From Ceratodon purpureus (taxonomy: Eukaryota > Streptophyta > Bryopsida > Pseudoditrichales > Ditrichaceae), in assembly GCA_014871385.1 (NCBI GenBank), contig CM026423.1:433475-497474 (forward strand): a stretch of 64,000 bases of DNA, read 5' to 3'. Below are positions 1 through 64,000 of the stretch, in pieces. The notes below the pieces were generated by a model that worked only from the letters and a program-made list of their open reading frames with translations, made no database searches and had not been told where the DNA came from. The stretch's first letter is position 1, and each line of letters begins with the position of its first letter. The translations under genes were made by a program, and so were the position numbers.

Positions 1-285
1 AATACGGAAGTACTAAGCCTATAAGTAAAACAACCGGTTAAGCCGGTCGGCTGAATAAATAAGTGACCGGAAGGCCAGCCGGGTGAGATCCGGTCGTCTG
101 TGGTGGAGGAGAGACGGGTACAGTCCATATGACAGAGCCCTGACCCGGCAGACTTAAGGATAACCACCAAACGGTACGGGGATAATGGCTGCAACCATTA
201 AAACGCCGCCGGTCGCGACCGTCCAATGATGAGGGGCTACGACCGTCCGTCATGATGAGCTACGAACGGGTGGGCGCGAGGCAGG

Positions 286-292
286 TATAAAA
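286..292 (+). promoter_or_regulatory. TATA box of E1 5' LTR
   Basis: TATAAAA about 205 bases upstream of the first ATG of the LTR ORF (495). Repeated at 9653-9659 in the 3' LTR. It would place the U3/R border near 315 and the LTR ORF inside the transcribed R-U5 part. Confidence 0.6.
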
Positions 293-494
293 GGAGGAAG
301 GACCGCCATGCTCTTCCTTTCTCTTTGTCATTTTGTGGCACGACGGGTCCTTGCGCTCTAAGGCGGTGGGCGCAGTTAGGGTTAGACGGTAGGAGAGAGA
401 CGGTGAGACGGAAGTGTTTCCGTTAGGCGAGAGATTGTGGTGAGGATCGTGCGTGCAGGTGTTACCGGAGTGACGGAGAGGAGGACTTAGCAGA

Positions 495-2360
495 ATGGGT
501 AGGAAAGGGAAGGAACCGGCGGCGGAAGGACAGTCGTTCAGGGTACAACGGGTAATGCCGTTGATACCGCCGGAGAAGGAGAAGGAGCTCCTCGGACCGC
601 CTAGAGTCTATGGGTTGTGAGGTCCTACTGACAAGGCATGGGTTGGAAGCTTGCCCTTCCGGCCCAGGAGATCCTCGTCAAGAATCCTGAGAATCGAGGA
701 ACCATCCGGGGAGAGCCGGATAAGTGGTCGGCACAACTCTGGAGGGAGACGTATGGTTTCAAGAACTCCGGCGGCGAGGTCTCGACGCCGGAGCCCCGGG
801 ACTTTGTACATCAGTATCTCAAGGGGACCGGAGACCCGAGAGAAGGATGGGTGGTGGATGACATTGCGGATCCGGAGGCCCGGAGAGTAGTAGGGTTTAT
901 GAACCCTATCTTCCATCTGGAAAAGCCCAAACGGATCACCAACAAGTGGGCGTCCGTTTTTCATTGGGGCCATGATCGGTGAATTCACGGTGGACTGGGG
1001 GGTCATGATGAAGACGATAGTCGACCGACAGGTGGCCAATTCTCCGGAAGACCAAGAAGCAGGCCACCTGCCTTCCGTCTTTCCTCATTCACCTCTACCG
1101 TACTAAGGGACTGTTGACTGCTGAAGAGGTCCGGGAGTACGATATGCTCTTAAGCTATCAGCAGTTCGCTGAGCCGGAAGAAGTGTCCGACCAGGACGAT
1201 GAGGATGATGTTATTGAGGTCTCCCCCACGCGGCTAAGAGACCCCGTCCTAGCCCGGAAAAGGGACAGCCATCCGGATCACCTCGGGACTCCCGCACCGG
1301 CCAAGCGAACCCTGAACACGGAGATCCAACAGCCCACCGGACCACCGAGCACACCGAGATCCGTACCAGGACTTAGTTAACCTATCGGAGCAGGCAACGA
1401 CATATGCCCGGTTCTTACAGTCGACTAGGAAGGCGGAGGGCCGGTTGGCTAGGGAGGTAATGATCCTTACGGGTTCGGACCGGTTGGAGGATTGCCTGAA
1501 CATTCTTCGCAAGCAGCGGGACTTGGCCGGTCTCCAGGAGAAGCACATGGACCGGCTGGCGAAGTACCGGGAGACGAATCGGAAGCTCGAGGAGGAGGTG
1601 CGTGATGCCCGGAAGGATTTCAATGACGCCCGTGACCGGGCAGTCGAGGCCATCCGGTCGGTCGCCGAGATCAAGGCCACTTTAGCTCTTCCGGTAGATG
1701 TGGCCAATCAGTGCGCCGTTTACCAAGCTTTCCTGACCCGTCAACCGGATCCGACTACGAAGAATATTATAAAGTTCATGCACGACCGGACGCAGGTGAT
1801 GAGGGACACATGGACGATGATGAAGAACCTGGTGGAAATCCTCGGTTACGCAGAGGCCGGTCCGTCATCAGGGCCACCGGCAAATCAAGAGGATCCCAGA
1901 CCACCGTCCCCAACCAGGGAACCGGCACCGGTGCCACCTCCAGCCTCTCCGATACGGTCGGCCATCCGGCCCGCCCAACAGGAGATAGGACACCCGCTGG
2001 AGGATCCTATTCCGGACACCTTGAGCAGTCTGCACCACTCTACCCAACTTGGATGGAGTCGAGACTGTTAACCCCGGAAACATTCCCTTGGAACCGGACC
2101 AGAGACCACCACCGTCAGATTTTATACCGGTACAGGATCTCCGGAACCGCTCCAGGTGGATCTCAGCGCAGTTTCCGGTGGCGGCACGATCTCCATCCCC
2201 GGCAGCTCAAGCAGAACGATCCCGGAAGTCCAGTGAACCGTCAGCATCTGCGGCTCCGGAAGAAGAAGACCCCCCGTTGAAGAAACTGAAGCGGGTACAG
2301 AGGAAGGAACGGTTGGACGGAACCCGGCACAGTCCCCGGCTCGATAAGCACAAGGAGTAG
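495..2360 (+). pseudogene. E1 accessory ORF, 5' LTR copy, frameshifted
   Basis: Same gene as 9922-11730 but broken by many one- or two-base indels (for example near 575-640, 955-960, 1230, 1290, 1350, 2035, 2140 and 2170), so only fragments stay open. It keeps one thing the other copy lost: the ATG at 495 reads in frame through CAG to the ATG at 555, adding about 20 N-terminal residues. In the 3' copy that CAG is TAG. The excess of homopolymer-type indels over substitutions suggests consensus errors in this part of the assembly rather than age. Confidence 0.75.
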
Positions 2361-3425
2361 GGTTTAGGATAAGGACCGGATAAAATGGCAGCGACTAACG
2401 ATGGGGCTCCAGTGCACCCGGCTGCCAATCCGGATAAGATAACGGCAGTAACTAGGAATAGAAGGCGGCCACCGGTCCGGGATTCCCGGATCCAAGATCC
2501 GGAATTTCTGGATCTCGGTGGGCCACTTGGTCGCTTTAGGAACCGATAGGTTTTAGTATTTAAGATAGACGTTTTTCCAAGGCCGGGGCCTTGTTTCTGT
2601 ACGCCGTTTTGTTGTTGCAATTGAGAGTATACTTTTGGATTTGTTGTGTCAACCGGCTGCTGACGGGTCCGTTGCCGTATGGTTTGTGGTTCTATTGTCT
2701 TCAGTAGTGTTCCGGAGGAGTGTTGAACAGTAGGAAGGTCAGGAGAGCGCCCGGAGAGACTGGGGAGGTGTCAAGCGTCGAGTGTTGACGGTTTCCAGTC
2801 CCGGAAGGAGCTCGTAGGGAAGGAGAGACGTATTGCAGCAGGGCTGGTAGTCTCAAGGACACGGAGAGCCGTGTGTACACCGGGATCCGGAAACGGACCG
2901 GTCGCTTCCTGTAGATGGGATAAAAGCCGGATGTCCTACTGCGAACCAATCCGGAAGGGAGATAGTATAGTAGAATACTGCGCAGCCGTAAGGTGATGTC
3001 ATTGTAGTATGATTTCCGTATCCGTAACCGGCACTGAGTAGTTATCCGGACCGGTCCCTAGCCGTACGGAAGGATTATTACTCCACTTCTCGGGTGGTAG
3101 ATAGGAACAGTGGGGTGTCCAGCCACTATAAGTTACGGGACGGTGGAAAATCCAGCACTTTAAAGGATAGACGGATCAGTGGGAACCGGCCACTAGTCTA
3201 AAAAGCCGGAAAATAGGAACGAGGCAAAAACTACCGGATTCGTCCAACCGTCTGTAAGACGGAGTACGGTCGGACACTGGTGGAGATTTCCGTTAAAGTC
3301 TAAAAGAAAGAAAACTATAGCTCTTCGTGGGAACGAACACGGAGTGGTTTACTTTGGAGGGTAATTAGTGTGAATTAAGTGCCTTCCGGAGGAATACGGA
3401 CACCACGTCGTGCTACATGTGATTT

Positions 3426-3443
3426 TGGCGCCGCTGCCGGGGA
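3426..3443 (+). other. E1 primer-binding site
   Basis: TGGCGCCGCTGCCGGGGA, eight bases after the LTR end. It matches the Athila-type site complementary to the 3' end of plant tRNA-Asp. E2 (19243-19260) and E4 (41639-41656) carry the same 18-mer. Confidence 0.85.
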
Positions 3444-3510
3444 CCTATATGATTTTCTTTCTCCGGATTTCTACGGTTGTCACTAACCTAAGTCAGGTTG
3501 TAGAAAACGC

Positions 3511-5076
3511 ATGAATCCGAATTCTGAGCCGGAAGGAGTACGGAGGTCTAGTAGAAAGAAGAAGGGTGATCAGGAGACGGAGGCCAGACCATTCGTCACT
3601 ACTAGAGCAGAATTCATTGAAGACACAGATCAAGAGATAGCCGGGACTTCCGGATCCGGAGGTCAGGGTGGGACAATACCACCCGGGCCGGTAACCGGGG
3701 GACCGGTAGCGGGTCTTCCTATGGCCCGGACGTTCTCCAGACTGAAGTATCGGAAGTTCAGGGGCGATGGCCGGGAGGACGTGGACGAATGGCTAAGCGA
3801 GTTCAACGCCACGGCTGCTGCCAACCAAGAGGACGAAGCAATCAAGTTACGGTTGTTCCAGGGATTACTCAAGAAGGAGGCACTCCAGTGGTACCAAGAG
3901 GAACCGGACAACGTGCGAAGGAGTTGGGGTTTGCTATCCGATGCCTTCCGGAGGGCCTTCCGGGAGGTAGGAGGAGAAGCCCGCACATTGGGAAAACTTA
4001 GTAAAATCCGGATGGAGCCGGAAGAGTCGGTCCGCCGGTACGGACAGAGGGTTAGGAGTTTAATTCATAAACTAAGTCCCGGAATTGCAAACAGTATCCA
4101 GGTAGAATGGTACGTCGCTGGGTTACCCGACCGGATGGGGTTCCAAGTAAGGCAGACCCGGCCACAGACTTTACCGGAGGCCATGGAGGCCGCCCAGAAC
4201 TATGAAAACTCTAAGCAGTCCATACGGCAGTACCGTAAGGCAGGGAAGACCTCTAGACGTCTCCGAAAGGTCCGGAGGAGCCGGGATTCTAGTTCAGAAT
4301 CCAGTGGATCCAGCTCCGAAGATAGCTCGGAAACCGGAAGCAGCAGCAGTGAGGAGGACCGCTCACGACGGAAGGCGTCAGGTAGCAAGGGCTACCGGAA
4401 GGACAAAGAACGGACGATAGTCCGAGTAAAGGAGGAATACCCATCGGAGAAACGGATGATCAAAGATCTGGTGAACAGCATTGAAGAACTCAAAGTCCAG
4501 ATGGCGGAAGAGAAGAAAGCACGGAAAGCGCTGCCCACCGTCCGGAACAATGTGTGGTGCACCAACTGCGGAAAGCCGGGACATTACAACCGGGAATGCC
4601 CACACGGAGCGCCCAAGAGAGTGCAGTTTGTGGATGAAGAGGGGTCAGTATTCTTTGCGGAACCTGCTTATGAAGAGGAGGAAGTGGAGATGCTACCGGT
4701 TTACCAGGTAAACCCGGCCTATGGCCGTGGACGGATGATGCAGCCGGTTATCAGACCGCGACCCGGAATGGGCTATCCATCCGGTGGACATCCGGCCCCG
4801 CCGGCACGACCAACCGTCTCGGTGGAAAGGCAGTTTGGATGCTGTTATATTTGTGGAGAAGCCGGTCATTATGCTAACAATTGTCCACACCGAGGAGGTC
4901 AAGGCGCACCGTTGGAACTTCCGTGTCAAAACTGTGGTCAGTACGGCCATAAGTCACCCCAATGCCAACAACCGGTTAGACCTAGGGCTATCTATAAGCA
5001 AGTGGAAGAACCTCCCCGGGAGCGTACCGGGCTCAACTACGGTCACAAAGACGGGGTAGAGAATCCGCCAAATTGA
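3511..5076 (+). CDS. gag: E1 Gag polyprotein
   Basis: 521 residues from the first good ATG after the primer site. A retrotransposon Gag domain lies at about residues 75-200 (FRGDGREDVDEWL, then the conserved ALQWYQ segment). A Ser/Glu-rich stretch follows at about 255-290. Three CCHC zinc knuckles come next, near residues 350 (CTNCGKPGH), 445 (CYICGEAGH) and 472 (CQNCGQYGH), for RNA packaging. The ORF ends in UGA at 5074-5076, followed directly by CGG and an open pol frame in the same phase, so some ribosomes probably read through to make Gag-Pol. Intact. Confidence 0.93.
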   Translation: MNPNSEPEGVRRSSRKKKGDQETEARPFVTTRAEFIEDTDQEIAGTSGSGGQGGTIPPGPVTGGPVAGLPMARTFSRLKYRKFRGDGREDVDEWLSEFNATAAANQEDEAIKLRLFQGLLKKEALQWYQEEPDNVRRSWGLLSDAFRRAFREVGGEARTLGKLSKIRMEPEESVRRYGQRVRSLIHKLSPGIANSIQVEWYVAGLPDRMGFQVRQTRPQTLPEAMEAAQNYENSKQSIRQYRKAGKTSRRLRKVRRSRDSSSESSGSSSEDSSETGSSSSEEDRSRRKASGSKGYRKDKERTIVRVKEEYPSEKRMIKDLVNSIEELKVQMAEEKKARKALPTVRNNVWCTNCGKPGHYNRECPHGAPKRVQFVDEEGSVFFAEPAYEEEEVEMLPVYQVNPAYGRGRMMQPVIRPRPGMGYPSGGHPAPPARPTVSVERQFGCCYICGEAGHYANNCPHRGGQGAPLELPCQNCGQYGHKSPQCQQPVRPRAIYKQVEEPPRERTGLNYGHKDGVENPPN

Positions 5077-5079
5077 CGG
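5074..5079 (+). promoter_or_regulatory. Probable UGA-CGG stop-codon readthrough site (E1 gag/pol)
   Basis: TGA CGG separates gag from pol in one frame. UGA-CGG is an established leaky context in plant viruses (type II readthrough). The pol frame has no ATG near its beginning, so independent initiation is unlikely. E2 has the same TGA-CGG-TT at the same place. Any downstream RNA structure was not tested. Confidence 0.7.
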
Positions 5080-8000
5080 TTACCGGTGGAACCACAAGGA
5101 GAGACCGGCGTGGGTATCCATCAGGTCAGTTCGCGTAGTTCCACCCGGAGACAGGATTCAGAAAAGAAGAAGAGGAAATCTGGTGTTCGGACCAGGTCAC
5201 AGAGAAAAGAGAGTAGCCAACCGGAATCTTCAGAAACTTCCGGGGAATCAGAGAAGGAGGTGCCCCCGGAGACGGTCCCGGTTGAAAAAGGGGTCAAGAC
5301 CCTACCAACTATGCCGGATATTGGACCGGAGGTAATTGCTGGGTTACCTCAAGTACAGGAGGGCCGGAAGGTGACATTCAGCGAGATTCCGGAAATTATC
5401 CAACCGGAGGTCCGGGTGAAAGCCGACAGGTACGACATCCTCCAGGATATTCAGGCCCAGCCGGCCAATGTCACCATAGGACAACTGTTACATGATAATC
5501 CTAATTATCAGAAGCAGGTTAAGTCCGGCTTAATCCGGACCCGTAAACGGAAGATTAAGCTGCCTTCCGTCGCAGTTAATTTTGCCGAGATGGAGGATTT
5601 CGGGGCTCCGGAAATAGCTGTGGAGATCGACGGATGCCTTATCCAGAAGGTACCGGTAGATGGAGGATCCGGAGTAAATCTACTACTGGAGAGTACGGCC
5701 AATGATTTAGGGTACACTGTCTTTGAGCCTACCAATCAGACTCTACGGATGGCAGACCAGTCTCGAGTAGTACCAGTGGGAAAACTGTCGGCAGTACCGA
5801 CAAAGATTTCCGGACTCACTTACCCGCTCAACTATTTGGTTATCCGGGTGGAGGAAGGAAATCCGTTTCCACTGTTACTCGGACGGCCGTGGCTATATCT
5901 AGCCGGAGTCAAGGTAAATTGGGCGAAGAAGGCTTTTACCTTCGGGGATCCGGCTGTTTTGCTATCGTGGAAACCGGAGCTCCATCTGGGAGAAACAAGT
6001 GAGACGGATGGTTACACTTCCGATTGGACAAGTTCAGAAAACTCGGATTCCCTGCAGTCATATCATGTACAAGAATTCCGGGAGGTATCAGAAGAAGATC
6101 TGGGATTCCGTAACCCGGTACCTGAACAGAAGCCGGATGGAACCGAAGTACCGAACCGACCACCGGAAGGCAGGAAGGACGATGACCGGGCCCTAGGAGA
6201 AGCAAGCGTTCCGTTGACCTCCGAATGGATTAAAGGACAGTTCGCAGATGGGATAATCAAAACAGGGATATCCGGGTCAAGGACCAGTGACTTACCCTGG
6301 TCAGCCCTTCCGGGGTCCGTAGAAACGGATGCTACCGAACCGGTCAAGAATGTGGTAGCACCGGAAGATTACGAAGCAGTGAAGACGGAAACCGGTAGGA
6401 CTTTCTATTTGGGAAAAGGACTGACGGACCGGGAGCGGGCACAGTATTTGGAACTGCTTACGGAATATGATGACGTCTTCGCCTGGCTTCCATCGGATCT
6501 GGTGGGTATACCGCCGGAATTGGGCGAACATCACATCGACCTAATGGAGGGAGCGGTTCCGGTTCGCCAAAGGCAGTACCGGCTCAACCCAAAGTACTCC
6601 ATGATGGTGAAGGAGGAACTAGATAAACTGCTGGAAGCCGGTTTTATTTATCCAGTGAATAACTCCGAGTGGGTGTCACCGATTGTGGTAGTACCAAAGA
6701 AAACGGGTCCGGATGGTAAAGTCAAAATCCGGGTATGTCAGGATTTCCGGAAGCTGAATGCAGCCACGAAGAAGGACCATTTCCCTTTACCCTTCATCGA
6801 CATGGTGCTCGATCACGTGGCCGGTCAGGAATGCTTCAGTTTTCTAGATGGGTTTTCCGGATACAATCAGGTGTCCATCCGGAAGGAGGACCAACTGAAA
6901 ACTACTTTTACCACCGATTGGGGTACCTACGCTTTCAACCGGATGCCTTTCGGATTGTGCAATGCTCCCGGAACGTTTCAACGGTTGATGATGGACATAT
7001 TTCAGGATTTCTTAAAACATTTCCTGGAAGTTTTCATTGACGACTTTGCGGTGTTCAGCCGGTGGGTGGAACATCTGGGCTACCTCCGGAAAACGTTCCA
7101 GCGATGCCGGGAGACTAAACTCAAGCTCCATCCGGGCAAGTGTTTTTTCGGTATGTTAGCCGGACTATTGCTCGGACACATAGTCAGCCGGAAGGGAATA
7201 GCAGTGGATGTAGCAAAAGTAATAGTCATGTTGGCCCTTCTTGCCCCCACCAACCTCCGGGAACTCAGAGGATTTCTGGGGTGTGTGGGATACTACCGGA
7301 GGTTCATTGAGAATTATGCCCGGTTGGCAATGCCACTAACGGAGCTGCTCAAGAAGGAAGAAGAGTACCTCTGGACGGAAATCCGTCAACAGGCTTTTGA
7401 AGAACTGAAGAGACGGTTGGTCACAGCCCCTATACTAGCCCCACCGGATTGGTCGAAATCTTTTCATGTCACTTTGGATGCATCCGGTTGGTGTGTGGGA
7501 GCTATCCTATGGCAATTGGATGACGAGGGCCGGGAACGACCCATCTATTATGCCAGCCGGCAGATGAATCCGGCCGAGAAGAATTACACGACAACCGAAC
7601 GGGAGGCTCTAGCCGTCATTTATGCCTGCAAGAAATTTCGCCATTACCTATTGGGGTACAAAGTCATCTTCCATACGGATCATGACTCGCTGAAGTATCT
7701 CGTCAACAAACCGGATCTGTCCGGAAGGTTGGCCCGGTGGATATTACTTCTTCAGGAGTTCAACTACGAAGTTATTGTCAAATCCGGGAAGTCTAACCTC
7801 AATGCAGATTATTTGTCGCGACAACGGGGGAAGGAGAGCAAGGAGGAGATATCTTCAGAGTTTCTGGATGAATTTCCGGAAGAATACCCGGTTGGTACCA
7901 GTATACAGGATATACCGGACCCCCGCGACCTTCCGGTCGTAGGAGGTACGTCTTCCGTCTACCGAATTCAGGAGGACGAAGGGGAGGACCAGGATCTTCA

Positions 8001-9270
8001 GCGGATTAAGAACTATCTCCAGACTCAGAGGTATCCGGAAGGACTGAGTAGGGAGGAGAAGAGTGTGTTTCAGCACCGGGTGGCACCGTACTTCCTCGTC
8101 GGAGAATTGCTTTTCAAACTAGGGGCGGATGAAAAACTCCGACGCTGCCTAGAACCCATCTATCGCCGGAAGGTCATCCGGGCTTTGCATGATGGACCGG
8201 CCGGAGGACACTATGCATCCGTCATCACCGTACAGAAGATCCGCGAGGCCGGATACTGGTGGCCACACCTTCACCGGGATGTTCATCAATTTATAAAAGA
8301 ATGCGATCCCTGCCAACGGATAGGAGCCCCGGCCGTACGGCATCACTGGCCGTTAACTCCCATTGTTCCACTAGCACCGTTTGAAAAATGGGGAGTGGAT
8401 TTTATTGGACCAATTCAACCGGTAGGCACTCAGAGGCACCGGTACATCATTTTGGCGACGGACTACGCCACGAAGTGGGTAGAAGCCAGAGCCACCCGGA
8501 AGAATGATGCCGAGACATCCGCCCGGTTCATATTCGAAAGGATAATGATGCGATTTGGCCATCCGTTGGAGATAGTGAGCGACCGGGGAACACATTTCCT
8601 GAACGAAGTGGTGGCCGGTCTGACCAACCAGTACGAGGTCAAACACCGGAAGACCACACCGTACAATCCCAAGGCGAACGGATTGACGGAACGTGCCAAC
8701 GGAATAATCTGTAAGATTCTGACCAAGGTGGTGACCTCACATAAGACGGACTGGGACCGGAAACTGACATCGGCGGTCTATGCGTACAACACGGCACACA
8801 AGAGTACAACCGGACGGACTCCGTATTACCTGGTATACGGACAGGAGGTACTTCAGTCCATCGAGACGGAAGTAGAGACGTTGAGGGTACTCGCAGCCAA
8901 CCACGGAGATAAAACGGATGCACTCGACGACCGTTTACAGGTCATCGACCGGATGGAGGAAGACCGGATGGAGGCATTGGAACGGACAAAGGAGGTCCAA
9001 GCCAAAAGGAAGGAAGTGTATGACAAGCGAATCACAACGGATAAAGGAATCGAAGAAGGAGGATTGGTTCTAGTCTATGACAGCCGGTACAAGAATTTCC
9101 CGGGTAAGTTACATACTCGCTGGATGGGACCGTTCCGGGTTGATAAGATTTATTCCAATGGGTCATTACAACTTTCAGACCTAGAAGGATATCCAATGGA
9201 TACTAGGGTGAATGGATCCCGGGTCAAACTGTACAGACCGGATGACGTTCGCGAGGACGCTCACGGGTGA
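5077..9270 (+). CDS. pol: E1 Pol polyprotein (PR-RT-RH-INT)
   Basis: About 1,397 codons in the gag frame, open from the UGA to 9270. Residues counted from the GTG at 5086: aspartic protease with VDGGSGVNL near 191 and LLLGRPWL near 285; reverse transcriptase about 480-700 with the FIDD catalytic box (D652, D653); RNase H about 793-905 starting at FHVTLDASG; integrase zinc finger (H..H..CDPC) about 1035-1080; integrase core with D in VDFIGP (~1104), D in VSDRG (~1165) and E in LTERANG (~1200). The C-terminus has a GPF-type end without chromodomain. No frameshift or internal stop, so it could be functional. It would be made only as a Gag-Pol readthrough product. Confidence 0.93.
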   Translation, partial: RLPVEPQGETGVGIHQVSSRSSTRRQDSEKKKRKSGVRTRSQRKESSQPESSETSGESEKEVPPETVPVEKGVKTLPTMPDIGPEVIAGLPQVQEGRKVTFSEIPEIIQPEVRVKADRYDILQDIQAQPANVTIGQLLHDNPNYQKQVKSGLIRTRKRKIKLPSVAVNFAEMEDFGAPEIAVEIDGCLIQKVPVDGGSGVNLLLESTANDLGYTVFEPTNQTLRMADQSRVVPVGKLSAVPTKISGLTYPLNYLVIRVEEGNPFPLLLGRPWLYLAGVKVNWAKKAFTFGDPAVLLSWKPELHLGETSETDGYTSDWTSSENSDSLQSYHVQEFREVSEEDLGFRNPVPEQKPDGTEVPNRPPEGRKDDDRALGEASVPLTSEWIKGQFADGIIKTGISGSRTSDLPWSALPGSVETDATEPVKNVVAPEDYEAVKTETGRTFYLGKGLTDRERAQYLELLTEYDDVFAWLPSDLVGIPPELGEHHIDLMEGAVPVRQRQYRLNPKYSMMVKEELDKLLEAGFIYPVNNSEWVSPIVVVPKKTGPDGKVKIRVCQDFRKLNAATKKDHFPLPFIDMVLDHVAGQECFSFLDGFSGYNQVSIRKEDQLKTTFTTDWGTYAFNRMPFGLCNAPGTFQRLMMDIFQDFLKHFLEVFIDDFAVFSRWVEHLGYLRKTFQRCRETKLKLHPGKCFFGMLAGLLLGHIVSRKGIAVDVAKVIVMLALLAPTNLRELRGFLGCVGYYRRFIENYARLAMPLTELLKKEEEYLWTEIRQQAFEELKRRLVTAPILAPPDWSKSFHVTLDASGWCVGAILWQLDDEGRERPIYYASRQMNPAEKNYTTTEREALAVIYACKKFRHYLLGYKVIFHTDHDSLKYLVNKPDLSGRLARWILLLQEFNYEVIVKSGKSNLNADYLSRQRGKESKEEISSEFLDEFPEEYPVGTSIQDIPDPRDLPVVGGTSSVYRIQEDEGEDQDLQRIKNYLQTQRYPEGLSREEKSVFQHRVAPYFLVGELLFKLGADEKLRRCLEPIYRRKVIRALHDGPAGGHYASVITVQKIREAGYWWPHLHRDVHQFIKECDPCQRIGAPAVRHHWPLTPIVPLAPFEKWGVDFIGPIQPVGTQRHRYIILATDYATKWVEARATRKNDAETSARFIFERIMMRFGHPLEIVSDRGTHFLNEVVAGLTNQYEVKHRKTTPYNPKANGLTERANGIICKILTKVVTSHKTDWDRKLTSAVYAYNTAHKSTTGRTPYYLVYGQEVLQSIETEVETLRVLAANHGDKTDALDDRLQVIDRMEEDRMEALERTKEVQAKRKEVYDKRITTDKGIEEGGLVLVYDSRYKNFPGKLHTRWMGPFRVDKIYSNGSLQLSDLEGYPMDTRVNGSRVKLYRPDDVREDAHG

Positions 9271-9281
9271 AAAAGGGGTAA
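9271..9281 (+). other. E1 polypurine tract
   Basis: AAAAGGGGTAA directly before TGTGG, the start of the 3' LTR. This is the expected plus-strand primer position. Confidence 0.75.
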
Positions 9282-9652
9282 TGTGGAAAGTGATTTCCAC
9301 GGTTGACACACCGGAATACTAATTCCGGTAGGAAAATGATAAAAAAATTAAAAATTTTATGTTAGAAATACGGAAGTACTAAGCCTATAAGTAAAACAAC
9401 CGGTTAAGCCGGTCGGCTGAATAAATAAGTGACCGGAAGGCCAGCCGGGTGAGATCCGGTTGTCTGTGGTGGAGGAGAGACGGGTACAGTCCATATGACA
9501 GAGCCCTGACCCGGCAGACTTAAGGATAACCACCAAACGGTACGGGGATAATGGCTGCAACCATTAAAACGCCGCCGGTCGCGACCGTCCAATGATGAGG
9601 GGCTACGACCGTCCGTCATGATGAGCTACGAACGGGTGGGCGCGAAGGCAGG

Positions 9653-9659
9653 TATAAAA
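9653..9659 (+). promoter_or_regulatory. TATA box of E1 3' LTR
   Basis: TATAAAA, about 270 bases upstream of the LTR ORF start at 9922. Transcription from here would express the LTR ORF alone and run into flanking DNA. Confidence 0.6.
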
Positions 9660-9921
9660 GGAGGAAGGACCGCCATGCTCTTCCTTTCTCTTTGTCATTT
9701 TGTGGCACGACGGGTCCTTGCGCTCTAAGGCGGTGGGCGCAGTTAGGGTTAGACGGTAGGAGAGAGACGGTGAGACGGAAGTGTTTCCGTTAGGCGAGAG
9801 ATTGTGGTGAGGATCGTGCGTGCAGGTGTTACCGGAGTGACGGAGAGGAGGACTTAGCGGAATGGGTAGGAAAGGGAAGGAACCGGCGGCGGAAGGATAG
9901 TCGTTCAGGGTACAACGGGTA

Positions 9922-11730
9922 ATGCCGTTGATACCGGCCGGAGAGAAGGAGAAGGAGCTCCTCCGGACCGCCTTAGAGTCTATGGGTTGTGAGGTCCTAC
10001 TGGACAAGGCATGGGGTTGGAAGCTTGCCCTTCCGGCCCAGGAGATCCTCGTCAAGAATCCTGAGAATCGAGGAACCATCCGGGGAGAGCCGGATAAGTG
10101 GTCGGCACAACTCTGGAGGGAGACGTATGGTTTCAAGAACTCCGGCGGCGAGGTCTCGACGCCGGAGCCCCGGGACTTTGTACATCAGTATCTCAAGGGG
10201 ACCGGAGACCCGAGAGAAGGATGGGTGGTGGATGACATTGCGGATCCGGAGGCCCGGAGAGTAGTAGGGTTTATGAACCCTATCTTCCATCTGGAAAAGC
10301 CCAAACGGATCACCAACAAGTGGGCGTCCGTTTTCATTGGGGCCATGATCGGTGAATTCACGGTGGACTGGGGGGTCATGATGAAGACGATAGTCGACCG
10401 ACAGGTGGCCAATCTCCGGAAGACCAAGAAGCAGGCCACCTGCCTTCCGTCTTTCCTCATTCACCTCTACCGTACTAAGGGACTGTTGACTGCTGAAGAG
10501 GTCCGGGAGTACGATATGCTCTTAAGCTATCAGCAGTTCGCTGAGCCGGAAGAAGTGTCCGACCAGGACGATGAGGATGATGTTATTGAGGTCTCCCCCA
10601 CGCCGGCTAAGAGACCCCGTCCTAGCCCGGAAAAGGGACAGCCATCCGGATCACCTCGGACTCCCGCACCGGCCAAGCGAACCCTGAACACGGAGATCCA
10701 ACAGCCCACCGGACCACCGGAGCACACCGGAGATCCGTACCAGGACTTAGTTAACCTATCGGAGCAGGCAACGACATATGCCCGGTTCTTACAGTCGACT
10801 AGGAAGGCGGAGGGCCGGTTGGCTAGGGAGGTAATGATCCTTACGGGTTCGGACCGGTTGGAGGATTGCCTGAACATTCTTCGCAAGCAGCGGGACTTGG
10901 CCGGTCTCCAGGAGAAGCACATGGACCGGCTGGCGAAGTACCGGGAGACGAATCGGAAGCTCGAGGAGGAGGTGCGTGATGCCCGGAAGGATTTCAATGA
11001 CGCCCGTGACCGGGCAGTCGAGGCCATCCGGTCGGTCGCCGAGATCAAGGCCACTTTAGCTCTTCCGGTAGATGTGGCCAATCAGTGCGCCGTTTACCAA
11101 GCTTTCCTGACCCGTCAACCGGATCCGACTACGAAGAATATTATAAAGTTCATGCACGACCGGACGCAGGTGATGAGGGACACATGGACGATGATGAAGA
11201 ACCTGGTGGAAATCCTCGGTTACGCAGAGGCCGGTCCGTCATCAGGGCCACCGGCAAATCAAGAGGATCCCAGACCACCGTCCCCAACCAGGGAACCGGC
11301 ACCGGTGCCACCTCCAGCCTCTCCGATACGGTCGGCCATCCGGCCCGCCCAACAGGAGATAGGACACCCGCTGGAGGATCCTATTCCGGACACCTTGAGC
11401 AGTCTGCACACTCTACCCAACTTGGATGGAGTCGAGACTGTTAACCCCGGAAACATTCCCTTGGAACCGGACCAGAGACCACCACCGTCAGATTTTATAC
11501 CGGTACAGGGATCTCCGGAACCGCTCCAGGTGGATCTCAGCGCAGTTCCGGTGGCGGCACGATCTCCATCCCCGGCAGCTCAAGCAGAACGATCCCGGAA
11601 GTCCAGTGAACCGTCAGCATCTGCGGCTCCGGAAGAAGACCCCCCGTTGAAGAAACTGAAGCGGGTACAGAGGAAGGAACGGTTGGACGGAACCCGGCAC
11701 AGTCCCCGGCTCGATAAGCACAAGGAGTAG
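9922..11730 (+). CDS. E1 accessory protein encoded inside the LTR (aORF)
   Basis: 602 residues, open throughout. Residues about 20-200 look globular (motifs LWRETYGF, VDWGVMM, FLIHLY). An acidic stretch near 210-225 and a Pro/Thr linker follow, then a long heptad-rich coiled coil (about 270-400), a Pro-rich region, and a basic tail (KKLKRVQRKER) that could be a nuclear localisation signal. It is clearly related to the E2 LTR ORF (LWNAEQWAEAYGF, VNWAALM, FLFHLY). The globular part resembles the putative plant transposon protein domain (PF20167-like); that assignment is by eye. An upstream ATG at 9862 is cut off by TAG at 9898-9900; the other LTR copy has CAG there, so this copy probably lost about 20 N-terminal residues. 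Function unknown. Confidence 0.8.
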   Translation: MPLIPAGEKEKELLRTALESMGCEVLLDKAWGWKLALPAQEILVKNPENRGTIRGEPDKWSAQLWRETYGFKNSGGEVSTPEPRDFVHQYLKGTGDPREGWVVDDIADPEARRVVGFMNPIFHLEKPKRITNKWASVFIGAMIGEFTVDWGVMMKTIVDRQVANLRKTKKQATCLPSFLIHLYRTKGLLTAEEVREYDMLLSYQQFAEPEEVSDQDDEDDVIEVSPTPAKRPRPSPEKGQPSGSPRTPAPAKRTLNTEIQQPTGPPEHTGDPYQDLVNLSEQATTYARFLQSTRKAEGRLAREVMILTGSDRLEDCLNILRKQRDLAGLQEKHMDRLAKYRETNRKLEEEVRDARKDFNDARDRAVEAIRSVAEIKATLALPVDVANQCAVYQAFLTRQPDPTTKNIIKFMHDRTQVMRDTWTMMKNLVEILGYAEAGPSSGPPANQEDPRPPSPTREPAPVPPPASPIRSAIRPAQQEIGHPLEDPIPDTLSSLHTLPNLDGVETVNPGNIPLEPDQRPPPSDFIPVQGSPEPLQVDLSAVPVAARSPSPAAQAERSRKSSEPSASAAPEEDPPLKKLKRVQRKERLDGTRHSPRLDKHKE

Positions 11731-12788
11731 GGTTTAGGATAAGGACCGGATAAAATGGCAGCGACTAACGATGGGGCTCCAGTGCACCCGGCTGCCAATC
11801 CGGATAAGATAACGGCAGTAACTAGGAATAGAAGGCGGCCACCGGTCCGGGATTCCCGGATCCAAGATCCGGAATTTCTGGATCTCGGTGGGCCACTTGG
11901 TCGCTTTAGGAACCGATAGGTTTTAGTATTTAAGATAGACGTTTTTCCAAGGCCGGGGCCTTGTTTCTGTACGCCGTTTTGTTGTTGCAATTGAGAGTAT
12001 ACTTTTGGATTTGTTGTGTCAACCGGCTGCTGACGGGTCCGTTGCCGTATGGTTTGTGGTTCTATTGTCTTCAGTAGTGTTCCGGAGGAGTGTTGAACAG
12101 TAGGAAGGTCAGGAGAGCGCCCGGAGAGACTGGGGAGGTGTCAAGCGTCGAGCGTTGACGGTTTCCAGTCCCGGAAGGAGCCCGTAGGGAAGGAGAGACG
12201 TATTGCAGCAGGGCTGGTAGTCTCAAGGACACGGAGAGCCGTGTGTACACCGGGATCCGGAAACGGACCGGTCGCTTCCTGTAGATGGGATAAAAGCCGG
12301 ATGTCCTACTGCGAACCAATCCGGAAGGGAGATAGTATAGTAGAATACTGCGCAGCCGTAAGGTGATGTCATTGTAGTATGATTTCCGTATCCGTAACCG
12401 GCACTGAGTAGTTATCCGGACCGGTCCCTAGCCGTACGGAAGGATTATTACTCCACTTCTCGGGTGGTAGATAGGAACAGTGGGGTGTCCAGCCACTATA
12501 AGTTACGGGACGGTGGAAAATCCAGCCACTTTAAAGGATAGACGGATCAGTGGGAACCGGCCACTAGTCTAAAAAGCCGGAAAATAGGAACGAGGCAAAA
12601 ACTACCGGATTCGTCCAACCGTCTGTAAGACGGAGTACGGTCGGACACTGGTGGAGATTTCCGTTAAAGTCTAAAAGAAAGAAAACTATAGGTCTTCGTG
12701 GGAACGAACACGGAGTGGTTTACTTTGGAGGGTAATTAGTGTGAATTAAGTGCCTTCCGGAGGAATACGGACACCACGTCGTGCTACA

Positions 12789-13210
12789 CTCTCTACTCCC
12801 AGTTCGCAAAAAGGAACTCCAAACCCTAACACCCTCGCTTATATACCCCAGGCATAATAAACGCTGTGGCGGCCCGTAATTGCAGCCGCCAACGTACCGG
12901 GGTAAACGCCTATCCGGGTCATGATGACTTCCGCGTCGCTTCGGATCCTTGACGCGGTTACAGTAACGGTCAGTACTCGGATCGTCCACCCGTTCCGTGT
13001 CTTGTCTACCGAGTTTCCGGAATCCAGGTTCCGGGTACACTTCCTGCGTTAACTGTTTTAACGTTTCTGGAGTATCCGATTTGCGTTAACTACTAATGCT
13101 GCTAGTGTCTGGCCAGTTTTTACCTAATTAACCAAAAAAATGAAAAATAAATGGAATACTTACGCCGGCTGGGGCTCTTCCGGTTTATTCTGAGTTTCTC
13201 GGATCCCACA
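12789..13210 (-). repeat. E2 3' LTR, piece next to E1
   Basis: U3 part of the LTR, 98.6% identical by eye to 51862-52283. It begins, in sense, TGTGGGATCC at 13210. E1 inserted at 12788/12789, so the remainder lies left of the window. It includes a TATATAAG box (minus strand) at 12838-12845, which is now separated from the ORF it served. Confidence 0.9.
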
Positions 13211-13222
13211 TTACCCCATTTT
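13211..13222 (-). other. E2 polypurine tract
   Basis: In sense AAAATGGGGTAA directly before the 3' LTR start at 13210. It matches the E1 tract in position and form. Confidence 0.7.
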
Positions 13223-13246
13223 CAAATGTGAGAGTCCCCGCGAACA

Positions 13247-14548
13247 CTATTCTTCTTCCTCCCCTTCCGGGCTTTCGCTTTCTTCGGTGTCTGTGAACTC
13301 CTCAGGGTTGTAATTCTTCACTCGGGATCCGTTCACTCGGGTTTCGAAGCTATTTCCCTGGAGGTCCGCCAGTTGTAACGATCCGTTCTCAAAGATCCGC
13401 GTAACCTGGTAAGGTCCCATCCATCTCGTGTGCAACTTCCCCGGAAACTTTTGGTGCCGATTATCGTATAAGAGCACCAGGCCTCCTTCTACCACCTTAT
13501 TGTCCTTAGGAATTCTTTTGTCGTAGGTCTCCTTACGTTTTGCCTGGACATCTACAGCCTGCTGTAGAGCGCCTCTCCTGACTTCTTCCAGATCCTGTAA
13601 TGCCACGATCCGGTACCCCGGATCCTCGACTCTCGTCCCGTGACGGGCAGCCATAACCCGTAAGGTTTCTACCTCCAGCTCCACTCCGTGAACTGCGGAT
13701 TGTCCAAAAACTAGGAAGAAAGGACTCTTATCCATGGTTTTCTTCTCGCTGGTATTGTAGGCGTGTACAGCTGAAGGGAGCTTCCGATCCCAATCCGTCT
13801 TATGAGCCGAGACCATCTTGTTCAGAATCTTTCCGACAATGCCATTAGCTCGTTCCGTCAGTCCATTCGCTTTCGGATTATAAGGGGTCGTCTTCCGGTG
13901 CTTGATGAGATACCGTTCCGTGATATTGATGATGACATCGTTCAGGAAATGTTTTCCCCGGTCACTCACCAGTTCCAACGGATGTCCAAATCTCATCATT
14001 ATTTCTTCAAAGAGAAATGTGGCTGCGGCTGCGGCGTCATTCTTCACCGTTGCTCTTGCCTCTACCCATCTGGTCGCATAATCCGTAGCCAGGATAATGT
14101 ATCTTCTCTTCCGGGCTGTGACCGGATTGATTGGTCCGATAAAGTCTATCCCCCATTTTTCAAACGGAGCCAAGGGGATAATGGGAGTAAGGGGCCAGTG
14201 GTTCCGGAACGAGGGTGCCCCGGTTCTTTGACACTGGTCACACTGCCCTACAAATTCCTTCACGTCCCGAGAGAGGTAAGGCCACCAATATCCGGCTGAC
14301 CGGATCCGCTTGATGGTTGTCTCCGAGGCGAAATGGCCGCCCGAGGGTCCGGCGTGTAAGGCCCTCATGACCTGCCTTCTTTCGGATTCCTCGAGGCACC
14401 TCCGTAATACATCATCCGGTCCCATCCGGAAAAGTACTCCTCGGATCAGTGTGAAAGGAGCTACTGTATTCTGAAACACCATCTTCTCCTCCCGCGTAAA
14501 TCCCTCCGGGTACCTCCGTTGTGTTAAATACTCGATAATCTCCGAATA
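13247..14548 (-). pseudogene. E2 Pol, integrase part after an in-frame stop
   Basis: Continues the E2 pol frame behind the TAA at 14549-14551. It has the integrase zinc finger (H..H..CDQC), the core with D in IDFIGP, D in VSDRG and E in LTERANG, and a C-terminal GPY-like end followed by an acidic tail. The frame is the same as the upstream part, so one nonsense change separates them. E1 reads through the equivalent position. Without suppression no integrase is made. Confidence 0.88.
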
Positions 14549-17401
14549 TTAATCGGATTCCTCCGTTCCGGAAATGTGAAATACCTCCGCCTCTTCCGGA
14601 AACTCATTCGGAAACGTGGCGGTGATATCCGAAACTGCTTCCGGGCCTCGCATCCTTGACAGGTAGTCAGCGTTGGCATTGGCCTTACCCGGTTTCACTA
14701 CTACCTCGTAGTTGAATTCCTGGAGCAGCAAGATCCATCGTGCAATACGCCCTGAGAGATCCGGTTTGTTCACCAAATACTTCAGGGAGTCATGATCCGT
14801 GTGGAACACGATCTTGTATCCGAGAAGGTAGTGTCGGAACTTCTTGCAGGCGTATACTACCGCCAAGGCTTCCCGTTCAGTGGTAGTATATTTTCGTTCC
14901 GCAAGGCTCATCTGCCTGCTAGCATAATAGATCGGATGCTCTTTCCGATCCTCCCCTTGTTGCCACAGAATCGCCCCTAGGCACCACCCGGAAGCGTCGA
15001 TTGTCACATGGAATTCCTTCGACCAATCTGGTGCTGATAGGATCGGAGCGGTGGTCAAGGCCTTCTTCAGTTCCTCGAACGCATGCTGTTTCCGTTCCGT
15101 CCACAAAAACTCTTCCTCCTTCTTCAACAGTTCCGTTAATGGGGCTGCCAATTTGGCATACGCAATAATGAACCTCCTATAGTATCCGACGCATCCTAGG
15201 AATCCCCGTACCTCTCGGACGTTGGTGGGAGACACTAGAATAAGGATAGCTCGTACCTTATCCGAATCGACTTCCAACCCGTTCCGACTTACGATGTGCC
15301 CGAGAAGAATTCCGGAAATCATCCCCATAAAACATTTTCCGGGGTGTAATTTCAGTCCGGTTTCCCTGCACCTCTGGAAGGTCCTTCGAAGGTACTCGAG
15401 ATGTTCCTTCCACTTACTAAACACCGCGAAGTCATCGATGAAGACTTCTAGAAAATGCCTCAAGAAATCTCGGAAAATATCCACCATCAGCCTTTGGAAT
15501 GTTCCGGGAGCGTTACACAGTCCGAAGGGCATTCTGTTAAAGGCGAACGTCCCCCATTCCGTGGTGAAGGTCGTTTTCAGCTGATCTTCTTCCCGGATCG
15601 ACACCTGGTTGTAACCGGAAAATCCATCAAGAAAGCTGTAGCACTCCTGCCCCGCCACGTGATCGAGGATAATGTCCGTAAAAGGTAACGGAAAGTAATC
15701 CTTCTTTGTGGCCGCATTCAGTTTCCGAAAATCTTGACAAACTCGGATCTTGACTTTCCCATCCGAGCCAACTTTCTTCGGAACTACGACTATGGGCGAT
15801 ACCCACTCGGAATTATTTACTGGATAAATGAATCCGGCTTTCAGGAGGCTATCGATTTCTTCCTTCACCATCAGAGAATACTTCGGATTGAGCCTGTACT
15901 GGCGTTGTCTGACCGGAACTGATCCGTCAACCAAATCTATATGATGTTGGCCGAGTTCCGGAGGTATTCCCTTGAGGTCGGATGGGGACCAAGCGAATAC
16001 GTCTAAATATTCCTTTAGTAAATCCACATACTCCTTTCTCTGCTCCTTGCTCATGCTTCGCCCTAGCAGAAATGTCTTTCCGGGGGCTACTTCCACCTTC
16101 TCATAGTCGGATGGTTTCACAACGTTCTTGACTCGTTCCGATTCCTGTTCCTCTCCCTGATCCGTCCATGCGCTCCATACCCGGACAGGGGTGTCCGGAT
16201 CGAGACCCATGGCGGGCAGGTTTCCCTCCTCGACCTGTTGTCGGAACCATTCGGCTGAGAGTGGGACACTTCCTTCTCCGAGAGAGCGATCCTCCAGTAC
16301 GGGGAATTTCACGCGCTCCGGTGATATTTGGGGTTGCTCACTGATCGGATTATGAAATCGGAAATCATCCTCGGTAACTTCCGAGAACTGATTCACGAAA
16401 TAACTAAATACTTCGTCATCCTCCTCTTCCGGGTCGGACCAATCAGACGTATACCCATCCGAGCCACTGGTTTCCCCTAGATATCCATCCATCTTCCACG
16501 GAATCCGTTGATTGGTTTTTCCGAGCACGAACTCCTTGGCTCCCCAATCAACGAGGACTCGCGCCATGTATAGCCAGGGTCTTCCCAACAACATCGGGAA
16601 GGGACGGCCCGTACTAACTCGGATTATCACGTAATTCAAGAGGTAGGTTACCTCTCCGATCGTGGTCGGAACTTGGGACAACCTTCCCACGGGTTTAACT
16701 CTGGATTGATCCGCCATTCGTAACACCTGATCGGTGGATTCGAACGAGGTGTATCCGAGTTCAAAGGCCGTATCCTCCAACATCAGGTTCACACCGGATC
16801 CTCCATCTACCGGAACTTTCGGGATAGCACATCCTTCTATTAGCACCGTCAGTTCCGGGGCTCCGTGATCCTCAACCTGTAAGAAGTTAGTAGCTACAGA
16901 CGGAAGTTTCACCCCTCGGCGCCTCCGCTTCGTCCATGCCTCTCGGATTACCTTCTGGTAATTCACATTGTCATGGAGCAACTGTCCAATCGTGACATTT
17001 GCCTTGAGGGATTTGATGTCCCCAAGAATATCATACTCGTCCACTCTAGGATCGGAAGGAATAACCACCGGAACGTCATCAAACCGGACCGAAGGCTTGG
17101 TGATCTTCCGGGCAGGGGGATCCGTGAGTTCTTTCCGAACTTCCTCACTGATATCTTCCGGGAGGTTCCCTCCTTCCACCCCATTTTCCGCTCTTGGACG
17201 GTCATTTTCTTCTGGTAAAGCTCTGGTTACCGTAGAGGGTTCGGATCCCGAATCCGAATCCACTCTCCTGGATCTTATTCTCCTCCTGGTCTTCCGGGAT
17301 TTCGGAAGCTCCGGTTCCTGGGCACGTTCTCTAGCGGAACTACGGGTTGATACTCTGTGTACTGGTACTTCCGCGCCCTCCTGTAGTTCCGTCACGAACC
17401 G
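14549..17401 (-). pseudogene. pol: E2 Pol, protease-RT-RNase H part
   Basis: Begins directly behind the gag UGA (17402-17404). From the GTG at 17395 it has protease VDGGSGVNLM and LLGRPWL, RT with FIDDFAVF (near 15437), and RNase H beginning FHVTIDASG, then stops at TAA 14549-14551 in the RNase H-integrase linker. About 950 residues, closely similar to E1 Pol along its length. It has no ATG start, so expression depends on UGA readthrough. Confidence 0.88.
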
Positions 17402-17404
17402 TCA
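17399..17404 (-). promoter_or_regulatory. Probable UGA-CGG readthrough site (E2 gag/pol)
   Basis: In sense AAA TGA CGG TTC. Gag (19231 to 17402) and pol (from 17401) share one frame. The same hexamer at the same junction in E1 argues for conservation rather than a chance nonsense mutation. Confidence 0.7.
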
Positions 17405-19231
17405 TTTGTCCGGGTTCTCTATCCCACCCGAGTGACCGTAGTTTAGCCCAGTCATCTCCCTCGGAGGGACCTCCACCTGTTTGAAAGTCGGGCGGGGTTG
17501 TGCCGGTTTGGCACACTGAGGAGCCGTATGACCGTACTCTCCGCAATTTTGGCATGGAAGGATCCGCGGTGCTCCCTGCCCCTGTCGCTCAAACGGACAA
17601 TTAGGCGCGTAATGATCCGGGCTCCCACAGTTAAAGCAGTACCCGTGGGTCGGCTTCTGGTACATCGGCCTACCTGGAACGTTCTGTGGGATCCGGTATC
17701 CGGCGGGAGGACGAGCTATCTGGATCGGGGCTTTCCCTCGCCCGTAAGTGGTCTGAACCTGATACACAGGTTGGTACTCCTCCATCTGAAACTCCTCCTC
17801 TTCCGGATAGGCAAAGTAGACCTCTTCTTCCGGATGGACGTAGTGAATTCGTTTCTGGCGGGGTTCAGTACACTCCGGAGGATAATGTCCTTGCTTTCCG
17901 CAGTTAGCACACCACACATTAGCTCTGCTGGTGGGAATCATCTTACGAGGTTTCCGATTCTCGGAAAGGTGGACGTTGAGTTCGGCAATCGATTCTCGGA
18001 TCTCCTTCATCTCCTTCATGACCTTCCGAGAATCGTCATCCTCCACCTTCACCTTGATCAACTCTCGGTTCCGTCTAGGCCGGGAGTCTCTACTGGAACC
18101 GCCTTGGCGTTTCGAGGCTCCCCTGGAGTCCTCTTCCGACTGATCGGAACTGGATGAAGTGGAATCGCTCTTACTGGTAGAGTCGGAATCTTCCGAGGAG
18201 GACTCGTGCCTCCGCCGGCGCTCTCTTTCCTTCCGGATCTTCTTACCCCGCTTCTCGGTATGCTTCAGAGACTTCCGTAGAGATTGGGCCGAGTTCTCAT
18301 AGTTCTGAGCCGCTTCCACGGCTTCCTGAAGTGTGGCGGGACGGGTTTGTCGGATGTGAAACCCCATCTCCTCTGGGAATCCGGCGACAAACCATTCCAC
18401 TTGTACACTTGGAGCTATGGCTGTAGTGAGTTTCTGTATGAGCGCCTTTACCCTCTGACTGTACTTCCGTACTGACTCGGAAGATCTCATCGTCATTCGA
18501 CTCAGCTTTCCGAGTGCGCGAGCTTCTCCTCCGGCCTCACGGAACGTACGTCGGAACAAGGTCACGAAACTTGTCCAGTCGTTACGTGTACGTTCCGGAA
18601 CGTCTTGGTACCACTGGAGAGCTTCTCCCTTCAGAAGACCTTGGAATATCCTCCTCTTCGCATCCGGATCTTCGTGATTGGCCAGAGCGATGGATTCGAA
18701 CTCACAGAGCCATTCGTCCACGTCTTGACTTCCGTCTCCTTTGAATCTGTTGTACTTCAGTCGGGTAGAGGGTGCCATTGGATTGTCTTCCTCGTCTTCT
18801 TCTTCTTCCTCGGTCTCCTCTTCTATTCCAGCGTCGGCTTCGACTTCGTCAGCTACGACTTCTTCTTCTTCCGGATCTGGAGCTGTATCTGCTCCGGCTG
18901 TGGAGGTTCCGGCCAACGATACCACGATTACGTCTCCTTCTCGTTCTACAGCAGTCTGGATCCGGGGAAGTAGATTCGTTCCCGGTAGATCGTGTACCAA
19001 AACTCTTCCCCTCTTCTGTAGCAACCGAGTGGATCTTCTTCCCCCTAACTCTTCCGGTTGCGCCCCAACCATGGAAGAGATTGGGAATTCTTCTTCCGAT
19101 TCCTCGGAAGGCAAGATCTGTACGTAAGATTTCCGCCTACCGCATATCCACCTAAATGAAGCCTTCACGGTCTGACTCCACTTTTCTTCAAATCTGCGCT
19201 CACTTATCTTCCGAGTATCTACCTGGTTCAT
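17402..19231 (-). CDS. gag: E2 Gag polyprotein
   Basis: 609 residues from ATG at 19231, shortly after the primer site. A Glu-rich stretch lies near residues 120-150. The Gag domain follows (FKGDGSQDVDEWL, ALQWYQ), then a Ser/Arg/Glu-rich stretch and three zinc knuckles (CANCGKQGH, CFNCGSPDH, CQNCGEYGH). The C-terminal GLNYGHxxGxENP is shared with E1. The ORF is intact and ends in the UGA-CGG context. Confidence 0.92.
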   Translation of the reverse strand: MNQVDTRKISERRFEEKWSQTVKASFRWICGRRKSYVQILPSEESEEEFPISSMVGAQPEELGGRRSTRLLQKRGRVLVHDLPGTNLLPRIQTAVEREGDVIVVSLAGTSTAGADTAPDPEEEEVVADEVEADAGIEEETEEEEEDEEDNPMAPSTRLKYNRFKGDGSQDVDEWLCEFESIALANHEDPDAKRRIFQGLLKGEALQWYQDVPERTRNDWTSFVTLFRRTFREAGGEARALGKLSRMTMRSSESVRKYSQRVKALIQKLTTAIAPSVQVEWFVAGFPEEMGFHIRQTRPATLQEAVEAAQNYENSAQSLRKSLKHTEKRGKKIRKERERRRRHESSSEDSDSTSKSDSTSSSSDQSEEDSRGASKRQGGSSRDSRPRRNRELIKVKVEDDDSRKVMKEMKEIRESIAELNVHLSENRKPRKMIPTSRANVWCANCGKQGHYPPECTEPRQKRIHYVHPEEEVYFAYPEEEEFQMEEYQPVYQVQTTYGRGKAPIQIARPPAGYRIPQNVPGRPMYQKPTHGYCFNCGSPDHYAPNCPFERQGQGAPRILPCQNCGEYGHTAPQCAKPAQPRPTFKQVEVPPREMTGLNYGHSGGIENPDK

Positions 19232-19242
19232 AGCTTATCGAA

Positions 19243-19260
19243 TCCCCGGCAGCGGCGCCA
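19243..19260 (-). other. E2 primer-binding site
   Basis: The minus strand reads TGGCGCCGCTGCCGGGGA, identical to E1 and E4. Ten bases separate it from the LTR end at 19271. Confidence 0.85.
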
Positions 19261-20204
19261 GATTTTTACGTGTCGGAACACGGAAACGCAACTAACATCC
19301 GGATAGTGCTCTAATTGAGCGTAAACTTCCGTACTGTCACTAGGTTCCGAGTATCGTCCAGGGATTCAATAGTGTTTCACCAAGTAGTTACTTCTAATCG
19401 TTCCGAGCCTTACCACCGCTCGGATAGTGTCTTCGGAACGTAACTCCTGAACTATCTCTTTCTCTATTCTTCTCTCATTAGGTGTTTCGTCCACAAACCC
19501 CAACGTCTCGGATCAGTTACCGTCTCACAACTGTCCTTGAGTACTCTGGCCAGCAGGTCACACAAACGATCTTCTCCGATCCGTGGGACTACAACGACAA
19601 ACCATTCCGGATCTGGGAGAACCAGGATCCGATTATCCCTAGGCGACCCGTACCACGTTCCGACTCCCCCTCTCACTATGCACGGAACCTCTTCAGAAGT
19701 TCAGGGAGCCCGACCAAGTAGTTCTTGATCCGCTTCGACCCTAGCGACGGCTATTCCGTATGAGGTTGATTTGGGGACGGAACAGTGAGGCTTCACTCCT
19801 ACGACAATCCGCTAAATCCTTCCGCTCAATCCCATTTCCTTTCCGGTTCGGGTCTCGTCGCAACTCCCATCACCTTCCTATCCGAGCTACAGCGGAACTC
19901 TCATATCCTTCCCGGATCATTCACACTTAGCGGGAAATCACGCACAGTACTTACAAAACACAAATACTTTACTGATAAGGAATATAGGGGGAAAACATGC
20001 AAAACGAAGACCCGGACCGCATCGCCTGCCCGGTTTAAGTAAGCAGGGGCTTTCACAAAAGCGGCGGCGCCGGCAGTTCAATCAAAACCCTAATCCCTAA
20101 CTATCTACCTAGAATTCTACTTTACGACTAGAACGGATCTCCCGATCCGGAATCTACTCCTATAAATCCGGAAAGTTACGACAAGTGGCAGTGAGAGGAA
20201 TCTA

Positions 20205-20724
20205 TCACTTCTTTGTCTTCTTGTGGCTCTCCTGCTCGCGATCCTTCGACCTGGTCACCCGCGGCTCTGATCCGCCCGCCCCTGCTGCTCGTGCCGCCTT
20301 GCGCCTAGCACTCCGTTCCGCCTTTGACTCCCTCTCCTGAGCCTCTAAGGACAACCGGGTAACGATCCGGGGCTTGGGAGAATTGGGCGATTTCGGGATC
20401 ATATGTGCGGGAGGGGTTCCGGACGTCGGAGTCTGAGTTTCAGTTCCGGTGGTCCTGACCGGAGAGCTCCCATGCGTCTCTGAGTCGGACTCGGAAATCG
20501 TAATCGGCTCCTTCCTTTTCCGCAACCTCCGGTAAGCACCGACACTGTTCGGAGGGGAACCCGCTGCTGGCGTTCCGGTGGGAGTAGGCGTCACCGTTCC
20601 GGTCTTGGCTGTGGGTGAAGGGGTCAATCCCCCCTCCTGAGTCACTCGGGTCCGTCCGGGTGGTGAAATAGGTCGTCCCCATTCCGGTCCCGCTACCTCC
20701 CCTCGGTAATTCGCAATGATCACC
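20205..20724 (-). pseudogene. E2 accessory LTR ORF, C-terminal part
   Basis: About 173 residues of a protein whose first part lies at 50084-51759. The two parts are in the same frame when E3 and the duplicated TCACC are taken out, so the ORF was open (about 731 residues) when E3 inserted. This part is Pro/Thr-rich, then highly charged, with a basic end (ERSARRKAARAA; final HKKTKK) like the E1 protein, a possible nuclear localisation signal. Confidence 0.85.
20720..20724 (+). repeat. E3 target-site duplication, left
   Basis: TCACC directly before the E3 LTR (TGTTAAAG). The same five bases follow the right LTR at 50079-50083. Confidence 0.9.
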
Positions 20725-21318
20725 TGTTAAAGGGTGATTAAGCTTCACCCTTAAAAAGCTTGGTTACTTCTACTAAGTCAAATGGAATCTGAAAAAAATG
20801 TAGTACCGGCCTTTCTTCTTGTATTACTACTAATCTGATCCTGCTCATACCAGTAACCTACCCCTGCTCCTGCTCTGATCATCAAGGCAAAGCTTCTTCT
20901 TAACTTCCCCCTAACCCTAACATTAAATGCCCAACTCAGATCTGTAGATTTTATGGTCCTTTACTCATTACTTTCACACCAAGTACAATCCTACTGCTCC
21001 ACAACACTGATCCACAGCAGTATCGTTTCATCCCCCTACCTCCTAACTCCCCTACCTCACTACCATACCTCTGAAACTCTGCGAGAGTGAGAGAGAGTGA
21101 GAGCCGCCATGCTCTCACTCCTCACTACCCCCCAAACCCTAGCCGTCATCCTCCTATGTCCATTTTTCATCCAGTTCAGAATTACATCCGACTGTCAAAA
21201 CTTCATCCAAAACGCAGTGGACAGTAAATGGGCAGTAACTAACTGTTTACTGCTCCTACCTGTTTTTACTGCTCCTAAATTACTGCTCCTAGGTAAAAGG
21301 TAAAAAATCCCTTTAACA
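20725..21318 (-). repeat. E3 3' LTR
   Basis: 594 bases, matching 49485-50078 with about six substitutions. The inner end carries three close copies of TACTGCTCCT (about 21248-21294). The plus-strand ORF at 21097-21303 is repeated in both LTRs but shows no recognisable product. Confidence 0.93.
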
Positions 21319-21331
21319 TTATCCCCCTTTT
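21319..21331 (-). other. E3 polypurine tract
   Basis: In sense AAAAGGGGGATAA, directly before the 3' LTR. Confidence 0.75.
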
Positions 21332-21458
21332 AGTCTGCATCTGCCCTCAGATGCTCTGGTTCCTAGTTTTATGGAGTTAACCAAAAATTAAAAAGGGAAT
21401 AAAAAATTAAAAAGGGAGTCTACTACTGGTCCTACCAGTACTCTACGTATCCTACTAC

Positions 21459-24400
21459 CTAGCCACTAGTTGGTGCGGTCTTCATAATGTCTTGGCCTTG
21501 TTCGCCTGGTGTCATCTCGGGCTCGGAAGCTGCTACTGGCCCGGGTATGGTTGGAGTCGCAACTGGTCCTACTGAGACTGGTGTCAGTACTGGTCCAAGG
21601 GCTGAGGAGGTAGGAAGCAGATCTGTTCCCAACTGTATTGAACCTGGTCCTGGCTCCTCCACTACCGGTGCTGCTGTCCCATTCTGAGTAGACCCCGCTT
21701 GCTGACCACCCTCCTCCTCCACTATTCCCTGTTCTTCATCAGACCAATAGACGAACGTAGGATAGGCCTCTGCAAATCTAACCAAATACCTGTTTTGGCG
21801 CTCCTGATCCTCGTGATAGGCTCTGATTTCTTCCCCCACCTGTTTCTTGGTAGTAGTCAAGATGTGTCGCTGGAGTCCTCGGCTGGCTGGTGTGGCGCTG
21901 CTGTTGGCCACTTCTAGTTGGCGCTTCAGCTCCTGGTTCTCAAGGGCCAGCTGATCGAATCCTCGAAGGCGGGCACTGGTGGCCATCTCCAACTCTATCC
22001 GACGCTTCTTGACTTCCTCCAGTTCTCCTCCTCGGGCTGCTCGTGCGGTCTTCTCCTGCTGTTGTGCTCGAGTGAGGGCAGCTAGCCGTCCTTGGGTGTC
22101 TGCCCATACGGTTTTGAGTGTCGAGAGTTCCAGGGCTGTAGACTGTAAGGTTTCCGCCAACCCCTTGACCTTCCCTTCCAGTTCCTGATTGACAGCCTGC
22201 AACGATTCATACGATGGCTGCCTCTCCTCTTGCTCCTGCTGCTGCTGCCTGATGCTGGTTGTCTTTGCAAGAACCTGCTGCAGTTGTTCCATAACCTGTC
22301 TCAACCCCTCAGCTATCCCATTAGCATCTTCCCCAGTAGACTTAAAAGTCCTTCCAAGATTACGGGGTGTCAATGTCGCTGAGGGTTTGCCCTGCTGCTT
22401 CTTCCGTTTCGTTTCTTCTCTTGGGACCTCCTGCTCCTGTTCCTGTGCTGCCTGCTTGTCTCGGGTAGGTGAAGCTTGCCGGGCCTCCTGCTGTGGTGCT
22501 GCCCGTAACTTCAGTAAGGCCCTAGAGACCTCCACTGGAGTATCTCCTGGCTGTACCTGTTTTGCCGTCTTGGCCTTCTTCCTGCCCCTCGTGACTGGTG
22601 TCCTTCTGTCACCCGAGTTGATTGCTCCTCTCTCCACTTCCTCTGCTTCCTCGGAATCTAAGGATTCTGAGGAGCAGTCCTTGTACTTGGGCCGCTGCTC
22701 CTGCCGCCTTAATCTTTTCTGAGTTGCTCCCTGCCCCCTTGGTGTTTGCTGTTGAGGCTGTTTCCTTTTCCTCTTTCCAGGGGTTATTCTCTGCTGGCCA
22801 GAAGAGGAGGATGACTGGTGTTCGGCCTCGGTTCCTGGTCTACCTGCCTCCTTGGTTACGTTCTGGTCCAAGACCCCCTTGGCTCCTTCTCCACTGATCA
22901 CGTCCGGTGGTAGATCACCTACTGTTCTTACTGGTGTCTGATCTGGCTCACATTCGCTATCGTCCTTTTCTTCCTCGCTGATCTGGGCTGGGGGTGGCTC
23001 CACATACTGCTCCTGGTCTGGGAACCAATTCCTGAGGAGAGCATCGATGAGTTCTGCCCCCTTAATCTCTCTGGTCGGGCTGGTATGTACCCTGATCAGC
23101 ATCCTCCTAAGGCTCGATAATATCAATGGCGCCCAGTTGTGATCTCCTCTCTTTACTGCCTGGTACATGTTCTCTATCAATTCGTTGCTGGCGTACAAGG
23201 ACTTCTTTTTCACGCACATAACCTCCACTAGAGCTTTGACCCTATCCTGATACGGCTCATCAAATCCGCTGATCCTGGTCCCATCTGTTTTGTGGTCGGC
23301 TTTGGTTAACCCGAACATCTTCATGTATTTTGGGTCCAGGTCTCCACTCGCCTTTGGGACCTTAGATGTCTTCCTGCCCTCCATCCCTAAAGCTTGAGCA
23401 ATCGTCCAGGCCGTGATTTCGACTGGTACCCCCCTAACTGTCGCCCTGATGGGTGTTGTGTAGTCGGCCTTCTCCCCACTTTGATACTGGAAGCCTTCTA
23501 CAAAGTCCGACACCAGTTCTGTTCTTGGCACCGGCCAGGAGTATTCGTAGAATTCCCCCAAGCTAACCTGCTCCGCCCAAGTGTCATCCTTCAACTCCCG
23601 CCAGCCCTTCCAGAACTCCATGGGAATGAACGTCAGTTTTATCCTCCTTCTCCTCTTTTTCTCTATGGTCACCATCTTCGGTGCTCGGGCTAGGAGTGGA
23701 GTCGTCTTCCTTCTTGTGCTCCCCCCTACCTTCTGGATTCCTTCCACCTCTGTTCCCGGTTGCTGCTCCTCTTCCTCTGTTTGCTGAGTAGGCGGGGGCG
23801 GTGCATCCTCTCCTTCCTGCTGTTCCTCCATTTGCTCCGGCCCTTCTGCTGCTCCTCTTTTTATGATATAGTCGTGCAAGGTCCCCTTTACCCCTGGTCT
23901 GCTGGCTGTTGCGTCCTCCTTCTGACCAGCGCTAGTACTTGCCATTCGATCCCTTCTTCCTCTTCCTCCTATTTGTTGGACTGTTTCCTCTTGTCTCCAA
24001 TCTCTGAAGGTTAAGACTGACTTCTGCTGCCTATGGACTCGACTGCTCTCTTTTTTTCGCTCTTGGTTCTTCCAAATTTTCTGCCGTCTAACTCCTACTC
24101 TCCTCTCTGTTTTCTTCGGATTTTTCCTCTGATTTTTTCTATGTTCTCTTTGCAAAGCCCTGATTCTTCGCCACTGCTCTATTCTCTCCCTAGCTGAACT
24201 GTTTCTAACTGGAGATTGATCTACTTCTAACTGAAAACCCCCCCAAAAACCCTGAACCTCTAGTGTCACCTGATCGTTTTGGAGTCGTCTTGCTCTTGTC
24301 AAATATCTCCGCTCTCCGCCCTCTTGTGACTGTTCTGCTCTGTAATCTTCGTTGCTCTCCGCCCTTCCTCCGGTTAGGGTTTCTTCTTCAGGCCGGCTCC

Positions 24401-26455
24401 GAAGTTCTGCCCACTGTCTTCGCTGGTCCTCGTCCAATCGCTGCCAATGCTCCTCTGCGACTCGCCTCTGGTTTTCTTCTTCCACTTGATCGCTCCGCTC
24501 GTCTTCGCCCTGTCTTCTTCGTTGCCCTGCTTCAGTTTGTTGTCCTTCTCCTCTTCTCTGCTGCTCGGGTCGCTGCTGCTTCCCGCTCTTCAGCTCTCCC
24601 TGTGGCGCTCCAGCTGTGAGGTGCTGCTCCCGGGTTAGTCTTTGCTGCTCCTCTCGTCTCCGCCGCTGTTCGCCTTCTCCTTGTGCTCGATAGATGAGTT
24701 GCTGCCGTTGAGCTTCCTCGAGCTGTTGCTGCTGCGCCCCTTTGAGCTGCTGTCGCACCTCTCCGAGCTGCTTTTGCCGCGCTCCCTCGAGTTGCTGCTG
24801 CTGCGCTTCCTCGAGCTGCTGCTGCCGCGCTTCCTCGAGCTGCTGCTGCCGCGCTTCCTCGAGCTGCTGCTGCCGCGCTTCCTCGAGCTGCTGCTGCCGC
24901 GCTTCCTCGAGCTGCTGCTGCCGCGCCCCTTCTAGCTGCTGCTGCCGCACTCCTTGTGTTTCTTCACCCCTTCGTCCCGTTCCTCGGTTTAAAACAAAAG
25001 AGTTGAAATGCCTCCTCAGCTCCACCCTATGCTCTCGGGTTTCCGTCCTCATCTCCCTGGTTTCATCCGGGTTGGATGAAATCAGTCGGTTCACTTCTCT
25101 ACGTTGAAACTGAATGGATGAGGGTTTCAGTTCGGATGAATTCCATCCTATTTCTGTCTTAATGGGCCGCCCACTTAACCTACCCTTCGTCTTTATTTCT
25201 ACTGGTACGGCCTCCATTACTCCACAGCCAATTATCTCTAACCCTTCCTTCTCATTTGTTTTTTCTTTTTCTCTTTTTTCTTTAATTTTTTCTTTTTTCT
25301 TATTTTTCTCTTTTCCATTATTTTTTTCAATCACCTTCTCCATGTCTCCTTCTTCTGACTGCTGTCCTTCCTCTTGCTCATTTTTATTTATCTTTTTACT
25401 TTCACATTTTTCCGCACTGTTTCCTTTGCCCCTCTGCTGATTTACTGCTTCACTTTTTCCTTTTTCGCAGCTTTTTTCACTCTCTATCCCTGGATTTTCT
25501 AACCCGGACTGGACACTATCCCCCTTTTGCTCGTTGACCAGTCCTCTGGTCAATTGTGCGGGTGTCCTGGTTTCCACTACTCCTTTGTCATAAAATCGAT
25601 ATGGTTTTAACTTATTAATGTTAACTAAAACCGGGTCCGGTTCGAAATTTTTTACCTGGACCAGTAGAGCAGTATTGTTGGGGAGCCTGTACTGGACCCT
25701 ATAAGGTCCGAACCACCGACTTTTAAATTTCCCCACATGCTCCTTGTTGCCCTTGGGATACCAGAGCACATAATCACCTACTTGAAAATCCTTTCGTTTA
25801 TAGTGTTGCTGGCTCCAAAGTGCCCTGTTCCACTGTTTGGTTCCTACCGCTTCCTGGGCCTCCAGTCTTGAAGTGTCCATCTGCTCCAAATCCGCAATTC
25901 TAGCTGCTAACACCCTGGTTGGTGTATAATCTATCTCGGAATTGGTCCTCTTAGTCGGTACTATGTATTCTGTTGGCATTAACGGATGTAAGCCATATAC
26001 TAGTTGAAAGGGTGTGTGACCTGTAGTAACCTTGTACGCAGTCCTGTAGGAGAGCAGTACAGTATGAAGATGTTCATCCCAATCTGTTCTCCTATCGTTG
26101 ACCAGCTTGCTCAGTAGGTGACCAATCACCTTGTTTGTTGATTCAGCCTGCCCATTACCCTGAGGGTAATAGGTTGTTGATGTGCGATGCTGGAGCAGAA
26201 AATGCTCCACTAGGTGTTCGATAGCCTCATTTATAAAATGAGAACCCTGGTCACTTACCAGTGTCAAAGGACACCCGTATCTTGAAAGGATCTGCTCATA
26301 CAAAAACTTAGCAGTAACTGCTGCTGAATTGGTTTTGAGCGCCCTTGCCTCCACCCACTTGGTAGCATAATCTGTAGCCACCAGTATGTACCTGTTCCCT
26401 GTTCTGGATGCTGTTGGTTTAATGGGCCCAATAAAGTCCAATCCCCATTTCATAA
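21459..26455 (-). pseudogene. E3 integrase core fused to accessory region
   Basis: An open frame of about 1,660 codons behind the frameshift. Order: integrase core (GLDFIGP, VSDQG, E in NGQAEST), the GPYRV-type C-terminal part, a Lys/Glu-rich spacer, about nine QQQLEEAR-like octads (24760-24960), then from MASTSAG (~23943) an accessory region. That region has a globular part ([33 protein letters not shown]) resembling the putative plant transposon protein domain, a charged linker and a coiled coil (about 22250-21880). In E1, E2 and E4 the comparable module is a separate ORF. It is unclear whether the accessory part is cleaved off or translated alone. The upstream frameshift makes the integrase unusable as it stands. 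Confidence 0.82.
24760..24960 (-). repeat. 24-base coding minisatellite (octapeptide repeat)
   Basis: About nine tandem 24-base units encode QQQLEEAR and variants, five of them nearly identical. A charged helical repeat between integrase and accessory domain. The cysteine-rich plus-strand ORF over it is an antisense shadow. Confidence 0.9.
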
Positions 26456-27120
26456 TGGTTCTGCTGGCATACTGGCCACTAATGTAGCTAAACCAGTATT
26501 TGCCATGCCGCCCACTCTCTGGCATCTGTCACACGCCTTGCAGTATTCTGAAACATCCCGATGTATTGCTGGCCACCAGTATCCGGCGTCCAGTATCTTC
26601 CTGCTGGTGATATCTTGCGAAAAATGACCACCTGCTACTCCATTGTGCATCTCCTTCATCACCACCTCTGCCTGCACTGGGTCCAGTACCCGCCTGACCA
26701 CCAGATCATGTCCTCGCTTGTGCAGAACTCCCTGGACCAGTGTATAGGGCAGTGACTTCAGAATCAGCTTCCGCTGCTCCTCTTTGGACAAGTCCTGTCG
26801 TACAACACCAGATTTCAGGTAAGAGCGTACATCCTCTAACCATTCTGGTTTGACATAAAACAAACTTGCATCCTTGGTCTGGTCCTCAACACCAGTTGCT
26901 GGTTCTCCGTTGGGCAGTCTTGACATCGCATCTGCCACACCATGATTTTTCCCTGGCTTATACACCACTGTAAAATCGTATTCTTGAAACAGCAGTAGCC
27001 ACCTTGCTATCCTCCCTGACACCTGTGGCTTATTGACCAGATACACTAGTGCCATATGGTCAACATAGAAAACAAACTTATTGCCCAGTAGATAATGTCT
27101 ATACTTGTTCAGAGCATAAA
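26450..27120 (-). pseudogene. E3 Pol, RNase H end and integrase zinc finger
   Basis: Resumes E3 pol on the far side of E4. From 27115 the frame continues exactly the codon phase that ends at 43302 (RNase H ..ALAMVY / ALNKYRHYLLG..), so E4 did not land in an already broken gene. It holds the end of RNase H and the zinc finger (H..H..CDRC). The frame closes at 26450; the integrase core resumes in another frame. The block suggests loss of one base near 26455, just before KWGLDF. Confidence 0.88.
27116..27120 (+). repeat. E4 target-site duplication, left
   Basis: ATAAA before TGTAATTGG; repeated at 43302-43306 after the right LTR. Confidence 0.9.
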
Positions 27121-28762
27121 TGTAATTGGTAAAATTTACAAATAGTGGTAAGTCATGGGAATAGGTCTTTTCGTTTAGCTTTTAACGTAACTAAAGGTCA
27201 CTGTAGTAAGTAAAGAATGTATAGAATGCAAAGTATTTCCTTAAAAGAATCTCTTTATAACTCTAATGTCTTTAATTACCCCAAGTCACATAAAACCCAA
27301 GTAATCCAAACTCTCAATTGGTTCAAGGGTAATGGGAGTTCAAATTGACAAGTACCATCTCTCGGTTTATTGCCATCACTCCCTTCCAAGTTCAATTAGA
27401 CAATGCATTTATTATGCATATGCAAGTTCATTCATTACTAGGTTAGAATCTAGTGTTCAATCTATTTATGCCTATGAATGATGCTTTGGGATATGTTATG
27501 ATAGATTAACTTATCTCAAGCAACTCCTTGCTTGTCTTCATCTTTTTCCTCCCATCCAACGCATTTCAAATAGACATGTAATCACTGTCGACTCATTCAC
27601 ATTCAATCATACTCCAACTCTACCATTCATCACAACTATACTTCTCAATTGTATTACTCAATTACAATGACTGCCCTATACTCCAATTGAATACATTCAA
27701 GTTTTACTATAATGAGAACTAATAATCACTAAGGCTGATCACTCCTTAATAATTAATGTCACTTTTATCCATCAATGTACTCAATCTGGCTTCCATAAAT
27801 TCTAAGTCATTCTCAGTCTTCTATTTCAGATGGCCAATCTAATTTAAAAGACTATCAAGTAATACTCACTTCACTGTTCCAGTACTCACATGGAACTCTC
27901 ATTCTCCATAATTCACAACAATGCAATTGTCAATTGGACAAACTGTTGTGTTTATTTTCCATAATTTCTATTTGCTATACACTCAGTAACTCTTCCTTCG
28001 TTCTGAGTTCAAATAGACAATCTCACCCACTGTTCACTTCGCTCCATCAATATCTTTGATTTCAAATAGACAGTATCCATTTCAATTAGACAGTATCCAG
28101 TGTGAGTCACCACATTCACTGTAACTCTCACCAACTCTCCACTGAGTCAATTAGACATGGTTCATGCAAGTCAAGTTGACAATGTATGCATGCATATGGA
28201 TGCATACTGAACCACCATCTTGTCCATTTGACCAATGACAACTAGACATTATGCAGCAAGTAATATGAATTCAATTTGTCAATTAGACAGTAATCAGTTT
28301 GCTCCAGTTCTCCATCCTGATTCTACAGTTCTGCAGACTAATACACTATGCATCGAAGCTAAAGTTCAAATTGACAAAGAGCATTGTGAATCAAATATAC
28401 AGTGAGCTACTCAGAGTCGAGTTGACAATCAATTAGACAATGGAATTCTATTTTTATATTTTTTACATAATGTGACTATCACTCACACAGTGTTGTGTGG
28501 TGTGGTGAAGTAATTCTTTCTTCTTCCTTAATTCCTAGTTATGCCTTAATTTCTAAAAGGTGCGCCTGTACGTAGAGTCAATTTGACAAGTCGTGTCTCT
28601 AGGTAGGGTCATGTCCCCTGAATTCTACACTATTGTCCATTTGACTCTCAACCAGATTTCTACAGCCACTATCTACATGGATTTCAAATTGACATGGTAA
28701 CTTGGTCCTATTTACACTGTTTTTGCTGAAAAGGGACTTTTCTCAAAAAAAGTCAGCTCACA
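27121..28762 (-). repeat. E4 3' LTR
   Basis: 1,642 bases, TG..CA ends, nearly identical to 41660-43301. It contains about 18 copies of a near-palindrome of the form (G/T)TCAANTWGAC(A), for example 28577-28587. No ORF of note. Confidence 0.95.
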
Positions 28763-28777
28763 TAGCCCCCCTCTTTG
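28763..28777 (-). other. E4 polypurine tract
   Basis: In sense CAAAGAGGGGGGCTA, directly before the 3' LTR. Confidence 0.75.
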
Positions 28778-28894
28778 TCTACTTGACTCCCGGCAAGTTT
28801 CACATTTACAGCATTGTCTACTAGACACTATGTCAACTAGACTCAAAAATTATATACAAAGATTAGCTTGCACACACCCTGCAGCTACTGTCTA

Positions 28895-31800
28895 CTAGAC
28901 ATTATGACGTCGGTGGTGATTACGGTGCTGGTCACCGTAATGGCTCTCCTTCTGGATCCGCTGTGCCATGAGCTTAGACACTTCCCTCCTTACTTCATCA
29001 TCCTTCCGAAGTAATTCAGTGTTATTGGAATGCTGGAAGGTTAGCCAGTTGTCAATGGCTATCTTCCGAGTTCCCCTGAATTCGTTGATGAAGCATCCAT
29101 TAGACCCGTAAAGAAAATGAGTCATGGCCATGACTTCCAGCATCCTCCCCCAACGACTTGAGTGGTAACGGAGCTTGAGATTGATCAAAAACTCCGGCCT
29201 CCTCTCATCGTAGCGGTTCACATTCACCACCACCTTGAAATCCCTGCAAATCCGAGCCAAAAACTTGGAGAAGATTGCTGCTCGGAAACACACAGGGTCG
29301 GTGTGTGTGTGGTGAATCTGCCAGAAGCCCTCATAGGCCGTGGCACAATTCCATGCCGTGTCAAATTGACCAGGGATCAGTGGCCAATTATACTCCACCG
29401 AGTCAATTAGACTATCTGGAGCCCACTTGAATCTTCTTCTACAGTCGCAGAAATGTCCATTTGTCCTCACAGCCTCAGGAGCCGCATCGGTCCAATTGAC
29501 ATTTACTATCTCCTTGTAGATCAAATCCCATGACCGCTCCTCCCTTCGAGACAGTCCGTAATCCTCCAGCAGCCACTCAATCGCAGTCCACGTGGGTAGC
29601 GGAAAAACCGCTTCATTGTCAAATAGACTCGCATAATTCCCCAAGTACTTGACTGTCAAGGGGGAGCCTGTAACCGGTGTTCGAATAGACAGCCACCCCG
29701 GTGCCTTGTATGTGGGTGGAGGCAAGGTCAACTCGACTTGAAGATCATGGCTAGTGATGAATAGGTGATCCTTCTTCAACTCCCTCAAAGTGTCCATGAT
29801 CTGCTGCCTGACCTTGTGCATCCCGTAGACATAGTGTGCTGTGGTCAACTCGCCTCTTTGAGCATAAGTCTCCCTCTCCAGCACACATGACAACTTGACA
29901 AGGATGTTATCACGGTCATCGAACTCCTTGAGCAGCCCCTCCAAAGTTGCTGTCCACTCCTTGAGCTCCTCACTTGGCACCTTCTCCGCAACATCCACCA
30001 CCTGTCTACTCGAATCGCCCATCTTCACCAGTCTGTGACTCTCCACCGACATGTCAAGTTGACGTCTCTTCTGTAGCTGCTCTTCCAGAGTGGTGTAGTA
30101 TAACACCACTCTTGCTCCCAAGTGTCCTATTGGAAGGAACAACTTCTTGTGGTCGGTCAATTGGACATCGCCTCTTACTATCATCTCACAGATGAGATTC
30201 TGCTGATTAGCATGTCTACTAGATGCTGCCCATACCGCATCGAAATCACCGCTGTCCAATAGACATCCCCTGTCTTTCCCCACCATAGCCAACCAGTTAT
30301 CCCTTTGCAATTCGTATGCATGGAAAAGGGAATAACTTGGTGGTGATGTCAAGTCGACCTTCCAAAGTTCTCCTCTCAACGCCCTGTTCTCCATCCGGGC
30401 CTCCTGCAACTGCTTCTTACCAATCTCGATAGTACGGTGGTACAATTCGTTATTGGACTTCAGAGTCGCACAATCCGAGGGGTTGACAACCTTCACCATC
30501 GGATTTTTCTTCAAGCTTTCCAACTCTGCCTTGAGCTTATTCTTCTCATTCCTCTCCTCGGTGCAGAGCTTGGAAATGGCAATCTTGGCATCATTCACTT
30601 GGTCAAATTGACGTTGAAGTTCGATGCGGTGCTGCTTCTCATCGTTATACAGTTCTTGGAACGACTTCCCAGTGTCGATCTCAATGTCTGCAACGGTAGG
30701 CTTGGTCAATTCCTCATTCAATTCCGCCAAGTTAGCCAACTGTGTATTGAGCCTTCGTATATCTTCCACAGCTAGGTTGTTCTCAGTGGTCAAGTTGAAC
30801 ACCGTACGCTCCAGTTCTTTGATCTTCAACCGTAGCTGTGTTTCTCTCACCAGTGCATCCTTGAGCTGTGCAGCCACCTCAGTCTGCGTGAGCTGCAACG
30901 CTGGTTGCCTTGCAGGTTCACGGTTGTCCACTTGACTGGTTGATCTTGCTCCTCTTCCCAACCTCGGGTTCAGTTCAAATAGACATTGAGGTAAGGAGTC
31001 ATCCACCCTCCTCTTCTTTACTTTGTTGGCCCTCGAGGATGATGGAGTCGAAGCTCTCGGCTCTGGATCCCTTGTCAAATTGAGCAAGTCTGGAAGCACT
31101 CTCACCGGTCCAGTTGACACACCTGAATCCACTTGACTTGATGGCTTGGTCAGCTCTGAGAGGTAAATCGCACTGTAGAGTGTGATGGGATATCTAGTAT
31201 GCTTCTTGCTAATCTCCACCTTGATGTTGTCAAATAGAATGTTTCCCCAACTCAATTTGATACCATTCCACCCGTAAATCGCGGCTGCTACTCCTTCCTT
31301 CGACATGATCAGCGGCCCCTTCTCCGCCAGCATAATTCTCTGATTGAAGAATAACAACCACTCCTTCCACGTCTCTTTCGCATTCGCCAACTTGTAGCCA
31401 CTCTGTGTCTTGGCAGCTCTGTCAAAGACGTTGGCTAAATCTTCCTCGGAGATTCCTCCCACTTCCTCCGTTAACAACCTGTCCCCTTGGTGCAGCTTCA
31501 GCATCTTGGAAATTGTGGTCGAGTTGAAAGGTACGCTTCTTCCATCCACCACAGCTATTCCTCTTGAGCCATACTCCGAAGAAGTCAGGAATTGATTAAT
31601 CCTCCCATCATCCTGCTCCTCGAAGACAACCATTACGAAGTCCCAAAGTCCTGCCTTCACAAAGTTTTCCCGGTTGGCTTCAAACTGCGGCCATGCCTCT
31701 CGGTCAATCTTCTTCAATTCCAAGTGTTCAATTTGACGTCTTGGTCCACTTGACAGGTCCTGTTGCATTGCCTCCGCAAGCACAGGCTTCTTGGACTTCT

Positions 31801-31930
31801 TGTTCTTCATTGCTTTCACCTTGGGCCGAGCAATTGGCCTTGTCAATTTGACGGATCCTGCAACTTCGGGTTGGGGCCTCCCTTGATCAGTTCCTCTGCC
31901 TTCTCTGTCAACTTGACCTTCGTTTACCAT
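28895..31930 (-). CDS. E4 accessory protein (aORF) 3' of pol
   Basis: 1,011 residues from ATG at 31930, intact. The N-terminal 250 residues form a globular part (ending LSWGNILFDNIKVEI..RYPITLYSAIYLSELT; also GRSVPFNSTTISKML) with the same pattern as the E3 accessory domain and, more weakly, the E1/E2 LTR proteins. Residues about 280-330 are Ser/Arg/Pro-rich; about 345-510 are coiled coil; the C-terminal ~450 residues form a second folded region I do not recognise. A basic N-terminus (PKVKAMKNKKSKKP) could be a nuclear signal. The position 3' of pol recalls the env-like/ORF2 slot of Athila and the extra ORFs of Tat elements, but I see no signal peptide or clear membrane segment. The coding sequence itself contains many GTCWANTWGAC motifs. 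Confidence 0.82.
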   Translation of the reverse strand: MVNEGQVDREGRGTDQGRPQPEVAGSVKLTRPIARPKVKAMKNKKSKKPVLAEAMQQDLSSGPRRQIEHLELKKIDREAWPQFEANRENFVKAGLWDFVMVVFEEQDDGRINQFLTSSEYGSRGIAVVDGRSVPFNSTTISKMLKLHQGDRLLTEEVGGISEEDLANVFDRAAKTQSGYKLANAKETWKEWLLFFNQRIMLAEKGPLIMSKEGVAAAIYGWNGIKLSWGNILFDNIKVEISKKHTRYPITLYSAIYLSELTKPSSQVDSGVSTGPVRVLPDLLNLTRDPEPRASTPSSSRANKVKKRRVDDSLPQCLFELNPRLGRGARSTSQVDNREPARQPALQLTQTEVAAQLKDALVRETQLRLKIKELERTVFNLTTENNLAVEDIRRLNTQLANLAELNEELTKPTVADIEIDTGKSFQELYNDEKQHRIELQRQFDQVNDAKIAISKLCTEERNEKNKLKAELESLKKNPMVKVVNPSDCATLKSNNELYHRTIEIGKKQLQEARMENRALRGELWKVDLTSPPSYSLFHAYELQRDNWLAMVGKDRGCLLDSGDFDAVWAASSRHANQQNLICEMIVRGDVQLTDHKKLFLPIGHLGARVVLYYTTLEEQLQKRRQLDMSVESHRLVKMGDSSRQVVDVAEKVPSEELKEWTATLEGLLKEFDDRDNILVKLSCVLERETYAQRGELTTAHYVYGMHKVRQQIMDTLRELKKDHLFITSHDLQVELTLPPPTYKAPGWLSIRTPVTGSPLTVKYLGNYASLFDNEAVFPLPTWTAIEWLLEDYGLSRREERSWDLIYKEIVNVNWTDAAPEAVRTNGHFCDCRRRFKWAPDSLIDSVEYNWPLIPGQFDTAWNCATAYEGFWQIHHTHTDPVCFRAAIFSKFLARICRDFKVVVNVNRYDERRPEFLINLKLRYHSSRWGRMLEVMAMTHFLYGSNGCFINEFRGTRKIAIDNWLTFQHSNNTELLRKDDEVRREVSKLMAQRIQKESHYGDQHRNHHRRHNV

Positions 31931-33568
31931 GGTTCCTTCTTTCTGTCTATTAGACTACACACTCGGCAGTTAGTTTGCTTCAGTTTTTACTTCGTCTAAT
32001 TGAAATTTTTCTCGGCATTGACTCTCCCTGAAACTCTCGGTACTGTCTACTTGAACTCTCGGGAATTTTATCTTTGTTATTTCCTTACTTTTAAAACTAT
32101 AAAACACTTCTTCCACTCGGCAATCACTTCTATCCCTAATTTTCTACTTCACAATCATCTAAGCATACATTCCATTGAAAATATTAAGCTTCATTCTTTC
32201 TGTTCTTCTCCTCCCTTTCTCTCGGCAATCAGTTTGTAATATTTTCCTACATTACTATCATCATACATACATCACAGCACCATGTTTCAGTTTCGTTCCT
32301 TGTTTCTTACACTTTCTTTCTCTCGGCAAGTTGTGTTTTGTGATTCCTTCATCCTTGTCTACTGGACAGTCTCCATTCTTCACAAGTAACAGTTCAATTG
32401 GACATGCAAGAAGAAGATGCGAAGACAACATGCATTCGACTTGACACAACAGAATGGATGCAATGAAACTCACCCGCAATGTGTCAACTTGACTATGAGA
32501 GATATGCCTCTCAAGATGCAATGCTTCGTCTTCCCCTTCTGTCGCACTGTTTCCAATTGACACTCACAATGATCAGAAACTCTGGGTCCAGTTAACCTAA
32601 GGTATCATATCAACTTACTTCTAACATCGAGATCATCGCAACACTTCTTTCAACAACATCGTGTTTACTTAACCTAAGATATCTGCAACTGTCCAAAGCT
32701 AATCAGATTGTCCAATTGACAAAACAGTATGCGAAATCAACAACAACACAACTCACCTCCTGATATGCAAACTGAAACGCACTTCGCTCCCCCTTCAATC
32801 GCTCAATCTTCTCGCACACACCCGCTGTAATTAATTGTAGCAAAGTATAGTAATGTAGTCCTCCCGTTCACTCCTTCCTTTTTCTCGGGTCACTCAGTAT
32901 CCCTCACACATCAGTTACTCAAATTGTGACCCTCAACTGAACTGCTTTTTCTCTCGATCCTCTCGGTATCTCACTCTATCTCAGTTCTGATCTCCTCCCA
33001 ATGCTAACCATGTGTCTACTTGACAACAATCTCTCTCCACTCCTAACCCTGATCGCTCACAATGTAGCGCTCCGTCTACTTGACCTCCGTTTCCTCACTC
33101 CCTCGCACTCTGTGTTTCTCAAGAATGCGTGTTGTTTGAGGTTTCCTGTTTCAGTTTTGGAGGAGATGATGTTGTCTATTCGACTCGACCATTCCCCTTT
33201 GTCTATTTGACAGTTAGTGGGATCTTGGCACTCATTTCCATGCAACGTGGTCATCATGATCACAGCCCCCAATTCATGTTATCATATCAGCCGTCTTTCC
33301 ACTCACTAATTGTATTTTCTGATCATTACTACTTACTCATCATTTTAATTAGTGTCTACTTGTCAATTAGTAATTTCCATTTGCTTCAAAAATTCTCAAG
33401 TTCAGAATTTAAATTTGTTGAACTTGTTCTTTGTAAACTCAGTTTTTTAGATCGCTGGTTTTTTAATTTCCTCAAAATTTCACAGTTTCTAGTACTTAAG
33501 TAGGACAGTTTTAAAATTTTTGAATTTTTATATACTTACTGCCCCCCTCTTAAATCTAGAACTTGTCC
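31931..33568 (-). other. E4 spacer between pol and aORF
   Basis: About 1.6 kb without a supportable ORF. It is dense in the E4 motif (exact at 31945-31955, 33014-33024 and 33201-33211, plus many near matches). It may hold the promoter or splice acceptor for the accessory ORF; none can be assigned by eye. Confidence 0.6.
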
Positions 33569-36500
33569 TCAAGTTATATATGGTTTCAAACGAAAACCAT
33601 TATATCTTGTGGCATGAATTTTTCCTGCAAAATCTTGAAGTTCAACTGAACCATTGGGATACGATTTTAATACCCGGTATGGTCCAAACCAACGCATTCT
33701 AAATTTTCCTGGAAATTTTTGAAATCGGCTATCATATAATAATACTAAATCATTAGGATTCAAAACTTTGGGTTCCAATTTGCTATCATAATATGTTTTA
33801 CGATGTTTTTGAATAGCTTCATTATTAAGATACGCTTGGGCTCTTGTTTCATCTAATTTTTTGAGCATATAAAGCCTATGTCTTAAAGATTCTTCATCTC
33901 CTAATCGTTCATCTAATGCAATTCTTAAAGACGGGAGTTCCATTTCAATTGGTAAGATAGCTTCTTGACCGTAAACTAATTGAAATGGAGTAAATTTTGT
34001 AGATACTTTAAATGCACATCGATAAGCCCATAATGCATCTGGTACTCTTGCGTCCCAATCTGTATTTGAACCCTGTACAGTTTTAGTAATTATCCGGCAT
34101 AATATGCCGTTTGTTTTTTCTGTCTGACCATTAGCACGGGGGTGATACGGTGTAGATTTTCTATGTTTAATTGAATATTTTTCAGTTAGTTGTTCAATTA
34201 TTTCATTAAGAAAATGAGTTCCCCGATCACTTACTAATTCTTTTGGACATCCAAATCTTGTAATGATATTTTCATATAAAAATTTGGCAACAGTTTTAGC
34301 ATCATCGGTTTTCGTAGGTTGAGCTTCTGCCCATTTAGTTACATATTCAGTTGCAATTAATATGTATCTATTTCGACCATGTCGACTAGGTGGTTTAATA
34401 GGTCCTACAAAATCAATTCCCCATTTCTCAAACGGCGTTTGAGCTAAAATTGGATTTAAAGGCATTGCCTTTGAAGGTGTAGGTTTTCCCACTCTTTGGC
34501 ATGGATCACATTTTTTGGTATATCTATGTGCATCCCCAAAGAGTGTTGGCCACCAATATCCGGATTGTAACGCTTTATGTGCAGTTACCATTCCGGCAAA
34601 ATGACCGCCACATGCAGCGTCATGACAACCTTTAAGAATTAATGGTACCTCACTTGGATTAATACATCTCCGTAAAAGTCCGTCTTTACCCCTTTTATAT
34701 AGAACTTTTGCAATTAATGTATATGGTTGAGATTTAAATATTAATTTTTGTTTTTGTTTATCTGTATAATCTTGAGGGAAGGTATTGGTACTCAAGTAAT
34801 GAATAACATCAGCATATTCTGCTGGAATGATATCCACTTGAAAAATATGCGCATCTGGAAAACTATCATCTATGGATTCTGGATTCACTTCCTTACTAAT
34901 CCGTGATAAGAAATCAGCATTGGCATGTTTTTTGCCAGGCCTTACATTAACCGTAAAATCAAATTCTTGAAGTAACAATACCCATCTAGCTATTCTCCCA
35001 CTCAATTGTGGTTTATTAACCATATATTTAAGTGCATCATGATCTACATGAAAAGTGAACTTATAACCTAATAAATAATGTCTATATTTTTGGACCGAAT
35101 ATATCATTCCTAATCCTTCTCTCTCCGTTACAGAGTAATTTTTCTCAGCAGCACTTAATTGTCTACTAGAAAAATATATAGGTCGATCATGACCTTTTGC
35201 GTCTTTTTGACTGAGAACACTTCCAATAGCATAATTTGATGCATCTACATAAACTTCAAACGGTTTCTCCCAATCTGGTGGTATTAGAATGGGAGCATTA
35301 CTAAGCCGTTTTTTAAGTTTATTAAATGCTTTTGTGCACTCTTCTGTCCAAACACCAGGAGTATCGGTTTGTTTTGTTAGATGTGTTAAAGGAGCTGCCA
35401 CTTTTGCATAAAAGTAGATAAATCTTCTATAATATCCAGAAGCTCCTAAAAACCCTTTAAGTTCTGTCATATGTTTAGGTATTTCTAATTTTTTGATAGC
35501 AGCTACTTTATCTGGATCAACACCTATACCTTCTTTTGAAACTATATGACCCACTAATCGTCCACAAGGTACAGCGAATTCAGACTTGGCTGCGTTTATT
35601 GAAAGACCATATTTTTCACATTGTTCGAAACATTTCTTTAAACATTTCTGGTGTTCAGTTTTAGGACTAAAGACACAAAAATCATCTAAGAAAATTTCAA
35701 TAAATTTTCTTAAATATTCCTGAAAAGCTGTTGTCATTGCTCTTTGGAAAGTAGCTGGTGCATTGCACAATCCAAAGGGCATGACATTATAAGCAAAGGT
35801 TCCCCAATCAGTTGTAAAAGTTGTTAGAGGTTTATCTTCCGGGGCGATTTGTACTTGATTATAACCAGAAAATCCATCTAAAAAAGAATAACATTCATGT
35901 CCTGCTACACCATCAAGGATTGCATCCGTGAAGGGTAAAGGAAAATAATCTTTTTTAGTGACACTATTTAATTTCCTGAAATCCTGACAAATCCTTAACT
36001 TCCCGTTCTTCTTAGGCACCACAACAATTGGAGATACCCACTGACTATAAGGTACTGGATATATAAAATAACATTCTAGTAGTTTATCTATTTCCTCTTT
36101 AACCATGAGAGAATATTTTGGGTTCATACGATATTGTCTTTGTCTTACCGGTTTTGTATTAGGTTCTAAAATAATTCTATGTTGACAGACTTCTGGAGGT
36201 ATTCCTTTAAGGTCTTTATAAGTCCATGCAAATGCATCTTTACATTCTTTAAAGAATTTAAACCATTGTTCATATTCATTTGGATTTAGTCCTTCATAAA
36301 TTCTTATGTTTTTGGGTTCCTCTGAAGTTCCCAAATTCATATCAATGCAAGTGCTTTTAACAGTACTTATATTACTACCTTTTATGTGAGACATGTTTTC
36401 CATTAATTCTTCAGAATCGCTCAAATATTGAGGTTCTAATTCCGACTCAATTTCGGCGGTTACATTAAGTACTGGCAAATTTTCCCATGCTAGAATAGCA

Positions 36501-39500
36501 TCATCTGAATCTACTTCGTTATTCAGAAAGGAATATTCTCCAGTCCCTAGACATCTAAACTCAGGCATTTTCTCCTGTTCTACTACTTTAGTACTTTCGC
36601 TATTTGAATCATATGAGGCTTCAGAAGTGACATCTGTGTCTTCTTCTTGAGTCTCACCATGATATTTAACTGGAAACATTGGTAATACAACCCGTTTCCC
36701 TTTTGCTTTTATAGTTAATGTTCCCTTTCCCCAATCATCTTTAGCTCTAGCAGATTTAAGCCACGGACGACCTAGTAATATTGGGTATGTTGATATGGAT
36801 TCACTCACTTTAAAGATTATATAATTAATCTTAAAGTTAAGTCCTCCTATAGTTGTAACTATTCCTCTCAAAATACCTAATGGTACTACTCGACTTTGAT
36901 CTGCCATTCTTAAGATAATAGGAGTGGAAGTCATATGAGTTAATCCTAGTTCTTCCATAGTGTCAACATTCATTAAGTTGACACTAGAACCACTATCTAC
37001 TTGGACTCCTTCAATTAGAGAACCATCTATGATTACATCCACAGTAGGTGCTCCAGGGTCCAAGGATATATCATGCACATCTACGATTTTACTCCTTTTC
37101 CTAACCAACGAAGAACTTAGTTCACCTCTACATTTAGGTGCTATTGCTAACAATTGCCTCAAAGATATGTCAGGTTGGATTTTATCCATATTTGTTAAGA
37201 TATCATATGGATTCATTCCCTCTGACAATTTCATTGTACGATTATACTTCCTTTTCTTAGGAATAGTTGGTGTTTCTTTTAGTTTCTTTTTAGGTGGTCT
37301 ATAAAACGTAGGTAATGAATTTGAAGTACTAGGCAAGTTAGCAAAATCATTTAGTAAATCTTGAGGTAATATTGTAGGTTCTTCAACTGGTTGCTTACCC
37401 TTATCCTTCTCTTTCGGTTCTTCTATAGGTATTGTTTTCTCACTATTTATAGGAATGTTTGGAGGTATTAAGGGAAATATTGGTTTAGATTTTATAACAT
37501 CCTTCTCCTTAACTACTTTTGAAGGTGTGTTATTTTTTCTCACTCTACTACTTCTATAGTCACTATCAGAGCTGCTATGTTGATCACTTTCAACCATAGC
37601 TTTTTTGGCTTGTGCACGTGTTATATAAACTTCCTGAGGTTTATCTCTCTCATATTGTGTTATTTGATTTACATTCCTTGAGTTTTCAATTTCACTAAAT
37701 TGAACACTCTTCACAGGTGCTGGAGCTGTACAATTATTTGCTATATGACCACTTTGTTTACACCTCCCACATAAAGGATTATACCCAATTTGTTTCTTTG
37801 GATTTGGACAATCTCTCGCCATATGTCCTAATTCCTGACAGTTATAACACACTAAGTGTTTTCCTTTCTCAGGAGTTCCATATCTATGGGTATTAGGATT
37901 AGTAGGCGGTCCATTCCACACAGGTGCGGCATTATAAGTATCATTCCACCTTGGTCTCCCATCCCCAGGTCTATAGGGTGGTCCTACATTTGGTCTAGTA
38001 AACGGACGTTTTGAAGTTACACTATAAGGTGCTTTGTTATTATTTGTTCCGTTTGCCTGCAAATTCGAACTCACTGCAGCTACTACTTTCCCCAAATTCC
38101 AACATTTAGATACGTCATGAGGTCCTCCACAAAAACTACATTTAGGTTTATTACTAAATTCCCCACCTATCGGAGTAGAACACTCATTGGAAAGATGTCC
38201 ATGTCCATTACAATTAGTGCACCACATATTGGTACGCATGTTTGTAGGTTTTGAACGTTTATCTTTCCCATGAGTTATTTGTACCGATAGTTCATTTAAT
38301 TTTTTCTCTAATTTAGTAATGTTGTTCATTAATATATCATCTGTAGGGGCTTTGATTGCTAAAGGTTGAGGATTCATGACTGTGGGATTTGAAGGATAAG
38401 TCGAAACTGGTAGTTGTGATCTAGCTGGAGGTAAATAAGGATAATGATCACGGCCATAAGCATCCATGCCTTGAGCATGATCATAACCTTCTCTCCTAGG
38501 TGGATATACTTCTGCATATTGTGCAAAATCAGTATTTACTCTAGCCTCTTCCCAAGTTTTAGCTTGTGTATAAGCACTAGCAATGTCTTGGGGGTTTCGT
38601 TCCTTTAAGTAAATTCTTAACTCATCAGGCCAAACCCCTCCTACAAAGGTACATGCTAATACTTGATCAGTTAACCCATGATTTGTCCATCTCTTTAGAA
38701 GAGCATTAAATCTTGTATAATAGGAATCTATACCCTCATTTATACCCATTCTTATAGTTCGAAATCTATCGATTAACCCTGGTATAAATGATCTAGGTCG
38801 AAACCTATCAAGAAAAGCTCTCCTTAAATCTTCCCATCTTGTGGGTACGGTTAACAATTGGACATACCATTCATGAGCATCATCAAGCAATGTGCTTGGA
38901 AAAGTGCTTAGATATAAATGTTCAGGTAACTGATTTGCTTGTGCAACCACTCTAAATCTTTCCAAATGTCTATCGGGGTCAGACCCTGGATATCCATGGT
39001 ACATAGGATATGGTGCTATGTTTAAAATCCTTTGTTGTGCCATGATATTAGGTGGTAAAGTCTGTGGTGGAGGTGGTAGTGGTGGTGGGGGTGGTGGAGG
39101 TCTAGGATGAGGAGTTGGAGGTCTGGGAGGAGGTCGTGAAGGAGGTGAAGAAGAAGGTCTTAACAATTCTTCTTCACTTGTTTCTCTCCTTGTATCACTA
39201 CTCTCACTACTACTACTCCCAGAGGAATCTCCTGATGAAAATCTCCAACAATTTATCCCTTCCCAATCCTCATTACTTTCATCATTAGATGGTTCATAAG
39301 GGTTGGTAAAAGGTTGTATAGTTGGAAATGTTTCTGGAAGAGATGCCTCATAAGCTACTTCCTCATCATTCCACTCTTTTCTATTGTCTTCTAATGAAAT
39401 TTCCCTTATGTATGTTTCAATAGGGGTTGTGGTTTCTACGTCAGTAATATCTGCAATATCATTAACCCAACTCTCTATACTTGTAACAAAGGTTTGTACG

Positions 39501-40048
39501 GCTTCGTCGAGATAAGGTTTTGGTGTTTCAAAATTAGTTTGGGTTGGTGTTGAGAATTCAGGTAGGTTAGAGGGTTCTCCAACCTCTGTGGTAAATGGAT
39601 TCTTCAAAGAACTCTCAAATTCTGAGGAAGAAGGTGTGACTAATTCTTCTACCTTCTTTCCCTTTTCAGAATTAATTTGAAGTGGGTGTACTTCACTTGA
39701 AGATCCCCAGGTTAACCTCCTAAATGGTGGTGAGTGACAACATAAATAATGCGATCTTCTCAAACCTTCCTCCGGTAATTCTAAATCCTCATTCTTTAGA
39801 GAACTTTGGTGTTGTTCTTCTATAGAAAGTGGATTTTTTTTTTTTGTATCACTAACTTGGCTAGTTGAGGTATTAAGATTTGAGGGAATAGTTTCTTCTT
39901 TAAGTACTGGGGATGGTGTTGAATTATAAACGGGATTGGCAGATACTAATGTTAAGATCTGCTTTTCTTTCCTTTCAATCCGTTTTTTCAAACGTTCATT
40001 TCTTGCAATATTTTGTTTATCTCTCAATTCTTTATCCTTCTCAGACAT
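33569..40048 (-). CDS. gag-pol: E4 Gag-Pol polyprotein
   Basis: 2,159 residues, one intact ORF. Residues about 1-330: acidic and Pro-rich; Gag domain about 335-455 (LDDAHEWYVQLL); four zinc knuckles near 608 (CTNCNGHGH), 636, 733 and 757; protease VDSGSSVNLM near 1019 and LLGRPWL; RT with FLDD near 1454; RNase H about 1580-1700 (VYVDASNYAIG); integrase zinc finger (H..H..CDPC) near 1790-1840; core with D in IDFVGP (~1877), D in VSDRG (~1938) and E in NGQTEKTNG (~1974). Unlike E1-E3 there is no stop between gag and pol, so Gag to Pol stoichiometry must be set another way. The E4 motif is essentially absent here. Confidence 0.95.
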   Translation of the reverse strand: MSEKDKELRDKQNIARNERLKKRIERKEKQILTLVSANPVYNSTPSPVLKEETIPSNLNTSTSQVSDTKKKNPLSIEEQHQSSLKNEDLELPEEGLRRSHYLCCHSPPFRRLTWGSSSEVHPLQINSEKGKKVEELVTPSSSEFESSLKNPFTTEVGEPSNLPEFSTPTQTNFETPKPYLDEAVQTFVTSIESWVNDIADITDVETTTPIETYIREISLEDNRKEWNDEEVAYEASLPETFPTIQPFTNPYEPSNDESNEDWEGINCWRFSSGDSSGSSSSESSDTRRETSEEELLRPSSSPPSRPPPRPPTPHPRPPPPPPPLPPPPQTLPPNIMAQQRILNIAPYPMYHGYPGSDPDRHLERFRVVAQANQLPEHLYLSTFPSTLLDDAHEWYVQLLTVPTRWEDLRRAFLDRFRPRSFIPGLIDRFRTIRMGINEGIDSYYTRFNALLKRWTNHGLTDQVLACTFVGGVWPDELRIYLKERNPQDIASAYTQAKTWEEARVNTDFAQYAEVYPPRREGYDHAQGMDAYGRDHYPYLPPARSQLPVSTYPSNPTVMNPQPLAIKAPTDDILMNNITKLEKKLNELSVQITHGKDKRSKPTNMRTNMWCTNCNGHGHLSNECSTPIGGEFSNKPKCSFCGGPHDVSKCWNLGKVVAAVSSNLQANGTNNNKAPYSVTSKRPFTRPNVGPPYRPGDGRPRWNDTYNAAPVWNGPPTNPNTHRYGTPEKGKHLVCYNCQELGHMARDCPNPKKQIGYNPLCGRCKQSGHIANNCTAPAPVKSVQFSEIENSRNVNQITQYERDKPQEVYITRAQAKKAMVESDQHSSSDSDYRSSRVRKNNTPSKVVKEKDVIKSKPIFPLIPPNIPINSEKTIPIEEPKEKDKGKQPVEEPTILPQDLLNDFANLPSTSNSLPTFYRPPKKKLKETPTIPKKRKYNRTMKLSEGMNPYDILTNMDKIQPDISLRQLLAIAPKCRGELSSSLVRKRSKIVDVHDISLDPGAPTVDVIIDGSLIEGVQVDSGSSVNLMNVDTMEELGLTHMTSTPIILRMADQSRVVPLGILRGIVTTIGGLNFKINYIIFKVSESISTYPILLGRPWLKSARAKDDWGKGTLTIKAKGKRVVLPMFPVKYHGETQEEDTDVTSEASYDSNSESTKVVEQEKMPEFRCLGTGEYSFLNNEVDSDDAILAWENLPVLNVTAEIESELEPQYLSDSEELMENMSHIKGSNISTVKSTCIDMNLGTSEEPKNIRIYEGLNPNEYEQWFKFFKECKDAFAWTYKDLKGIPPEVCQHRIILEPNTKPVRQRQYRMNPKYSLMVKEEIDKLLECYFIYPVPYSQWVSPIVVVPKKNGKLRICQDFRKLNSVTKKDYFPLPFTDAILDGVAGHECYSFLDGFSGYNQVQIAPEDKPLTTFTTDWGTFAYNVMPFGLCNAPATFQRAMTTAFQEYLRKFIEIFLDDFCVFSPKTEHQKCLKKCFEQCEKYGLSINAAKSEFAVPCGRLVGHIVSKEGIGVDPDKVAAIKKLEIPKHMTELKGFLGASGYYRRFIYFYAKVAAPLTHLTKQTDTPGVWTEECTKAFNKLKKRLSNAPILIPPDWEKPFEVYVDASNYAIGSVLSQKDAKGHDRPIYFSSRQLSAAEKNYSVTEREGLGMIYSVQKYRHYLLGYKFTFHVDHDALKYMVNKPQLSGRIARWVLLLQEFDFTVNVRPGKKHANADFLSRISKEVNPESIDDSFPDAHIFQVDIIPAEYADVIHYLSTNTFPQDYTDKQKQKLIFKSQPYTLIAKVLYKRGKDGLLRRCINPSEVPLILKGCHDAACGGHFAGMVTAHKALQSGYWWPTLFGDAHRYTKKCDPCQRVGKPTPSKAMPLNPILAQTPFEKWGIDFVGPIKPPSRHGRNRYILIATEYVTKWAEAQPTKTDDAKTVAKFLYENIITRFGCPKELVSDRGTHFLNEIIEQLTEKYSIKHRKSTPYHPRANGQTEKTNGILCRIITKTVQGSNTDWDARVPDALWAYRCAFKVSTKFTPFQLVYGQEAILPIEMELPSLRIALDERLGDEESLRHRLYMLKKLDETRAQAYLNNEAIQKHRKTYYDSKLEPKVLNPNDLVLLYDSRFQKFPGKFRMRWFGPYRVLKSYPNGSVELQDFAGKIHATRYNGFRLKPYIT

Positions 40049-40336
40049 TGATAAATGCCATTTAGGCTTTAAGCATTGAAGCTTAGACCTAAATGATTTT
40101 CTATCCCCAATTTTTCTTAAAGAAAAATGATCACTTATTTCACTCTACCTATTTCTTTTAACTATTACTTCCCTACTTCTCTTAAGAAAGTTTTTTATGA
40201 TTCTCCCAACCTTGTTTTGTTTTACAGGTGCTCTGAATTGTCTATAGTAGTTTTTTCGCCCAAGTTTGGCTAATTCCCTTAATCGTTCCTCCTCTAATTT
40301 TACCATTTTCTTTATTCCATTCAATTAGAATAAAGA

Positions 40337-40636
40337 CTAACTCTTATTGGTATCAAACCAAGATATTATCCAAGTATTCAAGGTGAAAGGTTCTACTTCA
40401 AATATCTCATCAACCTCTTCTTCTTGAAAATTCCTAGGATAATTATGTTCACTAATCAACCTTTCTATTAAAAAGTTCTGTTCAGAATTTGATTCACCTT
40501 CCTTGCTAATTTGATCTATCTCTTTAGCTAAAAGGTGAATCAATGCTTCTTCATTTCTTTGTATACCCTCATAAATTATCAACAATCGTCTTAATCTGAC
40601 TAATTGTTCGATAATTGTTTCACTCTTGATTGTCAT
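40337..40636 (-). CDS. Small ORF in E4 leader (99 aa)
   Basis: Begins ATG at 40636. Acidic, Leu/Ile-rich, probably helical. It lies between the primer site and gag-pol. I do not recognise it. It could be an upstream regulatory ORF or chance. Confidence 0.35.
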   Translation of the reverse strand: MTIKSETIIEQLVRLRRLLIIYEGIQRNEEALIHLLAKEIDQISKEGESNSEQNFLIERLISEHNYPRNFQEEEVDEIFEVEPFTLNTWIISWFDTNKS

Positions 40637-40639
40637 GTC

Positions 40640-40897
40640 TTAAAGACATAATAATCCAAACGCAATTGAAATTGGTTTATCAGATTCTCTAGATAGAAAA
40701 TCTGGAATTAAGACTTGACTATCTAGTTTCTGAGGTCCGTATTTAAAGATATAAGTTTTGGTATCTAATTTGTATCCATTCCATGCTCCACAACCTTTAG
40801 AGATTATAGGTGAAGTTAAATTTTTCAATCTTCCATATTGGGCAAATAGAAAATGTAAATTGCTTTGTAAAAATAATTCTCCTTTAAAAACTATCAA
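40640..40897 (-). CDS. Small ORF in E4 leader (85 aa)
   Basis: Contains YGRLKN and GAWNGY segments and ends just before the 99-residue ORF. Its frame differs from the 79-residue ORF upstream by one base, and the two abut, so they may be one ancestral ORF split by a frameshift. The start codon is not secure. Unknown function. Confidence 0.35.
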   Translation of the reverse strand: MIVFKGELFLQSNLHFLFAQYGRLKNLTSPIISKGCGAWNGYKLDTKTYIFKYGPQKLDSQVLIPDFLSRESDKPISIAFGLLCL

Positions 40898-40901
40898 AGC
40901 A

Positions 40902-41141
40902 TTAAACTAGGCTTGTTCCATTATCCCAAATTTTTGCTAATATTATTCTTTTGATATCAATGGGTAGTTGATCAAATTTATTTTGAAGTTTTAAATCAAA
41001 TTTAGAGTGTGTACCACAAATTTGGAAACCTTGCCCAAAATATGCTCCCCTATAAACTCGGTAAAGTGCAGCAAATAGGAAAGGTCCTTCAAAGAATTGA
41101 TTAATATCCTTTTGTTGGACTTCCCATGGAAATGGATACAT
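40902..41141 (-). CDS. Small ORF in E4 leader (79 aa)
   Basis: Begins ATG at 41141 (MYPFPWEVQQ), aromatic-rich. It is the first sizeable ORF on the genomic RNA after the primer site. The run of three small ORFs (41141-40337) fills the leader before gag. No family recognised. Confidence 0.35.
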   Translation of the reverse strand: MYPFPWEVQQKDINQFFEGPFLFAALYRVYRGAYFGQGFQICGTHSKFDLKLQNKFDQLPIDIKRIILAKIWDNGTSLV

Positions 41142-41638
41142 TATTTACTATTGATTGTCGTCAATCAAAACTCATATACTCTAAACCTATATCGCAATCT
41201 TCTAATTACGATCTTCTACCTCTTACTCACAATCTCAGAAAGGTTAATTACTATCTCCCCATCAACCTTTAAGAAAATTCATAAACTCACATCTTAAGAC
41301 ATTTCAAAAGTCTAAAGTTTCTTTTATTAACCCATGGTATAGTACAATATTTTGTTACCATACACTTTTCTGAGTTAATTCGATACTTAATCTATGTTTT
41401 ACTTTTACTATGACCCTTTCTTCTCTTAGAAGATTCCTTTAAAGGTTAAAGCTGATTATAAAGATTTCCTCTTTGTCCTTAAAAGAATACACAACCACTT
41501 GCTTAAGAAGTCTTTCTTAAGAAGAAGTTGAAATTTTAAATTCTTAAAGAAACACGAGGTATCTTCTAGCTTAAAGCACAAAGATCTTCTATTCTTTACT
41601 TTATCTACACTTTTAGCTACCGCTTAACCGGAACCTAT

Positions 41639-41656
41639 TCCCCGGCAGCGGCGCCA
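41639..41656 (-). other. E4 primer-binding site
   Basis: The minus strand reads TGGCGCCGCTGCCGGGGA, three bases from the LTR end at 41660. Same 18-mer as E1 and E2. Confidence 0.85.
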
Positions 41657-41659
41657 AAA

Positions 41660-43301
41660 TGTAATTGGTAAAATTTACAAATAGTGGTAAGTCATGGGAA
41701 TAGGTCTTTTCGTTTAGCTTTTAACGTAACTAAAGGTCACTGTAGTAAGTAAAGAATGTATAGAATGCAAAGTATTTCCTTAAAAGAATCTCTTTATAAC
41801 TCTAATGTCTTTAATTACCCCAAGTCACATAAAACCCAAGTAATCCAAACTCTCAATTGGTTCAAGGGTAATGGGAGTTCAAATTGACAAGTACCATCTC
41901 TCGGTTTATTGCCATCACTCCCTTCCAAGTTCAATTAGACAATGCATTTATTATGCATATGCAAGTTCATTCATTACTAGGTTAGAATCTAGTGTTCAAT
42001 CTATTTATGCCTATGAATGATGCTTTGGGATATGTTATGATAGATTAACTTATCTCAAGCAACTCCTTGCTTGTCTTCATCTTTTTCCTCCCATCCAACG
42101 CATTTCAAATAGACATGTAATCACTGTCGACTCATTCACATTCAATCATACTCCAACTCTACCATTCATCACAACTATACTTCTCAATTGTATTACTCAA
42201 TTACAATGACTGCCCTATACTCCAATTGAATACATTCAAGTTTTACTATAATGAGAACTAATAATCACTAAGGCTGATCACTCCTTAATAATTAATGTCA
42301 CTTTTATCCATCAATGTACTCAATCTGGCTTCCATAAATTCTAAGTCATTCTCAGTCTTCTATTTCAGATGGCCAATCTAATTTAAAAGACTATCAAGTA
42401 ATACTCACTTCACTGTTCCAGTACTCACATGGAACTCTCATTCTCCATAATTCACAACAATGCAATTGTCAATTGGACAAACTGTTGTGTTTATTTTCCA
42501 TAATTTCTATTTGCTATACACTCAGTAACTCTTCCTTCGTTCTGAGTTCAAATAGACAATCTCACCCACTGTTCACTTCGCTCCATCAATATCTTTGATT
42601 TCAAATAGACAGTATCCATTTCAATTAGACAGTATCCAGTGTGAGTCACCACATTCACTGTAACTCTCACCAACTCTCCACTGAGTCAATTAGACATGGT
42701 TCATGCAAGTCAAGTTGACAATGTATGCATGCATATGGATGCATACTGAACCACCATCTTGTCCATTTGACCAATGACAACTAGACATTATGCAGCAAGT
42801 AATATGAATTCAATTTGTCAATTAGACAGTAATCAGTTTGCTCCAGTTCTCCATCCTGATTCTACAGTTCTGCAGACTAATACACTATGCATCGAAGCTA
42901 AAGTTCAAATTGACAAAGAGCATTGTGAATCAAATATACAGTGAGCTACTCAGAGTCGAGTTGACAATCAATTAGACAATGGAATTCTATTTTTATATTT
43001 TTTACATAATGTGACTATCACTCACACAGTGTTGTGTGGTGTGGTGAAGTAATTCTTTCTACTTCCTTAATTCCTAGTTATGCCTTAATTTCTAAAAGGT
43101 GCGCCTGTACGTAGAGTCAATTTGACAAGTCGTGTCTCTAGGTAGGGTCATGTCCCCTGAATTCTACACTATTGTCCATTTGACTCTCAACCAGATTTCT
43201 ACAGCCACTATCTACATGGATTTCAAATTGACATGGTAACTTGGTCCTATTTACACTGTTTTTGCTGAAAAGGGACTTTTCTCAAAAAAAGTCAGCTCAC
43301 A
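41660..43301 (-). repeat. E4 5' LTR
   Basis: 1,642 bases. The only difference noticed from the 3' copy is A at 43061 against T at 28522. Same motif load. Confidence 0.95.
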
Positions 43302-43306
43302 ATAAA
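43302..43306 (+). repeat. E4 target-site duplication, right
   Basis: ATAAA, matching 27116-27120. Confidence 0.9.
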
Positions 43307-45464
43307 CCATTGCCAAAGCTTCCCTTTCAGTAGTACTGTAGTTCCTCTCAGCAGAATTCAGCAGTCTACTAGCATAAGAAATAGGCTGGTCACACTTCCC
43401 TGTTGGATTCTGGGCCAGCATCACTCCTAAGGCTATATTCGAAGCATCCGTATGCACATGGAACTCCAGGTCCCATCTTGGTGCAATGAGAATTGGCGCA
43501 TTCTGGTACTGCTCCTTGATTTTCTTCCATGCTTCTTCACACTGGTCGGACCAGATGAACTCCTCTGTCTTCCTCATGAGCCTGGTGATTGGCTCCATGA
43601 TATGTGCATACGACCTAATGTAGCACCTGTTAAACTGGGCAAATCCGTTAAAAACCTGGACATCTACTGGTTTTTCTGGTCTAGGCATGTTCTCGACTGC
43701 TTCAATTTTTTTAGGATCAGGAAATTTCCCTTCCTTTGACACAATGTGGCCCAATATAATACCAGAGAAGACCAGTAGTAAACATTTCTCAGGATTTAGA
43801 CTTATCCCATACTCCCGGCATTTCTCAAAACACTTCCTCAGCTTGACCAGATGACTAATAATGTCACTGTATACACTAAAATCATCCAAAAACAATTTCA
43901 TAAAGTCACCAATGAAATCACGAAAGGCCTTGTTTACTGCCCTTTGGTATGTAGGAGGTGCATTTTTCAGCCCAAATGGCATGACTATCCACACAAATGC
44001 TCCCCAGTCTGTGACAAAGGCAGTCTTGTGCCGGTCCTCTGGTGCTATCTGAATCTGATGGTACCCGGAGTACCTATCCAGAAACGAATACATCTCATGT
44101 CCTGCCACAGAGTCCAACACTTCCTCAGTAAATGGCAATGGATACGGGTCCTTTTTAGTGGCAGCATTCAATTTGCGAAAATCAATACAAATTCTCAACT
44201 TTCCATTCTTTTTTGGAACAATGACAATAGGGGATAACCAGGTGGCATCCTCTACTGGTGTGATGAATCCAGCCTGAAGCAGTTTATCCAAATCCTGCTT
44301 CACAATACTGGCGTAATTTGGATTCATGCGATATCTGGCCTGGTGGGACGGTGGGATATCCTTCTCCAACTCAATCCTGTGCTGTGCAATTGAGGGTGGG
44401 ATACCCTTCAAGTCCTTATAGGTCCAGGCAAATACATCCTTGAACTCCCGGAATAGTGCTTCTGCTTCACTGGCCTGTTCCGGACTGATGGCTGCATTAA
44501 TCTTCAGATACTGGGGCTCCTCCTCTGTTCCAAGGTTAATTTTTCTCAACTGCTCCGACTCTGGTAAGGTCCAGGATGCAATCTTTAGTTTCTTCACTTT
44601 CTCCCGGGCTGGTGTCTCATCCACCTCAATGTCGCCCTCCTCAAAGTTGTAAAAGTGGTCTGGGTAGGCTCGCTCTGATCCCCCCTCTTGTTCCTGGTTC
44701 TGGTCCGGGTTCTTTGCCGAACTCTTGATGTCGTCCTGGTTCTGGCTGTTGTCCTGGTCCTTGTTCTGCTCCGTTCGAGGCAGAGTGACTGTTCCAACTG
44801 CCTGTAAGTCCTGCTCACTGGCTAACCACAGAGCTTCCTCCTCATCTGTCAGTCCTTCAGTGAAATTATAGCAGACTAGGACTTCAGGTAACTTAGGCCT
44901 GGGCCCCTTTCTCTGACTGACTGATATTGTTTTTACAGTACCATTACCTCTGATCGTAACCAGGTTATTACCCCAGTCATGGTTTACCTTAGCATCAATT
45001 AACCAAGGTCTGCCTAGCAGCATACTATAAGCTTCATTAACTTCTTTATTTTTAATAACGGTCAAGGTAATAAGGTAAGGAATACCGTGGATGTGAATTT
45101 TCACATTTCGTATCATCCCCACCGGGTCAACGACTGTCTGGTCCGCCATTCTTAATCTGAAAGGAGCAGGTTGTGATTCCTTGAGGCCCAGTCTATTTCG
45201 CTCCTCCTCAGTTATGAGGTTCACACCTGATCCTCCGTCCAGTAGGACATTCTCCAGTGTCCCATTGCCTATCTGCACAGTTAACACCGGCAGTTCTCTG
45301 TCAACATCAATAGCCAGACTGCCTATCAAATCAGTCTTACCTGGTTGACTGGTTGTTGGTTTCTTGCTTGGTGCTGACTCTGGCTGACTTGGCTGGTCTG
45401 CTACCATTTCCGGGAATACGTGGGCCTTCACGAATTCTGTCAAATTAGGAGCCATCTTTAGCAA
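43302..45464 (-). pseudogene. pol: E3 Pol, protease-RT-RNase H start, cut by E4
   Basis: Opens directly behind the gag UAG (45465-45467) in the same frame, without an ATG at the junction. Protease LLDGGSGVNLI and MLLGRPWL, RT with LFLDDFSVY, RNase H beginning HVHTDASN and broken at ..ALAMVY where E4 enters. The open frame runs a further 51 bases into the E4 LTR to 43251; those codons are not native. Continues at 27115. Confidence 0.92.
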
Positions 45465-48400
45465 CTATCCTAGTGAAACTGTGATGGGGCTGTCCAGTAT
45501 TTTTCTTCCAACTACAGTTGCATAGTGCTGCTCCTGGTTGTTCTCTGTACTGGTCTCCCCTTCTGCCCCCAATTCTTGCTCGGCTGTCCTTGAGCTGTAG
45601 GCTAGTGTATCTGAGTCTGGGAATCCTGCCCACTCATTATCCAGCACTTCACCATCTCCTTCCTTCTCTGTTGGTTTTAAAGTCGCCCTGAGTCTTTCTG
45701 CTTCTGCCTTCTCCTGCTCGGCTTGAAGCTCAATTTCCTTCAAGGTTTCTAACATCGAATTCCTAATTTTCTCTTCCTCCTGCCAGTCCTCCTTCGTTCT
45801 GGCCTTCCTTGGTTCAGGTTCCCTTGATTCATCCTGGATAGGTAACAGTCCTGCCTTCAGCCTCTGGGCTCTGGTCATGGTAGCTACCCCCACTGACTCT
45901 TCAGGTTCTTCTATTAGCTCAATCTCGACATTACTAACATGGTGATCCTGCTTTTTGTTGGTCTTCTCCTGGTCTGCCAAAAACTGGTCCCATTGTGCCT
46001 TCTTGGGGCAGTTCCAGCTTCTGTGATCTACTCCTCCACACAAGAAACAACTTGGTGGTTGATCACCATAACTCCTTTGTTGGCTGCTGCCTGCCCTGGG
46101 ATTAGATGGTCGTTGGTATCCTTGGTTGTAACTGTAGGTTCCTGCTGGTTTAGAAGTAGAGACTTCATTGACACCAACATGTTCTTCTCCTTCCTTCTTC
46201 GCACCTGACCCCCTCTGGTTAGCTGGGTTGTACCAACAGTTCTTATCATCATGGCCCAGCTTCTTACAAATACCACAGGCTTTCCGTGGAGCCTCCGGGT
46301 CTGGTTCCTTCCGGGTCACTGTGGCTGCCTTACTGCTGGTCTCTACTTTCTTCACCTCGATCTTAGTGGGTTTACCACTAGAATCCGTGCAGTTCTCCTC
46401 ACATCTCAAGGCTGCATCCACCAACTCTGTCAAACTCCTGACTGGTGCCACACTGGTGGTGATCTTGATATACTCCAGCAGTCCTGCTCGAAAGTTAGTG
46501 ATTCTGAACCCTTCTCCTGGATCAGATTGCAGACATTTAATTAATGTCATAAACCGATCATAGTAGTCCTGTACCTTCTCTCGGTCCCCCTGTTTGAAGG
46601 ACTTCAATTCCCTGTATACTGCCTCATCAGTAGTCTGGTCTCTGTACCTCCTCCTGAAAGCAGCTTTAACATCCTCCCATGAGCAGTAGACATGGTTCTC
46701 TAGGAAATTCTCATACCATGCACCAACCTTGTCCAGCAAAGTGGTACCCATCAGGTTGATTATCACCTGCTCATCAGTTTCTCCGTTGTGCCATAGGGTC
46801 CTTTCGAACTGCCGTATGTGGGCATCTGGATTCGTCCCCTCCTTGTACTTCGTGTAGGTCAGCGGCTTTCTTTGTGCCACAAGGACTGGTCCTGACACTG
46901 GGGGTACTCTGGGTCTAGCTGCTGGTGGGTAGGCTGGTGGACCATGCCTCACTGGATAACTGCTGTCCGCTGTATCCCCTGGTACTCCTATTCCTGCAGG
47001 TGGCCTAGTATCATACGGCATCCCTCGCATTATCTCCGCTGGCCTTCTGTATCCTGTTCCTATATCAGGGACTCCTACTCCGGCTTCTGCTCCTCCGCTT
47101 GGCCAGTATGCAGTTCTGTTGACTTCTGGTCTGTACTCATCGCCTGTGAGGTGATCCACATAGGTAGGATGTACTCCTCCTCCTCCTGTTGGGCTCACCC
47201 GAGTCCTCGAGGTTGGGAAATGGTCTGTCCCTGGCCTTCCTGGTATAGCAGATGTGGTGTAGGGTGTTGCCATCAATTCTGCTTCCCTCATCTGACCTGG
47301 TCTGTCCCCCTGGACCACTGATTGGTCATATGCTGCCCACGGATCCGCCCTTGGTTTGGCCTGGAGTTTCTGGCTCTCTTCCCTCAGTATCTCCTGCCAT
47401 TTATATAGGGTCGCGTGCCTGGCAGCTTCCTCCTTCTTATTCTGGTCCTCCAATCTCTGTGCTTCTTGTAATAAACGCAGAGCCTCCTGTCTTAGCAGGT
47501 CCTGCTGCATTGCTTCTTTTCTCTCTGCTGCCTGCTTCATTTCCTCCCTTCTTTGAGTCTCCTGCCAGGTTCTAAGAGCCTCTTGTCTCTGCTTCTCCTG
47601 GTCCTGCTCTTCCTGTTTCTTTGTTTCCTGCCATAGTTTCATGGCTTCCTTCAGTTTGATCTCCTCCCGATTCTTTTCTTCCCAAGCCTCCATGGTTTCT
47701 CTGAACCTAGCTGCCTGGCCTAGCTCCTCCATCTGCCTCCTGTACAGGTCCTCCGTTGCCTGCTGGTTTCTTCGTTCTCTTTCTGCCTGCCTTCTAGCCT
47801 GCTGTCGAGCCTTTAGCTCCTCCAGCTGTCTTCTGTCCTCCTCATCTTCCTCCAGCTCCATTCCTTGGAACTGCTCTTGTGCAAAATGTACCACTGGTCT
47901 CCTGGGATTCACCTGTGCTGGCTTACCCGTTTTGTACATCTCTGACAGTGCTGCTGCTCCTGTCTGGATTCTGTCTCCAGTGTGAACCTCTTCCAATTTC
48001 TTCTTCAGCGTTTCCAATGTCTCCACCAAATCACCTGGTGTCTTCTCCCCTGGTTTTGGTGTGTCTGGTCTGCTGCCTCCTTTCTTCTCCTCCTCCTGGT
48101 AATGGTCGTATGCTAATGCCATTCTGGTCTGGGGGTTCCAGCAATGCTGTGTGTCTCCTTCACCTGGCCTTGGGAATTCTCTCCTGCTGGTCCTGGGTGA
48201 TAGTGGATGTCCCTCATACTTCCGAATTTCTTCCTCATCCTCCTGCCAATTCTTAAAGCTTGGGCCAGGTTCTCCTCTTGCTGACCCTGTCCTCGTGCTT
48301 ATTCCAAGTATTGTCTCCTGGCTCGAATTCTCTCCTACCAGGTCCATATCAATCAGGTCCCTGGTTCTCCCTTTTGCTATGCTTTCTTCTGAACTTAATT

Positions 48401-48527
48401 GTCCTCCCATTGGTTTTCCTACTTCTGCTGCTGCTCTTTGCTCCCTCAGTTCGTATCTTGCCAACCGTTCTGCTGCTTGTCTCCTGGCTATCTCTTCCTT
48501 GTCCCACCCTGGGTATTCTCTATCCAT
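45465..48527 (-). CDS. gag: E3 Gag polyprotein, long coiled-coil type
   Basis: 1,020 residues from ATG at 48527. Residues about 200-380 are a long Gln/Glu/Arg-rich coiled coil; a Pro/Gly/Tyr-rich linker follows. The Gag domain is at about 555-655 (YKEGTNPDAHIRQFERTLWH). Two zinc knuckles lie near 751 (CGICKKLGH) and 826 (CFLCGGVDH). A charged C-terminal region of about 190 residues ends at UAG 45465-45467. It is about twice the length of E1 Gag because of the coiled coil. UAG-UUG is not one of the canonical leaky contexts I know, but the shared frame implies suppression. Confidence 0.9.
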   Translation of the reverse strand: MDREYPGWDKEEIARRQAAERLARYELREQRAAAEVGKPMGGQLSSEESIAKGRTRDLIDMDLVGENSSQETILGISTRTGSARGEPGPSFKNWQEDEEEIRKYEGHPLSPRTSRREFPRPGEGDTQHCWNPQTRMALAYDHYQEEEKKGGSRPDTPKPGEKTPGDLVETLETLKKKLEEVHTGDRIQTGAAALSEMYKTGKPAQVNPRRPVVHFAQEQFQGMELEEDEEDRRQLEELKARQQARRQAERERRNQQATEDLYRRQMEELGQAARFRETMEAWEEKNREEIKLKEAMKLWQETKKQEEQDQEKQRQEALRTWQETQRREEMKQAAERKEAMQQDLLRQEALRLLQEAQRLEDQNKKEEAARHATLYKWQEILREESQKLQAKPRADPWAAYDQSVVQGDRPGQMREAELMATPYTTSAIPGRPGTDHFPTSRTRVSPTGGGGVHPTYVDHLTGDEYRPEVNRTAYWPSGGAEAGVGVPDIGTGYRRPAEIMRGMPYDTRPPAGIGVPGDTADSSYPVRHGPPAYPPAARPRVPPVSGPVLVAQRKPLTYTKYKEGTNPDAHIRQFERTLWHNGETDEQVIINLMGTTLLDKVGAWYENFLENHVYCSWEDVKAAFRRRYRDQTTDEAVYRELKSFKQGDREKVQDYYDRFMTLIKCLQSDPGEGFRITNFRAGLLEYIKITTSVAPVRSLTELVDAALRCEENCTDSSGKPTKIEVKKVETSSKAATVTRKEPDPEAPRKACGICKKLGHDDKNCWYNPANQRGSGAKKEGEEHVGVNEVSTSKPAGTYSYNQGYQRPSNPRAGSSQQRSYGDQPPSCFLCGGVDHRSWNCPKKAQWDQFLADQEKTNKKQDHHVSNVEIELIEEPEESVGVATMTRAQRLKAGLLPIQDESREPEPRKARTKEDWQEEEKIRNSMLETLKEIELQAEQEKAEAERLRATLKPTEKEGDGEVLDNEWAGFPDSDTLAYSSRTAEQELGAEGETSTENNQEQHYATVVGRKILDSPITVSLG

Positions 48528-48529
48528 TG

Positions 48530-49484
48530 CAGTACAGTCTTGCTGCTTTTCCCTTGGTACTCCCTGGTCAGGTGTTCTACTGGTTCGGCTGGTGTCTCCA
48601 GTAACTGAGTCTGCTTCTCCAAAACTCCCGGGTAGGTGCTGTCGGCTCCTGTCCTCAGCCCTCCTCTGGTCTGTCGAATGCTAGTCCTGCTGTTTCCTGG
48701 TTTCTGCCCCAGTCCATCCCTTTGCCACCTTTCCACCCCGGTTCCTTAAGGGACTGTCAGTCTTTTACTGCCCTACTATAAATAGTTTCATGCCCTTAGT
48801 TTTGCAAGTTCTAGCATAGTCCTAGTTTTTCCAAGCTTCCATGCGTTACAGTTTTGCAAGCTCCTTCCCTGAATTTTTCTGGTTCATTTACTGTCCATTT
48901 TTGTTTTTACTTCTCTAATTTTCTGAATTTTCATTTCTCTTCTTAAGCTACTTACTGTTTTCTTAACCCGTTTTTACTGTTTGCAGTTTTTCCCTCTGTT
49001 CCTACTGTTACCTTTACTATCCGGCCATTTGTTACTAACTTCGCAAATTTTTGATTTTACTGCTACTTTTTACTATCCGACTGTCTTTTACTGGATAGTA
49101 ACTTTTTAATTTTTTAACTGCTACTGTTTACTGCTGGTTTCTTCACACAACCTACTGTTCCTTTTTCTTACTGCCTAAATGCACAGTAGTTTGAAACATA
49201 CCTGGATACTGTCAACTATCCCCCCTCGACTATGGAGCTGTCCTCAGCTCCTGCAGATGTTGACTGTCCTGCCATTGGCTCCTCCACCCGAACTTCTGAA
49301 ACTGAAACTGCTCGCAGCCACGTACTGAGCTTCGGCTGCCTTGTGTGACGAATCCTTGGACTGTGATCTGTAACGTGAATCCCGTGTCCGGCCACTGTGC
49401 CCGTAGATCTGGTCCACCCCTGTCCTAGGTATGTACAGATTCGCAGCCAGAGATTCTGGTCCGTTCTTAATGCATGGTCGCCAA
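48530..49484 (-). other. E3 leader between primer site and gag
   Basis: About 950 bases with no convincing ORF. Extremely rich in TACTG on the plus strand (CAGTA in sense): about 12 in 48741-49220 by hand count. May contain packaging or regulatory signals. Confidence 0.6.
49466..49483 (-). other. E3 primer-binding site, different tRNA
   Basis: The minus strand reads TGGCGACCATGCATTAAG next to the LTR end at 49485. It starts with TGG as expected but does not match the tRNA-Asp-type site of E1, E2 and E4. The tRNA is not assigned. Confidence 0.6.
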
Positions 49485-50078
49485 TGTTAAAGGGTGATTA
49501 AGCTTCACCCTTAAAAAGCTTGGTTACTTCTACTAAGTCAAATGGAATCTGAAAAAAATGTAGTACCGGCCCTTCTTCTTGTATTACTACTAATCTGATC
49601 CTGCTCATACCAGTAACCTACCCCTGCTCCTGCTCTGATCATCAAGGCAAAGCTTCTTCTTAACTTCCCCCTAACCCTAACATTAAATGCCCAACTCAGA
49701 TATGTAGATTTTATGGTCCTTTACTCATTACTTTCACACCAAGTACAATCCTACTGCTCCACAACACTGATCCACAGCAGTATCGTCTCATCCCCCTACC
49801 TCCTAACTCCCCTACCTCACTACCATACCTCTGAAACTCTGCGAGAGTGAGAGAGAGTGAGAGCCGCCATGCTCTCACTCCTCACTACCCCCCAAACCCT
49901 AGCCGTCATTCTCCTATGTCCATTTTTCATCCAGTTCAGAATTACATCCGACTGTCAAAACTTCATCCAAAACGCAGAGGACAGTAAATGGGCAGTAACT
50001 AACTGTTTACTGCTCCTAACTGTTTTTACTGCTCCTAAATTACTGCTCCTAGGTAAAAGGTAAAAAATCCCTTTAACA
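49485..50078 (-). repeat. E3 5' LTR
   Basis: 594 bases, partner of 20725-21318, followed by TSD TCACC at 50079-50083. Confidence 0.93.
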
Positions 50079-50083
50079 TCACC
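50079..50083 (+). repeat. E3 target-site duplication, right
   Basis: TCACC, matching 20720-20724. Confidence 0.9.
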
Positions 50084-51759
50084 TCCTCTCCGAGTCGTGG
50101 AAGAACATCCGGCGGCACGGTCCGAGTCACTTGTTCCGAAACCGTCCTCTCCTCGATCCGTCTCTCGGTGACTGTCGTTCCGGTCACCTCCACCTGCCCT
50201 CTGGGGATTGCGCAGCTCTGCTGGACTGTACTGGTTCCGGGTGACGCCACTGGTGCTTGGTGTTCCCGGATTGCCTCCGCAATCGTCCGATTTGTCATGG
50301 CGGCCTCTTCGACCGTCATCTGTTCTGCTGCTTGGAGGTTACTCCCTATCGGGGTTCGGAACCCCACTCCACGAGATTCTCCTACCACGGCACGAGAGGG
50401 CGATCCGGGGAGCGGGAGGCCCCGGCCAGCGACTACGAGACTGGGACTTCCGGTGCTCGGATTGAGCAGCTGCCGGACCTTCTTCAGGATCATGTTCATC
50501 GAGTGCTCGCATTTGGAGAGGACCTTGATGATCCTCTGCTTGTCCTCGAAATCAGCCGGCTGCACTACGTTCTCATCAAACAGCCGGGCCTTGTTGATTA
50601 CCGCTCCCGAACTTCCCACCAACTTCCGAAGCTCCCCCAAAGTCTCCTCCTGTTCGGCGTGGAACTTACGGATCTCATCACTCTTTGCCGCCAGCTCCTT
50701 CGTCAGCTCCTGCAACTGAAGCTCCAGCCGCTTCTTCTCACTCCGGAGAGTTGGGGCATCCTTCAACAACTCCACTTCTCGGATGACCTCTTCCGGTAAG
50801 CACCCTCCCAGCGCTGTACAGACCCTCCGGAACAGGGTTTCGATCCGATCGTAAGAAGCTTGCGCCCGGTGAGTCTCCTCCCGAATCCCCCGAAACAGGT
50901 CCACCGGAAATCCCCGATCGGAACTGACCTCTCTCCGTTCCGGATCTCCCCGGGCCGTAGACGGCTCCGCATGTCGTGACGTAGGCTGCTCCGATCGCGA
51001 TCTGGACTGAGCCCTAGCAGCGCCAGGGTTCGGAACTTCCTTCGTATCGTCCTCATCTTCCGAGTCCGTTGTATCCGAGAGCTCACCTCGCGGATCGGGT
51101 TCCATTCCGGGCGGAATCTCCGAGAAATTGAGGCAGTTCTTCGCGTGCGTATACGTCTCGTCCTCCTTATCGGTCAGCAAGTCATACGCATGGTAAAGGT
51201 GAAAGAGGAAAGGGGAGAGTGGGGTCGGCTTCTTTCCGATCGTCGGAACCATCTTCTGCACCACTTCCGCCATGAGTGCAGCCCAATTCACCGGACGTTC
51301 TCCTGTATACGCTCCGAGGATGGTATTCCCGACCGTAATGGTAACTTGTGCCGGTTTCTGCGGATACAGGATCGGAACGAGGAAAGCTAAGACCTGCCTC
51401 TGCCTCCTATCCCTGCAGGCGTCTATCTCGTATCCGTTGTTCCTATGGATCTTCCCGTGGAACCTATCCTGCACGTACTTATCCGTCCGGGTCGCCCAAA
51501 GGAGTCCCTTCTGCTCGAAACCGTAAGCTTCCGCCCACTGTTCCGCATTCCACAGCGTGGGCTTGCCTCGGATCGTATTATCCCACCGGTTGTCCGGACC
51601 TTCCAGGACCTCCCTCACCATCACCTCACTCTTCAGTAACCACGGTCGTGCCAACAATCCCTCACACCTCATCCGAGTGAGGTCGGTGATCAGTTCCTCC
51701 ATATCCGATTCCTTCACTGGAGTTCCGGGGCTAAGGATGCTACACTGCACGTGCGCCAT
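50084..51759 (-). pseudogene. E2 accessory LTR ORF, N-terminal part
   Basis: About 559 residues from ATG at 51759, then broken by E3; the rest is at 20205-20724. The globular part at about 20-200 shares LWNAEQWAEAYGF, VNWAALM and FLFHLY with the E1 LTR protein at the same spacing. An acidic stretch follows (TTDSEDEDD), then Ser/Arg-rich sequence and a coiled coil (about 290-380). It lies about 150 bases downstream of a TATATAAG box, so the LTR promoter would drive it. Function unknown; nuclear DNA- or chromatin-binding is an inference. Confidence 0.85.
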
Positions 51760-51910
51760 CTCTACTCCTCACTTCTCTCCCTCTACGATCCGACAGCAAG
51801 AAACCCGGCAATCCAACTGCCGGTGAATCGGAAAAGACAAAGACACCTCACCGCTCTTTCACTCTCTACTCCCAGTTCGCAAAAAGGAACTCCAAACCCT
51901 AACACCCTCG

Positions 51911-51918
51911 CTTATATA
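51911..51918 (-). promoter_or_regulatory. TATA box of E2 LTR
   Basis: The minus strand reads TATATAAG, about 365 bases into the LTR and about 150 bases before the accessory ORF ATG. The E1 box has the same relative place. Confidence 0.55.
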
Positions 51919-52283
51919 CCCCAGGCATAATAAACGCTGTGGCGGCCCGTAATTGCAGCCGCCAACGTATTGGGGTAAACGCCTATCCGGGTCATGATGA
52001 CTTCCGCGTCGCTTCGGATCCTTGACGCGGTTACAGTAACGGTCAGTACTCGGATCGTCCACCCGTTCCGTGTCTTTTCTTCCGAGTTTCCGGAATCCAG
52101 GTTCCGTGTACACTTCCTGCGTTAACTGTTTTAACGTTTCTGGAGTATCCGATTTGCGTTAACTACTAATGCTGCTAGTGTCTGGCCAGTTTTTACCTAA
52201 TTAACCAAAAAAATGAAAAATAAATGGAATACTTACGCCGGCTGGGGCTCTTCCGGTTTATTCTGAGTTTCTCGGATCCTACA

Positions 52284-52694
52284 CGCGGCCCTCGCAGCTA
52301 CTGTTGGAGCAGTGGAGGCTCCAGCTGAAGAAGCCGCCATGGGGGAGCAGCCCCTGGCATGGGCGCATTCGGATCCGAAACCCCCCCACGAGGAGGGGGA
52401 GAATGTGGGGGGGGATTTTTTCGGTGGGGAGCTGCTGGAGCCTGCAGCCATGGCCGCGGCCCTCGCAGCTACTGTTGGAGCAGTGGAGGCTCCAGCTGAG
52501 GAAGCCGCCCCGGGGGAGCAGCCCCTCGCATGGGCGCATTCGGATCCGAAACCCCCCCACGAGGAGGGGGAGAATGTGGGGGGGGATTTTTTCGGTGGGG
52601 AGCTGCTGGAGCCTGCAGCCATGGCCGCGGCCCTCGCAGCTACTGTTGGAGCAGTGGAGGCTCCAGCTGAGGAAGCCGCCCCGGGGGAAAATGA
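52284..52694 (+). repeat. 171-base coding tandem repeat, 2.4 units
   Basis: Units begin at 52284, 52455 and 52626 (CGCGGCCCTCGCAGC), exactly 171 bases or 57 codons apart, with only a few substitutions. The third is cut at about 52690. Frame +1 gives an acidic Ala/Glu/Pro protein segment. E2 entered at CGCGG, the first five bases of a unit, so more units probably lie beyond the left end of E2, outside the window. Confidence 0.92.
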
Positions 52695-53391
52695 TTGGGA
52701 AAATGATTTGTGTAATCTGCAACTCCTTGTCTTATTCTATTTCTTTTATGCTTTGTATATAAATCTCATAAAATGCATACCGTTTGTGTTGTAGGAGCTC
52801 ACTGTGCAATTCACCGCAAGTGACTTTGATGGCCCAACTCCAGCAGAAACTGAGGTAATCTGTTTTCATTTGTTTTTGGATTTGAACATAGCCTGATTTA
52901 TTGAACTTCCATAGTCATTTCTAATTTTCTGCTGAATGCTTAGTTGAGAATATGACAATGTTTTTGTTCTTTTTCTCTAGGTATTCTCAGATGCACCCTT
53001 GTCCATCAGTTCGCCGATCTCAGTGATCAATGTTTCCGACCTCTCGGATTCATTTGATCAGCCCCATTTATGTAGGTGTGATCTGGGCAACCCTGTAGGT
53101 TTAGGTAGTGGACCTCTCGAGGTCCACTCTCCTCAGTACATGCCTACGTCTCCTGTCTATGAGCGTACATCCCCGGGCTACATGCCCACCTCTCCAAGAC
53201 TTGGGACCCCGCCTATGTTTCCACCTTCTCCATCCTCGCCTATTAGAGTGAGGAGGCCAGCTCATGTTGTCTTCGCCCTACCAGCGATATTGCCATGCCG
53301 TGTCCAGCAAACCAGGCGATTTTGGAAGAGGCGCCGTCACTGGAACTGTAGACAGGCTAGGGAGTATTATAGTCGTGCACGACGCACATAG
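52284..53391 (+). pseudogene. Host ParB/methyltransferase-like gene, 5' part
   Basis: Exon 1 (from before 52284 to about 52713) is the 57-codon repeat. Exon 2 is 52795-52854 (after TGTAG, before GTAATC). Exon 3 starts at 52981 after CTCTAG and is open to 53391. Exon 3 encodes a Ser/Asp-rich piece, then YMPTSPVYERTSP and GYMPTSPRL, which resemble the RNA polymerase II C-terminal heptad YSPTSPS, then a basic stretch. The true 5' end is lost because E2 (with E1, E3 and E4) split the gene. The connection between exon 3 and the ParB exon at 53547 could not be fixed: an exon near 53424-53458 is possible but brings stop codons in the needed phase. Confidence 0.55.
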
Positions 53392-53546
53392 CGGCCTAAG
53401 CTCTACTTATTTCTGCTGCAGCTGATTGTGTTCTCAAAAGAGATGTACCAGTCTGAGAAGTAATTCTTTTATTCTACTTTATTGTTTTTGATTTGCTTAA
53501 GTTCATTGACTTCGAATCAACTCTAAGTACGTATGACCTTTGACAG

Positions 53547-55346
53547 GTAACTCAAACACAGGATCAGTTGCCAGCGCCATCTTGTCCAACTGATTTGACA
53601 AATGCAGTGGACAGTGAATTGGAACACAGGAAACATTTCAAATTGGACTCTACAACCGTCATCAACGATCTCCGAATACTCCCAAAGACGAAGTCCCGTA
53701 TGCTTGTACCCCTCTGCAGGATGCAGTCAATGGCAAGAGTGCGACCGGTAGGCGAAATGGGAGTTCAACATTTGGAGCGCGAGTTTGTCAATGGATATAG
53801 AGATGGGGACCGGGTCATGTACATTTCCATGTACAACCACGAAGAGAAGACAGCCGAAGTCACTCCGGAGATCAAGGCTGACTGGAGCCCTTGTTGGCAA
53901 AAAGTCAATGATGCTTTCGAAGATGAGCTCTTGGCCGACCCGGACTGGAAGGAGTTCTCTGGGAAGATGTTCTATGTTTGGGAAGGAAACCATCGCCTTG
54001 CCGCATGATACAGACATATCAACAACCATCACTATGAAGATCCAGCTTGGCACATCTCCGTGCATTGCATTGTTCTTGACCCCCGCGGTCATGTGGGAAA
54101 CCTTCTTCATGTCATGCACGACATCAACTGGTAAGAATTTTTTCCCTACTTTTTGTCCCCACTTCTTGAAAGCAGGTTGTACTTCAGGGCTTTAACTAAC
54201 TACCATATCTTCGAGCAGGTCTACAGAAAATGATCATGTGAAGAGTAATCTTCCTGCAAAACTCTTTCGTATTCGCTCTTTTGGTGTGATGAAATTGGAG
54301 GAATTCAAGGATCTGCTCTCACCAGCAGAGTATCAATTATGTTTGAATCACAAACCATCGATTCCAGGATGGTTTACTTTGCCAACCAAAATCTTCATCG
54401 CATTTCTTTATCGTGTAAGCACTACTTCCCCACCCCCCCTTACGATTCTAAATGTCATCAATTGCCGTGCTCTGTACACTCAGAAGTTGATAATGTTTAT
54501 TTTCCAGAGAGAAATCGTGGCTGCTTCAGACGAAGCAGCCAGGACCTACAAGGAGAAGACACCCATTATAGAGCAAACTGCCGCAGGGGTTTGGGATGCT
54601 ATGTCTGCTGCTTCGTCCGACATGATCAACTACATTAAGAAGAAGGACTTCACCAAGTACCTGACCATTGCCAATCCCAAAAACGGTGATGACTTTCTTG
54701 CGGAGGTGAGTTTCGACCCTTGACATTTCTACTTTACTTTCCTATAACTATTTTCAAATCTAATCTTCCCTATCATGTATTGTTCTCTTCCCAGATCAAT
54801 CGGCATTACAGTGATTTTTCCAAGCCCGAGATGACAGTGGATAAGCTTCAGAGGATTGTTCCCGCAAATGTTGATGCCAGATTTAAAGCCCGTTGGCTAA
54901 AGTGGTGGAACTCTTCACCAAGTGCACGACAATCTTACAGATTTCTGCCCCAAGACTTTAAGGAGACCGAGTTGGAGCCCTAGTTGAACAAGGCCACATT
55001 CAGGGCTGCGGTAGAACTCTTCAAACTTCTTAACAATCACTAAAACCTCTTCTTTTTTGTTTAATGTCCATGTTTACCTCAACGACATTACCTTTCTGTG
55101 GCAGTTGGAGGATGCTGTTACTCGGGAGTTTGATGACATCTGTAAGACCGAGAACCTTGTCATCAAGTGGAAGTCCTTCTCGGGACTGTTGCGGCCAGAC
55201 ACATATGTGGAGAGCTGGCGTATTCTCCTTTGGGAAAAGGCCTTCCCCGCATTTATTAGTACCCGCGCACAAAAGCCTTTTGATAAGAAGTCAGACTTTT
55301 CCACTTTTCCGGGAGCAACAGATGTTGTCAAGCGTGTGACATACCG
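53547..55346 (+). pseudogene. Host gene, ParB-like domain part
   Basis: Exons with matching phases: 53547-54130, 54219-54414, 54508-54705, 54795-55010, 55105-55346, all GT-AG. The first exon has a ParB/sulfiredoxin-like domain (VRPVGEMGVQHLEREF then EGNHRLAA, the counterpart of the GxRRxxA/DGHHRLAA box). Directly after that box comes TGA (54006-54008) where Trp is expected, and translation is sensible again up to the donor. A second stop, TAG at 54981-54983, sits where CAG would fit. Both fit C-to-T change on one strand or the other. Charged helical segments follow. Function of the intact family: unknown; ParB-like domains bind or cut DNA or hydrolyse CTP. Confidence 0.68.
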
Positions 55347-55446
55347 GTAGGACATTTATGAACTTTGACTTTGTATTGTTTTACCTTTTCGCATTTCTTT
55401 ATTGTCAATAATATGTTTCTGATACATGGCAGTTGAATTTTATTAG

Positions 55447-57559
55447 GTACTTCAAGAGAGAGCTGGTTCCAAAAGGTGCAATTGACCCTGAGAAGTTCCC
55501 TTCATACTTCGCGTCCTGGATTCAGAGAGGCTCTGATCAGTGTATTTATACTCCTCTGCAGCTGAAGAGGTACAGCTCGTCCCACCTAGCCGCTGGGTGT
55601 TGGTACCTCGATTGCATTCGAGGATTCGTTATTGAGTCTGAAGCGGAGCTCAAAGCTGAGCTTGACGCGGGATCAATAGCCATCGACGATTCTGGAGACG
55701 GTTCTGATGAGGCCGAAGGCCTCCAGGATCAATCATCTGCACCTCCACGGAAGAAAGGGCGGGGCGGCGACTGCGAAAGCTGGGTGCTACGTCCCAGGGC
55801 TCTCAGGAGACTGGTGCAGAGTCCTCGGCCCCGGAGAAGGGCGCTAGCCGTTCCATCTCCTGTGATTGTCGTTCCAAATCCGTCCCCTACTCCTGCGCCT
55901 TCATCGGTCAGTGCATCCGCTATCACCAGAGGTCTTCTGGAGCAAAGGAAGGCCAGACTTCTCCCGGCAAGCAACTCCTCCGCAGGAACTCCCCATTCCA
56001 CTGGTGTTTCTATCATCAACTCATCCGTGACCCCGTTACTCGTTCGTAACATGGAGCTCAAAGACAAGGGTGGCCATCCGGATTGGGTGAAAACTCTAGA
56101 GTTTGTGCGCAAGGTATGATTCTCTTCTTCAATAATTAATATTACGTACACTTTAATTAATTTCATATAGTGTAACCCGATAGCGTTGTTTCTCCAGTTT
56201 GGACGTGGGCGGCATAACCAAGTTCCTGAGCGGTGCGAGGTTGAGAATCATCTTGGAGTCGACTTGATCATTGTAGACATCCCTGAGAATCTTCCTGTCC
56301 CTCTCATTTCCGACCCCCCTACAGTGATTCCTCCTTGGAACTCCCGTGAAAAGGATTATGTGTACGACATTTTCTATTTCGCAAGTCTTTACTTGCAAAA
56401 TGATGGCGCTCTGTGCATCATCTACAACAATGATCAAGCGTTGGCAACGGAGATTCTTGAAGAAGCTAGCTCCACTAAGTTCGTCCTTTACAAAGACTGG
56501 TGGGGCTTCAATGAGCTCGGCCTCACTTCTCCTACGAACCCCGGAAACCTGGTAATTTCATCCTTCCCTTTCCTTCAGTTTACTTAGTACTATCCCTTCC
56601 GTTTATTCATTCTGACATAATTTGGTTGATTGCAGACTAATCGGTTCTGGATCCGTGTCTTCGTTCGTGGTGGCGAGCCGCCATCTAAGTTCTCCTTTCA
56701 AACGAAGAAATCCCATGTCATACATGGCGACCTCAACATTACCGAGAGTGATGCCATTTTCAACTTTATCGACGTTGATTCTCAGCAAATGAATGGGGAT
56801 GTTCCATGGAGAGGGCCAAGGGTAAAATCCCCTGGGATGATGCAGAACATAATTGGAGAGCTCTCGAAGCCCGGCGACATAGTCCTGGACTGGAAGGCAG
56901 GAACAGGTAACCGTTCTTACATGTTTCTAGAGAATTATTTCTCTGATTCCTTTCTCAGTTTCTCACGTCTTCACCTTGCTTTGAGTTGCAGGGGCCTCTG
57001 TCAAGGCTTGCCAGGCTATTGGTCGTCATATTATAGCTTTTGAGGATGACGAAGCCATATTCAACGCCCTTCTCAAACCGTATATGGCAGCAAAATCTCC
57101 CATGGGCCCCCCTAAGCATCCTAGACCGGCAGCAGCAGAGGAAGCACCAGCAAAGAAACATAGACCCATTAAGTATTGTAAGTCTTACTCTAGAATTTGT
57201 ATGTTTCGTGCAATGCATCTAGTATTAGTTCTGTACGCAAATTTTCCTATTCGATCTAACCACTTCTGGCTTTCTATTGCAGAGTAGTTGTGACAACACC
57301 GCCAAGTGGGCATAGAGCCGTGTTCACTCCATCGTGGCGTCTTAATTCCAGCCCGGTTCAGCCTTTTATTCTTCCGGACTATGCAGAGGGCTTAGCACAA
57401 GCGCTTCAATGTGGTGCACTTAGATATGTTCCAAGTCGGCCCACTAATTTTGATCCCAGGGCCCTTCTATTTGTCGATGAAGAGGCTGTAGAAGGAGAGT
57501 CTGAGTCATCGGGTTCTGAGAGTGGGAGTAGCGACTGTAGCATCTTCGAAGTTTGAAAG
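55447..57559 (+). pseudogene. Host gene, degenerate DNA methyltransferase-like part
   Basis: Exons 55447-56113, 56198-56551, 56636-56906, 56992-57177 and 57285-57559, phases consistent. After a Pro/Ser/Arg-rich linker comes a segment in the order of permuted (beta-class) N6/N4 DNA methylases. Motif IV position is VDLIIVDIPENLP, where DPPY is expected. Then ILDLVL-type motif I GDIVLDWKAGTG stands where LDPFAGTG is expected, followed by ACQAIGRHIIAFEDD. Both catalytic and AdoMet-binding motifs are altered, so the domain is probably not an active methylase. The combination ParB + N6/N4 methylase is known from phages and bacteria. A separate acidic C-terminal exon follows. The end of the 57177 exon could also give a stop if the alternative acceptor is used. 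Confidence 0.65.
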
Positions 57560-58373
57560 AGGCCTCGCTCTATCATTGTTTCCATTTAATTTGATTTGAT
57601 TTCAGTGAAGTTGATTACATACTGCATCGTCTACTCTATTGCAAAGCACTAAGATATTCATGATTCTCATTTCCAGTTTATACTCGTGTATACCTTGCGT
57701 CCTTTATGTTCTGTGAAAGTTGTTTCTTTCCTTGTGCATTTACATAATCCTATGAAAGAATTATTTGTTTGATCTAAAACTCAACGCCTGATCATTGTAT
57801 CTTGCCCAAACCCATGATAAATCTAAAGGAATGTATGCATGACGTCATCATGACATCAGCCCTAATTTGTATCTTTGAGAACAAACGTAATAAATTCTTA
57901 CCAGAGATAACCCTAAATTCCACGGTAATATACTCTTTTTCTAAAAAAAGTGTCAAAATTAAGCCTTAATTTAGTAATTTTCCACGGTTATAGGGTCTAC
58001 TTTGCTTTTGAAAATTTTCCTAATGGTCAATTCTGTGCTCTCCATTCTGCGCTCACCGCTCTCCGCTCTACGCTCTCCGCTCACGTACGAACTTTCCCCG
58101 CTGGACGGATAGGGAATTACCACTCGTCTCCTCCAAAAGCCAGCTGGAGGTCTAGGTGGCCCTCGTCTGTCGTCGAGGCCGCATGGCATGCAACACACGT
58201 GAGGCGATGTCTGTCGTAAGACCTGCATGTTCACGACATCGACTGGCTGGTTGGAAATCGGGAGTGTGCACACGACAAAGAGTGAGACGATGAGATTATT
58301 GACGCCGCTGAAACGCACGTGACTGGACTTTGGTACTACCTAGTAGGACGCGTCTCAACCTAGGTCACTGACC
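57560..58373. other. Intergenic, no gene supported
   Basis: AT-rich 3' flank of the host gene, then GC-richer sequence with a run of CGCTCTCCGCTC-like repeats near 58035-58085. The 89- and 115-residue ORFs here overlap on opposite strands and show no family features. Confidence 0.5.
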
Positions 58374-59679
58374 AGAAATTATGTGTCGTCGGGCACAGAT
58401 CTAGAACTGTGGACGGATCAGCCTCGTCGTCGAACCCAAATTCAGCCGTGACGTCCTCTTTCACTTGGACGAGTAAGCTGGAGAAAAAATCATGCGCATC
58501 CTGCACGTCATCACAGTGGCAGGATTTAGATTGAAGGCTCGTACGGGAGTTCGTTTGCAACAGTCATCTGCAAAGCCAGGATTATGAACCCTAAACATTG
58601 CACCACGAAATACCTCCTGCGTAGTATCCGATGAGAACCTCCGGCCCAGAGGACTTTGATTGAACGCACGCTTCAGCTCGCTGGGATCCACATGATGTCC
58701 GATGATGTCAGCTCCCCTCAGTTGGCGGAACACTCTGAGCAGAGCAGGACCGGTCCGAGCGGCCGCTGGGACCGGCGGTTCAGGGCCCTGTGAAAACATG
58801 TCGAAGGTCACGAGGAATATTGGCAGTTACGAAGGTACAGGATTGGAAAGAACCTGGTGCCATGAACCTTCGTGACGCGGACTGGAAAATACTCACCTCC
58901 GACCGATTCCCGTACCCCACATGTCGACCGAAGGCTTCCTCCATGCCGGTGTAAAAATTGTTCAAACGACAGAGACTCTGGATGATGGCGTTCATGTAGC
59001 AGGTGCCTCCCAGGTTCAAGAGCTTGAAATACCAACGGCTGTTAGTAGTGTACCAGGTCAATACTCGGAGTCGTCGACTTCCGTCTCCGTACTCTTGAGC
59101 TCCTTGCTGAATTCTACAAAATTCTCGTCCCTGAAATTGGCGAGTGAGCGTTCGCGGTGCCACACTTACCCTTTCCTCCGGATCTGGGGAGAGGGGCCGC
59201 GGGGTCGACGTCTTGGGTCTCCTGGATCTCGCGAATCTCGTCCCTTCCACAGTACAACCAGAGGGCAAGCAACCAAGATCAGGCTCGGTTTCGAATATTA
59301 ATACGGGACAGATAGCACGAGACGGTTGATCGACCGTACGCGACATGCCACTTGGAAACCGATGTGGTCATCACCCCTCCTTATCCAAGCTAACCCAGTG
59401 ATATCATGGTCGAACACAGTTGTCCACGTTTCCCTCGCATGCAGTCTGGCCGATGCTACTGGATTTTCTCCTCTCACTAATCTTACCGTGAGCACGGTCG
59501 GCGGAAGACGGATGGGGAGGCACACAGCGCCTCGCACTAGTGTCTTTCAACAAATCCTTCGTGTGGCCCAAGCCTTCGTGATCAGCCATGGTGCGTTGGA
59601 GAACTGAAGATTGGAACCGACTGGGGAACATGCAAGAACAAAGGAATTGTCCGGGATCGTTTCTGGGAATCCACTCACC
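58374..59679 (-). CDS. Ubiquitin-specific protease (USP/UBP), N-terminal catalytic exons
   Basis: Three phase-0 exons are clear: 59130-58897, 58787-58614 and 58500 to about 58374, each with GT-AG borders. The first has the Cys box LNLGGTCYMNAIIQSL with the oxyanion Asn and catalytic Cys. Exon 2 ends TTQE and exon 3 starts DAHDFF, which joins to the QQDAHEFF box of USPs. An upstream exon ending GLK before GTGAGT at 59679-59673 is likely. The His box and the rest of the catalytic domain are not seen in 57560-58373, so this may be a fragment or a gene whose later exons lie in unrecognised sequence. Deubiquitination of proteins would be the role if whole. Confidence 0.65.
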
Positions 59680-59739
59680 TTGAGGCCTCGAGGACCGCCC
59701 CGCGGTGTTGGCGGAGCCGCAGGCATCGGATAACCGTCG

Positions 59740-61356
59740 CTACCTTCTTAAATGCGAACTGTACCAGCACTTGATGGTCCATGTGGAGCCGGGCTGCTCC
59801 TTCCCAAGGGGACACTCAACCGCCGAGGATCCTTTGCATTCGGAGGAGGAGACACGTCCTCCTGGGCCTGTCCTCGCCGCTCAGAACGAAAATTAGGCGC
59901 GTACTACACTCGGCCCCGTGAACTGTAGAGAAGCTCTCCTAAGATGCTACAAGAAGTTCACAGATATGGTCTCGGCGTACCTTCTGATCCATCCATCCCG
60001 AAACTCCATCGCTCCCATCAGCATGCACTCTTTGGTCTTTCTCCTGAGGGGAACCTATCAACAAACGCAACAATTGTCAGCATGTACATCGCCCAGTCCC
60101 CCGACCATTGCAACCACCACCGTGAGAGCAATGCAAGCCAGAAAGCACCAGTAACCGACGGCAGACAGCTTCCTTTCATTCGGGGTCGCTAGGAAATGAT
60201 AAACCACGGCTGATTTCCGGGGATTGCCACGGACCACCAAACACCGTGATCTCCTACGCAGCCACGGGCTCGAATAGCCCACTTCATGTCTCAAAATGGA
60301 GTTACATTGAGATTCCAGTCAGCGAGAGAAAGAAGGCCGGGACATCCACAGGAGAAAGAGGATGCGGAGCACCGGTCACGGCACGGTTTAGGGTGAAGGG
60401 ATCCCTGCCACGGTAATCCCCCTGCTATTGCCCCCAGACGAATACTACATCCCCGACAGTTACTACAAAGTCTGGAAGAAATCCTGAGGAGATCAGTGCA
60501 TGTGAACGTCCACATCAGGGAAGCCACCAGCGGGGACAATGTTCTTCCGGAACCGGTGCTGGCGATGGGCACACCCTTGGTCTCGGTTCCCAAATCCAAC
60601 TTTCTCGCAGAATCAATCACAGTGGTTAAGGCTAGGCTTGCTCTTCACCGCGTCTAGGCGTGAATCACAGGAATGACGTAAATTTCATACTTTCGATGCT
60701 GGCTCCAGAGACTGACCGTGGGAAATGTAGTGCATAGAGGTTGCATTCATCGGTCTCCCATGGATCCGACAGACAGACTCGATGGAAACTTCACCAAGCT
60801 GGTGGACACGAATCACTCGGAAGCCAACAGTGCATCAAAAAAAAAAAAAAAAAAAAAGTGGCGAGACGTACGTGGGTCACGGTCCCGCGTGGAGTTGGTA
60901 AAAACGGCCGAAGCTTCTCCATAGTTCCCTTGGCGGTCTCCACACTTCTTTTGGCTGGGATGGGTGCGGGAGGACGTCGGGGGAGCAGGGCTGCACGGGG
61001 GGCCGAATGAGATTGGCGAGCTGATTCGTGAGATTTGGTATGCCAGAAAAAAATAGAAGAAATCAAAAAAATAATAATAGTGGTCAAGAGAAGACAAGAG
61101 AATAGTAAATATGAAAAAATACCACAAGAAAAATAAAAAGGCAGAACGATGAAATCAACCCTGTGTAGGTCGGTAGATACAACCTAGGTCCCACGAGATT
61201 TTTTTATTACGTTTTTGGCTTCCGAAGCAGTTACAGACTAGAGAAAACCCTGATCCATGCCTCCAATTCATTGAAATCAAGCCTGCCTCTCCAACTCACC
61301 CCATGATAAGGAAAAAAAATGGACTACCCGAAACACTCCATCAAACTTGTTCTCCA
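59740..61356. other. Stretch without a confident gene
   Basis: Short ORFs on both strands. The best candidate is a plus-strand open run of about 50 codons at 60490-60655 (..VLAMGTPLVSVPKSNF.. to stop), preceded by another around 60410-60485 (LLLPPDEYYIPDSYY). These could be exons, but I cannot connect them. A 21-base A run is at 60837-60857. Confidence 0.35.
60837..60857 (+). repeat. Poly(A) tract, 21 A
   Basis: Uninterrupted A run after TGCATC. It could be a retroposition footprint or a simple repeat; no processed gene copy is recognised upstream. Confidence 0.7.
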
Positions 61357-62112
61357 CTAGTCGTGGGAGGTAATTTTTTTCGGTAACAGACCTGGGCTCG
61401 CTGCGTAACTCCGTAGCTTGGCATACACCTCTGGGCTGATCGCTGCAGCGTAACTCTGTGCCTTGGCATACACCTCGTTTAGTAACCTCTCCAGCTCGGC
61501 AATCTTCGTCTGCAATGACTTGTGTTGTGCTTCCAACTGCCTCTTGTCCCCTTCAAGCCCCTCCACCGCTTGCTTCATGTTGGATCCCGAATTTCCACCG
61601 GAAGGAACCAACGGCAAACTTCCTTCATAAAATCGTTCCAGTGTCGTAGGACCAAGATGCTCCCAACACTTTGTAACGAATTGTGATAACCTCCGCCGCA
61701 ATTCCTCGGCCTCTTGACAATGTTTTAGGACATCCGGGATATCTCGGGAGAGGAATCCGTCGACGAGATGTCCCTCTCTCTCCGGCGCCAGGGTTCCCCT
61801 CGGTATGTATCCACGACCCCAGAAACCTGTTTCCAATGGAACATCCTCCACGGCATTGATATACCCCAGCAATTCCTGCAGAACATCGCCCACATCATCG
61901 ACAAATGTATCTAGACCCGCCTTGGGATCCGAAACCTTGTCGCTCAGGCGCCTAATACAATACGTTTGCTCCAATCGAAGGGGCGCTGGCGGATGTCCAA
62001 AGGGTGATCCGTAGGTTCTAAATAGTTCATGCACGGTGTAAGTGTCTGCGTATCTCGCAAACCACTTCCACACCCAACGATCAATCACATCCGTCACCTC
62101 CGGCTTCGGCAT
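61357..62112 (-). CDS. Unrecognised protein with C-terminal coiled coil
   Basis: 251 residues from the ATG at 62112 (MPKPEVTDVIDRW). The frame is open further upstream to 62250 but that part looks like AT-rich leader. N-terminal ~160 residues: globular, Trp/Tyr-rich (WVWKWFARYADTY). Residues about 180-225: coiled coil (EGDKRQLEAQ..IAELERLLNE). Near the end, EVYAKxxSYAA is duplicated (about 61395-61470). The architecture, globular part then coiled coil, resembles the retroelement accessory ORFs in outline, but I see no sequence match. No gag, RT or integrase is near. Expression unproved. Confidence 0.5.
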   Translation of the reverse strand: MPKPEVTDVIDRWVWKWFARYADTYTVHELFRTYGSPFGHPPAPLRLEQTYCIRRLSDKVSDPKAGLDTFVDDVGDVLQELLGYINAVEDVPLETGFWGRGYIPRGTLAPEREGHLVDGFLSRDIPDVLKHCQEAEELRRRLSQFVTKCWEHLGPTTLERFYEGSLPLVPSGGNSGSNMKQAVEGLEGDKRQLEAQHKSLQTKIAELERLLNEVYAKAQSYAAAISPEVYAKLRSYAASPGLLPKKITSHD

Positions 62113-62250
62113 CTTGAATGAAAAAGATTGATGATATAACTTGGAATACAATATGTTCGAATATATGATTCGAGACCGAACGATGGAATAGGAGCACACA
62201 GTGAACCAAAGAACCCAAGTGAAAATATAATTTTTTCCTGGGCTGCACAC

Positions 62251-63780
62251 TCCATTATGTACAGAAACCCATCTCCAGATTTTAGAAAAAGTGAGCTCCG
62301 AGGCAACAGTTCAAGTGCAACTTTTATGTCAAAATTAGACGGTCTGGTGCTATACCAGATGTCGGAGTGATCGAACTAAAGATAAAAAGTTCCGGTGCGG
62401 GGGGCCCACTACTGCTGCAATCTCGTTCCAACACCCCAGGGGTACCCACAGACACCGACCTGCAATCCCGACAGCAATCCCCACTCCATCAAATCCAAGG
62501 TGGCCAAGCTCCCTGAACCCTGGCTTACACCCCGGCGTAAACCCTGGCTCAGAGCCTGGCTCGTAACCTTCAGAAAAGATGTCTCCTGTGGTTCTGAAAT
62601 AAGACGCTGCCGAACAAACACTACCACTACCAGGGCCCCAGAGAAGCGTGGACATCAGTTTGAGATCGGTGGAGACGAGTAAGTACTAGAACATGAGGTG
62701 AATCCTAGCACTGATCGGGGAATGGTGTTGAAGAGGATGCACGGGGCAATGCAGGAAGGGAGCGAGTTGGTGTGACTTGGGAGTGAGGGACTAGTTGCAC
62801 GCGGGGCGGTGGAGTGTTGTTGTGGCGACCCATGGGTTGTGGGGCTATGGCAGCGTGGAATTTGTGTCTGCTGTGTGGTGGTGCTGAAGTTAGAGAGAAC
62901 CAATGTACGAAAGCGTTGCTGGACAGGGTGCAGGTGATATGCACCGCAGGTGTACGGATAATTCGTGATTCACATAAAATGGGGCGTTGCATTACGTGAA
63001 ATTGAAGTGGGACAATCTCTCCTCTGTTCTGGACCAGCGTAGTATCCTTTTCTGCACAGACGACTGAACCTAGGTGTGCATTGGCTGAGTCGAGGAATTC
63101 GTCCGAAAACAAGCCATGCAAAATACAGATCAAAGATGGCAGGGACGGGGAGCCACGTCAAAGCTCGGAACGCGTGCTTTGGGTTTGTACCATCGTGTCC
63201 TTGCGACTACGACTGATCATTACACGCTGGGTTCTCCACGGGAGGCTGAATTGGACGAAGCTTGCTGTTTTGTGTTGGGAGGATTACAGTCCCAGTTGAC
63301 TGAGCTTGGGTTTCGATGGTTCCGAGGAAGTCGTGCTGCAGATGTTTTCGAGGTAACGATCAATGAAACGGAGCCCTTCACTTCTGTCGGGCCCTTCCGT
63401 CAATATCTAGAAATTACCTTTTAGTTACCCGGGTCTATATGCAGAGCTTTTGCTTCATGTTGTTTCAACACGACACACCCAAAAAAAAATATTTAACCTT
63501 GACCAAAAAAATATTGATACATGAGTGACATAAAATTTTAGAAACTTAGCTACCTAGTCCATGATTCCCTAAACACATGAAAAAGAGTAGAATGATTACT
63601 TGGATCAAGTCAGCATTCTTTCATGAACTCGTTTCGCATAAATGGTGTTTTACACCATGATTTTTGGGTTTTCATGAGCCTGGGTCATTTCTTCTTTGAG
63701 CATTACTAAGGTGAACACAGGGGCCATAAAACCAAAACTCCAGTGAGATCAAGCCCTACCTACCATGTGATCGTTGTTTT
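62251..63780. other. Stretch without a confident gene
   Basis: Several overlapping ORFs of 60-140 codons. The plus-strand 63116-63424 ORF (102 codons) has an acceptable composition but no recognised family. From about 63470 the sequence is AT-rich non-coding. Confidence 0.4.
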
Positions 63781-63804
63781 GAGTGAACCCTAAAATTACT
63801 CAAC

Positions 63805-63834
63805 GGGCGACGGGTCCTACCGGACCCGTCGCCC
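63805..63834. repeat. Perfect GC-rich hairpin, 13-base arms
   Basis: GGGCGACGGGTCC, loop TACC, then GGACCCGTCGCCC. Six bases on, CAAACCC and GGGTTTG form a second, weaker inverted pair around an 18-base loop. It stands in AT-rich sequence, like mobile GC-rich palindromes of algal organelle genomes or the end of a foldback element. Confidence 0.8.
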
Positions 63835-64000
63835 TTCGTCAAACCCTTCTCGCTCCGCTCCATGGGTTTGCTTTATGTTGTTCAAATATTTGAATGGGAA
63901 ACAATTAATTTACTCATAAACCGTAGATAAAAATTTATTTGGGGAATAAATTATTGGATGAATGTATTTTTATTTTTTTTATCCAAGAAACTCAGGAATT

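Follow-up and report, generated by a model that had tools for sequence, protein, structure and literature searches.

A palindromic DNA word under purifying selection in a Ty3/gypsy retrotransposon of Ceratodon purpureus, and its possible reading by the element's own accessory protein

Background

VANC21 and VANC6 are anti-silencing proteins of Arabidopsis VANDAL transposons, and related VANDAL elements use different motifs (PMC5735166). The motifs are described there as dense in their own element and rare elsewhere, mainly noncoding, in the same orientation, and often arranged as tandem repeats, while the VANC proteins carry the domains DUF1985 and DUF287 (PMC5735166). The element analysed here, E4, lies in a 64-kb window of the Ceratodon purpureus genome (the whole stretch of DNA examined) and likewise has a short motif that is dense in its own sequence and, within the window, rare elsewhere. 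However, VANDAL elements (MULEs) are DNA transposons, whereas E4 is a retrotransposon with LTRs, a target site duplication (TSD), gag, RT, RNase H, and integrase. Its sites are dispersed palindromes without repeat structure, 15 of the 35 perfect ones lie inside its accessory ORF, and its accessory protein matched neither DUF1985 nor DUF287 in Pfam scans at E<=1. The VANC parallel drawn in an earlier, sequence-only reading of this DNA thus applies to the density of the motif and its specificity to one element; it fails for protein domains, for an origin in tandem repeats, and for confinement to noncoding DNA. Foamy virus Tas (Bel1) and similar retroviral transactivators are also element-encoded DNA-binding activators, acting on their own LTR and internal promoter, although Tas is unrelated to the E4 protein and has far fewer sites.

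Plant Ty3/gypsy elements of the OTA group bear extra ORFs (eORFs) with a plant mobile domain or Transposase_28, and section 13 of the survey describing them questions whether eORFs function at all (PMC6317226). Like the surveyed elements, E4 has an ORF on the sense strand downstream of integrase, and the N-terminal region of its product is of a plant-transposon type (Transposase_32, weak). Beyond what the survey describes, a DNA motif under selection occupies that part of E4, and the encoded protein has a conserved C-terminal domain that matches no Pfam model. A further likeness, by description, is to MAIN and MAIL1, transposon-derived plant proteins with the plant mobile domain that are tied to a DNA motif and to transposon silencing, as proposed here for E4; these are host genes, unlike the E4 protein. 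Genes whose expression is lost in MAIN/MAIL1 mutants are enriched for the DOWN motif in their promoters (PMC7156037).

Structure of the E4 element

E4, a young Ty3/gypsy LTR retrotransposon, occupies 27121-43301 on the minus strand (Table 1). Its LTRs differ at a single position (28522) over the 1639 bases compared. Gag-pol comprises gag, three CCHC stretches, and protease-like, RT, RNase H, and integrase regions, and this order, together with the LTRs and a 5-bp TSD, is that of Ty3/gypsy elements, with protease matches that fall under the Pfam cut-off. A second RNase H (aRH), the mark of the Tat clade, is absent from the Pfam matches. In the leader, TGGCGCCGCTGCCGGGG adjoins the LTR, and we take it to be a primer-binding site of the tRNA-Asp type. 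The 3' extra ORF gives E4 an OTA-like arrangement, and the motif shares this 3' part of the element with it.

Table 1. Features of E4 and their motif content (coordinates within the window).
Feature	Position	Strand	Remarks
TSD ATAAA, left copy	27116..27120	.	Read directly; identical to 43302-43306
3' LTR	27121..28762	-	8 perfect GTCNANTNGAC, 17 relaxed sites
Polypurine tract (about 28763-28777) and short 3' segment	28763..28894	-	Perfect sites 28777, 28816, 28832
Accessory ORF (3' extra ORF), 1011 aa	28895..31930	-	15 perfect sites
Spacer, gag-pol to accessory ORF	31931..33568	-	8 perfect sites
Gag-pol, 2159 aa	33569..40048	-	0 perfect sites
Leader and putative primer-binding site	40049..41659	-	Without motif
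5' LTR	41660..43301	-	8 perfect sites
TSD ATAAA, right copy	43302..43306	.	Matches left copy

A dispersed palindromic word

The sequence-only reading had reported at least two dozen exact copies of GTCWANTWGAC, and 24 are present in the window, all within E4, including the eight sites given as examples (28577, 28816, 28832, 28890, 31907, 31945, 33014, and 33201). Its expectation of about one per 260 kb is also correct (about 262 kb, given even base composition). Other details needed adjustment: each LTR holds 17 relaxed sites rather than about 18 copies, and the span of 27121 to 33400, right as far as it goes, leaves out the 5' LTR, which also bears the motif. The consensus was enriched as claimed, but its W at positions 4 and 8 did not stand. 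These positions accept all four bases (A37 C11 T18 G4 among 70 half-sites), and the motif is therefore better written GTCNANTNGAC.

In this form there are 35 perfect sites in 27121-33568, and 67 when at most one core mismatch is allowed, the commonest tolerated change being G1 to T (21 of 32). Positions A5 and T7 are invariant, T...A frequently flanks the word, and the central base is free (18/17/17/18). The flanks of different sites are unrelated, with identities that look random. Protein contacts would be expected to leave a free centre and unrelated flanks; repeat expansion would not.

Enrichment was assessed against 200 dinucleotide shuffles per region, with LTR ends taken three bases short and the site at 28890, which straddles the border between the accessory ORF end and the 3' segment, left out of the regional counts. 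Perfect sites number 8, 3, 15, 8, and 8 in the 3' LTR, 3' segment, accessory ORF, spacer, and 5' LTR, where 0.00-0.04 are expected in each, an enrichment of hundreds-fold. The density is also far above that of synonymous shuffles: the accessory ORF's 15 sites, which fall in all three frames, compare with 0.9. As previously noted, the motif is nearly absent from gag-pol (0 perfect, 0.07 expected; 1 relaxed, 0.60 expected) and from the leader (0 perfect, 0.01 expected). The remaining 27.1 kb and 20.7 kb of the window hold three other Ty3 elements and no perfect site (0.52 and 0.34 expected). Control arrangements (spacer of 0 or 2, direct, everted, or reversed word) are absent from the motif-bearing regions, save one everted site in the accessory ORF, and site spacing shows no clear helical phasing (resultant 0.11-0.14). 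Genome-wide, with elements pooled, the exact word has 2836 matches in total and the reversed word 1033; among 50 distinct places listed in the first 3 Mb of C1, six are isolated and the others clustered.

Purifying selection on the word

Variation was compared among 33 E4 copies, including that in the window, with a shared variant defined as one found in three or more copies. Shared variants occur at 2 of 244 noncoding core positions and at 441 of 2557 noncoding positions elsewhere (P=2e-16). Within the accessory ORF, the corresponding figures are 0/27 core and 107/378 non-core fourfold sites, and 2/39 and 144/568 for other third positions, while codon positions 1-2 show little footprint at motif cores. 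Against a null matched for base, region, and CpG and restricted to perfect sites, 1 was observed versus 25.7 (minimum 12) in noncoding DNA, and 0 versus 13.9 (minimum 3) in the ORF. The outcome was similar when sites were taken from either of two other copies, L020 or L036. A local null (+-40 bp) gave 1 versus 22.4 in noncoding DNA and 0 versus 10.6 at third positions. Since the cores are nearly free of shared variants, and matched and local controls agree, the E4 word is under purifying selection, synonymous positions included, independent of reading frame. The earlier suggestion that the DNA word, which keeps no fixed register, is itself the target of selection is borne out by this footprint and by the excess over synonymous shuffles.

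The word is also conserved among family members (35 of about 45 loci were examined). Divergent copies retain many of the sites: 32 of 35 in L036 (15.8 expected), and 22 (6.1 expected) and 15 (2.3 expected) of 31 alignable sites in L039 and L035, respectively. Rare variants are only mildly depleted at noncoding cores (36/244 versus 561/2557, P=0.009), which is what selection on lineages that still transpose, rather than on dead copies, would produce.

The accessory protein

The accessory protein is itself under constraint. Of 46 genomic matches, 30 span at least 1010 of its 1011 residues without a stop, and shared variants occur at 69 of 2024 codon positions 1-2 versus 107 of 405 fourfold sites. 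It has a Transposase_32-like N-terminal region (about 125-248, weak), a coiled-coil middle, and a conserved C-terminal domain (about 515-1011). In Pfam scans at E<=1, Transposase_32 (PF20167) alone was found (E 0.095), scoring 13 bits against a curated cut-off of 45, bearing in mind that HMMER's filters discard most matches above about 0.1. The same model was detected at E<=1 in 7 of 25 family members scanned (best 2.9e-5). The C-terminal domain matched no Pfam model and has no recognised fold; a search with this region returned 53 proteins of 32-98% identity.

What reads the word

Together, these features suggest that the palindrome is read by a protein as a self-address. We judge it an even question whether it forms a dispersed binding-site array for a dimeric sequence-specific protein, most likely E4's own accessory protein, acting as a self-recognition factor. 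The accessory protein would bind GTCAANTTGAC, its putative target, as two subunits joined via the coiled coil, each reading one TNGAC half-site across the one-base spacer. Occupying the LTRs and the 3' portion of E4 copies, it could then switch them on or de-silence them in trans, by analogy with VANC on VANDAL DNA transposons. In a VANC-type system, the protein binds its motif and reduces methylation in trans. The accessory protein is thus the likeliest reader we infer, with binding, coiled-coil dimerisation, and anti-silencing or activation as its putative activities, in a VANC-like action without VANC's domains.

A less probable but serious alternative is that a host protein, either a transcription factor or a chromatin protein, binds the GTCNANTNGAC array, and that E4 gathered sites for cell-specific expression or factor recruitment. 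The palindrome does resemble an ordinary dimeric site, and LTR regulatory regions normally rely on host factors. However, the rest of the window has no perfect site despite its three other Ty3 elements, E1 and E2 show enrichment of different words, and the array extends through the coding region and spacer, far from the LTR. WRKY proteins in particular, raised earlier as a rival because of the TTGAC half, fit poorly and that proposal is weakened: just 37 of 70 half-sites have TTGAC (the other 33 being TA/TG/TCGAC), and GAC is followed by A in 40 of 70, although the W-box consensus TTGACY calls for C or T there. Sites for bZIP proteins and auxin response factors, by their familiar consensus, are also a poor fit in half-site polarity and at the invariant A5/T7.

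It is rather unlikely that the family motif has a role outside transcription and silencing, such as recognition of the element's own DNA or RNA by integrase or Gag, copy counting, or nuclear positioning. In E1 and E2 the enriched words traverse gag-pol too, which makes a whole-element role conceivable in those elements, but gag-pol and the leader of E4 lack the motif. In addition, asymmetric variants occur in both orientations (CAANTNGAC 14:14 in the ORF segment), albeit with skews in the LTR (5:15) and spacer (8:2), and a sense-RNA code is therefore unlikely. More improbable still is that a host repressor binds the motif as an operator, which would persist because E4 requires regulated, low activity; a dispersed operator array would likewise yield purifying selection, but selection that maintains 35 perfect sites so that the host can repress a parasite would be hard to sustain. 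Chance, composition, and codon usage, ruled out by the dinucleotide and synonymous shuffles and contradicted by the footprint, and tandem duplication, ruled out by unrelated, random-looking flanks, deserve almost no credence.

Words in neighbouring elements

Other words are enriched in the neighbouring elements, CCGGWWG in E1 and YCGGAW in E2, and both are also present through gag-pol. E1 is enriched for YCGGAW as well (58 vs 30.6, 21 vs 10.6, and 22 vs 10.1), so the two words overlap. The longer word CCGGAAG favours the sense strand (24:9 in E1, 15:1 in the main E2 piece), which argues against a purely double-stranded reading. CCGG positions were shared between E1 and E2 more often than in any synonymous shuffle in one of four comparisons (17 vs mean 9.3, maximum 16); for CCGGWWG positions this was so in none of the four. 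An apparent footprint in E1 (13 variable core columns vs 38 expected) proved to be an artefact caused by flanks that were not homologous; within the LTR alone, the comparison is 3 vs 3.9 expected with sites from L040, and alike with L045 and L048, these copies being too young. In E3, AGGASCAG (gag and the integrase/accessory ORF) and ASCAGT (pol and the integrase/accessory ORF) each outnumbered all shuffles in two of the three ORFs compared, but E3 is excluded as a DNA motif because AGGASCAG is sense-biased (26:2).

The E1 and E2 words hint at family-specific codes, and the unrelated accessory proteins that accompany them are suggestive only as regards a pairing of motif and protein. It is a tentative possibility, which we hold to be doubtful, that several Ty3 families each write their own DNA address, down to synonymous codons, to be read by a cognate extra-ORF protein, with motif and protein evolving as pairs in a retrotransposon self/non-self code.

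Implications

Extra ORFs occur in many plant Ty3 elements of the OTA group, and their function has been doubted in print (PMC6317226). A sharply defined, strongly selected word that shares one part of an element with such an ORF offers a direct assay for eORF function, namely binding of the word. If the protein does bind it, VANC-type sequence-specific self-recognition would extend to LTR retrotransposons, through a protein without VANC's domains, and the differing words of neighbouring families would point to a coevolving code. Were that pairing code true, it would provide a general function for plant eORFs.

Architecture and setting of E4

E4 is a Ty3/gypsy LTR retrotransposon with an extra open reading frame (the accessory ORF) 3' of gag-pol. 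Its two LTRs show one difference across 1639 bases compared. Repeats and ORFs indicate a nested arrangement, in which E4 lies within E3, another Ty3 element, and E3 within E2, while E1 adjoins them. Base composition within E4 (27121–43301) is a mosaic, with a GC content of 49% in the accessory ORF, 36% in gag-pol, 35% in the LTR and 31% in the leader; the 3' module may have been captured.

Features of the four Ty3 elements in the window
Feature	Position	Strand	Description
E1	1–12788		Ty3; 3.4-kb LTRs
E1 accessory ORF	9922–11730	plus	Long; inside LTR
E2	12789–20700 and 50035–53000		Related to E1, 64% in pol
E2 accessory ORF	50035–51759	minus	Long; probably inside LTR
E3	20725–27115 and 43307–49800		
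E4	27121–43301	minus	LTRs, TSD, gag-pol and accessory ORF
E4 TSD	Both flanks of E4		ATAAA
E4 LTRs	27121–28762 and 41660–43301	minus	1642 bp each
E4 accessory ORF	28895–31930	minus (sense strand of E4)	1011 aa; 3' of integrase
Accessory-protein C-terminal domain	28898–30388		Coordinates of coding region
E4 gag-pol	33569–40048	minus	2159 aa; gag, zinc knuckles, protease-like, RT, RNase H, integrase

A palindromic motif in E4

All 24 of the window's exact copies of GTCWANTWGAC lie inside E4, where the sequence-only reading had reported at least two dozen. An unguided dyad count over 27121–33568 ranks pieces of the E4 motif, GTCNANTNGAC, first (CAA-N3-GAC, 61 vs 5.3; GTC-N5-GAC, 35 vs 1.5), and a gapped-word scan gives 58 vs 1.2 for CAA.T.GAC. 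Alignment yields 67 sites, of which 35 are perfect and the others carry a single core mismatch, and a consensus in which the centre is free and positions 4 and 8 favour A/T, with T/A outside. Control arrangements of the motif occur at chance level, with one everted hit. Gag-pol and the leader contain no perfect site, as their near lack of the motif in that first reading had implied.

Selection on the motif

The accessory ORF contains 15 sites, compared with 0.9 expected from 300 synonymous shuffles, and the protein sequence therefore does not force the motif. These sites are spread over the three reading frames (5, 8 and 2), agreeing with the earlier remark that they keep no fixed register.

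The genome searched (151 contigs totalling 362.5 Mb, including a contig of 110.5 Mb) holds at least 46 accessory-protein matches at no fewer than about 45 loci. Comparison was based on 35 loci: 30 from the accessory-protein search, including the window's own, and five picked for divergence. Counting across E4 copies against a control, as had been proposed, gave 17–39 perfect sites per copy (33–39 in 33 of the 35 loci, 25 in L039 and 17 in L035), while the mirrored control word was absent from all 35.

Variation was then counted by alignment column in 33 sequences, including the window's, leaving out the most decayed copies, L035 and L039; sites mismatched once at an end were included, and a shared variant was one present in at least three copies. 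Shared variants occur in 2/244 noncoding core columns vs 441/2557 others, in 0/27 vs 107/378 fourfold-degenerate columns, and in 2/39 vs 144/568 other third positions. This depletion, extending to fourfold sites, bears out the suggestion that selection acts on the nucleic acid itself. Codon positions 1 and 2, on which protein constraint already acts, show no difference (3/135 vs 66/1889). The core depletion persists when sites are defined from either of two other copies (L020 or L036), under matching for base, region and CpG, with decayed copies kept, and against a local ±40-bp control.

Within sites, degenerate positions are as variable as the sequence around them in the LTR (4/51 vs 58/865) and at fourfold positions (3/11 vs 86/300), but less variable than it in the spacer (5/45 vs 286/1080). 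At perfect sites only, 3/58 noncoding degenerate columns are shared-variable, compared with a local rate of about 14%. Degenerate positions are therefore partly constrained.

In the noncoding core, rare variants show no more than a mild deficit (36/244 vs 561/2557). Strong depletion of shared variants together with mild depletion of rare ones is the pattern of selection on the transposing lineage, after which each insertion decays almost neutrally. Divergent copies retain more intact sites than expected: 15 of 31 alignable vs 2.3 in L035 (72% identity outside the core), 22/31 vs 6.1 in L039, and 32/35 vs 15.8 in L036. At 43 alignment columns at least one copy has a perfect site; in 36 of these the site is shared by at least 30 of the 35 sequences, and in three it is confined to a single one. 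Because of this sharing and the retention in divergent copies, the sites are mostly old and kept in place.

A candidate reader

Given the palindrome, free centre and five-base half-sites, the reader is probably a protein that binds double-stranded DNA as a dimer. The rival proposed earlier, a W-box core bound by WRKY factors, fits poorly, as 33 of 70 half-sites depart from TTGAC and 40 of 70 are followed by an A. The accessory protein would be the natural candidate for a dimeric binder, because its ORF lies in the same part of E4 as the sites, is mostly intact, and is under purifying selection, as seen from column variation across copies. Thirty of 46 matches run free of stops over 1010 or more of the protein's 1011 residues.

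The C-terminal half of the protein, used as a query, found 53 proteins, many of them encoded on short contigs. Residues such as H873, H876, D878, F882 and R883 are invariant in 25 aligned family sequences. Many of the 60 PDB matches listed for the family profile are coiled-coil proteins aligning to the middle, which is thus read as a coiled coil through which the protein could dimerise. There is a weak resemblance to Transposase_32 at the N-terminus (7/25 members at E≤1), and in the 25 members scanned no Pfam model matches the C-terminal domain above its cut-off. Its structure model is fairly confident (mean pLDDT 83), and none of the solved folds compared matches it well; this poor match is evidence neither for a new fold nor for DNA binding.

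Words in the neighbouring elements

E1 and E2 also carry accessory ORFs, 33% identical over 209 aa and related at their N-termini; neither protein has significant blastp similarity to that of E4. Identity to listed, mostly stop-free genomic matches is 97–100% for E1 (73 matches) and 96–100% for E2 (76 matches). The latter often pair about 9.7 kb apart, hence the probable LTR placement of the E2 ORF.

Although significance is inflated by choosing the words from the same data, CCGGWWG exceeds synonymous shuffles in the three E1 ORFs (pol, 38 vs 10; gag, 16 vs 4.4; LTR ORF, 15 vs 3.5), as does YCGGAW in four E2 ORFs (61 vs 20.6, 19 vs 7.7, 34 vs 11 and 29 vs 12.1), and matrix scans give 128 vs 11–17 (E1) and 156 vs 16–24 (E2) in Markov sequences. 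CCGGWWG is within shuffle range in E2; YCGGAW is enriched in E1 too, and both CCGG and CCGGWWG are abundant across E1 gag, pol, LTR and LTR ORF. Both orientations are represented, at 45:33 for CCGGWWG in E1 and, in the main piece of E2, at 81:68 for YCGGAW; the longer CCGGAAG favours the sense strand in each element. A footprint of selection on the word was sought in E1, and none was demonstrable. Two 171-bp tandem units, 98% identical, occupy 52284–52625.

In E3, AGGASCAG and ASCAGT are over-represented more weakly than the E1 and E2 words; AGGASCAG is sense-biased (26:2), and the cause may lie in RNA, protein or DNA. The fused integrase/accessory ORF of E3 contains 24-bp tandem repeats (24698–24985) encoding a Q/E-rich stretch.

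Relation to known systems

E4 belongs with the Ty3 elements carrying a 3' extra ORF, and the function of such ORFs is questioned in PMC6317226. The sequence-only reading drew a parallel with VANC, the anti-silencing proteins of Arabidopsis VANDAL transposons. Set against PMC5735166, the parallel holds for motif density and element specificity, but fails on the protein's domains, the class of transposon, an origin in repeats and the presence of sites in coding DNA. With VANC, related elements have related but distinct motifs, as is proposed for the E1 and E2 words, if confirmed. A family-specific address code in these retrotransposons is a tentative reading, which we consider rather less than probable. 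If confirmed, each family would have its own address, and the kindred families E1 and E2 would have kindred but distinct ones.
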